Below the pieces are notes generated by a model. It had not been told where the DNA came from. It saw only the letters and a program-made list of their open reading frames with translations, and ran no database searches. Position numbers and translations under genes: made by a program. DNA of 64,000 nt from Morinoia aosen. Its lineage: Eukaryota; Arthropoda; Malacostraca; Amphipoda; Talitridae. Location: contig CM059568.1 in the NCBI GenBank assembly GCA_030386875.1, positions 26,034,120 through 26,098,119 of the forward strand, in the 5' to 3' direction. This document shows, piece by piece, positions 1 through 64,000 of this stretch (positions are counted from its first letter, which is position 1; each line of letters starts with the position of its first letter).

Positions 1-612
1 CCAGCCCGCACTGGCGTCGGGGCAGCAAGCGGCTCAGATCCCGAGCTGAAGTTCAAAATAGTTTTCCATCGTGATTGTGGTTCAGCTGGCGGTATAAGTT
101 TTTGGAAGAGAATTTGTTCATGCTACCTGCTGCAGTACATAGCTAAGCCAAATCAACGCAGAAAACTTATGCGAGCAGCTACACCGCCATGGTACAATGT
201 AAGCGACTGAATGTCGGACTGGTGAACAAAATAATAAGTCAAGAGATAACAGTCCAGCGCGCTGCGATGAAGACTGCGGCACAGACTGATGAGTGCGCAG
301 CGTTTGCATGACAAGTCTGCGTGACGGATGACTGTTTGTTCGACACTCAATTAGATTGCTTGCAGAATGCTATGTTTAAGCGAATGTCTCATTTATAGAG
401 AATTAGTTATCATTTGAACCGCTTCAACTGGGAAAATTTTATTTTATTCAAGCAAATTGATCATTGAAAGTAACAACGAAATTGTACTTGGGATTACTGT
501 TTATTTAGGAAATAACAGATCGTCGGATTTGAGTTGTGATCGATTAATATTATTTTCTTTGAATTATTTTCAAAACCAACATAGGAATTCTTCGCTTATG
601 TTGACACTCACC
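1..612. other. unannotated AT-rich DNA
   Basis: Short open frames on the minus strand near 118-350 have no recognisable motif and overlap each other. I see no gene, repeat or RNA here. Confidence 0.5.
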
Positions 613-2180
613 GCATGTTGCCATGATGTTGCCTACATCATGATGGCGTGCACGGCATGTTGCCATGATGTTGACCACATCATGATGGCATGCACGGCAT
701 GTTGCCATGATGTTGCCTACATCATGATGGCGTGCAAAGCATGTTGCTATGATGTTGACCACGTCTTGCTGGCATGCACGGGATGTTGCCATGATGTTGC
801 CCACATCATGATGGCGTGCAAAGCATGTTGCCATGATGTTGCCCACATCATGATGGCGTGCACGGCATGTTGCTATGATGTTGACCACGTCTTGCTGGCA
901 TGCACGGGATGTTGCCATGATGTTGCCCACATCATGATGGCGTGCAAAGCATGTTGCCATGATGTTGCCCACATCATGATGGCGTGCAAAGCATGTTGCT
1001 ATGATGTTGACCACGTCTTGCTGGCATGCACGGCATGTTGCCATGATGTTGACCACATCATGATGGCATGCACGGCATGTTGCCATGATGTTGCCCACAT
1101 CATGATGGCGTGCAAAGCATGTTGCCATGATGTTGCCCACATCATGATGGCGTGCAAAGCATGTTGCTATGATGTTGACCACGTCTTGCTGGCATGCACG
1201 GCATGTTGCCATGATGTTGCCTACATCATGATGGCGTGCACGGCTTGTTGCCATGATGTTGACCACGTCATGCTGGCATGCACAGCATGTTGCCATGATG
1301 TTCACCACGTCATGACGGCATGCACGGCATGTTGCCATGATGTTGCCCACATCATGATGGCATGCACGGCATGTTGCCATGATGTTGCCCACATCATGAT
1401 GGCATGCACGGCATGCTGCTATGATGTTGACCACATCATGATGGCATGTACGGCATGTTGCCATGATGTTGCCCACATCATGATGGCATGCACGGCATGT
1501 TGCCATGATGTTGCCCACATCATGCTGGCATGCACAGCATGTTGCCATGATGTTCACCACGTCATGACGGCATGCACGGCATGTTGCCATGATGTTGCCC
1601 ACATCATGATGGCATGCACGGCATGTTGCCATGATGTTGCCCACATCATGCTGGCATGCACAGCATGTTGCCATGATGTTCACCACGTCATGACGGCATG
1701 CACGGCATGTTGCCATGATGTTGCCCACATCATGATGGCATGCACGGCATGTTGCCATGATGTTGCCCACATCATGATGGCATGCACGGCATGCTGCTAT
1801 GATGTTGACCACATCATGATGGCATGTACGGCATGTTGCCATGATGTTGCCCACATCATGATGGCATGCACGGCATGTTGCCATGATGTTGCCCACATCA
1901 TGATGGCATGCACGGCATGCTGCTATGATGTTGACCACATCATGATGGCATGTACGGCATGTTGCCATGATGTTGACCACGTCATGCTGGCATGCACAGC
2001 ATGTTGCCATGATGTTCACCACGTCATGACGGCATGCACGGCATGTTGCCATGATGTTGCCCACATCATGATGGCATGCACGGCATGTTGATATGATGTT
2101 GACCACATCATGATGGCATGCACGGCATGTTGCCATGATGTTGACCACATCATGATGGCGTGCAAAGCATGTTGCTATGA
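613..2180. repeat. 42-bp minisatellite, about 37 copies
   Basis: A 42-bp unit beginning GCATGTTGCCATGATGTT repeats head-to-tail about 37 times with no spacers. Variants (CGTCTTGCTGG, CACCACGTCATGACGG, TGCTATGATGTTGACC) recur in blocks of several units, so groups of units were copied together. Each unit holds an inverted repeat, CATGATGT...ACATCATG with a five-base loop, so single strands can fold. Because 42 is divisible by three the array is open on both strands for more than 500 codons (457-2091 plus, 550-2148 minus). Those frames are repeat by-products: they have no non-repeat domain and no obvious gene context. Confidence 0.95.
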
Positions 2181-4847
2181 CGCTGCCCGTCTCCGTAAGT
2201 CAACAACGCCCGCACAGAACACCATCAGTTATCAGAAAAAATTCTGCGCAAGTTTTGGAAGCAGTTGAAAAATCCAAAAAAGAATTCCGCTCACAGTCTA
2301 CATTTTGTGTCGCAAGCTCAGGATCATTTTCAAAAGTAGCTTAACTTCTGCCATAGCAGGGTAGTCGTTCTGGTGTTGGTATGCTTAAACGGTCTAGCGC
2401 ATGTTAAATATCGAAGATAGGTGACAATCTCCGAAAACCTAATTCAAATTCATAACTTGAAAATGGAAAAACTGTGTAAATTATAGGGGAATACGAAACT
2501 TTTTTCTGTATCTAATGAAGCAAATGCGTTCATTCTTAAAATATGAGATACCTTTTACGTAAGTTAACACTCATGAAAATTGAGTGTCTATTTTCTGATC
2601 AAATTTTACTCGAGAGGCAACCCAATTTTCCAGGTCGAGGCATTTTCGGTTCTCTCACAGCATTTTTTCTATCAGTAGCTGTCAGAAGTCAGGGTAAAAA
2701 GTTGCGGGGATTAGGGTAACTTTTAATTAGCCCTGGAATACTTGAGTGAGTGGCGTCGATCGACTAACTTGCCCGAGGTCATCTATTCAAGCCAAAATAA
2801 TTACCGAACATTCCTGTGTTCTGTCTAAAACCGTGCTTGCTCAATTCAGTGTTCCGCCAATTGCGGCAGATTAGACTACCCAGAATTGGTACAGCAGCTA
2901 AAAGCCTCGGAACGAATGTTACTTTTATGACTAGGACTTCTAAATCGAGCCACGTTTTCTAATTCCTGTTTGAGAGTTTTTTCCGGAAATTAAATTGAAA
3001 TAACGCAATTGTAGTGAAGTTTAAACACGCTCGATTTTGGCGCGGCACAGTCTTTGGCAGGGTGGTGGTGGGACTAATGAAGCTCTAAGCAGGAATTTCA
3101 AAACACTCCCCGGCTAGGCGACCAAAGTGCAAAAAATTAGCCACATTTAATTGCATAAAAAGTCTGATTGGGCTGTGAATGGAACCGTGAAGTATTCACC
3201 CGGTGGGAACAGCGTTAAACAATTAACTATTCAGCAGGGGACCTCTTGACAGCCGAGTTATGCATTAGTGTATTTTACTGTCCTATTGCTTAATAGAAAT
3301 GGACGAAACGACCTTTGGAAATTGGTAACAATAAACATTCTCCTTAAAATTATTATCGTATCAAAATAAAATTGCAGTAGATGTCAGTGAGTAGTTTAAC
3401 AAGATATTTTGTGAGGAAAATTATCATAGGTTGGAGGGAAAGTTTCTAAATGATACATCTGGTACTCAGGGACTTGACACGCGCAAAAATAGTGCAGGAA
3501 TTGTTAACGAATTCAGAATACCATCTCCGCATTAGTTATTGTTAAGTGAAATAATTTAGAATTGGAACAAATAGTTCAACTTTCGGAAAAGATGATCGAA
3601 CCAATGTACATGCTGCTTGCAAACAAATGTCATTTATTTTGCTCACAATCGGTGCTACGAATTAAAACCTCAGCTAACCTCATTCTTCTCACAACGGAGA
3701 CATAACACGAGCATAATTCCAGCGTTATAAATAAAATATAATTCTGATCAAACAAATTAATTTAACCTATCTTAACCCTTTCAGTACTGACCTTATGTTT
3801 CTATATAAGGAGAAGAATTAGAATTTCATGAATAAAATTATCAGAACCAAACCCCCCATACCCCCCCCCCTTCCCAAGACCAAATTTGATAGGGCTTTAA
3901 CAAATGTTATTTTCCGTTCCTGCAGATGTTTTTTCATTTTTAATTGACAATTGAGACCCTATATACACGGGAATGCTAAGATGGAATCACGTTGTTGTTC
4001 AACACAAATGATTCCTGGTGACATTCTATGAGGTGACTTTCGACCTTGACTTATCAGTAAATAAATGAAGTCTAAAGAAGCATGTAGTTGACTAGGGCAA
4101 AAAAAATTTTTTATGAATATTTTACCGTAAAATTACGTGAGATTATTTACGAATTGCAGGTTAATGACTATTGTAATTTAAAATATGACTAATGATTACC
4201 CTTAATTTATCTATATCCCTGAATCGAAGCTCAACTGTTGAATTGTTGTAAAATTACACTTTCTCATGCTCGAAGTGAACAGATCAACCCCATCCTAACA
4301 AATAGGTTGAAATAATCTTTCTTTACCTGATCGAGCTAACTCAGCATCGCCTTATGTGCAGTGTTTTAACCTCGAAAAGCCATGGAAATAAATTCGGCTG
4401 TACATCCAGAAAACAAACCCGAAAAATTTTGACTTCGTTGCATTTGAGGCGGTCACCCGCGAGGCGCACCTTAGCTCGAGGTGGTGGTCTCGTGCACAGG
4501 CAATACAAATTTTGTACGGCGAATATCCTCAAGTTGTAATAAAGGGACAATATGAAGATGCAAGTGAAAATAACAATGATTGAAACTATGATGGTAAAAA
4601 TCTAGACAATGACAGAGGTGTGTTAAATAAGTGGCAGACGAGTGTCTGAAGCACAAACTTGGGGTGCAGGGCAGGTCACAAGCGAGTTGCCGGCAGATCT
4701 ACGTTTCTGACGTTGAAACCAACTGTGACTCAGACTATCCCGACGGAAAGTCTAGTTATTGTTATTGTCTATTGTTATTGTCTATTGTCTAGTTATTGCG
4801 TCACATCAAATAAATTGGAAGAAATTAGGTTCAAAGTAGTGAGAACA
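2181..4847. other. unannotated AT-rich DNA
   Basis: No supported gene. A homopolymeric C run lies at about 3850-3871. A TATTGT-type simple repeat lies at about 4752-4797. The short overlapping frames at 4341-4550 on both strands have no family motif. Confidence 0.45.
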
Positions 4848-4961
4848 CAGTCTAACTTTTTCACCGCCTGCATGCATGTTTTTCGTTGCCTAAGCGGTTT
4901 AATCGCTTAAATCGCTAAGGCAGCGAAAAACACACATGCACGTTGCGAAAAAGTTAGACTG
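4848..4961. repeat. 114-bp fold-back (imperfect inverted repeat)
   Basis: The left arm starts CAGTCTAACTTTTTC at 4848 and the right arm ends GAAAAAGTTAGACTG at 4961. The arms stay alignable inward through GCATG...TTTTTCG to a short loop near GTTTAATCG. About 48 bases per arm pair with a few mismatches. It could be a tiny MITE or a hairpin RNA source. No protein is implied. Confidence 0.8.
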
Positions 4962-7099
4962 AGAATAATTGGACCATTCGTCGACAACCATTCATTTCAT
5001 TTAGGCATTAGGTATTTTGTATGAATGTTCTCAGACCGTGAAAGAAAACCTACAGTCGTTCGTCTCTTTCCGCAAAAAGTTACAAAAATCAACATGGTTA
5101 TCTTTTCTCTGAACTTGAGTCAAAACTCATCGGGAAGGTAATGAAAAAATGAGCTTCTAATTAAAAAAGTAAGAAGCAAAATACACAAATGATGAATAGA
5201 TGACTAAGATCAAAATGATTTAATGCAAAGATCAACTATTTACTAATTTTTCAGAGTATTTTCTTCGCGGATTTTTGAACGGTTTCGATTTATAAATGCA
5301 TAAGGACTTTAATTAAAATGCGGTGGTCAGAGTTGCTAGAACACACGCAGAGTAAAATTCAAAAATTTCAACGCAAATGACCTGATTACAGGAGCCATTA
5401 GAGCAATATTCTCTAATGTCCGAAAATAAGCCCAACTTAGGATGTCCAACACGATGACTGCGACCAGCATGCTCAACAACCTTGACGCACAGAGAGTTCT
5501 GTGGGTAAAATGCTTATATTGCAATGCGTAACACGCACAACTAAAGTTATAGATGAAAGGAGTTCGCATGTTGGTCGGCGGTACACCTTCCAAGTGAAGA
5601 AAAGATAAAATGGGATGCTCATTTCCTAAAATAATGATGAAATAAAGGTCCGGAAACAGTGCCGAAACTGGAGAAAGGTCAATTTTAATTTTTCTCATTT
5701 GGGTCCAAATTAAACGGTGTAAGGCAGGATGAGTAAATTTGAGTGCTAAGCTCGCTTCACTAAATTGATATATCTTATTCGAAAACTTATTCACTCAGAA
5801 GGAAACAAGTGAGCTTAGACGTCCATTCGCAAAAACATTTAAGATGAGCGAAACTAAATTCTTTGTGAATTTTTACGTCATTCCAGCAGACCTCATCAAT
5901 TCAGGAATTTTTTTCTTTTTTTGCACATAGAATGTCTTTTTTTATTGAACTGCTTTGAACAAAATTTTCATCTTATGTTTTTCCTCTCAACTTGTTGAGA
6001 ATAAGCATGATCATCGAAACGTTTCATATAAAGATTGTTATGTTCTATTTTCTAACACTTCCTTGCAAATTTACTTTGCAAGAAAAATATCCCAAGTGAT
6101 TAACAAAATATAGCCCAATGTATCGTTTTTATACGGTCAAATGGACTGATGAAAATGTTATCTGCATCTTGCGTGCATAATCTTGCAAAAAACTGTGTGA
6201 CTCTTTTCGCTTCTCTCCTTCTCACAGATGCTTGGACGAGGACTTCCCATAAATGGTGTTAAGATGTCCAGCTGAAAAAATAGTATTTAGTACTATTTCG
6301 TGTGATTAGTATTTTCACGTCAATGACATTGCACTGAATGTTTTACAACTGAAAATTTCTCCGTCTCTAACAATATAAATTTCCAAAGTTTCTGATAGAC
6401 GACTACGGTAGAGTCATTAATCTATGTAAAAGTAGCTGAGATTTTCAAACATTGAATGTCATGTGCTTTTATTCAAATATTAAACTCCCACTAAACTTTT
6501 GAAGCGATAAATTTCTTTGCATTACATTGGTATTCCAGCGTTCAGCTACATTTGCCACTAAACAAACTCAATCCGCAATTGTTGTGGCTGCCAGAATGAG
6601 TGCTCTGTAGCTCTGGAGGTTGTCAGCAAACTTTTGTGCAGTGCGTTTGGCCTAATTATCTGGCAGTTAGTTCATAGTGGAAGGAATTTGAAGTTTCCAC
6701 TGATATCTAAGTTTAGAATACGTAGGTACTGAGAGCATTAAATCATATACCCAGCAACACATAGCTATGGCACATCAATTAGTCGTAATTGAAAATGAAC
6801 GAGTCATTTTACGCTTTGGAAGATATAGAATCTTAATTAAGTTGAACCCCTTGATTCATCTCAGATTATTATTTTATGTAAAACATGTGTTTCCGCGGTA
6901 GCTCCAATAAAATATGAAACCATTGAATACAGCTGAAGAGGCTGCTGTGATGTGCGTCCGCACTAGAGCGAGTTGTGCGAGTTTAGCGTGAACACAGCCG
7001 GGCCTTGCTGGCGTGTCGTAGAGATGACCAGGTCAACTGTCTTTGCTGCCAAGCTCGAAAATTTTCAAGTTTTTATAGGGAAAGGTCTAAATATTTTCG
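4962..7099. other. unannotated AT-rich DNA
   Basis: No supported gene. A 152-codon minus-strand frame at 5336-5794 has no motif I recognise and no splice context that makes it convincing. The rest is stop-rich. Confidence 0.4.
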
Positions 7100-7483
7100 A
7101 TTTGGATAATATCACTAGCACCAACATCATAAATACCAATAATAGCATCTTCATCACTAGCACCATTGTAACCAAAAATTTTCGCACCATTGTAACCAAA
7201 AAACCACCATTCTCACCACTGCTCTAAGCGCTTATCCTCTATCAAACATCACGTGCACCACCACTGGTGTAACATTGCCGCACTTATGGTCCATCTCATC
7301 CATCCAACAGCTCTTCTACATCCGCTTCTTCCTCTTCCGCTGATACCAGTACTCGCCCGTTGCAACATTCATTGTTTTTCTAAGTGCCACCAGCACCACC
7401 GTCGCAACTTTGCCCCGCGCCTCCACCACCACCACAGTTGTCCAGCTTACCACCACCAGCCCACCACCTCCACCACCACTCAG
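7100..7483 (+). repeat. degenerate CAC/ATC trinucleotide-rich low-complexity tract
   Basis: The tract is dominated by CAC, ACC and ATC triplets, including a direct repeat of CACCATTGTAACCAAAAA near 7162-7203. Such tracts give proline-, histidine- and threonine-rich open frames by chance. The 149-codon frame at 7253-7702 is treated as a product of this composition. Confidence 0.6.
7385..7483 (+). CDS. candidate internal exon, proline-rich (low confidence)
   Basis: A pyrimidine-rich stretch ending TTTTTCTAAG at 7384 could be a 3' splice site. CAG|GTAAGT at 7481-7489 matches the 5' splice consensus exactly. The 99 bases between them are open and symmetric (phase 1 at both ends), coding for a proline-rich peptide with PPAPPS and PPPPPQL stretches followed by a histidine-rich end. 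That phase symmetry fits a cassette exon. Against it, the region is low-complexity CAC/CCA sequence, no flanking exon is seen, and the peptide has no domain. The protein is unknown. Confidence 0.25.
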
Positions 7484-7489
7484 GTAAGT

Positions 7490-8336
7490 ATCGAACCAGA
7501 CAAAGACGAAGCCTTCAGTGGCGCCAGCCGCTGTTGGGTCTCACGCGTGTTCTGTGCACGCGCGTCCACTGCTCCATCTGACACTGAAATTCAGCTCCAA
7601 ATGTGTTGTACAGGGCGCATCTATTCTGAAGTATGTATGCAAGATGGTCTCAAATCTTCAGTGCTCCTAACATGCGAATTGTCTTTTGTATGCACCATAT
7701 AAGTGCTGAGCGCAAATGCCTGTCACTGTGATGCACTAGTTGTTAATTGTTAAACTATACGGATATCTGTAAACGAGAATCTAGATGATTCTATTCAGTG
7801 CAACTAGAAGTGATTATAAAATTTACATTCATAAATTGATAATTTTCTAATCAGTCATAACATATGATGTATATCATAATTTTGACAACTGGTAGTGTAA
7901 ATTAATATTTTCACTTGTTTTCTGTGATCGCTTTTTGTATTTATACTCTTTAAACATTGATAAACCGATTGGATTTATAGTTCCGAACAAAGAGAGTTTG
8001 GTTGGTGAGCTTCTCAGTACTTTGCTTCACATACAATCGCGCAGAAGAGCACTCTGTATTTTCAAGAGAGCTGAACACTTTGTAGTGGAATCGTCGTATA
8101 GATAATAAACAGATTCAGAAGACGAAAATATCCTCTTACTCTGAACGTTCTTAGTACTCACCAAAACAATACTTTTCATTGTAAGCATGTTTAGTAAGCT
8201 GCTCGTACATGCACGTGTCTCTTGGAAACCAAACAAATAAGCTGAAACATGACCCCTATAAACTCACACTCCAGTATTAATTCAGATCTTCATTAGCAAA
8301 GGACAAAAATTTGAATCCAAATATCTCTTAAACACA
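7490..8336. other. unannotated DNA
   Basis: No supported gene or repeat up to the mariner remnant. Confidence 0.45.
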
Positions 8337-8338
8337 TA

Positions 8339-8929
8339 CGAGGGTTAGTCAAAAAGTTCTCAGACAAATGTCATAATTTTGAACTGAACAGAGATTTACA
8401 AGTTTTTACGAGTTGAAACCTGCATGTCTTTAGAGCTTCCTTGATAACTTGCAGCTGTCTCATCAGTCTATGTCAGGTCAGCATCGAGAGAGGTTGCATC
8501 TCAAAATAATAATTTTCAACCCACCAAATGGCAAATTTCGAGATTAGAGCTAACATTAAATTTTTCACTAAACCAAATTGTAAGCCTGTTAAGATCCTCG
8601 AAGCTTTAAAGCAGGTTTATGGAGAATCTGCACCATGTAGAGCAGTCGTTTATGATTGGATTAAACGCTTTATAGAGCGTAGAGTCCAACTTCATGATGA
8701 CCCACGAGGAGGAAGACCCACCACAGCAACAAATGAAGACAACATCTCTCTTGTACAGAACCTAGCCGAACAAGCCCCCCCCAATTCTACCAGGAAGGCA
8801 TTTACAGGTGGAAACATAGATTACAAAAGTGTATGGACAACAATACAGCTTATGTAGAAATATGAAAGTAATGAATTGTTAAATAAAGAAATTATGGCAT
8901 TTGTATGAGAAATTTTTGACTACCCCTCG
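8339..8929 (+). mobile_element. internally deleted mariner-type transposon
   Basis: The ends form terminal inverted repeats of about 30 bp: the left begins CGAGGGTTAGTCAAAAAG, and the right end reads back as CGAGGGGTAGTCAAAAAT. They are flanked by TA dinucleotides at 8337-8338 and 8930-8931, the target duplication of the Tc1/mariner superfamily. At about 0.59 kb it is less than half the usual 1.3 kb. The interior keeps only the two ends of a transposase gene. It could have been mobilised only by a transposase made elsewhere. Confidence 0.88.
8528..8888 (+). pseudogene. mariner transposase remnant (N-terminal HTH plus last C-terminal residues)
   Basis: The open frame from the ATG at 8528 to 8857 carries the mariner/SETMAR-type N-terminal DNA-binding region: KILEALKQVYGE, then VYDWIKRF and DDPRGGRPTT. 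These motifs precede the catalytic domain in intact transposases of about 345 aa. After roughly residue 95 the frame runs into unrelated sequence. In the next frame, bases from about 8809 code RWKHRLQKCMDNNTAYVE before a stop, which resembles the mariner C-terminus. The whole DD[D/E] catalytic core is therefore missing, and the join also shifts frame. It is not functional as a transposase. A domesticated DNA-binding fragment is possible but unsupported. Confidence 0.85.
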
Positions 8930-8931
8930 TA

Positions 8932-11888
8932 CTTCAGGAATGCATTTAGAGTATGATAATTATAAAACATGCTTAGAAGTCTTCATCTAGACACACGTTC
9001 ATCTTTTTCTTGAAAACGAAAGCTGAAAGCAAAACTTTTCATAAGCTGAAAACAATACACAATTGATTGAAAATTTGAAATGAACATCGGATGAAGGTTG
9101 AATTGTGGCGTAAAATTTTTTCATAAATAAAGAATTAAATATTATGATGCTTGATAATACTTTCCGGATTTCGAGACGCGTGATTGAAAACGTACTGAGG
9201 GCATTTATATGCAGTTTTGCTGAGAATGCGCTTAGATGTTATAATAAAGAAAGATCTATTCAATCCCAAGACAATACTTCTTTACTTGTTCGAATGATTT
9301 ATTCACCATATAAGTTTTAGCTAGAGTAAAATTTTTTTCATAAGCAGTCACACTAGAGTTCGGGACTATATACCAGTTATTAGAGCTCGTTGGAAAGTTT
9401 ATCGTTAACCTCCAAAAGTACAGCGTTATTTTTTATTCTCTCATGGAAATGTCCTTGAAGCTTTACCGAGGTTATGCGCTTAAATGTTGAATGTTTCTCA
9501 AATTTTAAACCTAAGAAGGTTAAAGGACTTTGAGATGAATTTATTTGATTCGTTTCCTACCTGAATGTGGTATCGAACTTCCTGTTGAGAAAGTCACGTA
9601 CACCAGTGGTCTTCTGCGAATAGCGAGAACATGAGAGATTGATCGACCTATGCGAGGTGTCCGTAAATCAAATTTAAAGGAATTATTTAACCAAGTTCAA
9701 GAATTTCACACAGCGAGGATAAATTATTCGAACATACGTAAACAACACCAAAGATGACGGGTGAATAAAATATGCCTACGCATACTTCAGTAGCTTCTGA
9801 CGATTCTCTGAACTTTTCATCTCAGCCGGCATGGCCGCAGAGCCCGTATATGCTCCCCCATCGCCACGAGTTTGCAATAGTTTGACGCTGTAAACCTTCA
9901 GTTCTTACGAGCCCTTCTCAAGTCTTATGAAAATAGTTGGCGCTGAGTTGCTCCACTGAGTTCGGTCCTGCGTCTTCATGTGGACTCGGCACTCACAAGT
10001 GAAGAGATGATTTTGACCTCACAAAGTCTGCTCAAGAATGAACGTCAGAATGCTTGTTAGTGAATGAATTGCCGATCGGAATATTACTTAGGTGGTAACG
10101 CTATCTCGACCATCAACCATGAGGCGTGCTTCTGTCAATACGAAAACGCAATCGTCCTGATACGTAAAGAAGAGACAGCTGAGACCTTGACGAGACTGCA
10201 TGAGAAATGCACAGCTTGGAGCACTAACGGCACATTTGTTATTTCGTAGCCTACGAGTAACGAGTAAATTACCTTGCTCCGTATAAAACAAATGCGCGGT
10301 TTTTTCATTCGGGATGTTTCCTTCTTTACCTAGATACCTAAAATTAGCTTTTATTGTTGATGAAATCAATTTAAAAGCTCTATTCTTGGTTGTAGTACCT
10401 TTTTAAAAATCGTGCTACATAAGAATGAAATAATAGACATGTATTTTCTCACATATCACCCAATGAAAAAGGAGATACAGTACCATTAACAAGATGGACC
10501 AAGAAGTTATCTAAATTTACTGTGCATCTTCAAATTTTTTTACAAATCTTCGGCTTAAAAGAAATGTTTTATTCTAGCTGGAAAACAAGGTACGAATCAA
10601 TTATCTTTGCCGTTAGTAAGTTTGAAAGGGTGAACCTCTAGTAATTTAGATTGCTGTAGAATTAAACTGATAGTTTTTTTGTTTCAAATTTCGAATTTCG
10701 TTGGTTTAAAACAGATTTGATTACATTTTTTTAAGAGAGAAAAGAATAACAATTTTCAACACTACACGCACAAGTACAAGACTGATGAAGTGCTGAGGTT
10801 ACTCGGAAATGTTTAAATTCCATTGTGCCAATTGAAGTATTTTCCTTCTAACCACCGACTCAACCTTGAACACTCGGGTGTTATTTCTTCGGGAGTGAGG
10901 GTAGCCCAGGGAGCGTCGCTGTGCTGATGTACAGTCCAGAAATAGAATTGTGTGGAGCATCTTATATTTCTGGAGCATTGTGCGCTGCCGGCATGCCAAT
11001 GAGAGCAGAACCTCATGAAATAGATGTCTCTTATGGATTTCCGATAAGCGTTCATGTGGGTCGCACACGAGCAACAATAGCCACAAAATAGGATGTGATC
11101 TGAGGAAAATAATGATTGCATGAGCTAGTGAAAAGATTGGATGCCAGCGTAAAATCGTTGTAGATGGCGTCGAGGATGAAAAAAGAGAAAAAGCATGGCT
11201 GGAAATTAAAGAAGTGTAATTACATGAAGTAGAAAAAGTGAATGAACAATATGCAAATGAAATTAAAAGTCAAGGAAGAGAACTGGCGTGTTGCATTGCA
11301 AGTCATTATGCGAAAGTAACAAATATTTACTCAGAAGACAGGAAGTGAAGACGTGAAGAAGACAAGACTTTACGAACACGCTGGGCAGGAGGTGTGCGCT
11401 TTGACTGTAGGAGATCGAGAAGGACTAAACGCGTATGAAGATAAACTATTGACTTTAACTGAGTGATTAATATATACTACATAAAGTTATTTGCAAGGAA
11501 TTTAATAAATGAAAGATTAAAAAAACAGCCTTACTATGAAGTGACGAGAAATAAAATTTTCCACGAAATTGACAGTTGCTTGGCGTAGAATAAGATGAAA
11601 TTTGCTGAAAGTCCATTTCATTAATTGGCATAACTAAGGCTTGTACGTAAATTAATAAAACCTGACCGTGAAGTCAGTTTAGGACATAACGGAACACCGA
11701 GGACCGAGTGGAGTCTTGCAGGAGGCAGTGCGCTAATCAGGCTCTTGACGGCGCTTCAAATAACTTATCTTTTGCTCCGCCGGAAGCCTAAGTTTGAAAC
11801 TCGTTCAGTTTTCCGGACTTTGAATGGAGTCTCAGTGGGAGTTGTTAGCGCTGTAAACTTCCAACAAAATACGAATTTTTCTCCAAAA
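8932..11888. other. unannotated AT-rich DNA
   Basis: Several 60-100 codon frames (for example 10088-10369 and 10799-11121 on the minus strand) lack recognisable motifs and overlap frames on the same or opposite strand. The purine-rich stretch near 11160-11400 has no long open frame. Nothing is supported as a gene. Confidence 0.4.
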
Positions 11889-12012
11889 ACACAAGCCCTC
11901 TTGGCTGAGGTCTACGGGTTTGTAGCCAAACACAAGACCTCTTGGCTGAGGCCTACGGGCTTGTAGCCAAACACAAGACCTCTTGGCTGAGGCCTACGGG
12001 TTTGCAGCCAAA
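11889..12012. repeat. 41-bp tandem triplication
   Basis: Three head-to-tail copies of a 41-bp unit containing CTCTTGGCTGAGG and CTACGGG, with only a few differences. The period is read directly from ACAAG at 11891, 11932 and 11973. Confidence 0.9.
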
Positions 12013-12013
12013 G

Positions 12014-14051
12014 AAGAGAACATCGCGACAGTTGATTGAAAATTGACCGCACAAAACAACATCAAGGACTTCGAGGTGGATGGTAGACTTCAATCCGAGC
12101 CTGGTCTTGTCTCGGAACAGCAGACATCGTCAACGGAAATTCAAACTCGAAGCATAAAATGCCACCAAAACTTATATCTTCTTACAAAGCACGTATAACA
12201 AGGGGAACATCTTAGTTGAACTCATTTGAAAAAAGTACAGGACATTTTTAGCTAAAGACTTTTCAGATCGGCTCTCGGATTGACTTAATGAACAACAAAA
12301 GAGCAATTCAAATACAGTTTGAACAGTTTCATAATCATGATTTGATGTGTTTACTATTCAACAAGTATGAAATAGAACTTCAGCATTCATGCTGGGATAG
12401 AAGGTATCGATTGCTATAACATAAAGTGTGATATCGATTGCAATTGAACATTGGCAGCCCTTAATTGATTTAAAATGAACTAAATCGAATGGTATTTAGT
12501 CATTAAATTTCACCAGCCCGTCCTAAAAAAAATTTCTACTCAATTCGTAGCTCAAACTCAAGAAAATTAATCTACGTTCAAGCTCTGTATTGCTTATTTG
12601 TTGATCAAAAATTATTGCTAGGTTAATGTAATACGCCTATCGTTAAGATAATATATATTTTAACAGAATTGGGCAGTCGGACAAGCACAAATTTTATTAC
12701 CGCGGTGCGTTGACGTCTTCGTATCTCCGTATCTTGTGGTGACCAATGCTGATCCCCGCAAACGCAAAGAATTACCTGCTTGAACTCAAGCCCACAATCA
12801 TTCGTAGAAGTAATAACTTGTTTCAAAATTAGGAGATAACCTGGAATTTTGCTGGTACATGAATAGTGAAAAGGTTAATGACTACACAAATTCTTTGTAA
12901 TCAATGTAGCGTCTATCGCTGCGCTGGAGTGAGCCCCCAAGTTGGAAACTTTTTCTTTAGGGATCCCAGAAAAATTTCGGCATAGTTCCATTCGAAGAGA
13001 AGGGCAATGATTAGTTACCGAGAGATATACAGTTTCCATTTTAAAAACGTTTTCTGATCCATTGCCAGAATTGAATGATATATTTTATCTCAGTGGTGGT
13101 CGTGCAATTATTAATTCATTGATCTTATACTCGGTAAGAAAAATGGAAACACACTTTATATAAATTGCCGCTGTGGAATACTTATACTTACCTTTTCATC
13201 ACTCTTTACTGAGCGAGAATTACTTTGGCTTGTAGCATTCATATCCGGCGTTGCATGCGGCTTCAATCCCCACACAGACTGGTCGGTTTTTGTTACAGTT
13301 GCTTCGACATTTTTTTACGACGGAAATCAACTGAAGTGAGATGCAGAAGCTAAATGTTGGATTATGACGGAGGAGTTTCACCCAGCTAATGCTACTGGAA
13401 GCAAAGAAATTTACCTAAAAGATGGAACAATTTCGAAAGTTTTCAAAAGAAACATAGAAATAATTTTTCTCAGCCTCTAAAACATAAATAATTCGCAGAA
13501 CTATTTTCAATATACCTATAAAACTTGATTGAGAATTATAATATGCGATCTGTGGTAATCCAACGCAAAATTCGGAACGAAATGCTGCAGATCATTTCGA
13601 AGGCCTAGTAGGGAGAGGCCGCCATGCTCCACCGGAGCTCACGGCCCGGCCGGGCGGCAGCTCAGTTCACGTCTTAACAAAGCCCTAACAAGGAAGGCGC
13701 GAGTAACGCTAACGATGGTCAATAAAGCTGTCCCGACTGCCAATACATCGAGCGATTTACATCGAGAGCTTGCAGGCCGTTGCAGCCGCACTTGCCTCCA
13801 TGTTCGGGCAAATGAGTCGGCTGAAGTCAGATTAATTCATCGACGAGTGTTTCACTTTAAGCGTTTTGGAACCAAGATCGCTAACACAGCTGCTGGAATG
13901 CAGGTTATAATAAATAACTGGCAGTGGTGCGAACGGGCTTTTGTTGATTTGTGTAGGCTGGGATCGAATCTAAGGACTCGAAAAAGGGGCTTTGGGTATG
14001 AAATAATAACAAGAGAGAGACAGAGAGAAATAAGATGAAATTTTATTAAAC
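12014..14051. other. unannotated DNA with a short GC-rich patch
   Basis: Mostly AT-rich with no supported gene. A GC-rich patch at about 13600-13690 and an unrecognised 107-codon plus-strand frame at 13715-14038 adjoin the left end of the Penelope array. That frame's product resembles nothing I know. Confidence 0.35.
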
Positions 14052-14063
14052 AGCTTGGATTTT
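14052..14063. repeat. left copy of a 12-bp direct repeat flanking the Penelope array
   Basis: AGCTTGGATTTT sits directly outside the left end of the four-copy array and recurs at 24546-24557 directly outside the right end. It is the best candidate for a target-site duplication. The first four bases of the right copy also match the element's own sequence, so the unambiguous duplication is about 8-12 bp. Confidence 0.75.
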
Positions 14064-14136
14064 ACGTATCAAATTAGGTTGTACGATACGACATAGCTTT
14101 AAAATGAAGGTAATAGCAAAGACTATCGATTTAAAA

Positions 14137-14192
14137 GACATTTTTGTAAAAAACGAGCGTTTCGACCACTAAGGTCATCATCAGCGAATGTC
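14137..14192 (-). ncRNA. hammerhead-ribozyme-like motif, array left end
   Basis: Read on the minus strand: CTGATGA (14178-14184), then GACC...GGTC as stem II, GAAA, and a three-pair stem III (ACG/CGT), with GACATT/AATGTC as an outer stem I. The stem III loop here is CT, where the other three copies have TT, which leaves the stem intact. An extra U between CTGATGA and stem II, and weak pairing next to the core in stem I, are imperfections. PLEs are known to carry hammerhead motifs. Confidence 0.6.
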
Positions 14193-14267
14193 TGAAAAAT
14201 ACACAGGAAATATACATTCATAAATTGAAGAAAAAATCACACAAAAAAATAATAACGGTAAAAAATT

Positions 14268-16787
14268 TTAAACAGAAGCTATTTTCAAAGGGTGGGACGA
14301 CTGCATATCGTTTAGATCGGGTTTTAAGCGGCAAATGAAGAGGGATTCGATAATACGTAAATCAGTGACTGAGTTAGCAGAACCTAAGATGGAGAAGTCT
14401 TGCTGTAGAACGGGATATTTACACTGATCTGAATGAATTCGTATAGCTGAGTGAGGTGGCTTGCTTAGTGGGTTACCGGTTCTGAAACTCCTACCAATAT
14501 GCTCAAATACTCTACATCTCAGTGCGCGTGTGGTAGAACCAACATACACAGACCCACACAGTGGGCAACAATATTTATACACGATAGAGGAGAGCATAGA
14601 CATAGGTAGTTTATCCTTGAATGAAAACAGAGTACCAATTCTAAAATTGTTAACTAATATAATCTGGAGGTCAACACACGTAAAATATTTCATTGTGAGA
14701 GAGCGTAATTCCTTCTGCAGCTTATCGGACTGAAAACCAAAGAACGGCATCGACACGTACAGTTTCTTTTTCTCTACTGTCGGCGGCATCGTCGCAGAAT
14801 TACATTTGGTTTCTATCAGATGCCGAATACATTTATTAAGTAAATGAAGCGGATAGCCATTGTTCAAAAAAAATTGTTTGAGAAATGCAAGCTCTTTATG
14901 CAGAGACAAATAAGTGGAACTAATTTCATATGCCCGGAACAATAACGTCTTGATACTATTGATTTTAAACCGTAATGGACAAAAACTAAAGAAACTTAGA
15001 CCCATGCCAGTAAACGTATCTTTTCTATAAACAGAAGAGCAAAAGGTGTTATTTGTGCGCTGTACCAAACAATCTAAAAAAGGTAATTTATTGTTAGCCT
15101 CAGTTTCCATGGTGAACTTAATGCTAGCATGCTTTTTATTAAGGTAGTCGAGAAATAGACTGGCATGTGCTGGATCACGAAATAAAACGAAGGTATCATC
15201 AACGTACCTTCGATAGAAAACTGGCTTAAAAGGAACAGGGCACTCTGAGAGCCAATTTTGTTCATGGTACGACATAAAAATATTAGCAAAGGTTGGCCCC
15301 AAGGGCAGCCCCATGCCTAGCCCCTCCGTTTGCTTGTAAAATTTACCATTGAAAAGAAAAAACGAATACCGAACTGCAAGGTCCAACAAAGTTTTGAAAA
15401 CAGTTTTGCTCATATTATGTACAGTATTTTCTACATTAAACAAGTGCTGCAAACAAATATCAATGGTTTCGGTCAATGGAATATTGGTGAATAAATTTTC
15501 AACATCAAATGAGGCCATGTACAGGGTGTCGGCATTGCGAACATCTGAGATTTCTTTAGCAAATGAATATGAATTAAGTACACTGTATTCGTTTGTAGCC
15601 AAAGGGTTCAGAATAGGCACTAAATATTTTGCAATTTTGTAAGAAGGAGTTTTATATGCTGCAAATATTGGTCTCAGTTGAAATTTTGTGGCAAAGTCGG
15701 CCTTATGCACCTTAGGTAGCCCGTATAGAATTCCAGGACCGGAACCACTGACGTACAGATTATTATATACTGCTTGAGAGATAACAGAAGAATTACAAAG
15801 TTTCCTAAGGAAATTATTGATTTTATCTTCAACCCGTAGCACATAATTATGAATAGGGTCGACAATTTCTTGAAATTTACTGCGATCGGATATAATTTTG
15901 AGCAATCCCTCTTGATACCGCGCCCTGTCCAGTAAGACAACCCCCCTACCCTTGTCTGGTTTTGTCACAACTACATCCTTGTTCCTAGCCAACGATTTCA
16001 GAAGAGTAATATCTTGCTTTCCAAATATTGCAGAAAAAATTTTATATGATTTAAAATTGTAATAATACTTAAGAGACAGTGCTTTCAGCTCTTTAGTAAA
16101 ATCAGTTAGGTTAGAGCATGGGTAATCCTTAAGGCTAATAGCTAGTTTTTCAAAAGCAAGGAAATATTTATAAAAGTTCAATTTGTACACAGGGAGAGCA
16201 AAATCAAGACCAAAGGCTAGGAGGAACTTAAGCCTAGACGATAAAATAATAGAACTAAAATTGAATATTACAGAGTTTGGATCACATGGCTCCAGATCAT
16301 TATAAATTCCGAGATCTCGAAGCTTACGACGGTGAACAGTTTTTGTACGAGCTGAGAACTCACGGAGGATCTGAGCTACATTGCGCTCAATTAGGATGAT
16401 CAGAAAACCAGAGAAAAGTTGCACACAAGAAGTCTTACAGCATTCCGCCTCACTGGTCAGCTTAGCCACTGTTCGCTTCTTAGAGTTGATCTCATGGGAC
16501 AGCAGCTTTGCTTGCCATGCTTTGTAGAACTGAGAGGTGTGCAGGCTCCTCTTGTACAGTTTGAAGCGAAGAAACTTTGGTATCACATTATAAACTTTGC
16601 ATTTAATGAGGAAAGATAGGTCTAATTTTGCTTTTTCAAGTCTTTTTGAACAATTTTCATACAACCGGTATGATCGAACAGCGTCTTCACCGTAGCACTC
16701 GCGAATATTACGTATCAAATTAGGTTGTACGATACGACATAGCTTTAAAATGAAGGTAATAGCAAAGACTATCGATTTAAAAGACAT
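14268..16787 (-). CDS. Penelope-like reverse transcriptase with GIY-YIG endonuclease, copy A (intact, 839 aa)
   Basis: Single ORF for a PLE polyprotein that would nick target DNA and copy its RNA. An N-terminal segment (about 1-270, with IPKFLRFKLYKR) precedes the RT. RT motifs in order are TKPDKGRG (about 274), GLPKVHK, FDVENLFTNIP with the motif A Asp at about 428, GLGMGLPLGP, and YVDD (528-531). A cysteine pair CCPLC (740-744) leads into the GIY-YIG-type nuclease with VYVGS and a conserved Glu at about 814 (IIESLF). The start ATG at 16787 is the only one giving the full N-terminus, and it lies inside the hammerhead-like motif of the upstream unit. Copy A matches the apparent consensus of the four copies. 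Confidence 0.93.
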   Translation of the reverse strand: MSFKSIVFAITFILKLCRIVQPNLIRNIRECYGEDAVRSYRLYENCSKRLEKAKLDLSFLIKCKVYNVIPKFLRFKLYKRSLHTSQFYKAWQAKLLSHEINSKKRTVAKLTSEAECCKTSCVQLFSGFLIILIERNVAQILREFSARTKTVHRRKLRDLGIYNDLEPCDPNSVIFNFSSIILSSRLKFLLAFGLDFALPVYKLNFYKYFLAFEKLAISLKDYPCSNLTDFTKELKALSLKYYYNFKSYKIFSAIFGKQDITLLKSLARNKDVVVTKPDKGRGVVLLDRARYQEGLLKIISDRSKFQEIVDPIHNYVLRVEDKINNFLRKLCNSSVISQAVYNNLYVSGSGPGILYGLPKVHKADFATKFQLRPIFAAYKTPSYKIAKYLVPILNPLATNEYSVLNSYSFAKEISDVRNADTLYMASFDVENLFTNIPLTETIDICLQHLFNVENTVHNMSKTVFKTLLDLAVRYSFFLFNGKFYKQTEGLGMGLPLGPTFANIFMSYHEQNWLSECPVPFKPVFYRRYVDDTFVLFRDPAHASLFLDYLNKKHASIKFTMETEANNKLPFLDCLVQRTNNTFCSSVYRKDTFTGMGLSFFSFCPLRFKINSIKTLLFRAYEISSTYLSLHKELAFLKQFFLNNGYPLHLLNKCIRHLIETKCNSATMPPTVEKKKLYVSMPFFGFQSDKLQKELRSLTMKYFTCVDLQIILVNNFRIGTLFSFKDKLPMSMLSSIVYKYCCPLCGSVYVGSTTRALRCRVFEHIGRSFRTGNPLSKPPHSAIRIHSDQCKYPVLQQDFSILGSANSVTDLRIIESLFICRLKPDLNDMQSSHPLKIASV

Positions 16788-16838
16788 TTTTGTAAAAAAC
16801 GAACGTTTCGACCACTAAGGTCATCATCAGCGAATGTC
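16783..16838 (-). ncRNA. hammerhead-ribozyme-like motif between copies B and A
   Basis: Same fold as the other three motifs. It lies at the joint of the minus-strand tandem pair, 3' of copy B's stop and overlapping copy A's ATG at 16785-16787. If it cleaves at the expected position, the released downstream RNA would begin about 10 nt before that ATG (inference). Confidence 0.62.
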
Positions 16839-16913
16839 TGAAAAATACACAGGAAATATACATTCATAAATTGAAGAAAAAATCACACAAAAAAATAATA
16901 ACGGTAAAAAATT

Positions 16914-19250
16914 TTAAACAGAAGCTATTTTCAAAGGGTGGGACGACTGCATATCGTTTAGATCGGGTTTTAAGCGGCAAATGAAGAGGGATTCGATAAT
17001 ACGTAAATCAGTGACTGAGTTAGCAGAACCTAAGATGGAGAAGTCTTGCTGTAGAACGGGATATTTACACTGATCTGAATGAATTCGTATAGCTGAGTGA
17101 GGTGGCTTGCTTAGTGGGTTACCGGTTCTGAAACTCCTACCAATATGCTCAAATACTCTACATCTCAGTGCGCGTGTGGTAGAACCAACATACACAGACC
17201 CACACAGTGGGCAACAATATTTATACACGATAGAGGAGAGCATAGACATAGGTAGTTTATCCTTGAATGAAAACAGAGTACCAATTCTAAAATTGTTAAC
17301 TAATATAATCTGGAGGTCAACACACGTAAAATATTTCATTGTGAGAGAGCGTAATTCCTTCTGCAGCTTATCGGACTGAAAACCAAAGAACGGCATCGAC
17401 ACGTACAGTTTCTTTTTCTCTACTGTCGGCGGCATCGTCGCAGAATTACATTTGGTTTCTATCAGATGCCGAATACATTTATTAAGTAAATGAAGCGGAT
17501 AGCCATTGTTCAAAAAAAATTGTTTGAGAAATGCAAGCTCTTTATGCAGAGACAAATAAGTGGAACTAATTTCATATGCCCGGAACAATAACGTCTTGAT
17601 ACTATTGATTTTAAACCGTAATGGACAAAAACTAAAGAAACTTAGACCCATGCCAGTAAACGTATCTTTTCTATAAACAGAAGAGCAAAAGGTGTTATTT
17701 GTGCGCTGTACCAAACAATCTAAAAAAGGTAATTTATTGTTAGCCTCAGTTTCCATGGTGAACTTAATGCTAGCATGCTTTTTATTAAGGTAGTCGAGAA
17801 ATAGACTGGCATGTGCTGGATCACGAAATAAAACGAAGGTATCATCAACGTACCTTCGATAGAAAACTGGCTTAAAAGGAACAGGGCACTCTGAGAGCCA
17901 ATTTTGTTCATGGTACGACATAAAAATATTAGCAAAGGTTGGCCCCAAGGGCAGCCCCATGCCTAGCCCCTCCGTTTGCTTGTAAAATTTACCATTGAAA
18001 AGAAAAAACGAATACCGAACTGCAAGGTCCAACAAAGTTTTGAAAACAGTTTTGCTCATATTATGTACAGTATTTTCTACATTAAACAAGTGCTGCAAAC
18101 AAATAACAATGGTTTCGGTCAATGGAATATTGGTGAATAAATTTTCAACATCAAATGAGGCCATGTACAGGGTGTCGGCATTGCGAACATCTGAGATTTC
18201 TTTAGCAAATGAATATGAATTAAGTACACTGTATTCGTTTGTAGCCAAAGGGTTCAGAATAGGCACTAAATATTTTGCAATTTTGTAAGAAGGAGTTTTA
18301 TATGCTGCAAATATTGGTCTCAGTTGAAATTTTGTGGCAAAGTCGGCCTTATGCACCTTAGGTAGCCCGTATAGAATTCCAGGACCAGAACCACTGACGT
18401 ACAGATTATTATATACTGCTTGAGAGATAACAGAAGAATTACAAAGTTTCCTAAGGAAATTATTGATTTTATCTTCAACCCGTAGCACATAATTATGAAT
18501 AGGGTCGACAATTTCTTGAAATTTACTGCGATCGGATATAATTTTGAGCAATCCCTCTTGATACCGCGCCCTGTCCAGTAAGACAACCCCCCTACCCTTG
18601 TCTGGTTTTGTCACAACTACATCCTTGTTCCTAGCCAACGATTTCAGAAGAGTAATATCTTGCTTTCCAAATATTGCAGAAAAAATTTTATATGATTTAA
18701 AATTGTAATAATACTTAAGAGACAGTGCTTTCAGCTCTTTAGTAAAATCAGTTAGGTTAGAGCATGGGTAATCCTTAAGGCTAATAGCTAGTTTTTCAAA
18801 AGCAAGGAAATATTTATAAAAGTTCAATTTGTACACAGGGAGAGCAAAATCAAGACCAAAGGCTAGGAGGAACTTAAGCCTAGACGATAAAATAATAGAA
18901 CTAAAATTGAATATTACAGAGTTTGGATCACATGGCTCCAGATCATTATAAATTCCGAGATCTCGAAGCTTACGACGGTGAACAGTTTTTGTACGAGCTG
19001 AGAACTCACGGAGGATCTGAGCTACATTGCGCTCAATTAGGATGATCAGAAAACCAGAGAAAAGTTGCACACAAGAAGTCTTACAGCATTCCGCCTCACT
19101 GGTCAGCTTAGCCACTGTTCGCTTCTTAGAGTTGATCTCATGGGACAGCAGCTTTGCTTGCCATGCTTTGTAGAACTGAGAGGTGTCTTTTGTCTTTTGT
19201 CTTTTAAATCGAATGTCTTTTAAATCGATAGTCTTTGCTATTACCTTCAT
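16914..19250 (-). CDS. Penelope-like RT/GIY-YIG ORF, copy B (5'-truncated, chimeric N-terminus)
   Basis: Same RT and GIY-YIG protein as copy A from the TSQFYKAWQ segment onward, with all catalytic motifs present. Homology to the other copies stops at 19186, so the first 80-odd residues and the upstream leader are missing. The frame stays open across the inversion joint, so the first 28 codons (starting MKVIAKTIDLKD) come from antisense of copy C's leader plus filler DNA. A private change replaces Asp with Val shortly after motif A (TETIVIC). RT and nuclease could still be made if a start codon is used, but the lost N-terminal region probably impairs function. Confidence 0.88.
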   Translation of the reverse strand: MKVIAKTIDLKDIRFKRQKTKDTSQFYKAWQAKLLSHEINSKKRTVAKLTSEAECCKTSCVQLFSGFLIILIERNVAQILREFSARTKTVHRRKLRDLGIYNDLEPCDPNSVIFNFSSIILSSRLKFLLAFGLDFALPVYKLNFYKYFLAFEKLAISLKDYPCSNLTDFTKELKALSLKYYYNFKSYKIFSAIFGKQDITLLKSLARNKDVVVTKPDKGRGVVLLDRARYQEGLLKIISDRSKFQEIVDPIHNYVLRVEDKINNFLRKLCNSSVISQAVYNNLYVSGSGPGILYGLPKVHKADFATKFQLRPIFAAYKTPSYKIAKYLVPILNPLATNEYSVLNSYSFAKEISDVRNADTLYMASFDVENLFTNIPLTETIVICLQHLFNVENTVHNMSKTVFKTLLDLAVRYSFFLFNGKFYKQTEGLGMGLPLGPTFANIFMSYHEQNWLSECPVPFKPVFYRRYVDDTFVLFRDPAHASLFLDYLNKKHASIKFTMETEANNKLPFLDCLVQRTNNTFCSSVYRKDTFTGMGLSFFSFCPLRFKINSIKTLLFRAYEISSTYLSLHKELAFLKQFFLNNGYPLHLLNKCIRHLIETKCNSATMPPTVEKKKLYVSMPFFGFQSDKLQKELRSLTMKYFTCVDLQIILVNNFRIGTLFSFKDKLPMSMLSSIVYKYCCPLCGSVYVGSTTRALRCRVFEHIGRSFRTGNPLSKPPHSAIRIHSDQCKYPVLQQDFSILGSANSVTDLRIIESLFICRLKPDLNDMQSSHPLKIASV
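19187..19211. repeat. filler DNA at the inversion joint
   Basis: Between truncated copy B and the start of copy C lies a short segment of repeated GTCTTTT units. It ends in TTTTAAATCG, which resembles the adjacent copy C leader. It looks copied from that leader by slippage. Confidence 0.7.
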
Positions 19251-21730
19251 TTTAAAGCTGTCGTATCGTACAACCTAATTTGATACGTAATATTCGCGAG
19301 TGCTACGGTGAAGACGCTGTTCGATCATACCGGTTGTATGAAAATTGTTCAAAAAGACTTGAAAAAGCAAAATTAGACCTATCTTTCCTCATTAAATGCA
19401 AAGTTTATAATGTGATACCAAAGTTTCTTCGCTTCAAACTGTACAAGAGGAGCCTGCACACCTCTCAGTTCTACAAAGCATGGCAAGCAAAGCTGCTGTC
19501 CCATGAGATCAACTCTAAGAAGCGAACAGTGGCTAAGCTGACCAGTGAGGCGGAATGCTGTAAGACTTCTTGTGTGCAACTTTTCTCTGGTTTTCTGATC
19601 ATCCTAATTGAGCGCAATGTAGCTCAGATCCTCCGTGAGTTCTCAGCTCGTACAAAAACTGTTCACCGTCGTAAGCTTCGAGATCTCGGAATTTATAATG
19701 ATCTGGAGCCATGTGATCCAAACTCTGTAATATTCAATTTTAGTTCTATTATTTTATCGTCTAGGCTTAAGTTCCTCCTAGCCTTTGGTCTTGATTTTGC
19801 TCTCCCTGTGTACAAATTGAACTTTTATAAATATTTCCTTGCTTTTGAAAAACTAGCTATTAGCCTTAAGGATTACCCATGCTCTAACCTAACTGATTTT
19901 ACTAAAGAGCTGAAAGCACTGTCTCTTAAGTATTATTACAATTTTAAATCATATAAAATTTCTTCTGCAATATTTGGAAAGCAAGATATTACTCTTCTGA
20001 AATCGTTGGCTAGGAACAAGGATGTAGTTGTGACAAAACCAGACAAGGGTAGGGGGGTTGTCTTACTGGACAGGGCGCGGTATCAAGAGGGATTGCTCAA
20101 AATTATATCCGATCGCAGTAAATTTCAAGAAATTGTCGACCCTATTCATAATTATGTGCTACGGGTTGAAGATAAAATCAATAATTTCCTTAGGAAACTT
20201 TGTAATTCTTCTGTTATCTCTCAAGCAGTATATAATAATCTGTACGTCAGTGGTTCCGGTCCTGGAATTCTATACGGGCTACCTAAGGTGCATAAGGCCG
20301 ACTTTGCCACAAAATTTCAACTGAGACCAATATTTGCAGCATATAAAACTCCTTCTTACAAAATTGCAAAATATTTAGTGCCTATTCTGAACCCTTTGGC
20401 TACAAACGAATACAGTGTACTTAATTCATATTCATTTGCTAAAGAAATCTCAGATGTTCGCAATGCCGACACCCTGTACATGGCCTCATTTGATGTTGAA
20501 AATTTATTCACCAATATTCCATTGACCGAAACCATTGATATTTGTTTGCAGCACTTGTTTAATGTAGAAAATACTGTACATAATATGAGCAAAACTGTTT
20601 TCAAAACTTTGTTGGACCTTGCAGTTCGGTATTCGTTTTTTCTTTTCAATGGTAAATTTTACAAGCAAACGGAGGGGCTAGGCATGGGGCTGCCCTTGGG
20701 GCCAACCTTTGCTAATATTTTTATGTCGTACCATGAACAAAATTGGCTCTCAGAGTGCCCTGTTCCTTTTAAGCCAGTTTTCTATCGAAGGTACGTTGAT
20801 GATACCTTCGTTTTATTTCGTGATCCAGCACATGCCAGTCTATTTCTCGACTACCTTAATAAAAAGCATGCTAGCATTAAGTTCACCATGGAAACTGAGG
20901 CTAACAATAAATTACCTTTTTTAGATTGTTTGGTACAGCGCACAAATAACACCTTTTGCTCTTCTGTTTATAGAAAAGATACGTTTACTGGCATGGGTCT
21001 AAGTTTCTTTAGTTTTTGTCCATTACGGTTTAAAATCAATAGTATCAAGACGTTATTGTTCCGGGCATATGAAATTAGTTCCACTTATTTGTCTCTGCAT
21101 AAAGAGCTTGCATTTCTCAAACAATTTTTTTTGAACAATGGCTATCCGCTTCATTTACTTAATAAATGTATTCGGCATCTGATAGAAACCAAATGTAATT
21201 CTGCGACGATGCCGCCGACAGTAGAGAAAAAGAAACTGTACGTGTCGATGCCATTCTTTGGTTTTCAGTCCGATAAGCTGCAGAAGGAATTACGCTCTCT
21301 CACAATGAAATATTTTACGTGTGTTGACCTCCAGATTATATTAGTTAACAATTTTAGAATTGGTACTCTGTTTTCATTCAAGGATAAACTACCTATGTCT
21401 ATGCTCTCCTCTATCGTGTATAAATATTGTTGCCCACTGTGTGGGTCTGTGTATGTTGGTTCTACCACACGCGCACTGAGATGTAGAGTATTTGAGCATA
21501 TTGGTAGGAGTTTCAGAACCGGTAACCCACTAAGCAAGCCACCTCACTCAGCTATACGAATTCATTCAGATCAGTGTAAATATCCCGTTCTACAGCAAGA
21601 CTTCTCCATCTTAGGTTCTGCTAACTCAGTCACTGATTTACGTATTATCGAATCCCTCTTCATTTGCCGCTTAAAACCCGATCTAAACGATATGCAGTCG
21701 TCCCACCCTTTGAAAATAGCTTCTGTTTAA
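19212..21730 (+). CDS. Penelope-like RT/GIY-YIG ORF, copy C (2-bp deletion near the start)
   Basis: Copy C begins at AATGTC, the outer strand of the hammerhead-like motif, so its own upstream half of that motif is absent. Relative to copies A and D it lacks two bases at about 19259 (AAAGCTGTCG instead of AAAGCTATGTCG). Translation from the usual ATG therefore stops after about 20 codons. The rest is open from 19256 to 21730 and keeps YVDD, CCPLC, VYVGS and the IIESLF Glu. A private Phe-to-Ser change lies near KISSAIF. Expression would need an internal or non-ATG start; the first candidate near the consensus frame is a TTG at 19280. Confidence 0.88.
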
Positions 21731-21805
21731 AATTTTTTACCGTTATTATTTTTTTGTGTGATTTTTTCTTCAATTTATGAATGTATATTTCCTGTGTATT
21801 TTTCA

Positions 21806-21861
21806 GACATTCGCTGATGATGACCTTAGTGGTCGAAACGTTCGTTTTTTACAAAAATGTC
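21806..21861 (+). ncRNA. hammerhead-ribozyme-like motif between copies C and D
   Basis: GACATT, two bases, CTGATGA, a stem II GACC/GGTC with UUAGU loop, GAAA, ACG-TT-CGT stem III, then a U-rich linker and AATGTC closing stem I. It sits at the plus-strand tandem joint. The ATG of copy D (21857-21859) is inside the closing strand. Confidence 0.62.
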
Positions 21862-24376
21862 TTTTAAATCGATAGTCTTTGCTATTACCTTCATTTTAAA
21901 GCTATGTCGTATCGTACAACCTAATTTGATACGTAATATTCGCGAGTGCTACGGTGAAGACGCTGTTCGATCATACCGGTTGTATGAAAATTGTTCAAAA
22001 AGACTTGAAAAAGCAAAATTAGACCTATCTTTCCTCATTAAATGCAAAGTTTATAATGTGATACCAAAGTTTCTTCGCTTCAAACTGTACAAGAGGAGCC
22101 TGCACACCTCTCAGTTCTACAAAGCATGGCAAGCAAAGCTGCTGTCCCATGAGATCAACTCTAAGAAGCGAACAGTGGCTAAGCTGACCAGTGAGGCGGG
22201 ATGCTGTAAGACTTCTTGTGTGCAACTTTTCTCTGGTTTTCTGATCATCCTAATTGAGCGCAATGTAGCTCAGATCCTCCGTGAGTTCTCAGCTCGTACA
22301 AAAACTGTTCACCGTCGTAAGCTTCGAGATCTCGGAATTTATAATGATCTGGAGCCATGTGATCCAAACTCTGTAATATTCAATTTTAGTTCTATTATTT
22401 TATCGTCTAGGCTTAAGTTCCTCCTAGCCTTTGGTCTTGATTTTGCTCTCCCTGTGTACAAATTGAACTTTTATAAATATTTCCTTGCTTTTGAAAAACT
22501 AGCTATTAGCCTTAAGGATTACCCATGCTCTAACCTAACTGATTTTACTAAAGAGCTGAAAGCACTGTCTCTTAAGTATTATTACAATTTTAAATCATAT
22601 AAAATTTTTTCTGCAATATTTGGAAAGCAAGATATTACTCTTCTGAAATCGTTGGCTAGGAACAAGGATGTAGTTGTGACAAAACCAGACAAGGGTAGGG
22701 GGGTTGTCTTACTGGACAGGGCGCGGTATCAAGAGGGATTGCTCAAAATTATATCCGATCGCAGTAAATTTCAAGAAATTGTCGACCCTATTCATAATTA
22801 TGTGCTACGGGTTGAAGATAAAATCAATAATTTCCTTAGGAAACTTTGTAATTCTTCTGTTATCTCTCAAGCAGTATATAATAATCTGTACGTCAGTGGT
22901 TCCGGTCCTGGAATTCTATACGGGCTACCTAAGGTGCATAAGGCCGACTTTGCCACAAAATTTCAACTGAGACCAATATTTGCAGCATATAAAACTCCTT
23001 CTTACAAAATTGCAAAATATTTAGTGCCTATTCTGAACCCTTTGGCTACAAACGAATACAGTGTACTTAATTCATATTCATTTGCTAAAGAAATCTCAGA
23101 TGTTCGCAATGCCGACACCCTGTACATGGCCTCATTTGATGTTGAAAATTTATTCACCAATATTCCATTGACCGAAACCATTGATATTTGTTTGCAGCAC
23201 TTGTTTAATGTAGAAAATACTGTACATAATATGAGCAAAACTGTTTTCAAAACTTTGTTGGACCTTGCAGTTCGGTATTCGTTTTTTCTTTTCAATGGTA
23301 AATTTTACAAGCAAACGGAGGGGCTAGGCATGGGGCTGCCCTTGGGGCCAACCTTTGCTAATATTTTTATGTCGTACCATGAACAAAATTGGCTCTCAGA
23401 GTGCCCTGTTCCTTTTAAGCCAGTTTTCTATCGAAGGTACGTTGATGATACCTTCGTTTTATTTCGTGATCCAGCACATGCCAGTCTATTTCTCGACTAC
23501 CTTAATAAAAAGCATGCTAGCATTAAGTTCACCATGGAAACTGAGGCTAACAATAAATTACCTTTTTTAGATTGTTTGGTACAGCGCACAAATAACACCT
23601 TTTGCTCTTCTGTTTATAGAAAAGATACGTTTACTGGCATGGGTCTAAGTTTCTTTAGTTTTTGTCCATTACGGTTTAAAATCAATAGTATCAAGACGTT
23701 ATTGTTCCGGGCATATGAAATTAGTTCCACTTATTTGTCTCTGCATAAAGAGCTTGCATTTCTCAAACAATTTTTTTTGAACAATGGCTATCCGCTTCAT
23801 TTACTTAATAAATGTATTCGGCATCTGATAGAAACCAAATGTAATTCTGCGACGATGCCGCCGACAGTAGAGAAAAAGAAACTGTACGTGTCGATGCCGT
23901 TCTTTGGTTTTCAGTCCGATAAGCTGCAGAAGGAATTACGCTCTCTCACAATGAAATATTTTACGTGTGTTGACCTCCAGATTATATTAGTTAACAATTT
24001 TAGAATTGGTACTCTGTTTTCATTCAAGGATAAACTACCTATGTCTATGCTCTCCTCTATCGTGTATAAATATTGTTGCCCACTGTGTGGGTCTGTGTAT
24101 GTTGGTTCTACCACACGCGCACTGAGATGTAGAGTATTTGAGCATATTGGTAGGAGTTTCAGAACCGGTAACCCACTAAGCAAGCCACCTCACTCAGCTA
24201 TACGAATTCATTCAGATCAGTGTAAATATCCCGTTCTACAGCAAGACTTCTCCATCTTAGGTTCTGCTAACTCAGTCACTGATTTACGTATTATCGAATC
24301 CCTCTTCATTTGCCGCTTAAAACCCGATCTAAACGATATGCAGTCGTCCCACCCTTTGAAAATAGCTTCTGTTTAA
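21857..24376 (+). CDS. Penelope-like RT/GIY-YIG ORF, copy D (intact, 839 aa)
   Basis: Full-length PLE protein with the same start and domain order as copy A: RT with motif A Asp about 428 and YVDD at 528-531, then CCPLC at 740-744, YVG at 748-750 and catalytic-type Glu about 814. One private replacement (Glu to Gly, about residue 115) and at least one silent change near 23899 separate it from copy A. Its leader is complete and its ATG is 10 nt beyond the predicted ribozyme cleavage point. With copy A it is one of two units here that look competent to encode an active enzyme. Confidence 0.93.
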   Translation: MSFKSIVFAITFILKLCRIVQPNLIRNIRECYGEDAVRSYRLYENCSKRLEKAKLDLSFLIKCKVYNVIPKFLRFKLYKRSLHTSQFYKAWQAKLLSHEINSKKRTVAKLTSEAGCCKTSCVQLFSGFLIILIERNVAQILREFSARTKTVHRRKLRDLGIYNDLEPCDPNSVIFNFSSIILSSRLKFLLAFGLDFALPVYKLNFYKYFLAFEKLAISLKDYPCSNLTDFTKELKALSLKYYYNFKSYKIFSAIFGKQDITLLKSLARNKDVVVTKPDKGRGVVLLDRARYQEGLLKIISDRSKFQEIVDPIHNYVLRVEDKINNFLRKLCNSSVISQAVYNNLYVSGSGPGILYGLPKVHKADFATKFQLRPIFAAYKTPSYKIAKYLVPILNPLATNEYSVLNSYSFAKEISDVRNADTLYMASFDVENLFTNIPLTETIDICLQHLFNVENTVHNMSKTVFKTLLDLAVRYSFFLFNGKFYKQTEGLGMGLPLGPTFANIFMSYHEQNWLSECPVPFKPVFYRRYVDDTFVLFRDPAHASLFLDYLNKKHASIKFTMETEANNKLPFLDCLVQRTNNTFCSSVYRKDTFTGMGLSFFSFCPLRFKINSIKTLLFRAYEISSTYLSLHKELAFLKQFFLNNGYPLHLLNKCIRHLIETKCNSATMPPTVEKKKLYVSMPFFGFQSDKLQKELRSLTMKYFTCVDLQIILVNNFRIGTLFSFKDKLPMSMLSSIVYKYCCPLCGSVYVGSTTRALRCRVFEHIGRSFRTGNPLSKPPHSAIRIHSDQCKYPVLQQDFSILGSANSVTDLRIIESLFICRLKPDLNDMQSSHPLKIASV

Positions 24377-24451
24377 AATTTTTTACCGTTATTATTTTTT
24401 TGTGTGATTTTTTCTTCAATTTATGAATGTATATTTCCTGTGTATTTTTCA

Positions 24452-24507
24452 GACATTCGCTGATGATGACCTTAGTGGTCGAAACGTTCGTTTTTTACAA
24501 AAATGTC
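24452..24507 (+). ncRNA. hammerhead-ribozyme-like motif, array right end
   Basis: Same sequence as the motif at 21806-21861. It is followed by about 38 bases of leader (to TTTTAAAGCT) before the flank, so copy D ends in a partial repeat of the unit start, as expected for a PLE pseudo-LTR layout. Confidence 0.6.
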
Positions 24508-24545
24508 TTTTAAATCGATAGTCTTTGCTATTACCTTCATTTTAA

Positions 24546-24557
24546 AGCTTGGATTTT
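24546..24557. repeat. right copy of the 12-bp direct repeat flanking the Penelope array
   Basis: AGCTTGGATTTT, identical to 14052-14063. See the left copy for the ambiguity over its first four bases. Confidence 0.75.
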
Positions 24558-25012
24558 TTATAATAGCGAGAATCCATTAGGTTTCATATACGAGTACACT
24601 GTTTAAATCAATATAATACAAAGAATTTGTACGACTTTTTTAATTCCTCAATTTAATTTAAATCAAATTATTCTAAAATAATATAACAAAAAATCCCCGT
24701 CTGAAGAGTTGCAACTCAAGGCTTAAATGCAAATTAAAAAAGGGTTATTAAAATAGTTCTGAGAAATAGCATCAAATAGACTATTAATAGCATGGACTAA
24801 TCAAGTCTAATAGTCGTGAGTGTACAGACATCATCTGCTGCATGATATTTCTTGTATTCGAGTAAGCAAATTCACGCCTACTTAACATTGAAAGAAAAAC
24901 TATTTTTTTTGATGTACTAGAGGATAGACTCCGTTCTGACTGTGAAACAACTCGTTAAAGACCGAATGAAGCTGGTATGTGGTATGTGATTCCCGTTTCC
25001 AGGGAATCTTAG
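24558..25012. other. unannotated AT-rich DNA
   Basis: Flank of the Penelope array with no supported gene. Frames at 24900-25350 owe their length to the adjacent GC-rich repeat. Confidence 0.5.
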
Positions 25013-25313
25013 ATTCCGCGACGGCGGGCCGAGGGTCCAAAGCAGAGGAGCGTGCCGGCGGGCCGAGGGTCCACAGCAGAGGAGCCTGGCGGCGGGCCAA
25101 GGGTCCACAGCAGAGGAGCCTGGCGGCGGGCCGAGGGTCCACAGCAAAGGAGCCTGCCGGCGGGCCGAGGGTCCACAGCAGAGGAGCCTGGGGGCGGGCC
25201 GAGGGTCCACAGCAGAGGAGCCTGGCGGCGGGCCGAGGGTCCACAGCAGAGGAGCCTGGCGGCGGGCCGAGGGTCCACAACAGAGGAGCCTGGCGGCGGG
25301 CTGAGGGGGGGCC
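25013..25313. repeat. 34-bp GC-rich minisatellite, about 8 copies
   Basis: A 34-bp unit (GGCGGGCCGAGGGTCCACAG core plus CAGAGGAGCCTG) repeats about eight times. GC content is far above the flanks. Because 34 is not a multiple of three each frame cycles through all translations, giving overlapping spurious ORFs on both strands. Confidence 0.93.
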
Positions 25314-28300
25314 GGCGCACCTCATAGAGCGCAACACCCGCACCAAATGCGATGTGGGTTACAGCCTGTGGCCAGTTACTTGTACGGTCAATCGTGTCGT
25401 ACCCAAATAAAACGAAATGCTAACGTAGATTTTCGTAGTAAGTTGCCTCCATGTACGATATAAAACAGGGTTGGATAAAATAGCACACCTACATCCAGAC
25501 AAAATAGATGTTTTAATCTACTGAAGTGATACTAAACAAATTGCACTTCCTTAAAGCATTTGTGGTAGAAACCTAATTCTAAGACTGATATACAGTACAT
25601 AATTACTTGCTTGCTACAAGCAATCGTATTTTGTGGTCCAACACGTTGATAGTATTCTTTGAATTATTTACAATTGGAATTGTGAAGTAAATTGTACGCT
25701 GGCAATTCGTTGTACATTTTACTGCAAAAACATTGAATGGGCGAATTATGATTAATAAAAACCTGTGGGAAAAATCCCCCAAAGTATTTCTGTGGTAACA
25801 TTTTTCTGTCGACCTGTCAGTTTGAATGTCGCTTGAAGATCTTCTGTTGTTTCTTTGGAGATTGTAAGTGAAGTGGGTGGGGGCTGTTTTCCATTGAGTT
25901 AGAATTAATTTTGAGCTTATACCATTAAAACATTACTCTTGTTGTCCGAGTGATGAACATGTTACTTGGGCTTACCGGTTCTTGAACATGCTGGGAAACG
26001 TGGCGTCGGTCCCTTGGGCTGAATGGTGACTCTGGACGAGGAGGGTTGTGCTGCTGTTCAAGCGAGCTATCGGGCCTGCAGTGCTTCAGTGACGTGGCAA
26101 AGTTTTTCTAAGTTCTACCTTAACTGCTTTTTCTCCTATCGTTACGTTTGAGTGAATGTGGTTCTTTTTTTTCTTTACGTGTTTAGTTGGCTCTACTAGG
26201 GAGCTTACGATTAACCTCTAAATACTCCATGCAAATTGAATTACATTACCTGCTTTGGTTATGAAGCAAAATTGATGTTATTGTTGATAGGGTGTGGCTC
26301 ACTTATTGACGGGTTTCACTTGACCTGGATGAGGGCTGCTCCCGATTACTTTTTCTTGCATTTCTGAGCATTTGAACCTTTGACTTTCCTTACTGTCTTT
26401 CCGCGTGGAGTATTTGCCTTTTCCTGATTTCCGCTTGATTTCTGAAATTATTTCCTTCTGCCTAAACGTGTTTCACACTGGGTGCACTGTAAACTCAGGT
26501 TTGTAAATTTTAGGGTAAGGTGGGATAACTGGTAAATGATTCATATTGATGATGTTCCGTTGGTTGTTGGTAAGTGCTTGAATTTTGATTCGGTGTAATG
26601 GTTGTACATTTTTTTTTGTCTACTAGTATCGTGGAGCCGCGGCTGAGGTCACGAGCCGGCCTTCTTGTCTCCTGTCTCGTCTTCTACGATCGACTCTAGC
26701 GTGAAAATTAACTCCGAACAGTTAGGTACGCAGCCTGCTGCGGTTAGTGTTTTCAATTTGGTCTGGAAAGCCAGGTTAGCCGCATAGATTGCAATGCTTG
26801 TTGCTGCTCCTTCATGTAATACGACTTGAATCCAAAATTAGTAATTTTAGTGACGATAGCGTCATTGGCGGCTGTTTATGATTATATTGAGTTTTTCCTA
26901 ACTTAACCGTCAAGTTTGATTCCTTTGTTTTTCCTCGTCGGTCTTGTTTCCTTGCCACCTCGATTAACGCCGCTCTGCCCACAGCTCGCGAAGTGGTGTT
27001 GCCAGCGCCCGCCGGAGTCCGGGGCAGGCTCGGTCCACCTTGGGGCGACTCGCCTGTTTATGCAGTCTTGCCTGTTCTCCAACTGAGACTTACTTTTCGG
27101 GCGTCTTGCGGCTCTGGGGGACTGGAGGCACTGCTATATCAGCGGAGCCCGCTCGCTGTTCTGTCCGGGTCTTTCGGACCTTGTCGAGCCGTACGCCCGT
27201 GTTTCCCATTTTAACGTTTTTAGTCGACTTCTTCTGAAGTTTAATGAAAGTTTAATAAATTAAATACCTTGAATTATTGAAAGTTTAACGAGTTGTTTGG
27301 TTGGAAGCTCCGTTGTGCTGACAACTATCTTGTTGAAAAGTCTTCTTCGATTAAATAATAATCTTACCGTTGAATTGTTTCCTTTAACGAACGATTGTGT
27401 GGAAGAAATTTCCACAAACCGTCAAAAAATATGTAAAATCAACGAAAAAATTGACATGATTCAGATAATTTTGCCTAACGTTTTGCAAAATTATACAGTC
27501 TATTATAACTTACCAAATTCTGTATAATAGACAAAGACAGTAGAACCTCAAATGAATGAACTACCAAATACGAGAGCTTCGAAAGGCAGACTTCGACACA
27601 AAAGAAACTTTCTAAGAGAAGACCTTCAACAGGCTCAATTTGTTGAGATCTGAGTAGACACTCACTTGACATGACCTATCTTCTTCAATAGCAGTTTGAT
27701 GAAAATATGAGCTTACGAATATTGGTAAAAATGAGCGAAAAGAAATCGTCAGATGTGCAACTGAAGAATGCACGAAGGTAGCTCTAGCCGTCTTCATATT
27801 CTAAAGCCAGCAAGTTATTCCGAAACGTGAGTTTACTGGTTAATGCCAGTAACTGTTGTCTTCATTTCTTGCGTGCATTCTTACTGGAAAGATCTAATTG
27901 GCATTCATTTACGAAGTTTATTTCTGTCTGTAGGATAGTCACAATTTAAGAACTTTAGGAAATTTCTGGAAAGAAAGAAAGTAAGAAATTGGGGCTTGGT
28001 TGAAGGAAACGGTTACTAAAAACGGAGTGAACGAGACATTTAAACTTACAAACTCTACTAAATACTGAATGCTTTCTGGCTAATTATTTATCCACAAGTT
28101 TTTCTATTCTAGTTTACTACCTGGAAGGTAAGGGAGAAGTGAGTAAATTAATAATTTTAACAATTTATTTACCACAAGTGATGCAGCAATAGATTGTATC
28201 TCAAGTCTAGTACAATGTACACATTTGAGCATGGCTACTTGTGGACCCGAAAAAGTTTAGCGACTTCTAGTACATCTTATCATCAACGCTATTTTAAGGT

Positions 28301-28860
28301 GAACAGTTATGTTTAACCTAATTTACTTAACCTGGGGATATACTACACTGATCAATAAATTGGTTCTTTCATGATTCTATGCTTAATATAAAAAATAGTT
28401 AATATGGGCTACATGGGAAGAGTATATTCTAGAAAAAGATTAGGAGCAAACCTAAGATAAAATTCATTAATCATGGCAAATTACCTCATCAAGGTAAGTC
28501 ATATAGCAGAAAAAATTTGGCCGTGTTGTCGATTTTGATATGAAGTGGGATTTAAGATTCTTTTTTAAAGCTTTGTAAGAACTTAATTGTTCCTTTTTGT
28601 AGTGGCTTTCCAATTCTTAGTTCCAATGAAGAGAATACTGTGTTGTGACAGAGATTTTGAATAAAAAGGAAGTATGAAGTTACTTCTATTTCGGCTTAAA
28701 TGACCATTGTGGCCAGTTTGTGCAGTTAATAATTGTTTGAGTTCTCTGTCGCCATCATCAGTCAGTATTTTGTACATGAAATTACATAGGGAGAGCTTGC
28801 AGAGAAGAAAAGCGTAAGTATTTTTAAAATTATGCATGAATTACTCGTGTGAACATTTTA
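25314..28860. other. unannotated DNA with a moderately GC-rich segment
   Basis: No recognised gene. The segment 26630-27240 is GC-richer than its surroundings and contains short open frames (26993-27214 and 27040-27237) with no family motif. TCTGCCCACAG before 26985 could be a 3' splice site. It may be an untranslated or first exon, or an old retroelement end; I cannot decide. Confidence 0.3.
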
Positions 28861-31780
28861 TTATAATTTCTTTACCGCTTTATTGGCTCTTTTTTTCAGC
28901 CCAAAGAGCAAACTGGATTTATTTTTAACATTTACGGGCCACGCTTCTATTCCGTATTGTAGATATTGTAGAATGATCGTTCGATAAAGTATTTTTAAAG
29001 CTTCTGAAAACACATTTTTTACTTTATGAAAGTTTTCAACGAATTTTGATAATTTAGTACTGATATGGGAATATGCTCTCTGAATGTCAGATGTTTTACT
29101 AATATAATTGTTAGGATTCGTTAGTGACAACGATTGAGTATCAAAATACCTTTGATATCCAAAGGTAAATCCCTTTGTCCATGTCACTTAACTCGAAGCC
29201 GAGCGGTGTGTGACGTTCGCTCTGTTTGTTCCTTTGTGCCTGTGACGTCCATTCTGCTGGTAAGCATTACTATATGTGATGATATCTTTATTTTGTTGTT
29301 TCAAGATTAATTTGTGTACTTGTGTAGATACAATGATCAGTGTATGAAGTAAGCTGTTAAGTTTAATCTGTATTGACATAGTATTCAGTGTGATAGTAAG
29401 CGTTCAGTTCGTAAATGTATTTCTTTTTTGTTCTAGGTACCCTTACACTCGCACGACTCCTCCTTACCCTTACCTGTAAATCCTTGCCCAAACGACCCAT
29501 TTTGATGTTTATTTTTTTGTTGTGGATCTTGAAAGCTTCTTGCATTTCATTCAGTAGACATAACAAGTCTATATCTGGCCGAATTTTCTTTTCTACTTTG
29601 CACAAAGTGTTCTGTAAAACCGACTTTTCTCAATATTTAATTTAGTTTCTTTTGTAATTTATTATCTTTACTGAGGCTAGAATCCTCCAAACGTACATAA
29701 GACGAAAAAAGTCTTAACAATAATGCCCAGGAACACACAGGAGTTAGTTTCTTCAATTTCACCATGACCAATTTAATGCGTGGAAAAGACACATTTCTCT
29801 TGCGTGAGAATATATTGTACTTTATCTTATTGATTTTAAGGTATATTTTATTATCTTTAAGCCACGTATAAAACCTCTCGCAGCACATCATTAACGCTCT
29901 CCGCAAATAAAATTGGATTTTCATTTGGAAGAGCTGCAGAGAACGTGTTGTCATCGGCAAAAGATATGAATGTGAAAAATGAAGTAGATTTAACTATATT
30001 GTTGATAAAGATCAAGAAGAGGAGAGGCCCAATGAAGGACAGACCCATTTGGTTCTCCACGGCTGATTGTCAGTAGTTCCGACTGTGCATCGTCAATGTC
30101 AACATATTGCTTCCGATTTGTAAGGTATGATTTGAACATTTCATCTGCAGCTCCTCTAATGCCATAACTGTGTAGTCTCGATTGAAAATGTTATTGTCCA
30201 CGCAATCAAATACTTTTCGAAAGTCAAGAAACACGGAGAAAAACAGCTTTCCATCATTTATATTCGAGTAAAGGTATGGTAAATGGCTTAAAGCCTGTGT
30301 TGTCGATTTTTTGAACGAAACCGTAAGGAAAATATTTTTGTTTGAAATAAGAATACACTTTTGTACACAATTTTCTCAAATAATTTGCTAATAGTTAGTA
30401 GTACAGAGACAGGTCGAAAATTGGTAATGAAAGTTTTATCTATATTTTCAAAAATAGGGTTCACTCTGTCAATTTTAAGAGAGTTCGGGAAAATACCCAG
30501 GAAAAGTAACTAGTAAATAATGTTAGCTATGCATGGTGTTTTTATATGTAGCAGCTATAGCTCTAAAAACTTTAGCCGAGTGCGCTTTTAATCCACTTGA
30601 TCCATTTTACAAGTTGTTTATGCACCCAATTATGTTGGAGGAACTAGTTGACGTAGAAAAAAAGATGCGTTTACGGACATGGTCCATGCATTCCATGTGG
30701 TCCGTAGGCTTACAAGAAATACTATCAGCTACATTTTTGGCTATGTTTACTGAAAAGTTAATACACACTGTTGCAATATCTTTCTTTCTCGTGATATTTT
30801 GCATTATTTTGAACAATTGTCTCAATTGTTTTCGTAGCATTATTATTCGGTTTATAGCATGAATCAAGCAGGCGTTAAATTTTTTTAATACCAGTTTTGT
30901 AATCAGTGAATTTGCGCGTAAAGTAGTTTTTTCAATGTTCGTATTTGATTTGTCCCATGATTCCTGAATCTGTAAAACATTTCTTTAGATATTCGTTCTT
31001 TATAGAGCAGGACTAGATACGCTTGACGTGTCTTTCTATTGATCACGATGTTTTCAGTAATCCAGAGCTTTCGTCTATTTTTCGGTATAATTGTATAAGT
31101 GAAGATTGGACAACACCGGTTGAATGCGGTCGTTAGAATTTCAGTTAAATTTAGTATTGTTCCATCAATGTTAATCGCATTATTGTCCTGTTGATAGATG
31201 TCCAATGATGGTAGTAATTTTTCCAGAACAGTTCGCATCGCTTCCAAGTTATGTTCGTTTGCACAATTATATTAGTAAGTTTCAGCGTGTGGGTTGGCAT
31301 AAATACTATAGACATTTTTCTTGATGAAGAACACCATGAAATGGTCATATGAGTCGGAAGTTATTATTCTGGTAAGAGAATCGGTTGGATCTACCATGAA
31401 AATATTATCGAGCAGCGTAGCAGATTCTGCTGAAACACGTGTAGGCTTCGTGATGGTTGGAATGAAGGATTTAGATTGAAAAAACCTTTGTGAAATTTGA
31501 GAATTGCTCACAGCTGTCATATTTTAGAAGATTGTACTTGAAATCCTCGCAGATTATTGTTTCATTGTAAAATGACTTGTGAAACGGAGATACAATACTT
31601 TGAAGTTCATTCAGGAAAAATAACATTTAGGCTGTTGGAGGTCTAAACACAGTTCTAAGTAAAATCCGTTTACCGTTATCCTTTTAAATTCAAAATCCAT
31701 TAAAGATTTAATGCTAGGTTCTACGAATAGGCCATTTGTCATTCTGATAAAGGAATCCAACGCGTTTTTATCATTGCAAA
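28861..31780 (-). pseudogene. degenerate LINE (CR1/Jockey-like) with endonuclease and reverse transcriptase
   Basis: Minus-strand pieces in correct order but with many stops and frameshifts. An endonuclease part (about 31780-31272) has an FRPP motif, IICEDFKYNLLKYD, a KPTR...SATLLDNIF block and SDSYDHF. A pre-RT linker (31247-30903) has KLWITENI. The RT has FLDFRKVFDCVDNN (about 30240-30185), GPLLFLIFINNI and FADD (about 29965). Thumb-like pieces follow: NKIYLKINKIK, and a tail with LKILYRTIILQYLQYGIEAW (29187-28861). The 450 bases at 29190-29640 do not fit the expected protein and may be a later insertion. These features are those of an APE-type non-LTR retrotransposon. It is long dead. Confidence 0.8.
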
Positions 31781-34227
31781 TAAGACTAAAAAGGGCGCAG
31801 GGGATATGAAAATAACTGTGTACCAGCCTCATGAGTGCCGCTTCACAGCTCTCACAAGACCGAAAACCAGGTGCCAGCGTCATCACAGGTGAGCTGCGAC
31901 GCCGCGACAGCTGCATTTCTGCTTTAAACGATCTATTATCCAATCGAACAACTGCAAGCCGCACCAGGGAGGAGGCGCTCGTGGTGGTGAAGTTGCTGGC
32001 TGCTCATGGTAGTCACTGATACCAGTACTTACAGTGCTGGGCACACTAGTGGTCAAAGTTGAGAGTTGTAACGACGGCAATGTATGGAAAAGGTATTAGA
32101 TAGAATACCTGGAAAGTAATTAGATTCATTTGCAGTGGTAAAAAATTTGATATAGAAGTTGCTCCTGTGAAATCAGTAGTCCCGTGGAAAGGTGTCGATG
32201 GGTAGACTGTCATGTGCATGTTAATCAGAACAAATAGGAACATTAATTGTAGAATAATTAGAATAGCGCACAGTTGGAATTTTCTTATTTGTTAATAAGG
32301 TATTACAGAAAATACTTCAAGAAATGGGGACAGAATAGTTTTCCGTAGAGAATGTAAAAGTTGTAATTCGGAGGGTGAAGATCGCATATAAATTTAATAG
32401 TTTTTACAGGAGGGTATGCGTTTCCTGGAACAATCTCGTACCTTCGCTACGTATTTTAAAGCTAAGCCACTTTTTATCAGGAAGGAATATGGTGGATAAG
32501 CTTCGCCCAAGTTTTCACACTAGGTAAAAAGCGACATGGCAAATTAACGTAGAAGCAGAGAATAAATATAAAGGAAATTCAAACGATAAATACGAAGTTT
32601 CACTTAAAGATAATCACTTAGAATATTTTGCAGTCTACGCTCGTTCTTATATTCACTAGAAGTTTCAAAATACCCAGCAGCAATTCCCTTAATAACATTA
32701 ACCCTTGCTTAGCTTTTTCACAGTGTTTGTTCACGTCCACCCAAATGCTCTGGTCAAATGATCACGTCCACCCAAACGCTGTACCCAAATGTTTGCGTCT
32801 GTAGTGGCTTAAGCAACACTACACAGCCTAACGTTATCCTCGATCGCTCGAATAGAAAACAAGAGTTGAGTTAATCATGATAATTATTTCTCCTATGCAT
32901 TCAATCCAATCATTTCTATTTTAGTTAGCTCTAAAAGTCTATCTAGCCATTCAAGAGTTCAGTAAATGTAAGATGTACCAATGTAACTTCTGTCAATAAA
33001 CAGGGTCCATCTTAAATTCGGTGCTTCAAACATATACTTCTGGTAGAAAGTTATGCTACACTGTTACCGTATAAGGGTATAACTGTAGATGACTCATAGT
33101 GCGTCTACCTCGAGTAGACGAATGGTGAGATCTTCTAAGAGTTGCCATAACGGAATCGTACGGCACAGGAAGCTCTCAAAAGTCTTACACGTCAACCCAA
33201 ATGATGTGCCCAAATGTTTGCACCCACCCAAATGATGCGCCTACATATTTGCGCCCACCCAATTGCAAAGCTTGTTCTAATATTAAATCGAGCGAAACCA
33301 CATCACGTGAATTTGTGATTTAAGGAGAAATTCAAAAGTAAGAAGATTGCCATGAAAGAGAGATTCTAACGACGTCTATGTATCTCAAGTGTTGTGTAAA
33401 ACTCTTCATGAATGATTGATATAGTGTAAATACGAGCATGTCTTGCTTATATAATTACTCATAAAATGAATTTTTCTCTTACGTGTGTGTTCTAGAAAAC
33501 AGTATTGGAGTTCTTGGAGTTCACCGAATACACTATGATGCACTACGCCACATCTTTATATAAATAGAGTTACCAATATCGGATGAAAAACTTCTTAGCT
33601 TACATCCCTCACTGGAGTTCAAAGGAGTTTTATGATGTTGTTGGTTTATCAAAACTTGCAAATTAAATATACTGTACAAAGTGAATGTGACAAATAACGA
33701 GATGATGAATAATTCAACCAGCTCATTGGGCATAAATCTGAACCTAATGGATTTTAAATGTGAAGTGATAATAATATAATAGCACGATCAGTCATAGTCT
33801 AAATCACGACCTTCAGTACTGGTTAAATGAAGGTTGATGAAGGTGTTTTCTGAACATTGGAGGGTGAATGTGAATTCGTTAGACGCGGGTTACAGTTCAC
33901 ACACCGAGAAACACTAATAGTGATAGTAAACAGAGATAACAATTTAGCAAATTGCAGTATTTAAAATGAAGTGAACTTCTAGCTTCACATTTTTTAGATT
34001 ACCGTCAAAGAAAATAATCATGTTAGTGTAACAATAAATTTTTAATTCAATTCATCTCTGGCAAAAAAAAATTCTGAAGTTAAAGTTGCACTCGTTACTT
34101 GAGCATAATTTCGATGATAAAAACTAATTAAGACTTTGATTAGTTCTACGTCCGATTAGGCATAGTGAAATAATTTAAGCAGATCTGTTTCTACTTTCTT
34201 TAAACCAAGTGTGCGTTCTTTGGAGTT
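31781..34227. other. unannotated AT-rich DNA with dispersed CCCAAATG motifs
   Basis: No supported gene. A small plus-strand frame at 31831-32019 contains ACAG|GTGAGC, a good splice-donor-like site, but no partner exon is visible. Short repeats of CCACCCAAATG/CCCAAATGTTTGCG occur at about 32737-32798 and again at 33192-33265. Confidence 0.4.
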
Positions 34228-36197
34228 GGCAGCTGCACACCTGACGCTGGCACCACTGTGCCGGCCTGGCAACTCCTGACTGTGAGGCAGCTTCATCTCA
34301 ATACACACCTGAAGCTGGCACCGCTGTGCCGGCCTGGCAACGCCTGACTGTGAGGCAGCTTCATCTCACTACACACCTGAAGCTGGCACCGCTGTGCCGG
34401 CCTGGCAACGCCTGACTGTGAGGCAGCTTCATCTCACTACACACCTGAAGCTGGCACCGCTGTGCCGGCCTGGCAACTCCTGACTGTGAGGCAGCTTCAT
34501 CTCACTACACACCCGAAGCTGGCACCGCTGTGCCGGCCTGGCAACGCCTGACTGTGAGGCAGCTTCATCTCACTACACACCTGAAGCTGGCACCGCTGTG
34601 CCGGCCTGGCAACTCCTGACTGTGAGGCAGCTTCATCTCACTACACACCTGAAGCTGGCACCGCTGTGCTGGCCTGGCAACTCCTGACTGTGAGGCAGCT
34701 TCATCTCACTACACACCTGAAGCTGGCACCGCTGTGCCGGCCAGGCAACGCCTGACTGTGAGGCAGCTTCATCTCACTACACACCTGAAGCTGGCACCGC
34801 TGTGCCGGCCTGGCAACTCCTGACTGTGAGGCAGCTTCATCTCACTACACACCTGAAGCTGGCACCGCTGTGCCGGCCTGGCAACGCCTGACTGTGAGGC
34901 AGCTTCATCTCACTACACACCTGAAGCTGGCACCGCTGTGCCGGCCTGGCAACTCCTGACTGTGAGGCAGCTTCATCTCACTACACACCTGAAGCTGGCA
35001 CCGCTGTGCTGGCCTGGCAACTCCTGACTGTGAGGCAGCTTCATCTCACTACACACTTGAAGCTGGCACCGCTGTGCCGGCCTGGCAACGCCTGACTGTG
35101 AGGCAGCTTCATCTCACTACACACCTGAAGCTGGCACCGCTGAGCCGGCCTGGCAACGCCTGACTGTGAGGCAGCTTCATCTCACTACACACCTGAAGCT
35201 GGCACCGCTGTGCCGGCCTGGCAACTCCTGACTGTGAGGCAGCTTCATCTCACTACACACCTGAAGCTGGCACCGCTGTGCTGGCCTGGCAACTCCTGAC
35301 TGTGAGTCAGCTTCATCTCACTACACACCTGAAGCTGGCACCGCTGTGCCGGCCAGGCAATGCCTGACTGTGAGGCAGCTTCATCTCACTACACACCTGA
35401 AGCTGGCACCGCTGTGCCGGCCTGGCAACTCCTGACTGTGAGGCAGCTTCATCTCACTACACACCTGAAGCTGGCACCGCTGTGCCGGCCTGGCAACGCC
35501 TGACTGTGAGGCAGCTTCATCTCACTACACACCTGAAGCTGGCACCGCTGTGCCGGCCTGGCAACTCCTGACTGTGAGGCAGCTTCATCTCACTACACAC
35601 CTGAAGCTGGCACCGCTGTGCTGGCCTGGCAACTCCTGACTGTGAGGCAGCTTCATCTCACTACACACCTGAAGCTGGCACCGCTGTGCCGGCCTGGCAA
35701 CGCCTGACTGTGAGTCAGCTTCATCTCACCACACACCTGAAGCTGGCACCGCTGTGCCGGCCTGGCAACTCCTGACTGTGAGGCAGCTTCATCTCACTAC
35801 ACACCTGAAGCTGGCACCGCTGTGCCGGCCTGGCAACTCCTGACTGTGAGGCAGCTTCATCTCACCACACACCTGACGCTGGCACCGCTGTGCCGGCCTG
35901 GCAACTCCTGACTGTGAGGCAGCTTCATCTCACCACACACCTGAAGCTGGCACCGCTGTGCCGGCCTGGCAACTCCTGACTGTGAGGCAGCTTCATCTCA
36001 CTACACACCTGAAGCTGCACCCCTGTGCCGGCCTGGCAACTCCTGACTGTGAGGCAGCTTCATCTCACCACACACCTGACGCTGGCACCGCTGTGCCGGC
36101 CTGGCAACTCCTGACTGTGAGGTAGCTTCATCTCACCACACACCTGACGCTGGCACCGCTGTGCCGGCCTGGCAACTCCTGACTGTGAGGTAGCTTT
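34228..36197. repeat. 68-bp satellite, about 29 copies
   Basis: A 68-bp unit (CACCTGAAGCTGGCACC through TTCATCTCACTACA) is repeated about 29 times. Variants AACGCC/AACTCC, GCCGGCC/GCTGGCC and a CCGGCCAGG form recur at regular intervals, which suggests blocks of units amplified together. Each unit holds two inverted repeats: CAGCTTCA...TGAAGCTG with a 14-base loop, and GGCAC-CGCT-GTGCC. The last copies (after 35860) show more ACCTGACGCTGG and CACCACACAC variants, so the edge is diverging. Confidence 0.95.
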
Positions 36198-36512
36198 ATT
36201 TCAAAGAAGAAATTCCCCGGTCTTCTCTGCTTGCCGTAACCACCATGAAGCGGTCTATTTCATTATCATTAAAGGGCTCACCCCGGCCGTATCACGGTCG
36301 AATGTTCTGCGCATTTCCCTCCAAAATTCCAGCCTTTTGATTAACTTGAGAAATTGGGGGAAAACCTAAAGAGTCTTGCACGTTGAGGTGAGAGTGAAGC
36401 ACTGAAAGAAAGAAAAAGAAAGAAAGAAAAAATGTTTATTTCCAAGTTGCCACATGAGATACATGCCAACATATTGGCTTTTAAAAGTTTATTAATATAG
36501 GACATCCTAAAA
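36198..36512. other. unannotated DNA with a GAAA microsatellite
   Basis: Contains a GAAAGAAAGAAAAAG-type simple repeat at about 36404-36431. No gene seen. Confidence 0.6.
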
Positions 36513-36724
36513 CAAATGTTCCATACGAGGAGTACTAATTGACAAACCATCCGAGGTGTACAAGTAGCTAAGCCATACGAGGCATAATAATAGACAAACT
36601 ATACGAGGTGTACTAATAGACAAACTATCAGAGGTGTACAAATAGATAGACCATACGAGGCATATTAATAGGCAAAATATACGAGGCGTGCTAATAGACA
36701 AACCATACGTGGGGTGCCAATAGT
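36513..36724. repeat. 26-bp tandem repeat, about 8 diverged copies
   Basis: Units of the form TAGACAAACTATACGAGGTG + TACTAA repeat every 26 bases with 15-25% divergence between copies. The reverse frame reads as repeated LSISTPRI-like peptide, a by-product of the repeat. Confidence 0.88.
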
Positions 36725-38149
36725 CTATCTCTGTCAAGGGTAGTTGAATGAGAAATGAAAAATATGCCCTAAAAATATGCAAAGCCCTATCACCATCAAA
36801 AACATATTTCATATCTTCTCGATATTCACCACAACATCATGCGGACATGGGTACATGGGATAAAATGGAGATACAGTGTAAGCCGGTTACCTCTCATGAT
36901 TGACAAATTTCTACAAAATATTGGCAGAAATGGGTGAGCAAACATATACTCAAAATCAAAATTCATAGCTTGTACAACATACGGACAGAAAGATAATTTT
37001 ACCACGATTTATATGCTCAAATTTCACTTTATTTCAATAATTATAATTGTCATTAATCCGGTTCACAGAAACGCCCTCTGGGGAAGTGATAGATCTATTT
37101 TTGAATCATTTCGCTAGCGCAATAAAATTTATTAACCGGATGGTTTTTGCGTAAAGAAATGAAATAGAGACATGTATATCTATATATGTAGATACATATA
37201 TATACCTACACACGTACACACACATATTAATATATATACTTATTGAAAATGAAATATTACAAAAAAAATACATATATAAAATAAAAGATAAAAGCAACCT
37301 ACCATCTACTACACAGAAAATGACAGCTGAGCTCACTGTAATCCTAAGAAATTTTTCGCAAAAAAAATAACTAAAAGGAAAAGAAGACTTCGAAAAACAT
37401 AAAAATGAACTGGTTTTAATTTCCTCATAGAAATTTTTAAGAAAACTCAGGTTACAGTCAAGAAACAACACAACTCTTCAGCATTATATGGACTTGTGTA
37501 TATGGGATAAAATGGAGTAACATTGAGGCCGGATATCACATCTGAGTGGAGAATATTCACAAAATTTGGCACATATAGGTAGATTAGGCAATGATCCAAA
37601 GTGATAATTTTAATTACAGAAATTTAGAGTTTTTTCCGATTTGAAAGTTCAGTGCTAGTGTGCGCTGCACGCACGAAAAAAATTAAAAGACTAAATGCAA
37701 TGCTTAAATTACCCCCTTCCCCCCAACTCAGCCAAAAATCGATTGAAAACATCTTCGAGAACGATTTTGAAATAGCGAGACAACGTTAGCCAAAATTTAA
37801 TTCATTAAAAACTTTGCACAACCCTCACATCTATAAACCTGTACATTGGTGTACACACAAAATGTATTTCATGGTATATTTGTCATACGGACGTTAAATA
37901 TTAATACAGAAAAGAGAAAGAAATAACAAAATAAAGATGAGGAAATACTCCTAATTATGGAAAGAACGTTCGTTCTGCTGCATTGAACTGACGGCTGTGG
38001 TGCTCATTGTTGTCGACAGAAATAAGTATGATGAATATACGAATGGCTTAGCAAACGTAAAATGAAATAGTTTCTAATTTTCTAACAGAAATTTCAGGAA
38101 AATTAAAATTTCTGATAGATGGGAAGTTCACACCGAAATGCTGCAGGTC
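36725..38149. other. unannotated AT-rich DNA
   Basis: Includes a TA/CA-rich microsatellite at about 37176-37240. The 121-codon minus-strand frame at 37106-37471 covers it and is not convincing. Nothing else seen. Confidence 0.5.
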
Positions 38150-38700
38150 CTATGACAGAGATGCAAAATGACGTGACACATTTACTCTAAATTCTTTTAC
38201 AGTTTTAGAGTTTTTGATATGCTGGGGAAGCTGGTTCCACAAAAAAGCTCCAGAAACTGAGAGAGCTTTTTGTCCCACGTTAGATGAACGGTAACTGGCT
38301 AAAACATCGTTCCTCCGATTGGGTCTTTTGTTTGGGATATTAGATGGAAAAAATTTTACCACCTCTGCATTACTTTGGGGGAGGTACAGAGAGGAGAATA
38401 CTCGTCAAGCTTTTTGGAACATGAATCTGTTCGGTATTGGGATCCAGTCGAGTTTTCTTAAAAGAGGGGTGACATGATCGTATTTATTGAAATTTCCTTT
38501 GCATACCACTTTGGCGGCGAAGTTTATATATTTTTGCAGCTCCTCCTGACGACATTGAGGTGAATCTCCCCACACAAGACTGCAGTAGTCCAATCGCGAT
38601 AAAACTAAAGACTGAATCACTAATAATCTAGATTTTTCGTCACGTGTGTTCTTAATGCGATGAAAGAACATTAAGGTTCCGTTAATTTTGTTGCACGAGT
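38150..38700 (-). pseudogene. LINE reverse-transcriptase C-terminal remnant
   Basis: Two minus-strand frames joined by a frameshift near 38400. The first (38671-38405) has VIQSLVLSRLDYCSLVWGD and HVTPLLRKLDWIP, the RT thumb/tail signature of Jockey/CR1-type LINEs. The second (38362-38150) has ALSVSGAFLWNQLPQHIK followed by the usual Phe-rich end. The 5' part (endonuclease and RT palm) is absent, as in 5'-truncated LINE copies. This is a different family from the LINE at 28.9-31.8 kb judging by its tail. Confidence 0.85.
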
Positions 38701-41700
38701 ACAGGATGCTAAAAGATAGTTATGTCTTCGACTTTTCTCATGTGAACTTTTCCGAGTGCTGTTAGTTGCAGTGAATAAGTAACAAATTTACATATTTGAC
38801 CATATTCCTAATCGAGAAAAACGCAAACAATTTTCAGCTATCTCTAAATAACACTTCGAGCTCAATTAAATATTTATTCTAAAGATAATTCTTCTGATAT
38901 AATCAAATCCCATGACTGAAAATATTTGAAATTCTGAAAAGATATTTGGTATGCGGTACTGTAACTTCCTTCTTTATTCACAAAAACTGAATTTCTTGAG
39001 GAAGGGTTCCTGTGCATGAAAAAATTAAACTTGCATGGAATGTATGCTAAATGGATGCACATAGTCTCGTTGTATAGTAATGGTGACGTCTGTGTGGCGC
39101 CGGTGGTCGGGTGGTGAGGCAAGTGGGTGTGCTGACGGTGTAACTGACACTCGAGCATGAGTTTGAGCTGAGCTCACATTAATATAGAGCTGGATTGAGC
39201 TGAACTGTGAGTGTCGGTTCACACCCGCGAAGTTCCAGGTAAATGCAACGTTTAGTCAACAGTTTTGAATCGGAAACGTGGCACTCAAGCTGGCTTTCTT
39301 TCTTTGAATCGTTTTCTTTTAAACACGCCTCCACGTACAACTTCATCTTAATTCTTGTCGAACTCTGTACCAGCAACGAATTTTTGAAAATACAGTTCTT
39401 GGCGCAACACACCTTGTTGCAGCTTATAGTCTACGTGACACATCTGAGCTCAGTCTGATTTCCCTCACGACGAAATTATAGAAGCAGAGGAAAGAGCTAG
39501 GTGTTCTCCAAGTTCATGGTTGTTGACAATAATTATTCATAATTAAGTTGAACCTAAAATTGAACATGTACAAATAATTATGACTGTACTGTTAAAAACT
39601 ATCAAGTTCTCATGCAATGCTGGAGTTAAAAACTCGGGAGACAAAGAATGTTGATTATTGCCTTCAATCTAAAATAATTACCGTTTTCCACTCAAGAGCG
39701 ATGTAATCAGTTTTAGAAAATGTGATTATTTGGATCTTGATTGAATTAACAAGGATTCCCTCAAATTCATAGAAGTATTTACCTTCTTTCCATATGAATT
39801 TAGCGAAGTTTGGAAAATTGAGAAAATCTTTATCGATTGAAATGAAAATTGAGCATTAAATTGACACTTATTTAAATAGAAGCTGCTAATTCAAAGAGGC
39901 TAATTATTAGGTATTTCAATTTCGCCGCGAAGTTTTCAAACTAAAATAAAAAATGAAGCCTTTTAGAGTACATTAAATTACGAGTACTTACATAATTAAC
40001 GACAAAACTTTTTTTGAATACAACTACGCGTATCGGTGGCATCAGTAGAAGAATTTTGAAAATAAGTTTTACAAAAAATGATTAAACGAATGACATCCTT
40101 CAAATGGATTCGCTGAAGTTAGTTCTCACTCGTACCTTCAAAATTTCCTTTCTTCCTGAAGCAGCAAAACAAATAATTTTCGTCGGTAGAATATAATCAT
40201 TTAACTTGTAAAATTTTAGTGTAGTAATGATATTCCCGCTAACCAACTAAAATTTTGATGAACTCCGTTGAAGAATATATTCTCTCTGCAAAACATCCGC
40301 CACTTGACCGCACAGTCAGTGAACAAACCTATCATTGTTTGGAAGCCTGAGCCTTAAGGCTCGGGTTGTTTTGACGGGCGAGCCCCGATCTCTGTGGGTG
40401 TTGCCGGCATCAACTTATAATTAGAGGATCCCGCTAGATTTGGGCGCCATGACAAGCGTGCCCTCCGAAAACAGGTCACATGGTGGAAAAAATGCTGATT
40501 TGGAGATGACTAAATCCAAAGGCGAATCCGGATTTGAATAAATCGATGAAGCTGGGAATTGGGTAGAGCAAAGGATTGCATTCGGCTGCTTCAGGGAATT
40601 ACGATTGCACAGATGAGAAGGTATTATTGGGATGCATTTTAATCAGTTTTCAAAACCATTTTGCGTTATTCATTCGTAGTGAATCCGTTCCAAGTGATGT
40701 ACAAATAGTGGGCTGATGCGGCATGCTTTATGTACGTTCATGAGAGACAGTTCATGAATAGCCCCATAATTATTTTGGAAATAAATGGCTGAAACAGTGA
40801 ACTTCATCTTCGCACGAGATCAGCAATGCGGTGCAGTAATGATCATCATTCAATGCTGAAAGGTCTCGGCGTTAGAAGATATGCAACGAAATCCATTTAG
40901 TTATGAGGATTTTACCACATGGCGCACGTGTATTGAGAGCAATGATGTACCAAAGAAAGTTATGAGTAGCCAGCAAAATGATCAATTATTAATTAATTTG
41001 TTCATTATAATCTTGTTGGCAGCAAACTGATTGCTCCGTAATGCAGCGCCGCGTCTCTGTAATGATATGGAAATAAGTCCAATCAAGTAATTAGGTGACA
41101 CATCGGCGCAGGGAGACGTCTAAACTCATTGACTGTAGATTGGTGCTGTAGATTGCCTCATGCAAGCACCTGCCACTGAAAGCAAAGACCACTGGCAATT
41201 ATAGAGACAAAACAACATAAATCAAGTGTGGAAACGGACGATTCATGAGAGCTTTTTTGCGAGCTAACACATTGTGAGCATTGCGGCTTTTGAGAGGCTT
41301 TTTTTATATTTTCAATCATTAGTCAGCCAATAAACCCATTGCAGTAGTAGACAAATGATATTCATTTCTTTGTTGATTTTGGTTCTTACTGTTCGATTTC
41401 AATTGTAAAAATGACTGCTATCAAATGGTATTTCATTCTGATTTACTGTAATCTAAAATACAAATATGTTCGTGAGGATTACTGAGTTCAATTGACAAGT
41501 TTTGACCCCCGAAGGAGCTGAATTTAGGGACCAGAATCAATGGGTGCTGTCATGGTTGTGACCGGCTCAAGACGTTTCCTCAGCCGAATGCAATAAATTT
41601 TGTAAACATTCTTCTGATTTCCATGTTTATGAGCGCACCCAAAACTAATGCGTTGCTTTTCAGAATTATGAAATAATTTAATTTAATTCTAATCCATGAG

Positions 41701-43510
41701 TAAAAACGGAAAAATACTAATACTTTCCAGCATATGATGCCGCAGACACAAAAGCCAAGCAAAAAGGAAGCATGCTGATACTCGTAATGAAAAGATGAGT
41801 AAAGTATCAAACATCGGAACGCTGACAGTTTGAAACTCTGACTTCGATTTCTAGAGTTTTTTGTGGCCATGTCGCTGAAAGGTAAAAAGGTGTAACTGAA
41901 AGTAAAAATACTTGCGTTAGTAACGCAGAAAATGCCTTTTCGACCTTAGAACTATAATATATTGTTGAACCGGTATACAGAGACTCGGCATACGTAAGCC
42001 TTAAGACAATGCTAGTTGCATATGCATTAAATAATTGGCAACAATAAAAGGGATGCGTGAAAGAACACAAAATGGATGAAGTTGCCCGTTGTGATTATAC
42101 GTGCACAATTTACTGAAAAACATTCAACTACTAGAACACTAGACGAGCGAGATTCAAAATTAAACTGACTTCGAAGAATAATAATCACATCAATGGAGGC
42201 TATTAAAAAACAGCTAGAAAATCTCATTTGAATTCTCGGGTGCATTTTGCGAGCGCTGCTCCAAGACGCACTCACGGCACAAGGAAGCGGGCGTAGAGGA
42301 GGCCGGACCAGCGCTCGTATATCGTCATTGCTATCCGGTAACTGGTTTATATTCCGGACGAGGAGCTTAGCAATAGACCGTCCGGCCAAGGAAGCAGTCC
42401 AGCGGCTGCATGGTACCCTGCGTTTATGCAAATCTTGAAACGAAACCATGGAGCATATAAATGACCCTTGATTTGACTCGAAGAAAACTAGGATAATCCT
42501 AGAAGCATTACTGATACTTTCCCTATTATCAGGAAAATGGGGCAGTAAAGCGTAATGGGCAAGGCCTGAGCGAGAAAAGAATCTCTGAATGAGAGTTTAT
42601 TTGTATGAGATAGATTTAGTAGGTGCAGATTTAATAAAGGATTTGGGACTGAGAGAAGCGACCGGGTGAACAACAGGTCTCTGATTGAGGGGGAAGATTA
42701 TTGAGACGTATAACTGTAAAACTTGATTTTATGAAGCAAACACTCGTGAACAAGACTACAGAGCTAGTGAAAATGTCTGAAAAAATGTTTCGTAGAATTT
42801 TGATGTAACAATGTGACAACAAGCTCGTAGCTTCTGGCTGATAATAATTATGAAGAGAGCGAGGAAGCCTTATTAGAAGTAGACCGGTGTGTCGACTGGC
42901 AAAAACATCGAGGACCGTTGAACGAAAAAAGCCCTTGGAAGTTACACATGTGAGACAGGTACCAAAACAAACGAATTTAGATTGGCGCTAATGCGTCTTT
43001 GGTGCTTCTCTAATTAAACCCACGCTGAATTTTCTCCGGTTTGTAAGGCTGCGGAAAGAATCTGTTACCACTTGCACATCGAGCAACGTAACCAATCTGC
43101 TTGGGCTAGTGTCTGTGAAATGGGAATGAATTCGGTAAATTTGCATGGTAACCAGATGATCATTGCTCAAATTTTATTTGAAAAACCCCTTAACATACGA
43201 AGTTCAGTCAGGAAAAACAGCACGTAGCATAGCCAAGTCAACAGAATAACTTTCGCTGGTGGTTGTGCTGTTGCAACAACATAAATTGATTGAATATTCG
43301 GACTTAGAACTGATTCAGTGATACATCTGCTTAACTGAGTGCTGGGCATAATGAACCGTGATGCAGGATGAAGCATTGTGAGACGGCGATAACCCCGAAA
43401 TAATGCGCGTACTCGAGCCTAATTACTGGAGATAAGTGTGCGCCTGCTAAACTCTAAGCTTTACCTCTCCTCATATTATTTGCAGACAGTTTTCTATTCA
43501 GTCGCATTAA
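38701..43510. other. unannotated DNA
   Basis: No supported gene in about 4.8 kb. A perfect small hairpin (CCTGAGCC-TTAA-GGCTCGGG) lies near 40347-40366. The segment 40960-41160 combines TTAATTAATT and TAATTA sites with a GC-richer core and could be a cis-regulatory element, but that is a guess. The GC-rich stretch 42240-42440 is open on both strands with no recognisable protein. Confidence 0.3.
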
Positions 43511-43995
43511 TTAACACGTTGCTTGCGATGGGTCGTGCGTAAGTTCTTCCTGCTGTGAAACGATCCATCGATGGGTCGTTTGAAAAATTTTTACAATCTT
43601 TTAGAATAAATAGTATTTAACACATTCACCGCGTTTCCGCGGTTGTTAACGGTTGGTTTGGTAAGGTTGTGTGTGGCAAAATAGCAAAATTGATTTTAAT
43701 GCTCGAATACACGTTTATCCTTCCTAAGAAGTACGTAAATGCAATCGCACGATAACATTTTAGCTCGTATGATGACAGTTATTTTTTAAGCAGGTCGCGA
43801 AACAGATGAAATGCCATTCATTTACACCGGTACGCAAATGAGCAATTTACTACAGTACACGTATGGCCCAATACGCGGGGAGCGTGTTAGTAGACCCTGT
43901 TAATGTTTGCGATTTGTAAAATTGCTATCAACTTTTGACTTTAAATTTGAGTGGAATATTGAACTTCAGTTTAAACATCGCGGTCAACGAGTTAA
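43511..43995. mobile_element. candidate TTAA-flanked MITE
   Basis: TTAA at 43511-43514 is followed by CACGTTGCTTGCGATG. At the right, CATCGCGGTCAACGAG precedes TTAA at 43992-43995. The termini match at 11-12 of 16 positions as inverted repeats, and TTAA is the target duplication of the piggyBac superfamily. There is no transposase inside. A second TTAACAC...CACCGCG start lies inside at 43618, so the true left end is uncertain. Confidence 0.5.
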
Positions 43996-46282
43996 GGTCA
44001 TCATAATTAACTTCGCTGGTTGATGGGAATGAAGTACGTCACTACGATAGAAAACGGCACTCTACCCTCATGTGTGAATTTGACAGGCGTGCAGTGTTAT
44101 AATTTCTGTAGTTTATCATGTAGACGTACGTGAACTTTTCCTCAGTTCAACGGTCCGCTCAGTGGTGTCTATATAAGTGTGATGTAATTGGTGTATCGTA
44201 TTTGGTACACACTTTGAGAAAGTATAACTGGGATTCTCAATTATATAATTAGACCTCCATAACGTGCGAAGTTCTAGCAGTGGATAAAAAATATGAGAAA
44301 ATCATAGCAATATCGAATAGGACAGTTAGCCGTACTCTACGAATAGGTCTCAATGAGTTGAAATGTTAAGAATATGACATGACGACAGGAGAACATTTCT
44401 TTCCATTCGCAGTGGAAGCTTAAGCCAAAGCATTCCAAGGCTTAACAAAAGAAACGCTCACAAAGGTAACCTGCCTTTTCCCGTATTTAGATCTAAATTT
44501 GGAGTTTATTAAGCTACTCATGCATTCAAAGAACGACACGAGAGGTTTCAATTTCATCAATGCGTCAGATTGTCACCTTGAAGCCTAATCTTTGACAAGA
44601 GGACTCGAGTATTCCACCACACCTCCTAACAATTTGACTGCAGCGGGAGGGTAAAACTGAAGTTGAATTTTCAACTAAAATTTAAAGTTAATTGTAGTTA
44701 GCAATGTTGAGAATAGCAAACATGAACTGGATCGTGCCTTCATTCATCTTTGATTGAGTATTCATGAAATTTGAGTTTGTGTCTGCTGGTCGGTTAGCAG
44801 CATGCTGAAAATACCCTCCGTGTACCACCGGAGGGTCAAATCGCAGTCAAAGTGATAAGTTGGTTTTAAAATGCAGGAGTCAAGTAGTAATGATACGATG
44901 CCGAAATTATATAATAACGAGCTTGTTTACCATTACTTTTTAAACCTCAAACATTCAAGGGAGAACAGAAGATAAAACGCCTTCTTGACGTCACTCATTC
45001 TTTGCAGTTTCATTCAGCTTCCAATCGATCTCGCAGCGCTGCCTCTTACAGTGCGTCAATCTCTCTACCGGTACGGATGATGGTGAGATATCTCGGTAAA
45101 TGCGAATACTGTAAGAATTTCTCCGTTATTCCCCATGATCGTTCCAAAATTTAAACACAGTTTTCAATGTTTTGAAAAGAGTTTTTGTCTTTTTTGCAGT
45201 TCTGAAGGCATCTCAAAAAACTAGACTGAGCGGTGGAGCCACTTCGTTCTTAACACCATGGTGCAGAAATACTTATGGTGTCACGAAGAATTATAGTAAA
45301 ATGAAATATTGTTTCCTTAAGGGAAAAGAAATTTTGTAAGTTCAGCATTTGCATTGCTTCAAAGCAGCAACGTCAATAGTTTCTCACTGGCTTCGAAACC
45401 AGCTACGGTTTGGGACTAGAGTAATCATGATCTTTGAAGGTAATTTTTTAGTGTTATGTCGTTCAATCTACATTATCTGTGCACTTGACGCAGAAAACAT
45501 TCACACATCGGAATAATTTTATTTAATTTGGTTACGAGTGAGGCTACAGAGTCTTTGTTCATATATAAGTCCACAGTTCGTGCTTCTTCACCATGAATGT
45601 AAACCAATTTCACCATGAAGCCATGTTTGAATCCCTCAAATTATGTAGGACTGGCTGTAGGAACGAAAACTGAAAAGAATTTGAGTTCTTAGCTTCTAAG
45701 ATCACACAGTGACAGAGCCTTCATCTGAATCAAGTGTAGGCTAAGTAGTAAGCCATTCTCTCTCTGATCTTGAATAGACTGGAACAACATCGATTTAAGA
45801 ACTGCATTCGTATCTTGTTCGTAATGCTTCTGAGTTTGAGGTACCAAATTAGGATCAAACTGGCGTACTTCTCAATTTATTGTATTACTAAATGATAGGT
45901 CTCGATGTGATTAGATGTATACTCAGGAACTAAGGTGTCGCGAGATATGATCATTATTTTCAAGGCAATTTCAAACTACTCTAGAAAGCATTTTTTACTA
46001 GCTGTACATATTTGTTTTTATTTTCAATTCTTTTTTTACTTGTAACTTAAGCTTCGATTTCGTGAATACGGCTCAATTGCAGGGTTCATATAAAATGCAG
46101 GATACAATCTGTAATATTGCAACGTTGAAATAATTCATGAACAAGCTTGTCCGCCATAATCTCAAAAATATTGACGAAAAGAAAAATTGATGCTGTCTTC
46201 TTGTGTTGGAGCTGATGCAAAGATGGTTGTAGCTGATGCTGATACAAATGCTGCTTTTCATGCTAAACTTGGAAAATTTCAG
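43996..46282. other. unannotated AT-rich DNA
   Basis: Stop-rich on both strands; no gene, RNA or repeat array recognised. Confidence 0.45.
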
Positions 46283-46963
46283 AGCATTTCATTTCATTTT
46301 TTCCCGAAACGATGACAAACCAGATTATGGTGATAATGCATTTATCTCAAACACACTTAGAGCTAAAGTCATTCCTGAAAGTAAAATTTACCTCGACTTC
46401 ATGGAAACTCTCTTCATTGAAGCTAAAGACAATAAATTTTTCCTCCTTGCCGCCATCTGTAGACTACTTTCTGAGAGTCTGGAGGACTTCATCACCGCCG
46501 CACTAAGTAACTCAACACATCTCAACACCAGCCCTACTATGGAAATATAATTATGAGTTAGAACCTTCTTTCAAGATTTGTTATATTTATAAAATGACAA
46601 AACATACGTAAACTTCATAGCTTTAATGCAATTAAAATCTATCCTCTCCCTAAGAAATGAACCAACTAGAACTTCACTGAGTCATCTTCTTAGCTAAATA
46701 AAAATATTTTCACAGTGCATCCAACTATTGAATTTGTTGGGCTCGTGGCTCTCGACACATGCGATCATCCTACATTCCTAATAAAAATAGACGTGTTGGA
46801 CATGACCACGACTCTAACTCAATCGAGACCTCGCACCGCCGTGTATATTCACCAACCCTGTGAGACGCTGTTGGAAACCGATTTAAGCCGCATTTTAAAT
46901 GGAACTTACAATCACAAAGTCATCACAGCCCTGGCAAATCTTTCAAAGAACACGTGTGGCTGA
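46283..46963 (+). CDS. candidate two-exon host gene fragment, unknown product
   Basis: An open segment (about 46283-46506) lies after AATTTCAG and codes for a fairly balanced peptide with VIPESKIYLDFMETLF and FLLAAICRLLSESLEDFI. It could be spliced at TAA|GTAACT (46507). A second open segment starts after ATTTTCACAG at 46716 and ends at a TGA at 46961-46963, with TIEFVGLVALDTCDHPTFL and TALANLSKNTCG. Joining at these sites keeps one reading frame (phase 1) across an intron of about 209 bases. Amino-acid composition is unlike the surrounding stop-rich DNA. I recognise no family. If real, 46716-46963 is the last coding exon. The alternative is chance open frames. Confidence 0.35.
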
Positions 46964-47369
46964 TGCAGTTCAATCATACCCGCTGTAGACATGACAAAAA
47001 ACATATAAAAGCCCTGAAAAACCTGAGAAATTGTTTTCACTATGAGAAAGCTACAGGCTAACTTGATTTTATGTTGCACAGGGGAAAGTTTTTTGAAATG
47101 TATCAAAGATACTAGTGCTTCTAATAAAGTTTTTACGCTGAAAAATTTACCCAGTGGAAGAATGGAGCAAAACACTATAAACAGCTCTTGAATTCTGTTT
47201 ACAGGTGGAAAAATAAAGAAAAATGTTTCATTTCTCAAAAAATTACACACAAATACGGTTGGTTTCAAGCTTTTTTAACATAAAAGTTTTAAATTGAATT
47301 CTTGTACTGACCTCCGACGGCATGCTGAAATTTAGGGTTTCTTTCAAGGATTCGATATTTGATTACGCT
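46964..47369. other. unannotated DNA
   Basis: A 118-codon minus-strand frame (46912-47268) overlaps the candidate exon end and shows no motif. No other feature. Confidence 0.4.
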
Positions 47370-48262
47370 GGAGCTGTTGTCTCAATGCGTTCATTTCTTG
47401 ATGTTTGCACTGCTGTTGTGTTGGTCACAGTGCGTTCATGCTTCGATTTTTGAACTGCTGTTGTGTTCGTCTTAAAGTGCGTTAATGCCTCAATGTTTGC
47501 ACTGCAGTTGTGTTTGTTTAACAGTGCGTTAATGCCTCGATGTTTTCACTGCAGCTGTCGTGTGTGTCGCCCAATACGTTTAGGCCTCGATGTTTTCACT
47601 GCAGCTGTCGTGCGTGTCGCCCAATACGTTTAGGCCTCGATGTTTTCACTGCAGCTGTCGTGCGTGTCGCCCAATACGTTTAGGCCTCGATGTTTTCACT
47701 GCAGCTGTCGTGCGTGTCGCCCAATACGTTTAGTCCTCGATGTTTTCACTGCTGCTGTCGTGCGTGTCGCCCAATGCGTGTAGGCCTCGATGTTTTCACT
47801 GCAGCTGTCGTGCGTGTCACCCAATACGTTTAGGCCTCGATGTTTTCACTGCAGCTGTCGTGCGGGTCGCCCAATGCGTTTAGGCCTCGATGTTTTCACT
47901 GCAGCTGTCGTGCGTGTCGCCCAATACGTTTAGGCCTCGATGTTTTCACTGCTGCTGTCGTGCGTGTCGCCCAATGCGTTTAGGCCTCGATGTTTTCACT
48001 GCAGCTGTCGTGCGTGTCGCCCAATACGTTTAGGCTTCGATGTTTTCACTGCAGCTGTCGTGCGTGTCGCCCAATACGTTTAGGCCTCGATGTTTTCACT
48101 GCTGCTGTCGTGCGTGTCGCCCAATGCGTTTAGGCCTCGATGTTTTCACTGCAGCTGTCGTGCGTGTCGCCCAATACGTTTAGGCTTCGATGTTTTCACT
48201 GCAGCTGTCGTGCGTGTCGCCCAATACGTATAGGCCTCGATGTTTGCCTTGCTACTGTTGTG
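47370..48262. repeat. 50-bp tandem array, about 17 copies, graded divergence
   Basis: From 47541 to about 48240 a 50-bp unit (TGTTTTCACTGCAGCTGTCG + TGCGTGTCGCCCAATACGTT + TAGGCCTCGA) repeats 14 times almost perfectly. To the left (47370-47540) three or so copies are recognisable but far more diverged, with small indels. The last unit at the right changes to TGTTTGCCTTGCTACTG. A homogenised centre with decayed edges is visible directly. Confidence 0.93.
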
Positions 48263-49286
48263 CCAATGAGTTATTTTTGCTTCGCACGCTTTTTTAACGA
48301 GCCAGTTTTCTCAGAGAAACTCGTAAGAGATTTGCTTCGGAATATTTTATAGAATAGTAAGTGCACCAATTTCTTTGGAAAGGTGTCGAATCTCTTCATA
48401 CGACTCGGCGTATTAAGCATGATCTGCATATACTTATATATAATTCAATAACTACTTACGTTAAGACGACTTAGCGTTAGTGGGGTGAAGGTCCCAGGTG
48501 AAGCGCTCTGGTGCTCTAATTTTACTTCTCACGCACGAATTAATTGTTAGACTTATGTAACGCTTCTTGTTCTGCGTACCTGTTCTGTTAGTGTGCAATT
48601 GTGTGTTATGACATTTGATTTCACTGATTATTTCTTAATTTTATTAGGGCAAGCTTATTTATTGTGCGCTGTTATAATACGGATGAAGGCGCTTTTGCTA
48701 TAGCATCGTGAATTAAAAATGTCTGCTACGTTGAAAATGCCAAGAAAATTTTGGTAAAATTCCTTGAATAGTGTAACGACTGTCAATGTGTCCTCTTAGT
48801 TAATCTGTTTTTTTCATAAGTAATTTTTGTACGATCTTCAACAGCTGTTCATAACTTGTGCGCATGCTGCGTACAAGTGTCTTTTTGAGCATGTTATGTT
48901 CTCATATGGACGAATAATACAAACGTTTGATGAGAAAAAATTTCTTTGACAAGCCACTGAGTGGGAATCAAGTATATGGAGCTCATTTTATATCTGTTGA
49001 GTGTTAGCTCTGTTTCATTTGTTTCCGTTGCGCCTAGTCTTACGGAGAAAGCCCTTGCAGTGTGTGTACGACTATAACTGCGGTAAAATCCTGGTGTATT
49101 TTGTTAGCATTTTTATTAGGCTTTCTGAAGCTTCTTAGTTTATGCCCTCCATCGAGCATAATTGGTCGTGCAATCAAAATTTACAAACTGTCTTCGAGAG
49201 AAACTTATTTGATTTGCGAAACTTATTTGATTTGTCCATACACTACGTGTGTATGGACGTTACATTATAATTTGAAAAATCTCATC
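48263..49286. other. unannotated AT-rich DNA
   Basis: No supported gene or repeat. Confidence 0.45.
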
Positions 49287-49642
49287 CTCGTCGCCATTTG
49301 TAATATCTTGGTTTTTGATCACGATACGAGGTTTACTAACTGTAGCTGCAAACTACAGTATCGGTAACTGTAACTACCGATCTGAAACGTTAACTTCAGG
49401 AGTAGGAAAAGGAAACTCTTAGCTAGGTTCCTATTCTTGTACTGAGTCATCTTGTACATTTTTGTACTCGGTTCCTATTTTGAGTCAAGAATAGGAACCT
49501 AGCTAAGAGTTTCCTTTTCCTACTCCTGGAGTTAAGGCTTCAGATACGGTAGTTAAAGCTACCGATACTGTAGTTTGCAGCTACAGTTACTATAAACCTC
49601 GTATCGTGATGAAAAACCAAGATATTACAACTGGCGACGAAT
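49287..49642. repeat. LTR-derived fold-back, arms about 155 bp
   Basis: The left arm (about 49287-49440) is an inverted copy of the right arm (about 49486-49642), with a loop of about 45 bases. The right arm ends in AAGATATTACAACTGGCGACG, which looks like the end of a 5' LTR followed by a primer-binding-like TGGCGACGA. The left arm carries the same LTR end and TGGCGACGA in reverse, but its sequence beyond that is not gag. So two LTR ends of the same kind face away from each other. Confidence 0.75.
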
Positions 49643-49692
49643 TTGAAGTGAATTTAAGTGAATTTGAACTTTACAAGTGCTCTGAAATTGAG

Positions 49693-50002
49693 ATGGCGTA
49701 TTCTACAGTCAGCTGTCCTCCGTTCGACGTTGAAGTGGAAACAGTGAGTGAATTCTTAGAGCGCTGGAAAGTCCAAAGTGCAGACGCTCTTCATAAAGCA
49801 GGAAATAATGGCGGTAAAAAAGCTAGTATTTTAATTAAAGCTCTGCCTGTAAACATAATCACTGATCTACAACGAAGAATTAAACCTACGTTACTCACTG
49901 AGGCTACATATGAGGAACTTGAAGAAAAATTACCACAGCAATTTGAAATCAAAAAATCCATCGTCAGTGCATCGGTTACATTTCTAAATAGAAAACAAGG
50001 GT
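49693..50002 (+). pseudogene. gag-like N-terminal fragment of the gypsy element
   Basis: From the ATG at 49693 (MAYSTVSCPPFDVEV) the frame codes about 100 residues with an aromatic/acidic pattern (VSEFLERWKVQS, KKASILIKALP, ATYEELEEKLPQQF) typical of the capsid-like part of short Ty3/gypsy gags in arthropods. Upstream codons in the same frame (from 49606) run back into the LTR end and are not part of gag. The zinc knuckle and protease expected afterward are deleted. Confidence 0.65.
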
Positions 50003-51371
50003 GTACCTCTCAACTGTTCCGCTCGAATTCAAAGATGGGCTCTCAGACTTTCACAGTTTGACTATGTTTTCAACTATTCGAAAGGTAAATGTAACGTAAA
50101 TAGCGATTGTCTCAGTAGGCTGCCACTACCCACGACTGTAAAAGAGCTAGAACCGTACGAAATGATTTTTGCTGTGAACTCTCTTGATAAAACTCCTGTC
50201 ACGTGTGAAAATATAAGAACTCATACTGATATGGATAACGAACTATGCCAACTTAAACAATACATAAAGTTTGGCATGCCTCCTAAACCTAATCCCAATT
50301 TGTCTAAATTTAAGAACCTGCTACCTCAGATGACCATCATGAAAGGTTGTATACTTTATAAAGAACGGGTTTTTATTCCCAAGTCATTGCGTAGTTTAGT
50401 CCTTGAAACATTTCATGATGGACATCCTGGCATTTGTGGCATGAAATCGTTGGCCAGATCTGTTATTTGGTTTCCCGGAATGGACAAAACTATTGAAGAC
50501 ATCGTAAAATGTTGTCCCCAATGTCAATTAAATCGAGCATAACCTAAGTCTAGAAATGTAGAATGGCCCACTCCTTCTCGTCCTTTTGAACGCATTCATG
50601 TCGATCACTTTTTCTACGAGAATAAAATTGTTTTCATTGCTGTAGATGCATTATCTAAATATATTGAATGTGAAGTGGTACCATCCACGAGTGTGTCAGA
50701 TACTGTCGATGCGTTGGGGATGATTTTCAGCAGAAACGGGTTGTGTGATGTGCTCGTAAGTGACAATGCTTCTAACTTTTCATCTCAAGACTTTAAAGAT
50801 TTTCTTATTTCCAACGGCATTGAGCACCTCACACCTCCCCAGCAAGCAATGGTCAAGCTGAGAGGGGGTGAGAGTCATTAAAGACTTGTTGAAAAAACTC
50901 TCTTCTTCTGAATCGTTCAAATCCCGTCTATCATAAGCATTATTTCAATCGCATTGTATTCCGCATAGTGTTACAAAAATTGCTCCCTCTGTAGCGCTGA
51001 ACAATCGTAAATTTGTTACCTCCAAAGATAGAGTTCATCCTAAATTTTCTGTGTCCAGGTCTAAGCCTATGTATGTAACTCAATTTGATGTCGGTGATCA
51101 TGTTCTCGCTCTGAATGTAAGAAATGGTCCCAAGTGGTTGAAGGGAATTATTGTTAGTAAAGTTGCTGTTAATATCTTTCATGTTCAAATACTAGCATTA
51201 AATGTAATCTGGAAGAGACATTCAAATCAGCTGTTGCACAGTAGTTTGGGATCTACCGGGAGTGGGGCAGCAGAGACTCCTGCCTTTCAGCCGGTTAGCT
51301 GCTCACCTGGGCAAAATGAACCTCGTAGATCAGGTAGAATAACTAAACCTGTAATACGAATAGGTTGTTGA
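50003..51371 (+). pseudogene. pol fragment: RNase H end plus integrase, with stop and frameshift
   Basis: Begins with RIQRWALRLSQFDYVFNY and CLSRLP (end of the RT/RNase H region). Then comes the integrase HHCC finger (FHDGHPGICG ... CCPQCQ) up to an in-frame TAA at 50540-50542. The same frame continues with HVDHFF (first catalytic Asp) and VSDNASNF (second Asp). A frameshift near 50840 separates the Glu motif (SNGQAERG). The C-terminal piece 51051-51371 has FDVGDHVLAL, PKWLKG and KRHSNQLL, followed by RRSGR, the usual end of gypsy integrase. The enzyme cannot be made from this copy. Confidence 0.85.
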
Positions 51372-51416
51372 GTTCCTCCTTCCCTTTGTCATATGTTCAT
51401 CTAAAGGGAGGGAAGT

Positions 51417-51751
51417 TGTTGTATAGTGACGTACTGGTGGTATTTATGGGGGGTTCCGGCTGCGGAGATTTATGAGTCTCGCTCGGCACGGTCACATGTA
51501 TAGATAGGGCATCCGCCGGAAACAGCCGATGAGCCCCTGGCGTTTACGAGCGCCGGATAGGTCGGAAGCGACCCTAAATATCCATTGTTGCGAACTAGAC
51601 TTAAGAGCAAGCTGTGTGAACTACAAAGTCAGTACAATATTAGTAGTCCTGCTGTTCGTTTTGCTATCCTGCTGCCTGGTTTACAGCTAGGCTAACCGAT
51701 CTACTAGTTCTGTTCAGTAAACCTTATATCGTGTGAAACCACGATATTACA
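51417..51751 (+). repeat. 3' long terminal repeat of the gypsy element
   Basis: Starts TGTTGTATAGTGACG right after a polypurine tract and ends CACGATATTACA, giving TGT...ACA ends. Length is about 335 bp. The end could also be placed at 51753 (ACACA). Confidence 0.72.
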
Positions 51752-51753
51752 CA

Positions 51754-52475
51754 GCCGTGTCAGGGGTTGAATATATAATTAAGAGACAGGAAGTTAAAAT
51801 TAATTCTTCAGAATATATATTACTCCAGACACGAGGTCGAAAAGGTAATAAATATTCTAAATACTACTGAAGGATGCCTTGGAGGATAGTCTCCTCTTAC
51901 ATTCACTCAAGATGAAGCTTCTGAGGCATTCATTGATGTTGTATTAGGAGTGAAATGAAATGGTTTTGCAACTAAAAATAAGAAACCGAAATATCGGAAA
52001 TTTTAAACTAGTTTTCACTTTCGTACAACTGCGTACTTAGTATTCAGCTCGAAGAAATTGCTTTACCTCACGGTAGTTTTTTCATTTGCTGTCAAAATAA
52101 TGCAGGCACAAAAGATTATTCATGAGTCAGAAACGAGGGAAAGCTGTCGCACAAGGCCAAAAACGTATTTTGCTATCCAAAGAACAGTGATCATAAACAA
52201 AATATTTATGGAAAGTATGTAAGAGAAATTCACAAATCGAACTTTAAAAACTCCTCATTGTAAAATAATTTGCATCTAATTTGTGGAACTAAAACAATAG
52301 GTATTCTAATGCCTTTTGCAGTGGTTGCTAAAAAACACTTCAGATAGGAAAAAATCCATCTTCAGAGCCATAAAAAAGAATAAATCAATTTGTTAAAGAA
52401 ATTTTTAACTCTAATTCATCTGAATAAACCGAAAAATAACAATGGCCTTAGATAGACAATAATAAAAGAAAAAAT
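51754..52475. other. unannotated AT-rich DNA
   Basis: No gene or repeat recognised between the LTR and the Penelope-type remnant. Confidence 0.45.
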
Positions 52476-52688
52476 TTAGAAAATTTCAACAATTGAAAGT
52501 TTCACCGCCGTGTCACATTCAATTATTGACGGGCGGTTTTTTAAATTGTAAATTGACTCTAAAATGCAGAGATCAGAATAATTTAGCGCTGAATCCAAAA
52601 TTTTACAATTGGTGTTTTTAAAGGTATGTTCGTTTATAAGAAAACATTGTTTGAATAAAGACCATTCCTTCAAAACAAAAATTGACAA
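52476..52688 (-). pseudogene. C-terminal remnant of a second Penelope-like lineage (GIY-YIG end)
   Basis: The frame ends with ILDSALNYSDLCILESIYN followed by KNRPSIIE and a hydrophobic-basic tail. This lines up with the C-terminus of the PLE proteins at 14-24 kb (ILGSANSVTDLRIIESLF, then LKPDLND), including the conserved Glu of the GIY-YIG domain. It is far too diverged to be a copy of the same family. Only about 60-70 codons remain. A CTGATGA sequence lies just upstream on the same strand (about 52735), but the rest of a hammerhead is not convincing there. Confidence 0.6.
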
Positions 52689-52739
52689 ATGTTGGATTCA
52701 GCTCCAAATTCTTCTGGTCTCCTCATCTCTTCATCAGGA

Positions 52740-55716
52740 GATTTGTATTTGAGCCTCTTTTTCTGCAGATCCATCAGCTTTTGTACGAATGGACTTGCAT
52801 CGTATCTGAATAGGTTTGAGCGGTATTCTATTTTCAAATTTTAACTATTCCCCAGTCTAATGTTTGTAGTATTAAAGTAGTATTAGAGGGTAAAAATTTA
52901 TTAGAAAAGTTAAGGAGTGCTGGGTCGGCAGAATAGCATCAAAAACAGAACAACGTTTCCTCTGTAATTAATTACTTAATAGAAAGTAAACCAGGAACTA
53001 TTTTTTCATGTAATGATTTATTGGCTGTTATTACGTTTGGAAATCTTTCATCAAAGTTTTCAGATTCATCATGCATAATTTGTTCTCAATGATATGGTGT
53101 GAATACAACAGTTGGATTTTCTCCCAGACACTGTTAATGGTCACACTTAGCGGCATGCTGAACAGGGATAACTTGAGGTTAACGTATAGTCACAGTTGCA
53201 GGCTTGTCATATAATTGAAGGTCTTATTAACCACACTTATATACGACTGATTGGGGACTATAAAAATTGAACTTTTTCGGTGGCTGGTTGCACCAACCGA
53301 CGATCGTACAAGTCAGAGTTCAATGTTTTGCATTTGAGAGAGTAACCATTCAAAGGCGCAGTGGTTCTCGAAATGCATTAGCTAATTTGAAAGCTATTTA
53401 TTCTTACTTCATGCACTTTTGTTCAGCCACCTGAAAGAGATTTGAAATTGCGCTTTTCGAAAAAATTTCTGATAAAATAATCCCAACTGGTGGACTAATT
53501 ATGAATTGCATTGCAGTTTTCATATTAGTCAATTTGTGCAATAATATTTGAAAGTAAATTACATACATGTAGAAGGCTGCGTGGTGCAATAACTGAAAAA
53601 CGCATGTTAAACGAAATAGACAAAAAATAATTAAAATATTAATTGAACACAAATATGAACACAGAGTGTAAAATAAAAATTTCCTGCAGACTGCTCTCCT
53701 CTGCTCGGTGAAAACTGTCGGTCATGTGAGGCGTACGGGTTCTGTTTTTGTTGCGTGTCGGTGCGGCAAAAACTCGATTTTTTATTATTATCTTTTACGA
53801 TAAAAGTTTGGACAGAAAAATTTTCAGAGACAGAATTTTGTTTTAACTTGTCTTCTATTGATTTATGACGTAAAAATGCAACAGCTCTGTAGTGTAAAGT
53901 TTCATTCTTTTGTGTATGAAAGTCTCATCAAATATGTTTCCCAATACAAATATGTTTCCCAATTTGGAAAAAGGAATTGACTACGCATGAAATTGAGTTT
54001 TTTTATTATAATTGAGATCCACGTGAAAGAATTTACAAACTTCGATAAATATGAAGCAACGTAGGCAATTTTATAACATTATTTCTGAATTTCTTTCACA
54101 AGCACCCAACAGCTGCTGGTGAGCAGCAGAAAGGACAAGAACGCTCGAAATGTAGAAACCACAGGACCGCGTTGATCTCATCTGTGGCGCAATTTGCAAT
54201 TGAGAGCTGGTTTAAGTCCATTGGAATAGAGGCAAAATACGAGAGAACATCTTGTGTAGACTTGGACGTTAAGCATGGAAACTACAGGAGTTCTCTCTCT
54301 CATCCTCCATTGCAGCAATGCAGCACCGGAGCAGCTATTAAGCGTTCAGGACTCTCTATGGACAACACCATCGTCTGGGGGACTCGGCAATATCGAAGGG
54401 TTGCGCGAATTATGGCAGTTTCCTGCAGTAGACTTGAGTGCAGCATGACCCAGCAGTTGTGGAATGACGATCACAAAGAAGGGAGCGTTTCGAGTGGATT
54501 ATGATTGGGATTTACTCCAGTGATTACGTTGGTTAACCGAAATCCTTGATGGGAAGTGGAGAGCGTAGCTTCGGGAATTCTACTCAGTTTAATTGACATG
54601 GCGGTCTTTTAGAGTCCGAGAGCGGGCGTATTAATCAGTTTTGATCTGAGTTGTCGTGAAGTTAGGCGAGCAACATGAGTGACCAAAACAATTACAAAAA
54701 TCTTCAACATTACCTTTAAGTGCTGTGCTTATTTTTTGTCCTAACCTGGAATGAGATCATGTGCCGTATTGATGATAAAGTAACGCATTTCATTACTGTT
54801 AGGACCTGAAGATTACCTTTACGAGCATGATTATCGGAGAGTAGATTCTACTATATTATGAAATTTTGTGCAAACAATAACATTGATTTCAAGCACTCCA
54901 AACATTTAAATTCCAATTTTTTTAAATTCAGTTCGCTGCCATAGAATCAATTTTTCCTTATGAATCCTGTACTGTTTTTTATCAATATATATGTACGAGG
55001 TGTATTCAAGCCTACTTTTAGCGAAAGAACTCCTAAACTAAAAAAAGGAAACACTCGATGCGACGGCCTCAAGCACACCTCCAGCAGAGCACGGCTGCTC
55101 GTACACAAACCTTGGAGTCAATTTGGAGCACAAGGACCCAATCTACAAGAATGAGAACGCCAATACAGGAAGTGAGATGAAAAATGAAGATCATTTCCTG
55201 GAGGATCGATAGCCAAGCTTCAGGATGGATTTCAAAACGATGCAAGGCTGTTCAGAAGCACGCAAAACCAATTTAGGGCTGTTTGCGTTGAGGAGAAGCC
55301 TAGCGCCGCGCTCGTGGTTGCCCCGGTCTACCTTGCTGTAGTTGATGTTCAATCATTGAAACGGAGAATATTCGGAGCTCACATAGGCTGGCTTTTCCGA
55401 CACAAATATTTTGAGATGTAAAGGCTTGATTTGAAAACATTAGCCTCAGTGGCTGCTGGATGTAGAACGAATATATGTGCAATTCTTCTCCTGGGATAAC
55501 AGTGTTGTCTCCTTGGTAATAAGCGCGCCCAAAAGGAATATGTGAGAACCCTAGTTGAGGGATAGGGAAGGACTCCTATTCGGATAAATGAAAATTTGTT
55601 AAACGACTGAAAATGTGGTATGAGCATGTCTATGACACAGGCATCACTACCTCTAAAGTTGTTCCAGAACTGGTCCCTTATGTGTGCACGGACACCAGAC
55701 CAATATATCTATCCTA
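52740..55716. other. unannotated AT-rich DNA
   Basis: A 110-codon plus-strand frame at 54172-54504 has no recognised motif. At 54992, TACGAGGTGTATTCAA resembles one mariner-type terminus, but no partner end is visible. Otherwise empty. Confidence 0.35.
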
Positions 55717-56492
55717 CACTGAAAGAAATAATAGCCCTATTTTGAAACACCCAGGTGCATCTGACGTTTGTCCCAAAACCGAGACACGCAGATGCATCAT
55801 CAATGAGACACCCAAGATTAGGATCATACCAGTGTCTCCAGACCCGATTTAGAGACGCTCTAGTGTCTCACTTGAAGTACTTCAGTGACTCATCGATGAG
55901 ACTCTTGGGCTTCAGTTTGATGCATTTACAACTGATGTCTCACACAAAACTCCACGGATATTAAGCTGTAGCATTGCACTGCCAAGCAAGGTTGACGCTT
56001 CCAGCGCTATGGAGAAACTTGGATATCGCTTACGTATTCTTGAGTTAAGCGATTGCTGCTGCTGGCGACGTCAATACTTAGTCTAACCGCTGAAAACTGC
56101 GCCATGAACTGCACTCGTCATCAGCAGTTATGCCTAATCATGCCACTAGCTACACTTTTCGTTCAGCTGAGAGCTGAAGCGATTAAGCGTTAACATCTCC
56201 AGAATAGGCCGTCTCAACTGATTGCGGGAGAAGTTGTGACAACAACAAAAATTTAATTTAGCCCGTGCTACATTTACTGAACACTTGAATAACTAAAGTC
56301 AAATTTGAGGGGTGACTAAGCTATTACATTATCATCGCCAATAAAAGATAGGCAGCATTTTGAGACACTTCGCGCTCATCGAGGTGTCGCACTTCCGATG
56401 AGACATCTAATCTGTTTTTGAGACGTTCTGGCCATCTATGAGACACCTGAACAGCCATGAGACACTTAGAGAGGCAAAGATTTCTTTCAGTG
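55717..56492. mobile_element. TA-flanked MITE with clustered subterminal GAGACAC motifs
   Basis: CACTGAAAGAAAT at 55717-55729 and ATTTCTTTCAGTG at 56480-56492 are perfect 13-bp terminal inverted repeats. TA precedes the left end (55715-55716) and follows the right end (56493-56494). GAGAC(A/G)C or its complement occurs about a dozen times, in two clusters at about 55782-55945 and 56360-56470, with none between. There is no transposase inside. The superfamily is not certain; TA fits Tc1/mariner-like elements. Confidence 0.75.
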
Positions 56493-57828
56493 TAATAGTA
56501 CCCATAATTTATGAACTATGTTTATACTAGTGAAGCAGTGAAACTCATATCGTAGCGATCACCTGCACTTTCAATCATACCAGTCAGAAGCGTCGATAGT
56601 TACAGATGTTACAGTTACTGATGTTACAGATGTTACAGTTACTGATGTTACAGATGTTACAGTTACTGAAGTTACAGGTATTACAGTTACAGATAGTTAC
56701 TGACAATCTATTCCGGGATGTCATATTCAGAAATGACTTCAATATTTTTCATCCACGTTCATTTCAGAAGAGTAACCTGACCAAAAAAAGAGAAAATGAA
56801 CTATTTTTTCCATATGAAATGTTCCGAGAAAGAACGTAAGCCTTTTGTTCACAAGTTTCATTGCTAAAAAGGTCTCAATAAATCAGTTTGAATTAAGTTT
56901 GGTGAGATAAGGTTAATTTGAGTTAGTTCAAGTCATGTGATGTCCGTGCGCAAAATATACAACGTAATTCATCAAGGGCCACTACATTGGTGCTAAGCAG
57001 GGCCCGTGGCTGCCAAAAGGCCCCAAGCCTTTGGAAAACTCTGAAATAGATATACTGGGAGGTAGAAAACCTTGCAAAAAATCACAGTAGACTTGAAAAC
57101 CCTCTTGAACGACTTTTTCATGAGCGAGTAACTATTCAAATATACATCGTTCAACATTCAACAGAAACATTCAACTGTTAGGAAACAGTCCCCACAGACG
57201 CAGTTGATGCAAACTCCTTTAATTACCCGACTTTCACCAAGTACTGGAATTAAATGTCGAAAATGTACGCCTGCCACGTAAACTTCAGGTCTTGTACTCT
57301 GAGGTTTCCCAGATCCGAAAAAAACACTCATGGATCATCAGCAATAAGCTATGAAGTGTCGACTTGCTTTCCACCAAGATCCAGTCCTGTCTTGATGTCA
57401 TAGCCGTTTTTCAATGTTTACCGATGGCAACTGATCATCAAGGTAAACAAAATTGCCATAATTTGCAGAGTTGACCAAAATGAGGTGAGAAATATTCTAA
57501 AATACCAGCATTAACTGATCGATATCTCGAAAAAGAAGATTTAAACTTCGTGAAATTTATGGAAGAGGTTTTTATTTAATTATCAACTACGAAGTCTTGT
57601 ATTATTTATTTCCGAGCACCCTACAGGTTCGTGAATTAACGAAAATTATGAGGAGTGAGCCTTCTACGAATCGCCGGGCATCTTTTATGACGAGTTGCTT
57701 TTGTTATTATGCTTATGTGGAAAAATATTCGAGCGGCAATTTTTACTGATATTATTCCATCTCAACCTATCTAACCTCAACCTAACCTAAATAAGCTAGC
57801 CAAATCCAACCACATCTAACCAGCCTAG
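56493..57828. other. unannotated DNA including a short GTTACA tandem repeat
   Basis: About 56601-56699 is a 24-bp period repeat (GTTACTGATGTTACAGAT core, four copies). The rest has no supported gene. I looked for a piggyBac catalytic domain upstream of the EAEP frame and did not find one. Confidence 0.5.
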
Positions 57829-60201
57829 CCTGAGCCGGCGCGTCAACCGGAGCTCGCTCGCGAGCCAGAGGTCGAGCCTGAGGCCGAGCCCGAGGCCGAG
57901 CCCGAGGCCGAGCCCGAGGCCGAGCCCGAGGCCGAGCCCGAGGCCGAGCCCGAGGCCGAGCCCGAGGCCGAGCCCGAGGCCGAGCCCGAGGCCGAGCCCG
58001 AGGCCGAGCCCGAGGCCGAGCCCGAGGCCGAGCCCGAGGCCGAGCCCGAGGCCGAGCCCGAGGCCGAGCCCGAGGCCGAGCCCGAGGCCGAGCCCGAGGC
58101 CGAGCCCGAGGCCGAGCCCGAGGCCGAGCCCGAGGCCGAGCCCGAGGCCGAGCCCGAGGCCGAGCCCGAGGCCGAGCCCGAGGCCGAGCCCGAGGCCGAG
58201 CCCGAGGCCGAGCCCGAGGCCGAGCCCGAGGCCGAGCCCGAGGCCGAGCCCGAGGCCGAGCCCGAGGCCGAGCCCGAGGCCGAGCCCGAGGCCGAGCCCG
58301 AGGCCGAGCCCGAGGCCGAGCCCGAGGCCGAGCCCGAGGCCGAGCCCGAGGCCGAGCCCGAGGCCGAGCCCGAGGCCGAGCCCGAGGCCGAGCCCGAGGC
58401 CGAGCCCGAGGCCGAGCCCGAGGCCGAGCCCGAGGCCGAGCCCGAGGCCGAGCCCGAGGCCGAGCCCGAGGCCGAGCCCGAGGCCGAGCCCGAGGCCGAG
58501 CCCGAGGCCGAGCCCGAGGCCGAGCCCGAGGCCGAGCCCGAGGCCGAGCCCGAGGCCGAGCCCGAGGCCGAGCCCGAGGCCGAGCCCGAGGCCGAGCCCG
58601 AGGCCGAGCCCGAGGCCGAGCCCGAGGCCGAGCCCGAGGCCGAGCCCGAGGCCGAGCCCGAGGCCGAGCCCGAGGCCGAGCCCGAGGCCGAGCCCGAGGC
58701 CGAGCCCGAGGCCGAGCCCGAGGCCGAGCCCGAGGCCGAGCCCGAGGCCGAGCCCGAGGCCGAGCCCGAGGCCGAGCCCGAGGCCGAGCCCGAGGCCGAG
58801 CCCGAGGCCGAGCCCGAGGCCGAGCCCGAGGCCGAGCCCGAGGCCGAGCCCGAGGCCGAGCCCGAGGCCGAGCCCGAGGCCGAGCCCGAGGCCGAGCCCG
58901 AGGCCGAGCCCGAGGCCGAGCCCGAGGCCGAGCCCGAGGCCGAGCCCGAGGCCGAGCCCGAGGCCGAGCCCGAGGCCGAGCCCGAGGCCGAGCCCGAGGC
59001 CGAGCCCGAGGCCGAGCCCGAGGCCGAGCCCGAGGCCGAGCCCGAGGCCGAGCCCGAGGCCGAGCCCGAGGCCGAGCCCGAGGCCGAGCCCGAGGCCGAG
59101 CCCGAGGCCGAGCCCGAGGCCGAGCCCGAGGCCGAGCCCGAGGCCGAGCCCGAGGCCGAGCCCGAGGCCGAGCCCGAGGCCGAGCCCGAGGCCGAGCCCG
59201 AGGCCGAGCCCGAGGCCGAGCCCGAGGCCGAGCCCGAGGCCGAGCCCGAGGCCGAGCCCGAGGCCGAGCCCGAGGCCGAGCCCGAGGCCGAGCCCGAGGC
59301 CGAGCCCGAGGCCGAGCCCGAGGCCGAGCCCGAGGCCGAGCCCGAGGCCGAGCCCGAGGCCGAGCCCGAGGCCGAGCCTGAGGCCGAGCCTGAGGCCGAG
59401 CCTGAGGCCGAGCCTGAGGCCGAGCCTGAGGCCGAGCCTGAGGCCGAGCCTGAGGCCGAGCCTGAGGCCGAGCCTGAGGCCGAGCCTGAGGCCGAGCCTG
59501 AGGCCGAGCCTGAGGCCGAGCCTGAGGCCGAGCCTGAGGCCGAGCCTGAGGCCGAGCCTGAGGCCGAGCCTGAGGCCGAGCCTGAGGCCGAGCCTGAGGC
59601 CGAGCCTGAGGCCGAGCCTGAGGCCGAGCCTGAGGCCGAGCCTGAGGCCGAGCCTGAGGCCGAGCCTGAGGCCGAGCCTGAGGCCGAGCCTGAGGCCGAG
59701 CCTGAGGCCGAGCCTGAGGCCGAGCCTGAGGCCGAGCCTGAGGCCGAGCCTGAGGCCGAGCCTGAGGCCGAGCCAGAGGCCGAGCCTGAGGCCGAGCCAG
59801 AGGCCGAGCCTGAGGCCGAGCCAGAGGCCGAGCCTGAGGCCGAGCCTGAGGCCGAGCCTGAGGCCGAGCCCGAGGCCGAGCCTGAGGCCGAGCCTGAGGC
59901 CGAGCCAGAGGCCGAGCCAGAGGCCGAGCCTGAGGCCGAGCCTGAGGCCGAGTCAGAGGCCGAGCCTTCTAGTGTAGACCAGAGAGAGAAGGAAAAAAGA
60001 CTCACTCATGCTCTGGTTTCTGTGCCATATTCAAACTTAAGATATGATGGCATTGACAATTTCCCGGAATACAATGAACCAAGAGTGAGGTGCAGGTTCT
60101 GTCATACAGGATTCACTTTTGTCAAGTGTATGAAATGCAACATAAATTTGTGTTCCTCTATGAAGGAACGTAATTGCTTTACTGACTTCCACTTCAAATA
60201 A
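57829..60201 (+). CDS. EAEP-repeat frame fused to a piggyBac-type C-terminal cysteine-rich domain (no start codon)
   Basis: One frame is open for 790 codons from just after a TAG (57826-57828) to a TAA at 60199-60201. It has no ATG before or within the repeat. About 700 residues are a (Glu-Ala-Glu-Pro)n repeat. A charged linker REKEKR follows, then [17 protein letters not shown] and a cysteine cluster C-X2-C-X8-C-X2-C-X4-C-X7-C-X4-H ending NCFTDFHFK. That order (RYDG...FP, cysteine cluster, NCF..FH end) is the C-terminal cysteine-rich domain of piggyBac transposases and PGBD4-like derived proteins, which binds transposon-end DNA. The DDD catalytic domain is not upstream within the window. CATCTAAC and CCTAG before 57829 could be a branch site and 3' splice site, so this may be a last exon. 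Otherwise it is a fossil 3' end with an expanded linker. Confidence 0.6.
57868..59972. repeat. 12-bp tandem array, about 175 copies
   Basis: GAGGCCGAGCCC is repeated without any frame-breaking indel for about 2.1 kb. The proline codon is CCC in a homogeneous block to about 59377, then CCT to about 59770, then a mix of CCT, CCA and CCC. The minus strand is also fully open as a (Ser-Ala-Ser-Gly)n frame of 720 codons, which joins no known domain and is treated as spurious. Confidence 0.97.
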
Positions 60202-63200
60202 CTCCTATTTGAAAAATGCTGGATTGAATCTATACGAATAATTTTTTTTTGGTTGATTATCTGTGTTTGTTTGAAAACTATTTCATATGATTCATATTTA
60301 ATGCAAGATACCATTTCTGCAGTTGAGTACCTGTTATTTAAAAGGGATTTTGTACTTAATGGCAGAAATAGTACTTTCCTATTAATATGAATACTTTGAA
60401 ATGGTTTTTCGACAGACACAAATGATCAAGCTAAAAAATAATTTTTTTCATATAGATTTCATCGAGCATTTTCCAAATTAGAATAGTTTCCATCGTTTGT
60501 AATGTATAATTGAATAATATAGCGGTAGTTAGTTCCTAAAAATTACTGTATACTTTAATTTCCTTTGTCTAATCCTGTTTACTAAAGGAAAAATTATTAC
60601 TTATTGCTTCATAATGTAGTAAATAAGCTACATTCTGTATTTTCTTTTTTATGACGCATAAAATGCTTATCATGAAGTGGGTTATTTCAGCTTTAAATAA
60701 CCAAAAAATGAACTTAAATATTTTTTTCCATTTGAAATATTATTTCTGATACTTCTGAAAATAATAGCATGGTTTTGCTACTCTGGACCTGACTTTAGCC
60801 TGCTCCATCATATTAAGCGATTTAAACAAAGGAAATATTTATCACAGTAATTCCTTCTCTCCCAATGCCAGCCATGTGCGAATTTTTATTTTATCACTGG
60901 AGCAGCACAGTTTTATTAGGTATGGCTGCTTCATACAATTTTTTCGTATTAATTCTTCGTATTACATGATCGTCAAAAATTCAGTTTAAACAAAAGTCAG
61001 ACACGGTTCAGCAAACAAAACAAAAATGTTCAAACTTGGACGCCTTGACTTTGAAAACTACCTCCGCTACAATGAATTTCTTCCGAAAGCTTCAGAGCTC
61101 TACACGATGATTGCGTTTCCCTCATTTAGTCGTAATTAGAAAAAACAAGCAATCTATGATCCTAAAATGTTTTTATTAAAAATTGGTTTGTGTTCACACA
61201 TTTTGTGATTTTCTATTACTTATACACAATGTGACAGAAGTCTCATAGAGATTATAAGGTAAAACATATTTACCTCGATAAGATTCTGTTCGAAACTCCA
61301 GGCATCTTCGAACCAAAAGTGTGACGTCAAAGCTATTTTTCCGTATCTTGGAGCGGCCTGGAGATTTAGGAGACATGTTCGCCACCCACAACGTGTCGCT
61401 CTTCTTTGATAGTTGAGAACAAGCTTGAAGACCAAAATAGGAAAACAAACATTCTTGAATTACTTACCGAGGAATTTCAGTGAAGTGAATGAATTTATAA
61501 TTCATCAACATATTTTTCCACAATAATTTCGTCCTACTTGGCAACGGATATAAAATTCCTCAAAAAGTTTAGTTTTATACCTAGTAGCCAATTAGTAACA
61601 GTTGTCGTTTAAAAATGTCTAAAAATATTTAGATTTAAATGGAAAACTCCTGCGTCAGCAACATTGTTGACAGCTGGCGTAGTGCGTGTGACGAAGCCTG
61701 TGGCCAGAAAATCTTAACTGTAGGTTGCTCAAGCACTGTACATGAAATATTCTGTGTACATTCGAGCCCAAATAAGTTACCAAGACCCAACTCAAGAATT
61801 AACGTTCACGAGACTCAATGCGTTCCCAAAACCTAAGTGGAAATCGTTTCAAAGTGCTTCAACTCGGTGGTCGCGATGTGAGTCGCCGGTACACGTGTAC
61901 ACGCAGGAAATTTTCGTAGTGTTGCTGGCCAATCAGTAGTCACCAACTAAACTTTTATAAATACTTCATCGAAAATATGATCCAGTTAGTGCTTGATTTT
62001 TTTTCAAAATTGCTTGCTTGAATTGACTTTCAATTTGAAAATGACAGAGTATGACGTGCACAGTTGAGAGCATCATTCTCGTAATACATGTTCGTTTTAT
62101 GTTCTAAATATCAAACATCAACGGCTACGCCAGCCTCGTCAAATATGAAGGGTTAAACTTTTCTGGGGTTAAACAGTCAGTTTAACTTACCACGGTCAAC
62201 GAGTTAAAGCTCATTGTATTTGAGATGCAATGTCACCCAAGAGACAACAATCTAATATATAATGTTTTCTCCACCACGTAGGATAGATACTTGATATGAT
62301 GTTTCGTTAATTACCGTATTCAAGTAAATTGATAAAATGTGTGTAAAAATACATTTGTTTAAGTTATCAAACTTATGTAGAAGCGACCTAACACGCAAGC
62401 AATCGAACAGTGATGGAGATATATCAAAAACTATACTTGCAAAGTTTGGCCGTTTCGTTTTCAGTTTTCTATTTCGTTACAAAATGTTAGCGCTCAAAAA
62501 TAGCAAACGGACCGCATCCTAAAACTAATCAAAATGACAGTGCAACTCTTGAAGGTTACCGATGACTGCATCGACTATGAGGCAGGACTGAGCCCCGACT
62601 ACCGATGTCAAACTTCAGATTGGAGGACAGAGAAGTTATAGGATACTAGTTATCAAGTATATTCTAGTCCTCGCATGTCAACTTTTCGAGCGTGGTGCGG
62701 CATCTAGCGTTGTTTTTTCGTCGTAATATCTACATCCTCTAAATACTACCGTTGAAACATTGAAACGTGTTTTCAAAACTGTAAATTTACCATTAAAATA
62801 ATAGATCTCGCAAAGCAAAACTCTAAAACCAGGATTTAAAACATAACGTATAAGTTTGAATTTTCACAGCTTAAATTGTCAAATTTTCACCTTCAAACTA
62901 GAAAACGAAGCTTAATTTAATGCAACTGATATTGATTAACACTTCTATTAGTCTCAGGTTGGTTAGTGTTTACGTTGTCGATGCGACCTTTTGCTGAAAT
63001 AAAGCTCTGCCAGAAAGGAGGGTACCCAACATATTTTCGAAGTACCTACCAACGTAAAAATTATGTTGTTTTCCCAGGCCTAAACTAATATGCTTTAACT
63101 TTAAATTTTCAAACAACCGAAAATTTTAAATTTCCATGATTTTGCTCATGACGTAGGGCAAGTTTAAATGTTCGCCTTCGTGCGACCATTTTGTCCAGAC

Positions 63201-63787
63201 AGTTTATATTTTGTGCCGAAGGTTTATTCTTTCAATTCGAAAGCTTTCAAGAGAAACTCGGGAAAATTTGAGTGGGTAGTGCATCTGACAAATCATAGTA
63301 ACTTATCTGGTTTACCTTCTTTCGTAGGTAAATTCAACGAATAGTTTCAGTGGAATATACGCCATTATTTTATATAAGCAGCTCAACGTTATAAGTCGTG
63401 ATCGTGAAAAGCAAATTTAGGAAAGTCTTAACATAAATGGTAAGCCAGTAACGATAGATAATTCAGGAGCCACTTACTGTTCGATTTGGTCACGAATATT
63501 TGCGGCACGACTTCATTTCTCGAACTTCCCGTTAAAGCGGCACCATTTGTCTCGAAGTAGCGAGTAAGAGCAGGCTCATTGTTTCTGGCAGGCAAGGACT
63601 GATGGCAACATCGCGCCAACACCCGGCTTGGAATCGGTGTCTTTGAAGCGCATTGGAATAGAAGTATCTTTCAAAGCCACGCGTAAAATAAGAACTTTAA
63701 ATCGCATGTATTTGCTGTACAGAAACAGATCCAATCAATATTTATAAGAATATTTTTCAGAGAAGCCAGATTAGAATATGATAATGC
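60202..63787. other. unannotated AT-rich DNA
   Basis: No supported gene. ACGGTCAACGAGTTAA at about 62185-62200 matches the right end of the TTAA element at 43.5-44.0 kb, without a visible left partner. A minus-strand segment at 61260-61370 could be an exon (ATG in good context, GAG|GTAAAT at its end) but has no recognised product. Confidence 0.35.
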
Positions 63788-63943
63788 AACTCACAGGCTC
63801 ACCCACTTGTAACTTTGAAAATAATGCACCTATCGACTTCAAACTACTCTAAAACGAAAGAATGTTTTAATATTTCGTTTGAGAGTATTTGAAGTCCATA
63901 AGTGCATTATTTCGAAAGTTACAAGTGGGTGAGCTTGTGTGTT
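63788..63943. repeat. 156-bp near-perfect hairpin (fold-back)
   Basis: The left arm starts AACTCACAGGCTCACCCACT and the right arm ends AGTGGGTGAGCTTGTGTGTT. About 74 bases per arm pair with roughly ten mismatches, around a loop near 63867. It is probably a small MITE-like fold-back; a transcript would form a long hairpin RNA. Confidence 0.85.
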
Positions 63944-64000
63944 ATGACGGCGCGCGTGTCGGATAGGTATATCCAGAAATTTTTGTAGTTTACAGAAAAC

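Follow-up and report, generated by a model that had tools for sequence, protein, structure and literature searches.

The locus raises a simple question. Does an open reading frame of 790 amino acids, which crosses a 12-bp tandem array and runs into a piggyBac-type C-terminal domain, belong to a giant protein, or is it the by-product of a repeat that grew beside a dead transposon? The frame extends from stop to stop on the plus strand at positions 57829 to 60201 of a 64,000-bp stretch of the Morinoia aosen genome (hereafter the window; C13:26034120-26098119), and the genome searched comprised 1.99 Gb in 29 contigs. The reading that we prefer, with a probability of about 0.88, is that of a dead, 5'-truncated, old, and low-copy piggyBac copy whose linker codons probably seeded a private 12-bp minisatellite, and we infer that no protein is made from the frame. 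A fossil linker expansion was the alternative that the earlier note had set beside its own proposal of a new protein, and it proved to be the best fit. The parts of the locus are as follows.

57829 to 57867, plus strand: leader of the open frame, GC-rich, 13 residues, possibly degenerate repeat units, at the 5' edge of the array
57868 to 59967, plus strand: minisatellite of 175 units of 12 bp (GAGGCCGAGCCN), 81% GC
59956 to 59967, plus strand: last unit and proposed seed of the array, in alignment with the linker codons that encode RGRP in relatives and 1 nt longer than the family form
59968 to 60201, plus strand: remnant of the piggyBac linker and C-terminal cysteine-rich domain, including the stop codon, with linker indels of -1 and +4 compared with relatives
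60058 to 60060, plus strand: Asn for His at the first zinc ligand position (AAT where CAT, His, aligns)
60202 to 60746, plus strand: non-coding 3' remainder of this piggyBac element, containing an internal inverted repeat (ca. 60196 to 60484) common to other copies; the terminal repeat and TTAA are not recognisable

The array is highly regular, with 175.5 copies, 99% match, and 0% indels according to TRF, which bears out the earlier description of about 175 in-frame 12-base units leading without an indel into RYDG and a Cys/His tail. Each unit consists of two near-identical hexamers (GAGGCC and GAGCCN), and the 175 units comprise 125 of GAGGCCGAGCCC, 43 ending in CCT, five ending in CCA, and one each of GAGGTCGAGCCT and GAGGCCGAGTCA. 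An unbroken run of 124 identical units is followed by 33 CCT units, with no indels. Variation is greatest on the piggyBac side, and the identical run occupies the far side. A variant unit is also found at the 5' edge, together with the degenerate-looking leader. Directly upstream of the leader, positions 57760 to 57828 hold a degenerate AACCT/CCTAA-like stretch.

Genome-wide, the pure 36-mer had 122 exact occurrences, which is the yield of the 124-unit run, against 0 for the control, and among the matches listed (the first ca. 100) every place was this array. A two-unit pattern with up to two mismatches gave 174 forward and 0 reverse matches, the expectation from 175 units, with all the matches listed at this array; its backward control gave 173 matches, probably because the array, when two mismatches are allowed, resembles itself read backwards. 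Because this control is not clean, the exact 36-mer search is the sole clean uniqueness count. As far as these counts go, the array is private to this one locus in the 1.99-Gb genome.

The tail that follows has the motif CxxC-x8-CxxC-x4-C-x7-C-x4-H, with all six Cys and the final His kept and no stop, frameshift, or indel within the finger. Its homology to the ends of 564-amino-acid ORFs that also match PF13843 far exceeds chance expectation (47% identity and an E value of 4.1e-15), and identity to L014- and L016-type ORF tails was 44 to 51% (E values of 1.9e-15 for L014 and 4.1e-15 for L016). When nine piggyBac ORFs were searched against the window (tblastn, E value of 0.001), six matched it, in the tail only and at 40 to 51% identity, and the other three (L001, L007, and L008) had no match at this threshold. 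Used as a query against the genome, the 77-residue tail found at least 144 matches at an E value of ≤0.001 (150 of 223 candidates scored). A direct Pfam scan of the tail gave only zf-HIT (E value of 0.00095) and ZZ_ADA2 (E value of 0.36), both below cut-off; zf-HIT was accordingly rejected as the identity of the tail, and the best PDB match (E value of 1.6) was not decisive. The profile search recommended beforehand was not decisive as far as Pfam is concerned, and the piggyBac homology that it was meant to find came through the ORFs of the genome. By these comparisons, the piggyBac origin of the tail is established, an assignment that rests on relatives inside the same genome.

In domains of the PiggyMac type, the first Cys pair is preceded by a conserved His, with eight ligand positions in all, and such a His has been suggested also for PLE-wu and piggyBat (PMC8086355). 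The window tail keeps seven of the eight ligands of this domain type, the set being incomplete by the first His, replaced by Asn. What had been described as a seven-residue Cys/His cluster is piggyBac-type and in frame with the array, as claimed, but amounts to seven of eight ligand positions. For the comparison of ligands, 37 loci yielded 26 with an ORF of ≥250 amino acids and 18 distinct tails, of which 13 align correctly at the His column. All 13 have His there, 10 of them coming from ORFs of ≥500 amino acids. Of the tails outside the 13, L007 and L008 belong to another domain type with a gap at this column, and L015, L027, and L032, being unrelated frames or broken tails, were dropped; a chance His in the unrelated frame of L027 was not counted, and the tail proper of this locus (a 296-amino-acid fragment) has Arg at the position. 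Among the fossil copies, six of seven have His, and the seventh (L074) has Tyr.

The closest relatives of the window copy are at least seven old copies (on C1, C2 [twice], C4, C9, C12, and C22), with 69 to 81% DNA identity over direct pieces; this count is a lower bound, eight candidates having passed a first look. In four of them (L050, L051, L054, and L074), decayed catalytic remnants are found directly upstream of the tail, and in L051 one intron-free stretch corresponds to residues 139 to 551 of a 564-amino-acid relative. In L053, ca. 1.1 kb separates the catalytic remnant from the tail. L049 and L052 showed a match to the tail only, within 4.7 and 5.7 kb upstream, respectively, so the window copy is not alone in lacking the 5' part.

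In a blastn comparison with the seven relatives, none of their catalytic stretches matched the window. Eight of the 27 hits of the relatives to the window lay outside the piggyBac remnant; none of these touch catalytic sequence, and they resemble unrelated repeats in the flanks of the relatives. At the protein level, the window was absent among the 116 scored genome matches to PF13843 (DDE_Tnp_1_7; 116 of 2398 candidates). A permissive comparison (E values up to 1) turned up faint matches elsewhere than in the tail, the best with an E value of 0.077, which were taken as chance. An upstream DDE_Tnp_1_7 exon, postulated in the earlier note, thus found no counterpart in the window by protein or DNA comparison, and the remnants of the relatives adjoin the tail or lie ca. 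1.1 kb away. Genome-wide, the piggyBac catalytic domain has at least 116 matches, many in open frames of >550 amino acids and several with equal scores, and from these sequences recent activity of piggyBac elements in this genome seems possible.

Downstream, homology to the relatives continues past the stop codon and through the 3' part to ca. 60746. L051 carries an exact family end, ...GAGACAAAGGG-TTAA, and several copies carry a degenerate form of it that can still be recognised at up to 6 edits; no family end, terminal inverted repeat, or TTAA was found in the window within 6 edits. On the other side, the 1.2 kb 5' of the array (56700 to 57879) matched only itself in a genome-wide search that skips simple repeats and very common words. 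Given that catalytic sequence, family ends, and a second copy of the 5' flank were not found, we conclude that the window copy is both 5'-truncated and immobile. The flank beyond the element (60740 to 62500) appears to be ordinary repeat-rich DNA, judging by the 40 matches obtained when 40 of 1403 candidates were scored: besides the match to itself, two fell at ca. 60743 to 61168 and 37 at ca. 61849 to 62044.

Where, then, did the array come from? An Arg-Gly-Arg-Pro motif (KRGRP or RRGRP), which we take to resemble an AT-hook core, is present in the linker of 8 of the 13 tails (L016, L021, L023, L029, L033, L035, L037, and L038). We compared the last unit of the array with the linker codons of those five relatives in which the junction is present (L074, L051, L054, L050, and L049; L052 and L053 are without it). 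The true rotation was the best of 12 in all five. Of 5000 shuffled units, 37 were as good for L074, 4 for L051, 66 for L054, 19 for L050, and 436 for L049; the last is a weak match and not convincing alone, the relatives are not independent of each other, and the matching seed is short (ca. 12 nt). One alignment had the array masked and ends at 59968 by construction; it was a separate alignment that reached into the last unit.

These figures also bear on the best surviving alternative, an independent array, derived for example from a GC-rich hexamer repeat on the 5' side, that abuts the piggyBac remnant by chance or insertion, its likeness to RGRP being accidental. The division of the unit into two near-identical hexamers and the resemblance of the leader (57829 to 57867) to degenerate units would suit such an origin, as would the brevity of the seed match and the poor fit of L049. 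Against it, the last unit stands in register at the linker position in its correct rotation, no more than 66 of 5000 shuffles did as well in four of the five relatives, and the most varied units are on the piggyBac side. We consider an independent origin unlikely, although it keeps some weight. If the fossil reading is right, the last unit is probably the seed of the array. In that event, an old, low-copy piggyBac copy would have died and lost its 5' part, the linker DNA (the Arg-Gly-Arg-Pro codons in relatives) would have been duplicated in tandem, and the array would have grown to 175 units by slippage or unequal exchange, presumably after the death of the copy. Varied units near the piggyBac part and an identical run far from it are consistent with an array that grew outward from the seed and was recently homogenised, and the degenerate-looking 5' edge is a poor fit to simple growth away from the 3' end.

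The alternative that attracted attention to the locus is a real exon of a domesticated piggyBac host gene, encoding an acidic Glu-Ala-Glu-Pro rod of ca. 700 residues with a zinc-finger tail, with a catalytic or other 5' exon far upstream. In its favor, the 790-residue frame opens into an unbroken tail, and an AG dinucleotide precedes 57829 directly. The first Met of the frame is residue 768 of 790, within the C-terminal domain. However, openness by itself carries no information here. Five of the six frames of the array are open over 697 to 702 codons (one minus frame with a single stop), and even the sixth, in which the CCT units create 43 stops, is open for 499 codons. Since the main unit is stop-free in all frames and the period of 12 is a multiple of three, long open frames follow from the period and are evidence neither for a gene nor for the plus strand, and an open frame could join the tail by chance in two of the three plus frames. 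Another array of the window (609 to 2188; 42 bp, 37.6 copies) likewise has long open frames on opposite strands (493 and 526 codons), and its plus frame had no Pfam match at an E value of 0.01. The view that the plus strand is the one with real coding content thus draws no support from openness, two plus and three minus frames being open over 697 to 702 codons.

The history of the frame also argues against an exon. Compared with the Arg-Gly-Arg-Pro-Ser-Ser codons of relatives, the window sequence carries an additional base, followed shortly downstream by a 1-base deletion and a 4-base insertion (three linker indels in all). The deletion and the insertion together restore the frame, and the extra base puts the Glu-Ala-Glu-Pro frame one base off that of the transposase, whose ancestral frame across the array is the one with 43 stops. 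To this are added the loss of the first zinc ligand, the lack of any match to catalytic sequence in protein and DNA comparisons with the window, and the four relatives with intron-free catalytic remnants directly upstream of the tail.

Selection on the tail was compared with that on other copies. Compared with the consensus of the other copies, the tail has 15 changes, six of them synonymous (P = 0.08), and the chance of no stop among 15 changes is 0.57; in L049, a stop-bearing copy, 9 of 19 changes are synonymous (P = 0.011). Divergence is lower in the coding part of the window tail than in the 3' part (9.1% versus 16.0%; Fisher P = 0.036), which would favor an exon, but the same holds for L050 (P = 0.019) and L053 (P = 0.042). 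Thus, selection on the window tail is indistinguishable from that in broken copies. The unit variation, mostly synonymous, also speaks for an exon at first sight: in 48 of 50 variant units the sole change is at the third base of Pro, synonymous in the Glu-Ala-Glu-Pro frame. As the units are copied from one another, two or three events may account for the variants, and we gave this bias little weight. Altogether, we regard an exon as very improbable, and the new protein architecture proposed on its basis is not supported, given the period that explains its openness, the lost zinc-ligand His, and a frame one base off that of the transposase. Slightly less probable still is a young, lineage-specific expressed protein, in which the array would have been co-opted to form an acidic Glu-Ala-Glu-Pro rod attached to a zinc finger of piggyBac origin, the first ligand of the finger being dispensable or replaced. 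Least probable of all is a Ser-Ala-Ser-Gly or Pro-Gln/Arg-Ala-Arg repeat protein coded on the minus strand, where three frames are open (718 to 728 amino acids) for the same trivial reason as five of the six, and where a 107-amino-acid ORF over the tail had no Pfam match at an E value of 1.

The window contains other repeats. Arrays at 609 to 2188, 34236 to 36203, and 47527 to 48245 resemble the one studied here in being homogeneous, with 89 to 96% match and 0% indels, and differ in their longer units; the second of them is a 68-bp array of 29 copies with 96% match in a GC-rich stretch. Four near-identical ORFs at 14059 to 24549, in units of ca. 2.7 kb that are 99.8 to 99.9% alike, form two tandem pairs facing each other, and 14095 to 19186 and 24549 to 19458 make up a palindrome whose 5.1-kb arms are 99.9% identical. 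Both of the two ORFs scanned of these four contain RVT_1, and we assume from their appearance, with a GIY-YIG-like end, that they are Penelope-like. A retroelement integrase fragment (Integrase_H2C2) is found at 49988 to 50542.

For genome annotation, the locus is a warning that tandem repeats with a period divisible by three can look like a giant gene. For transposon biology, it is a small example of coding DNA turned into a tandem repeat, a minisatellite seemingly seeded by conserved transposase linker codons. A search of the open-access literature by titles and the starts of abstracts, which is weak evidence of absence, found no minisatellite derived from piggyBac linker codons. The array is a homogeneous, short-unit tandem repeat whose unit resembles the sequence of the transposon where the two meet, and from the sequence the locus seems to be a private TE-seeded minisatellite beside a fossil.

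The tail resembles the piggyBac C-terminal cysteine-rich domain, in its PiggyMac variant, in the order of six Cys and a final His, in the RYDG...FP before the finger, in the stop right after FHFK, and in its homology to the ends of piggyBac ORFs of the same genome; unlike that domain, it has Asn at the first ligand and an array in place of a short linker, and neither a catalytic domain nor ends were recognised. Tandem repeats derived from TEs are well known, and element ORFs are among the sources of satellites (PMC9659126). Like those repeats, the array adjoins, and was apparently seeded by, a transposon remnant. Unlike the ORF examples in section 2.2 of that review, which are retrotransposons, the source here would be the linker codons of a DNA-transposon transposase, with the resulting array at one locus.
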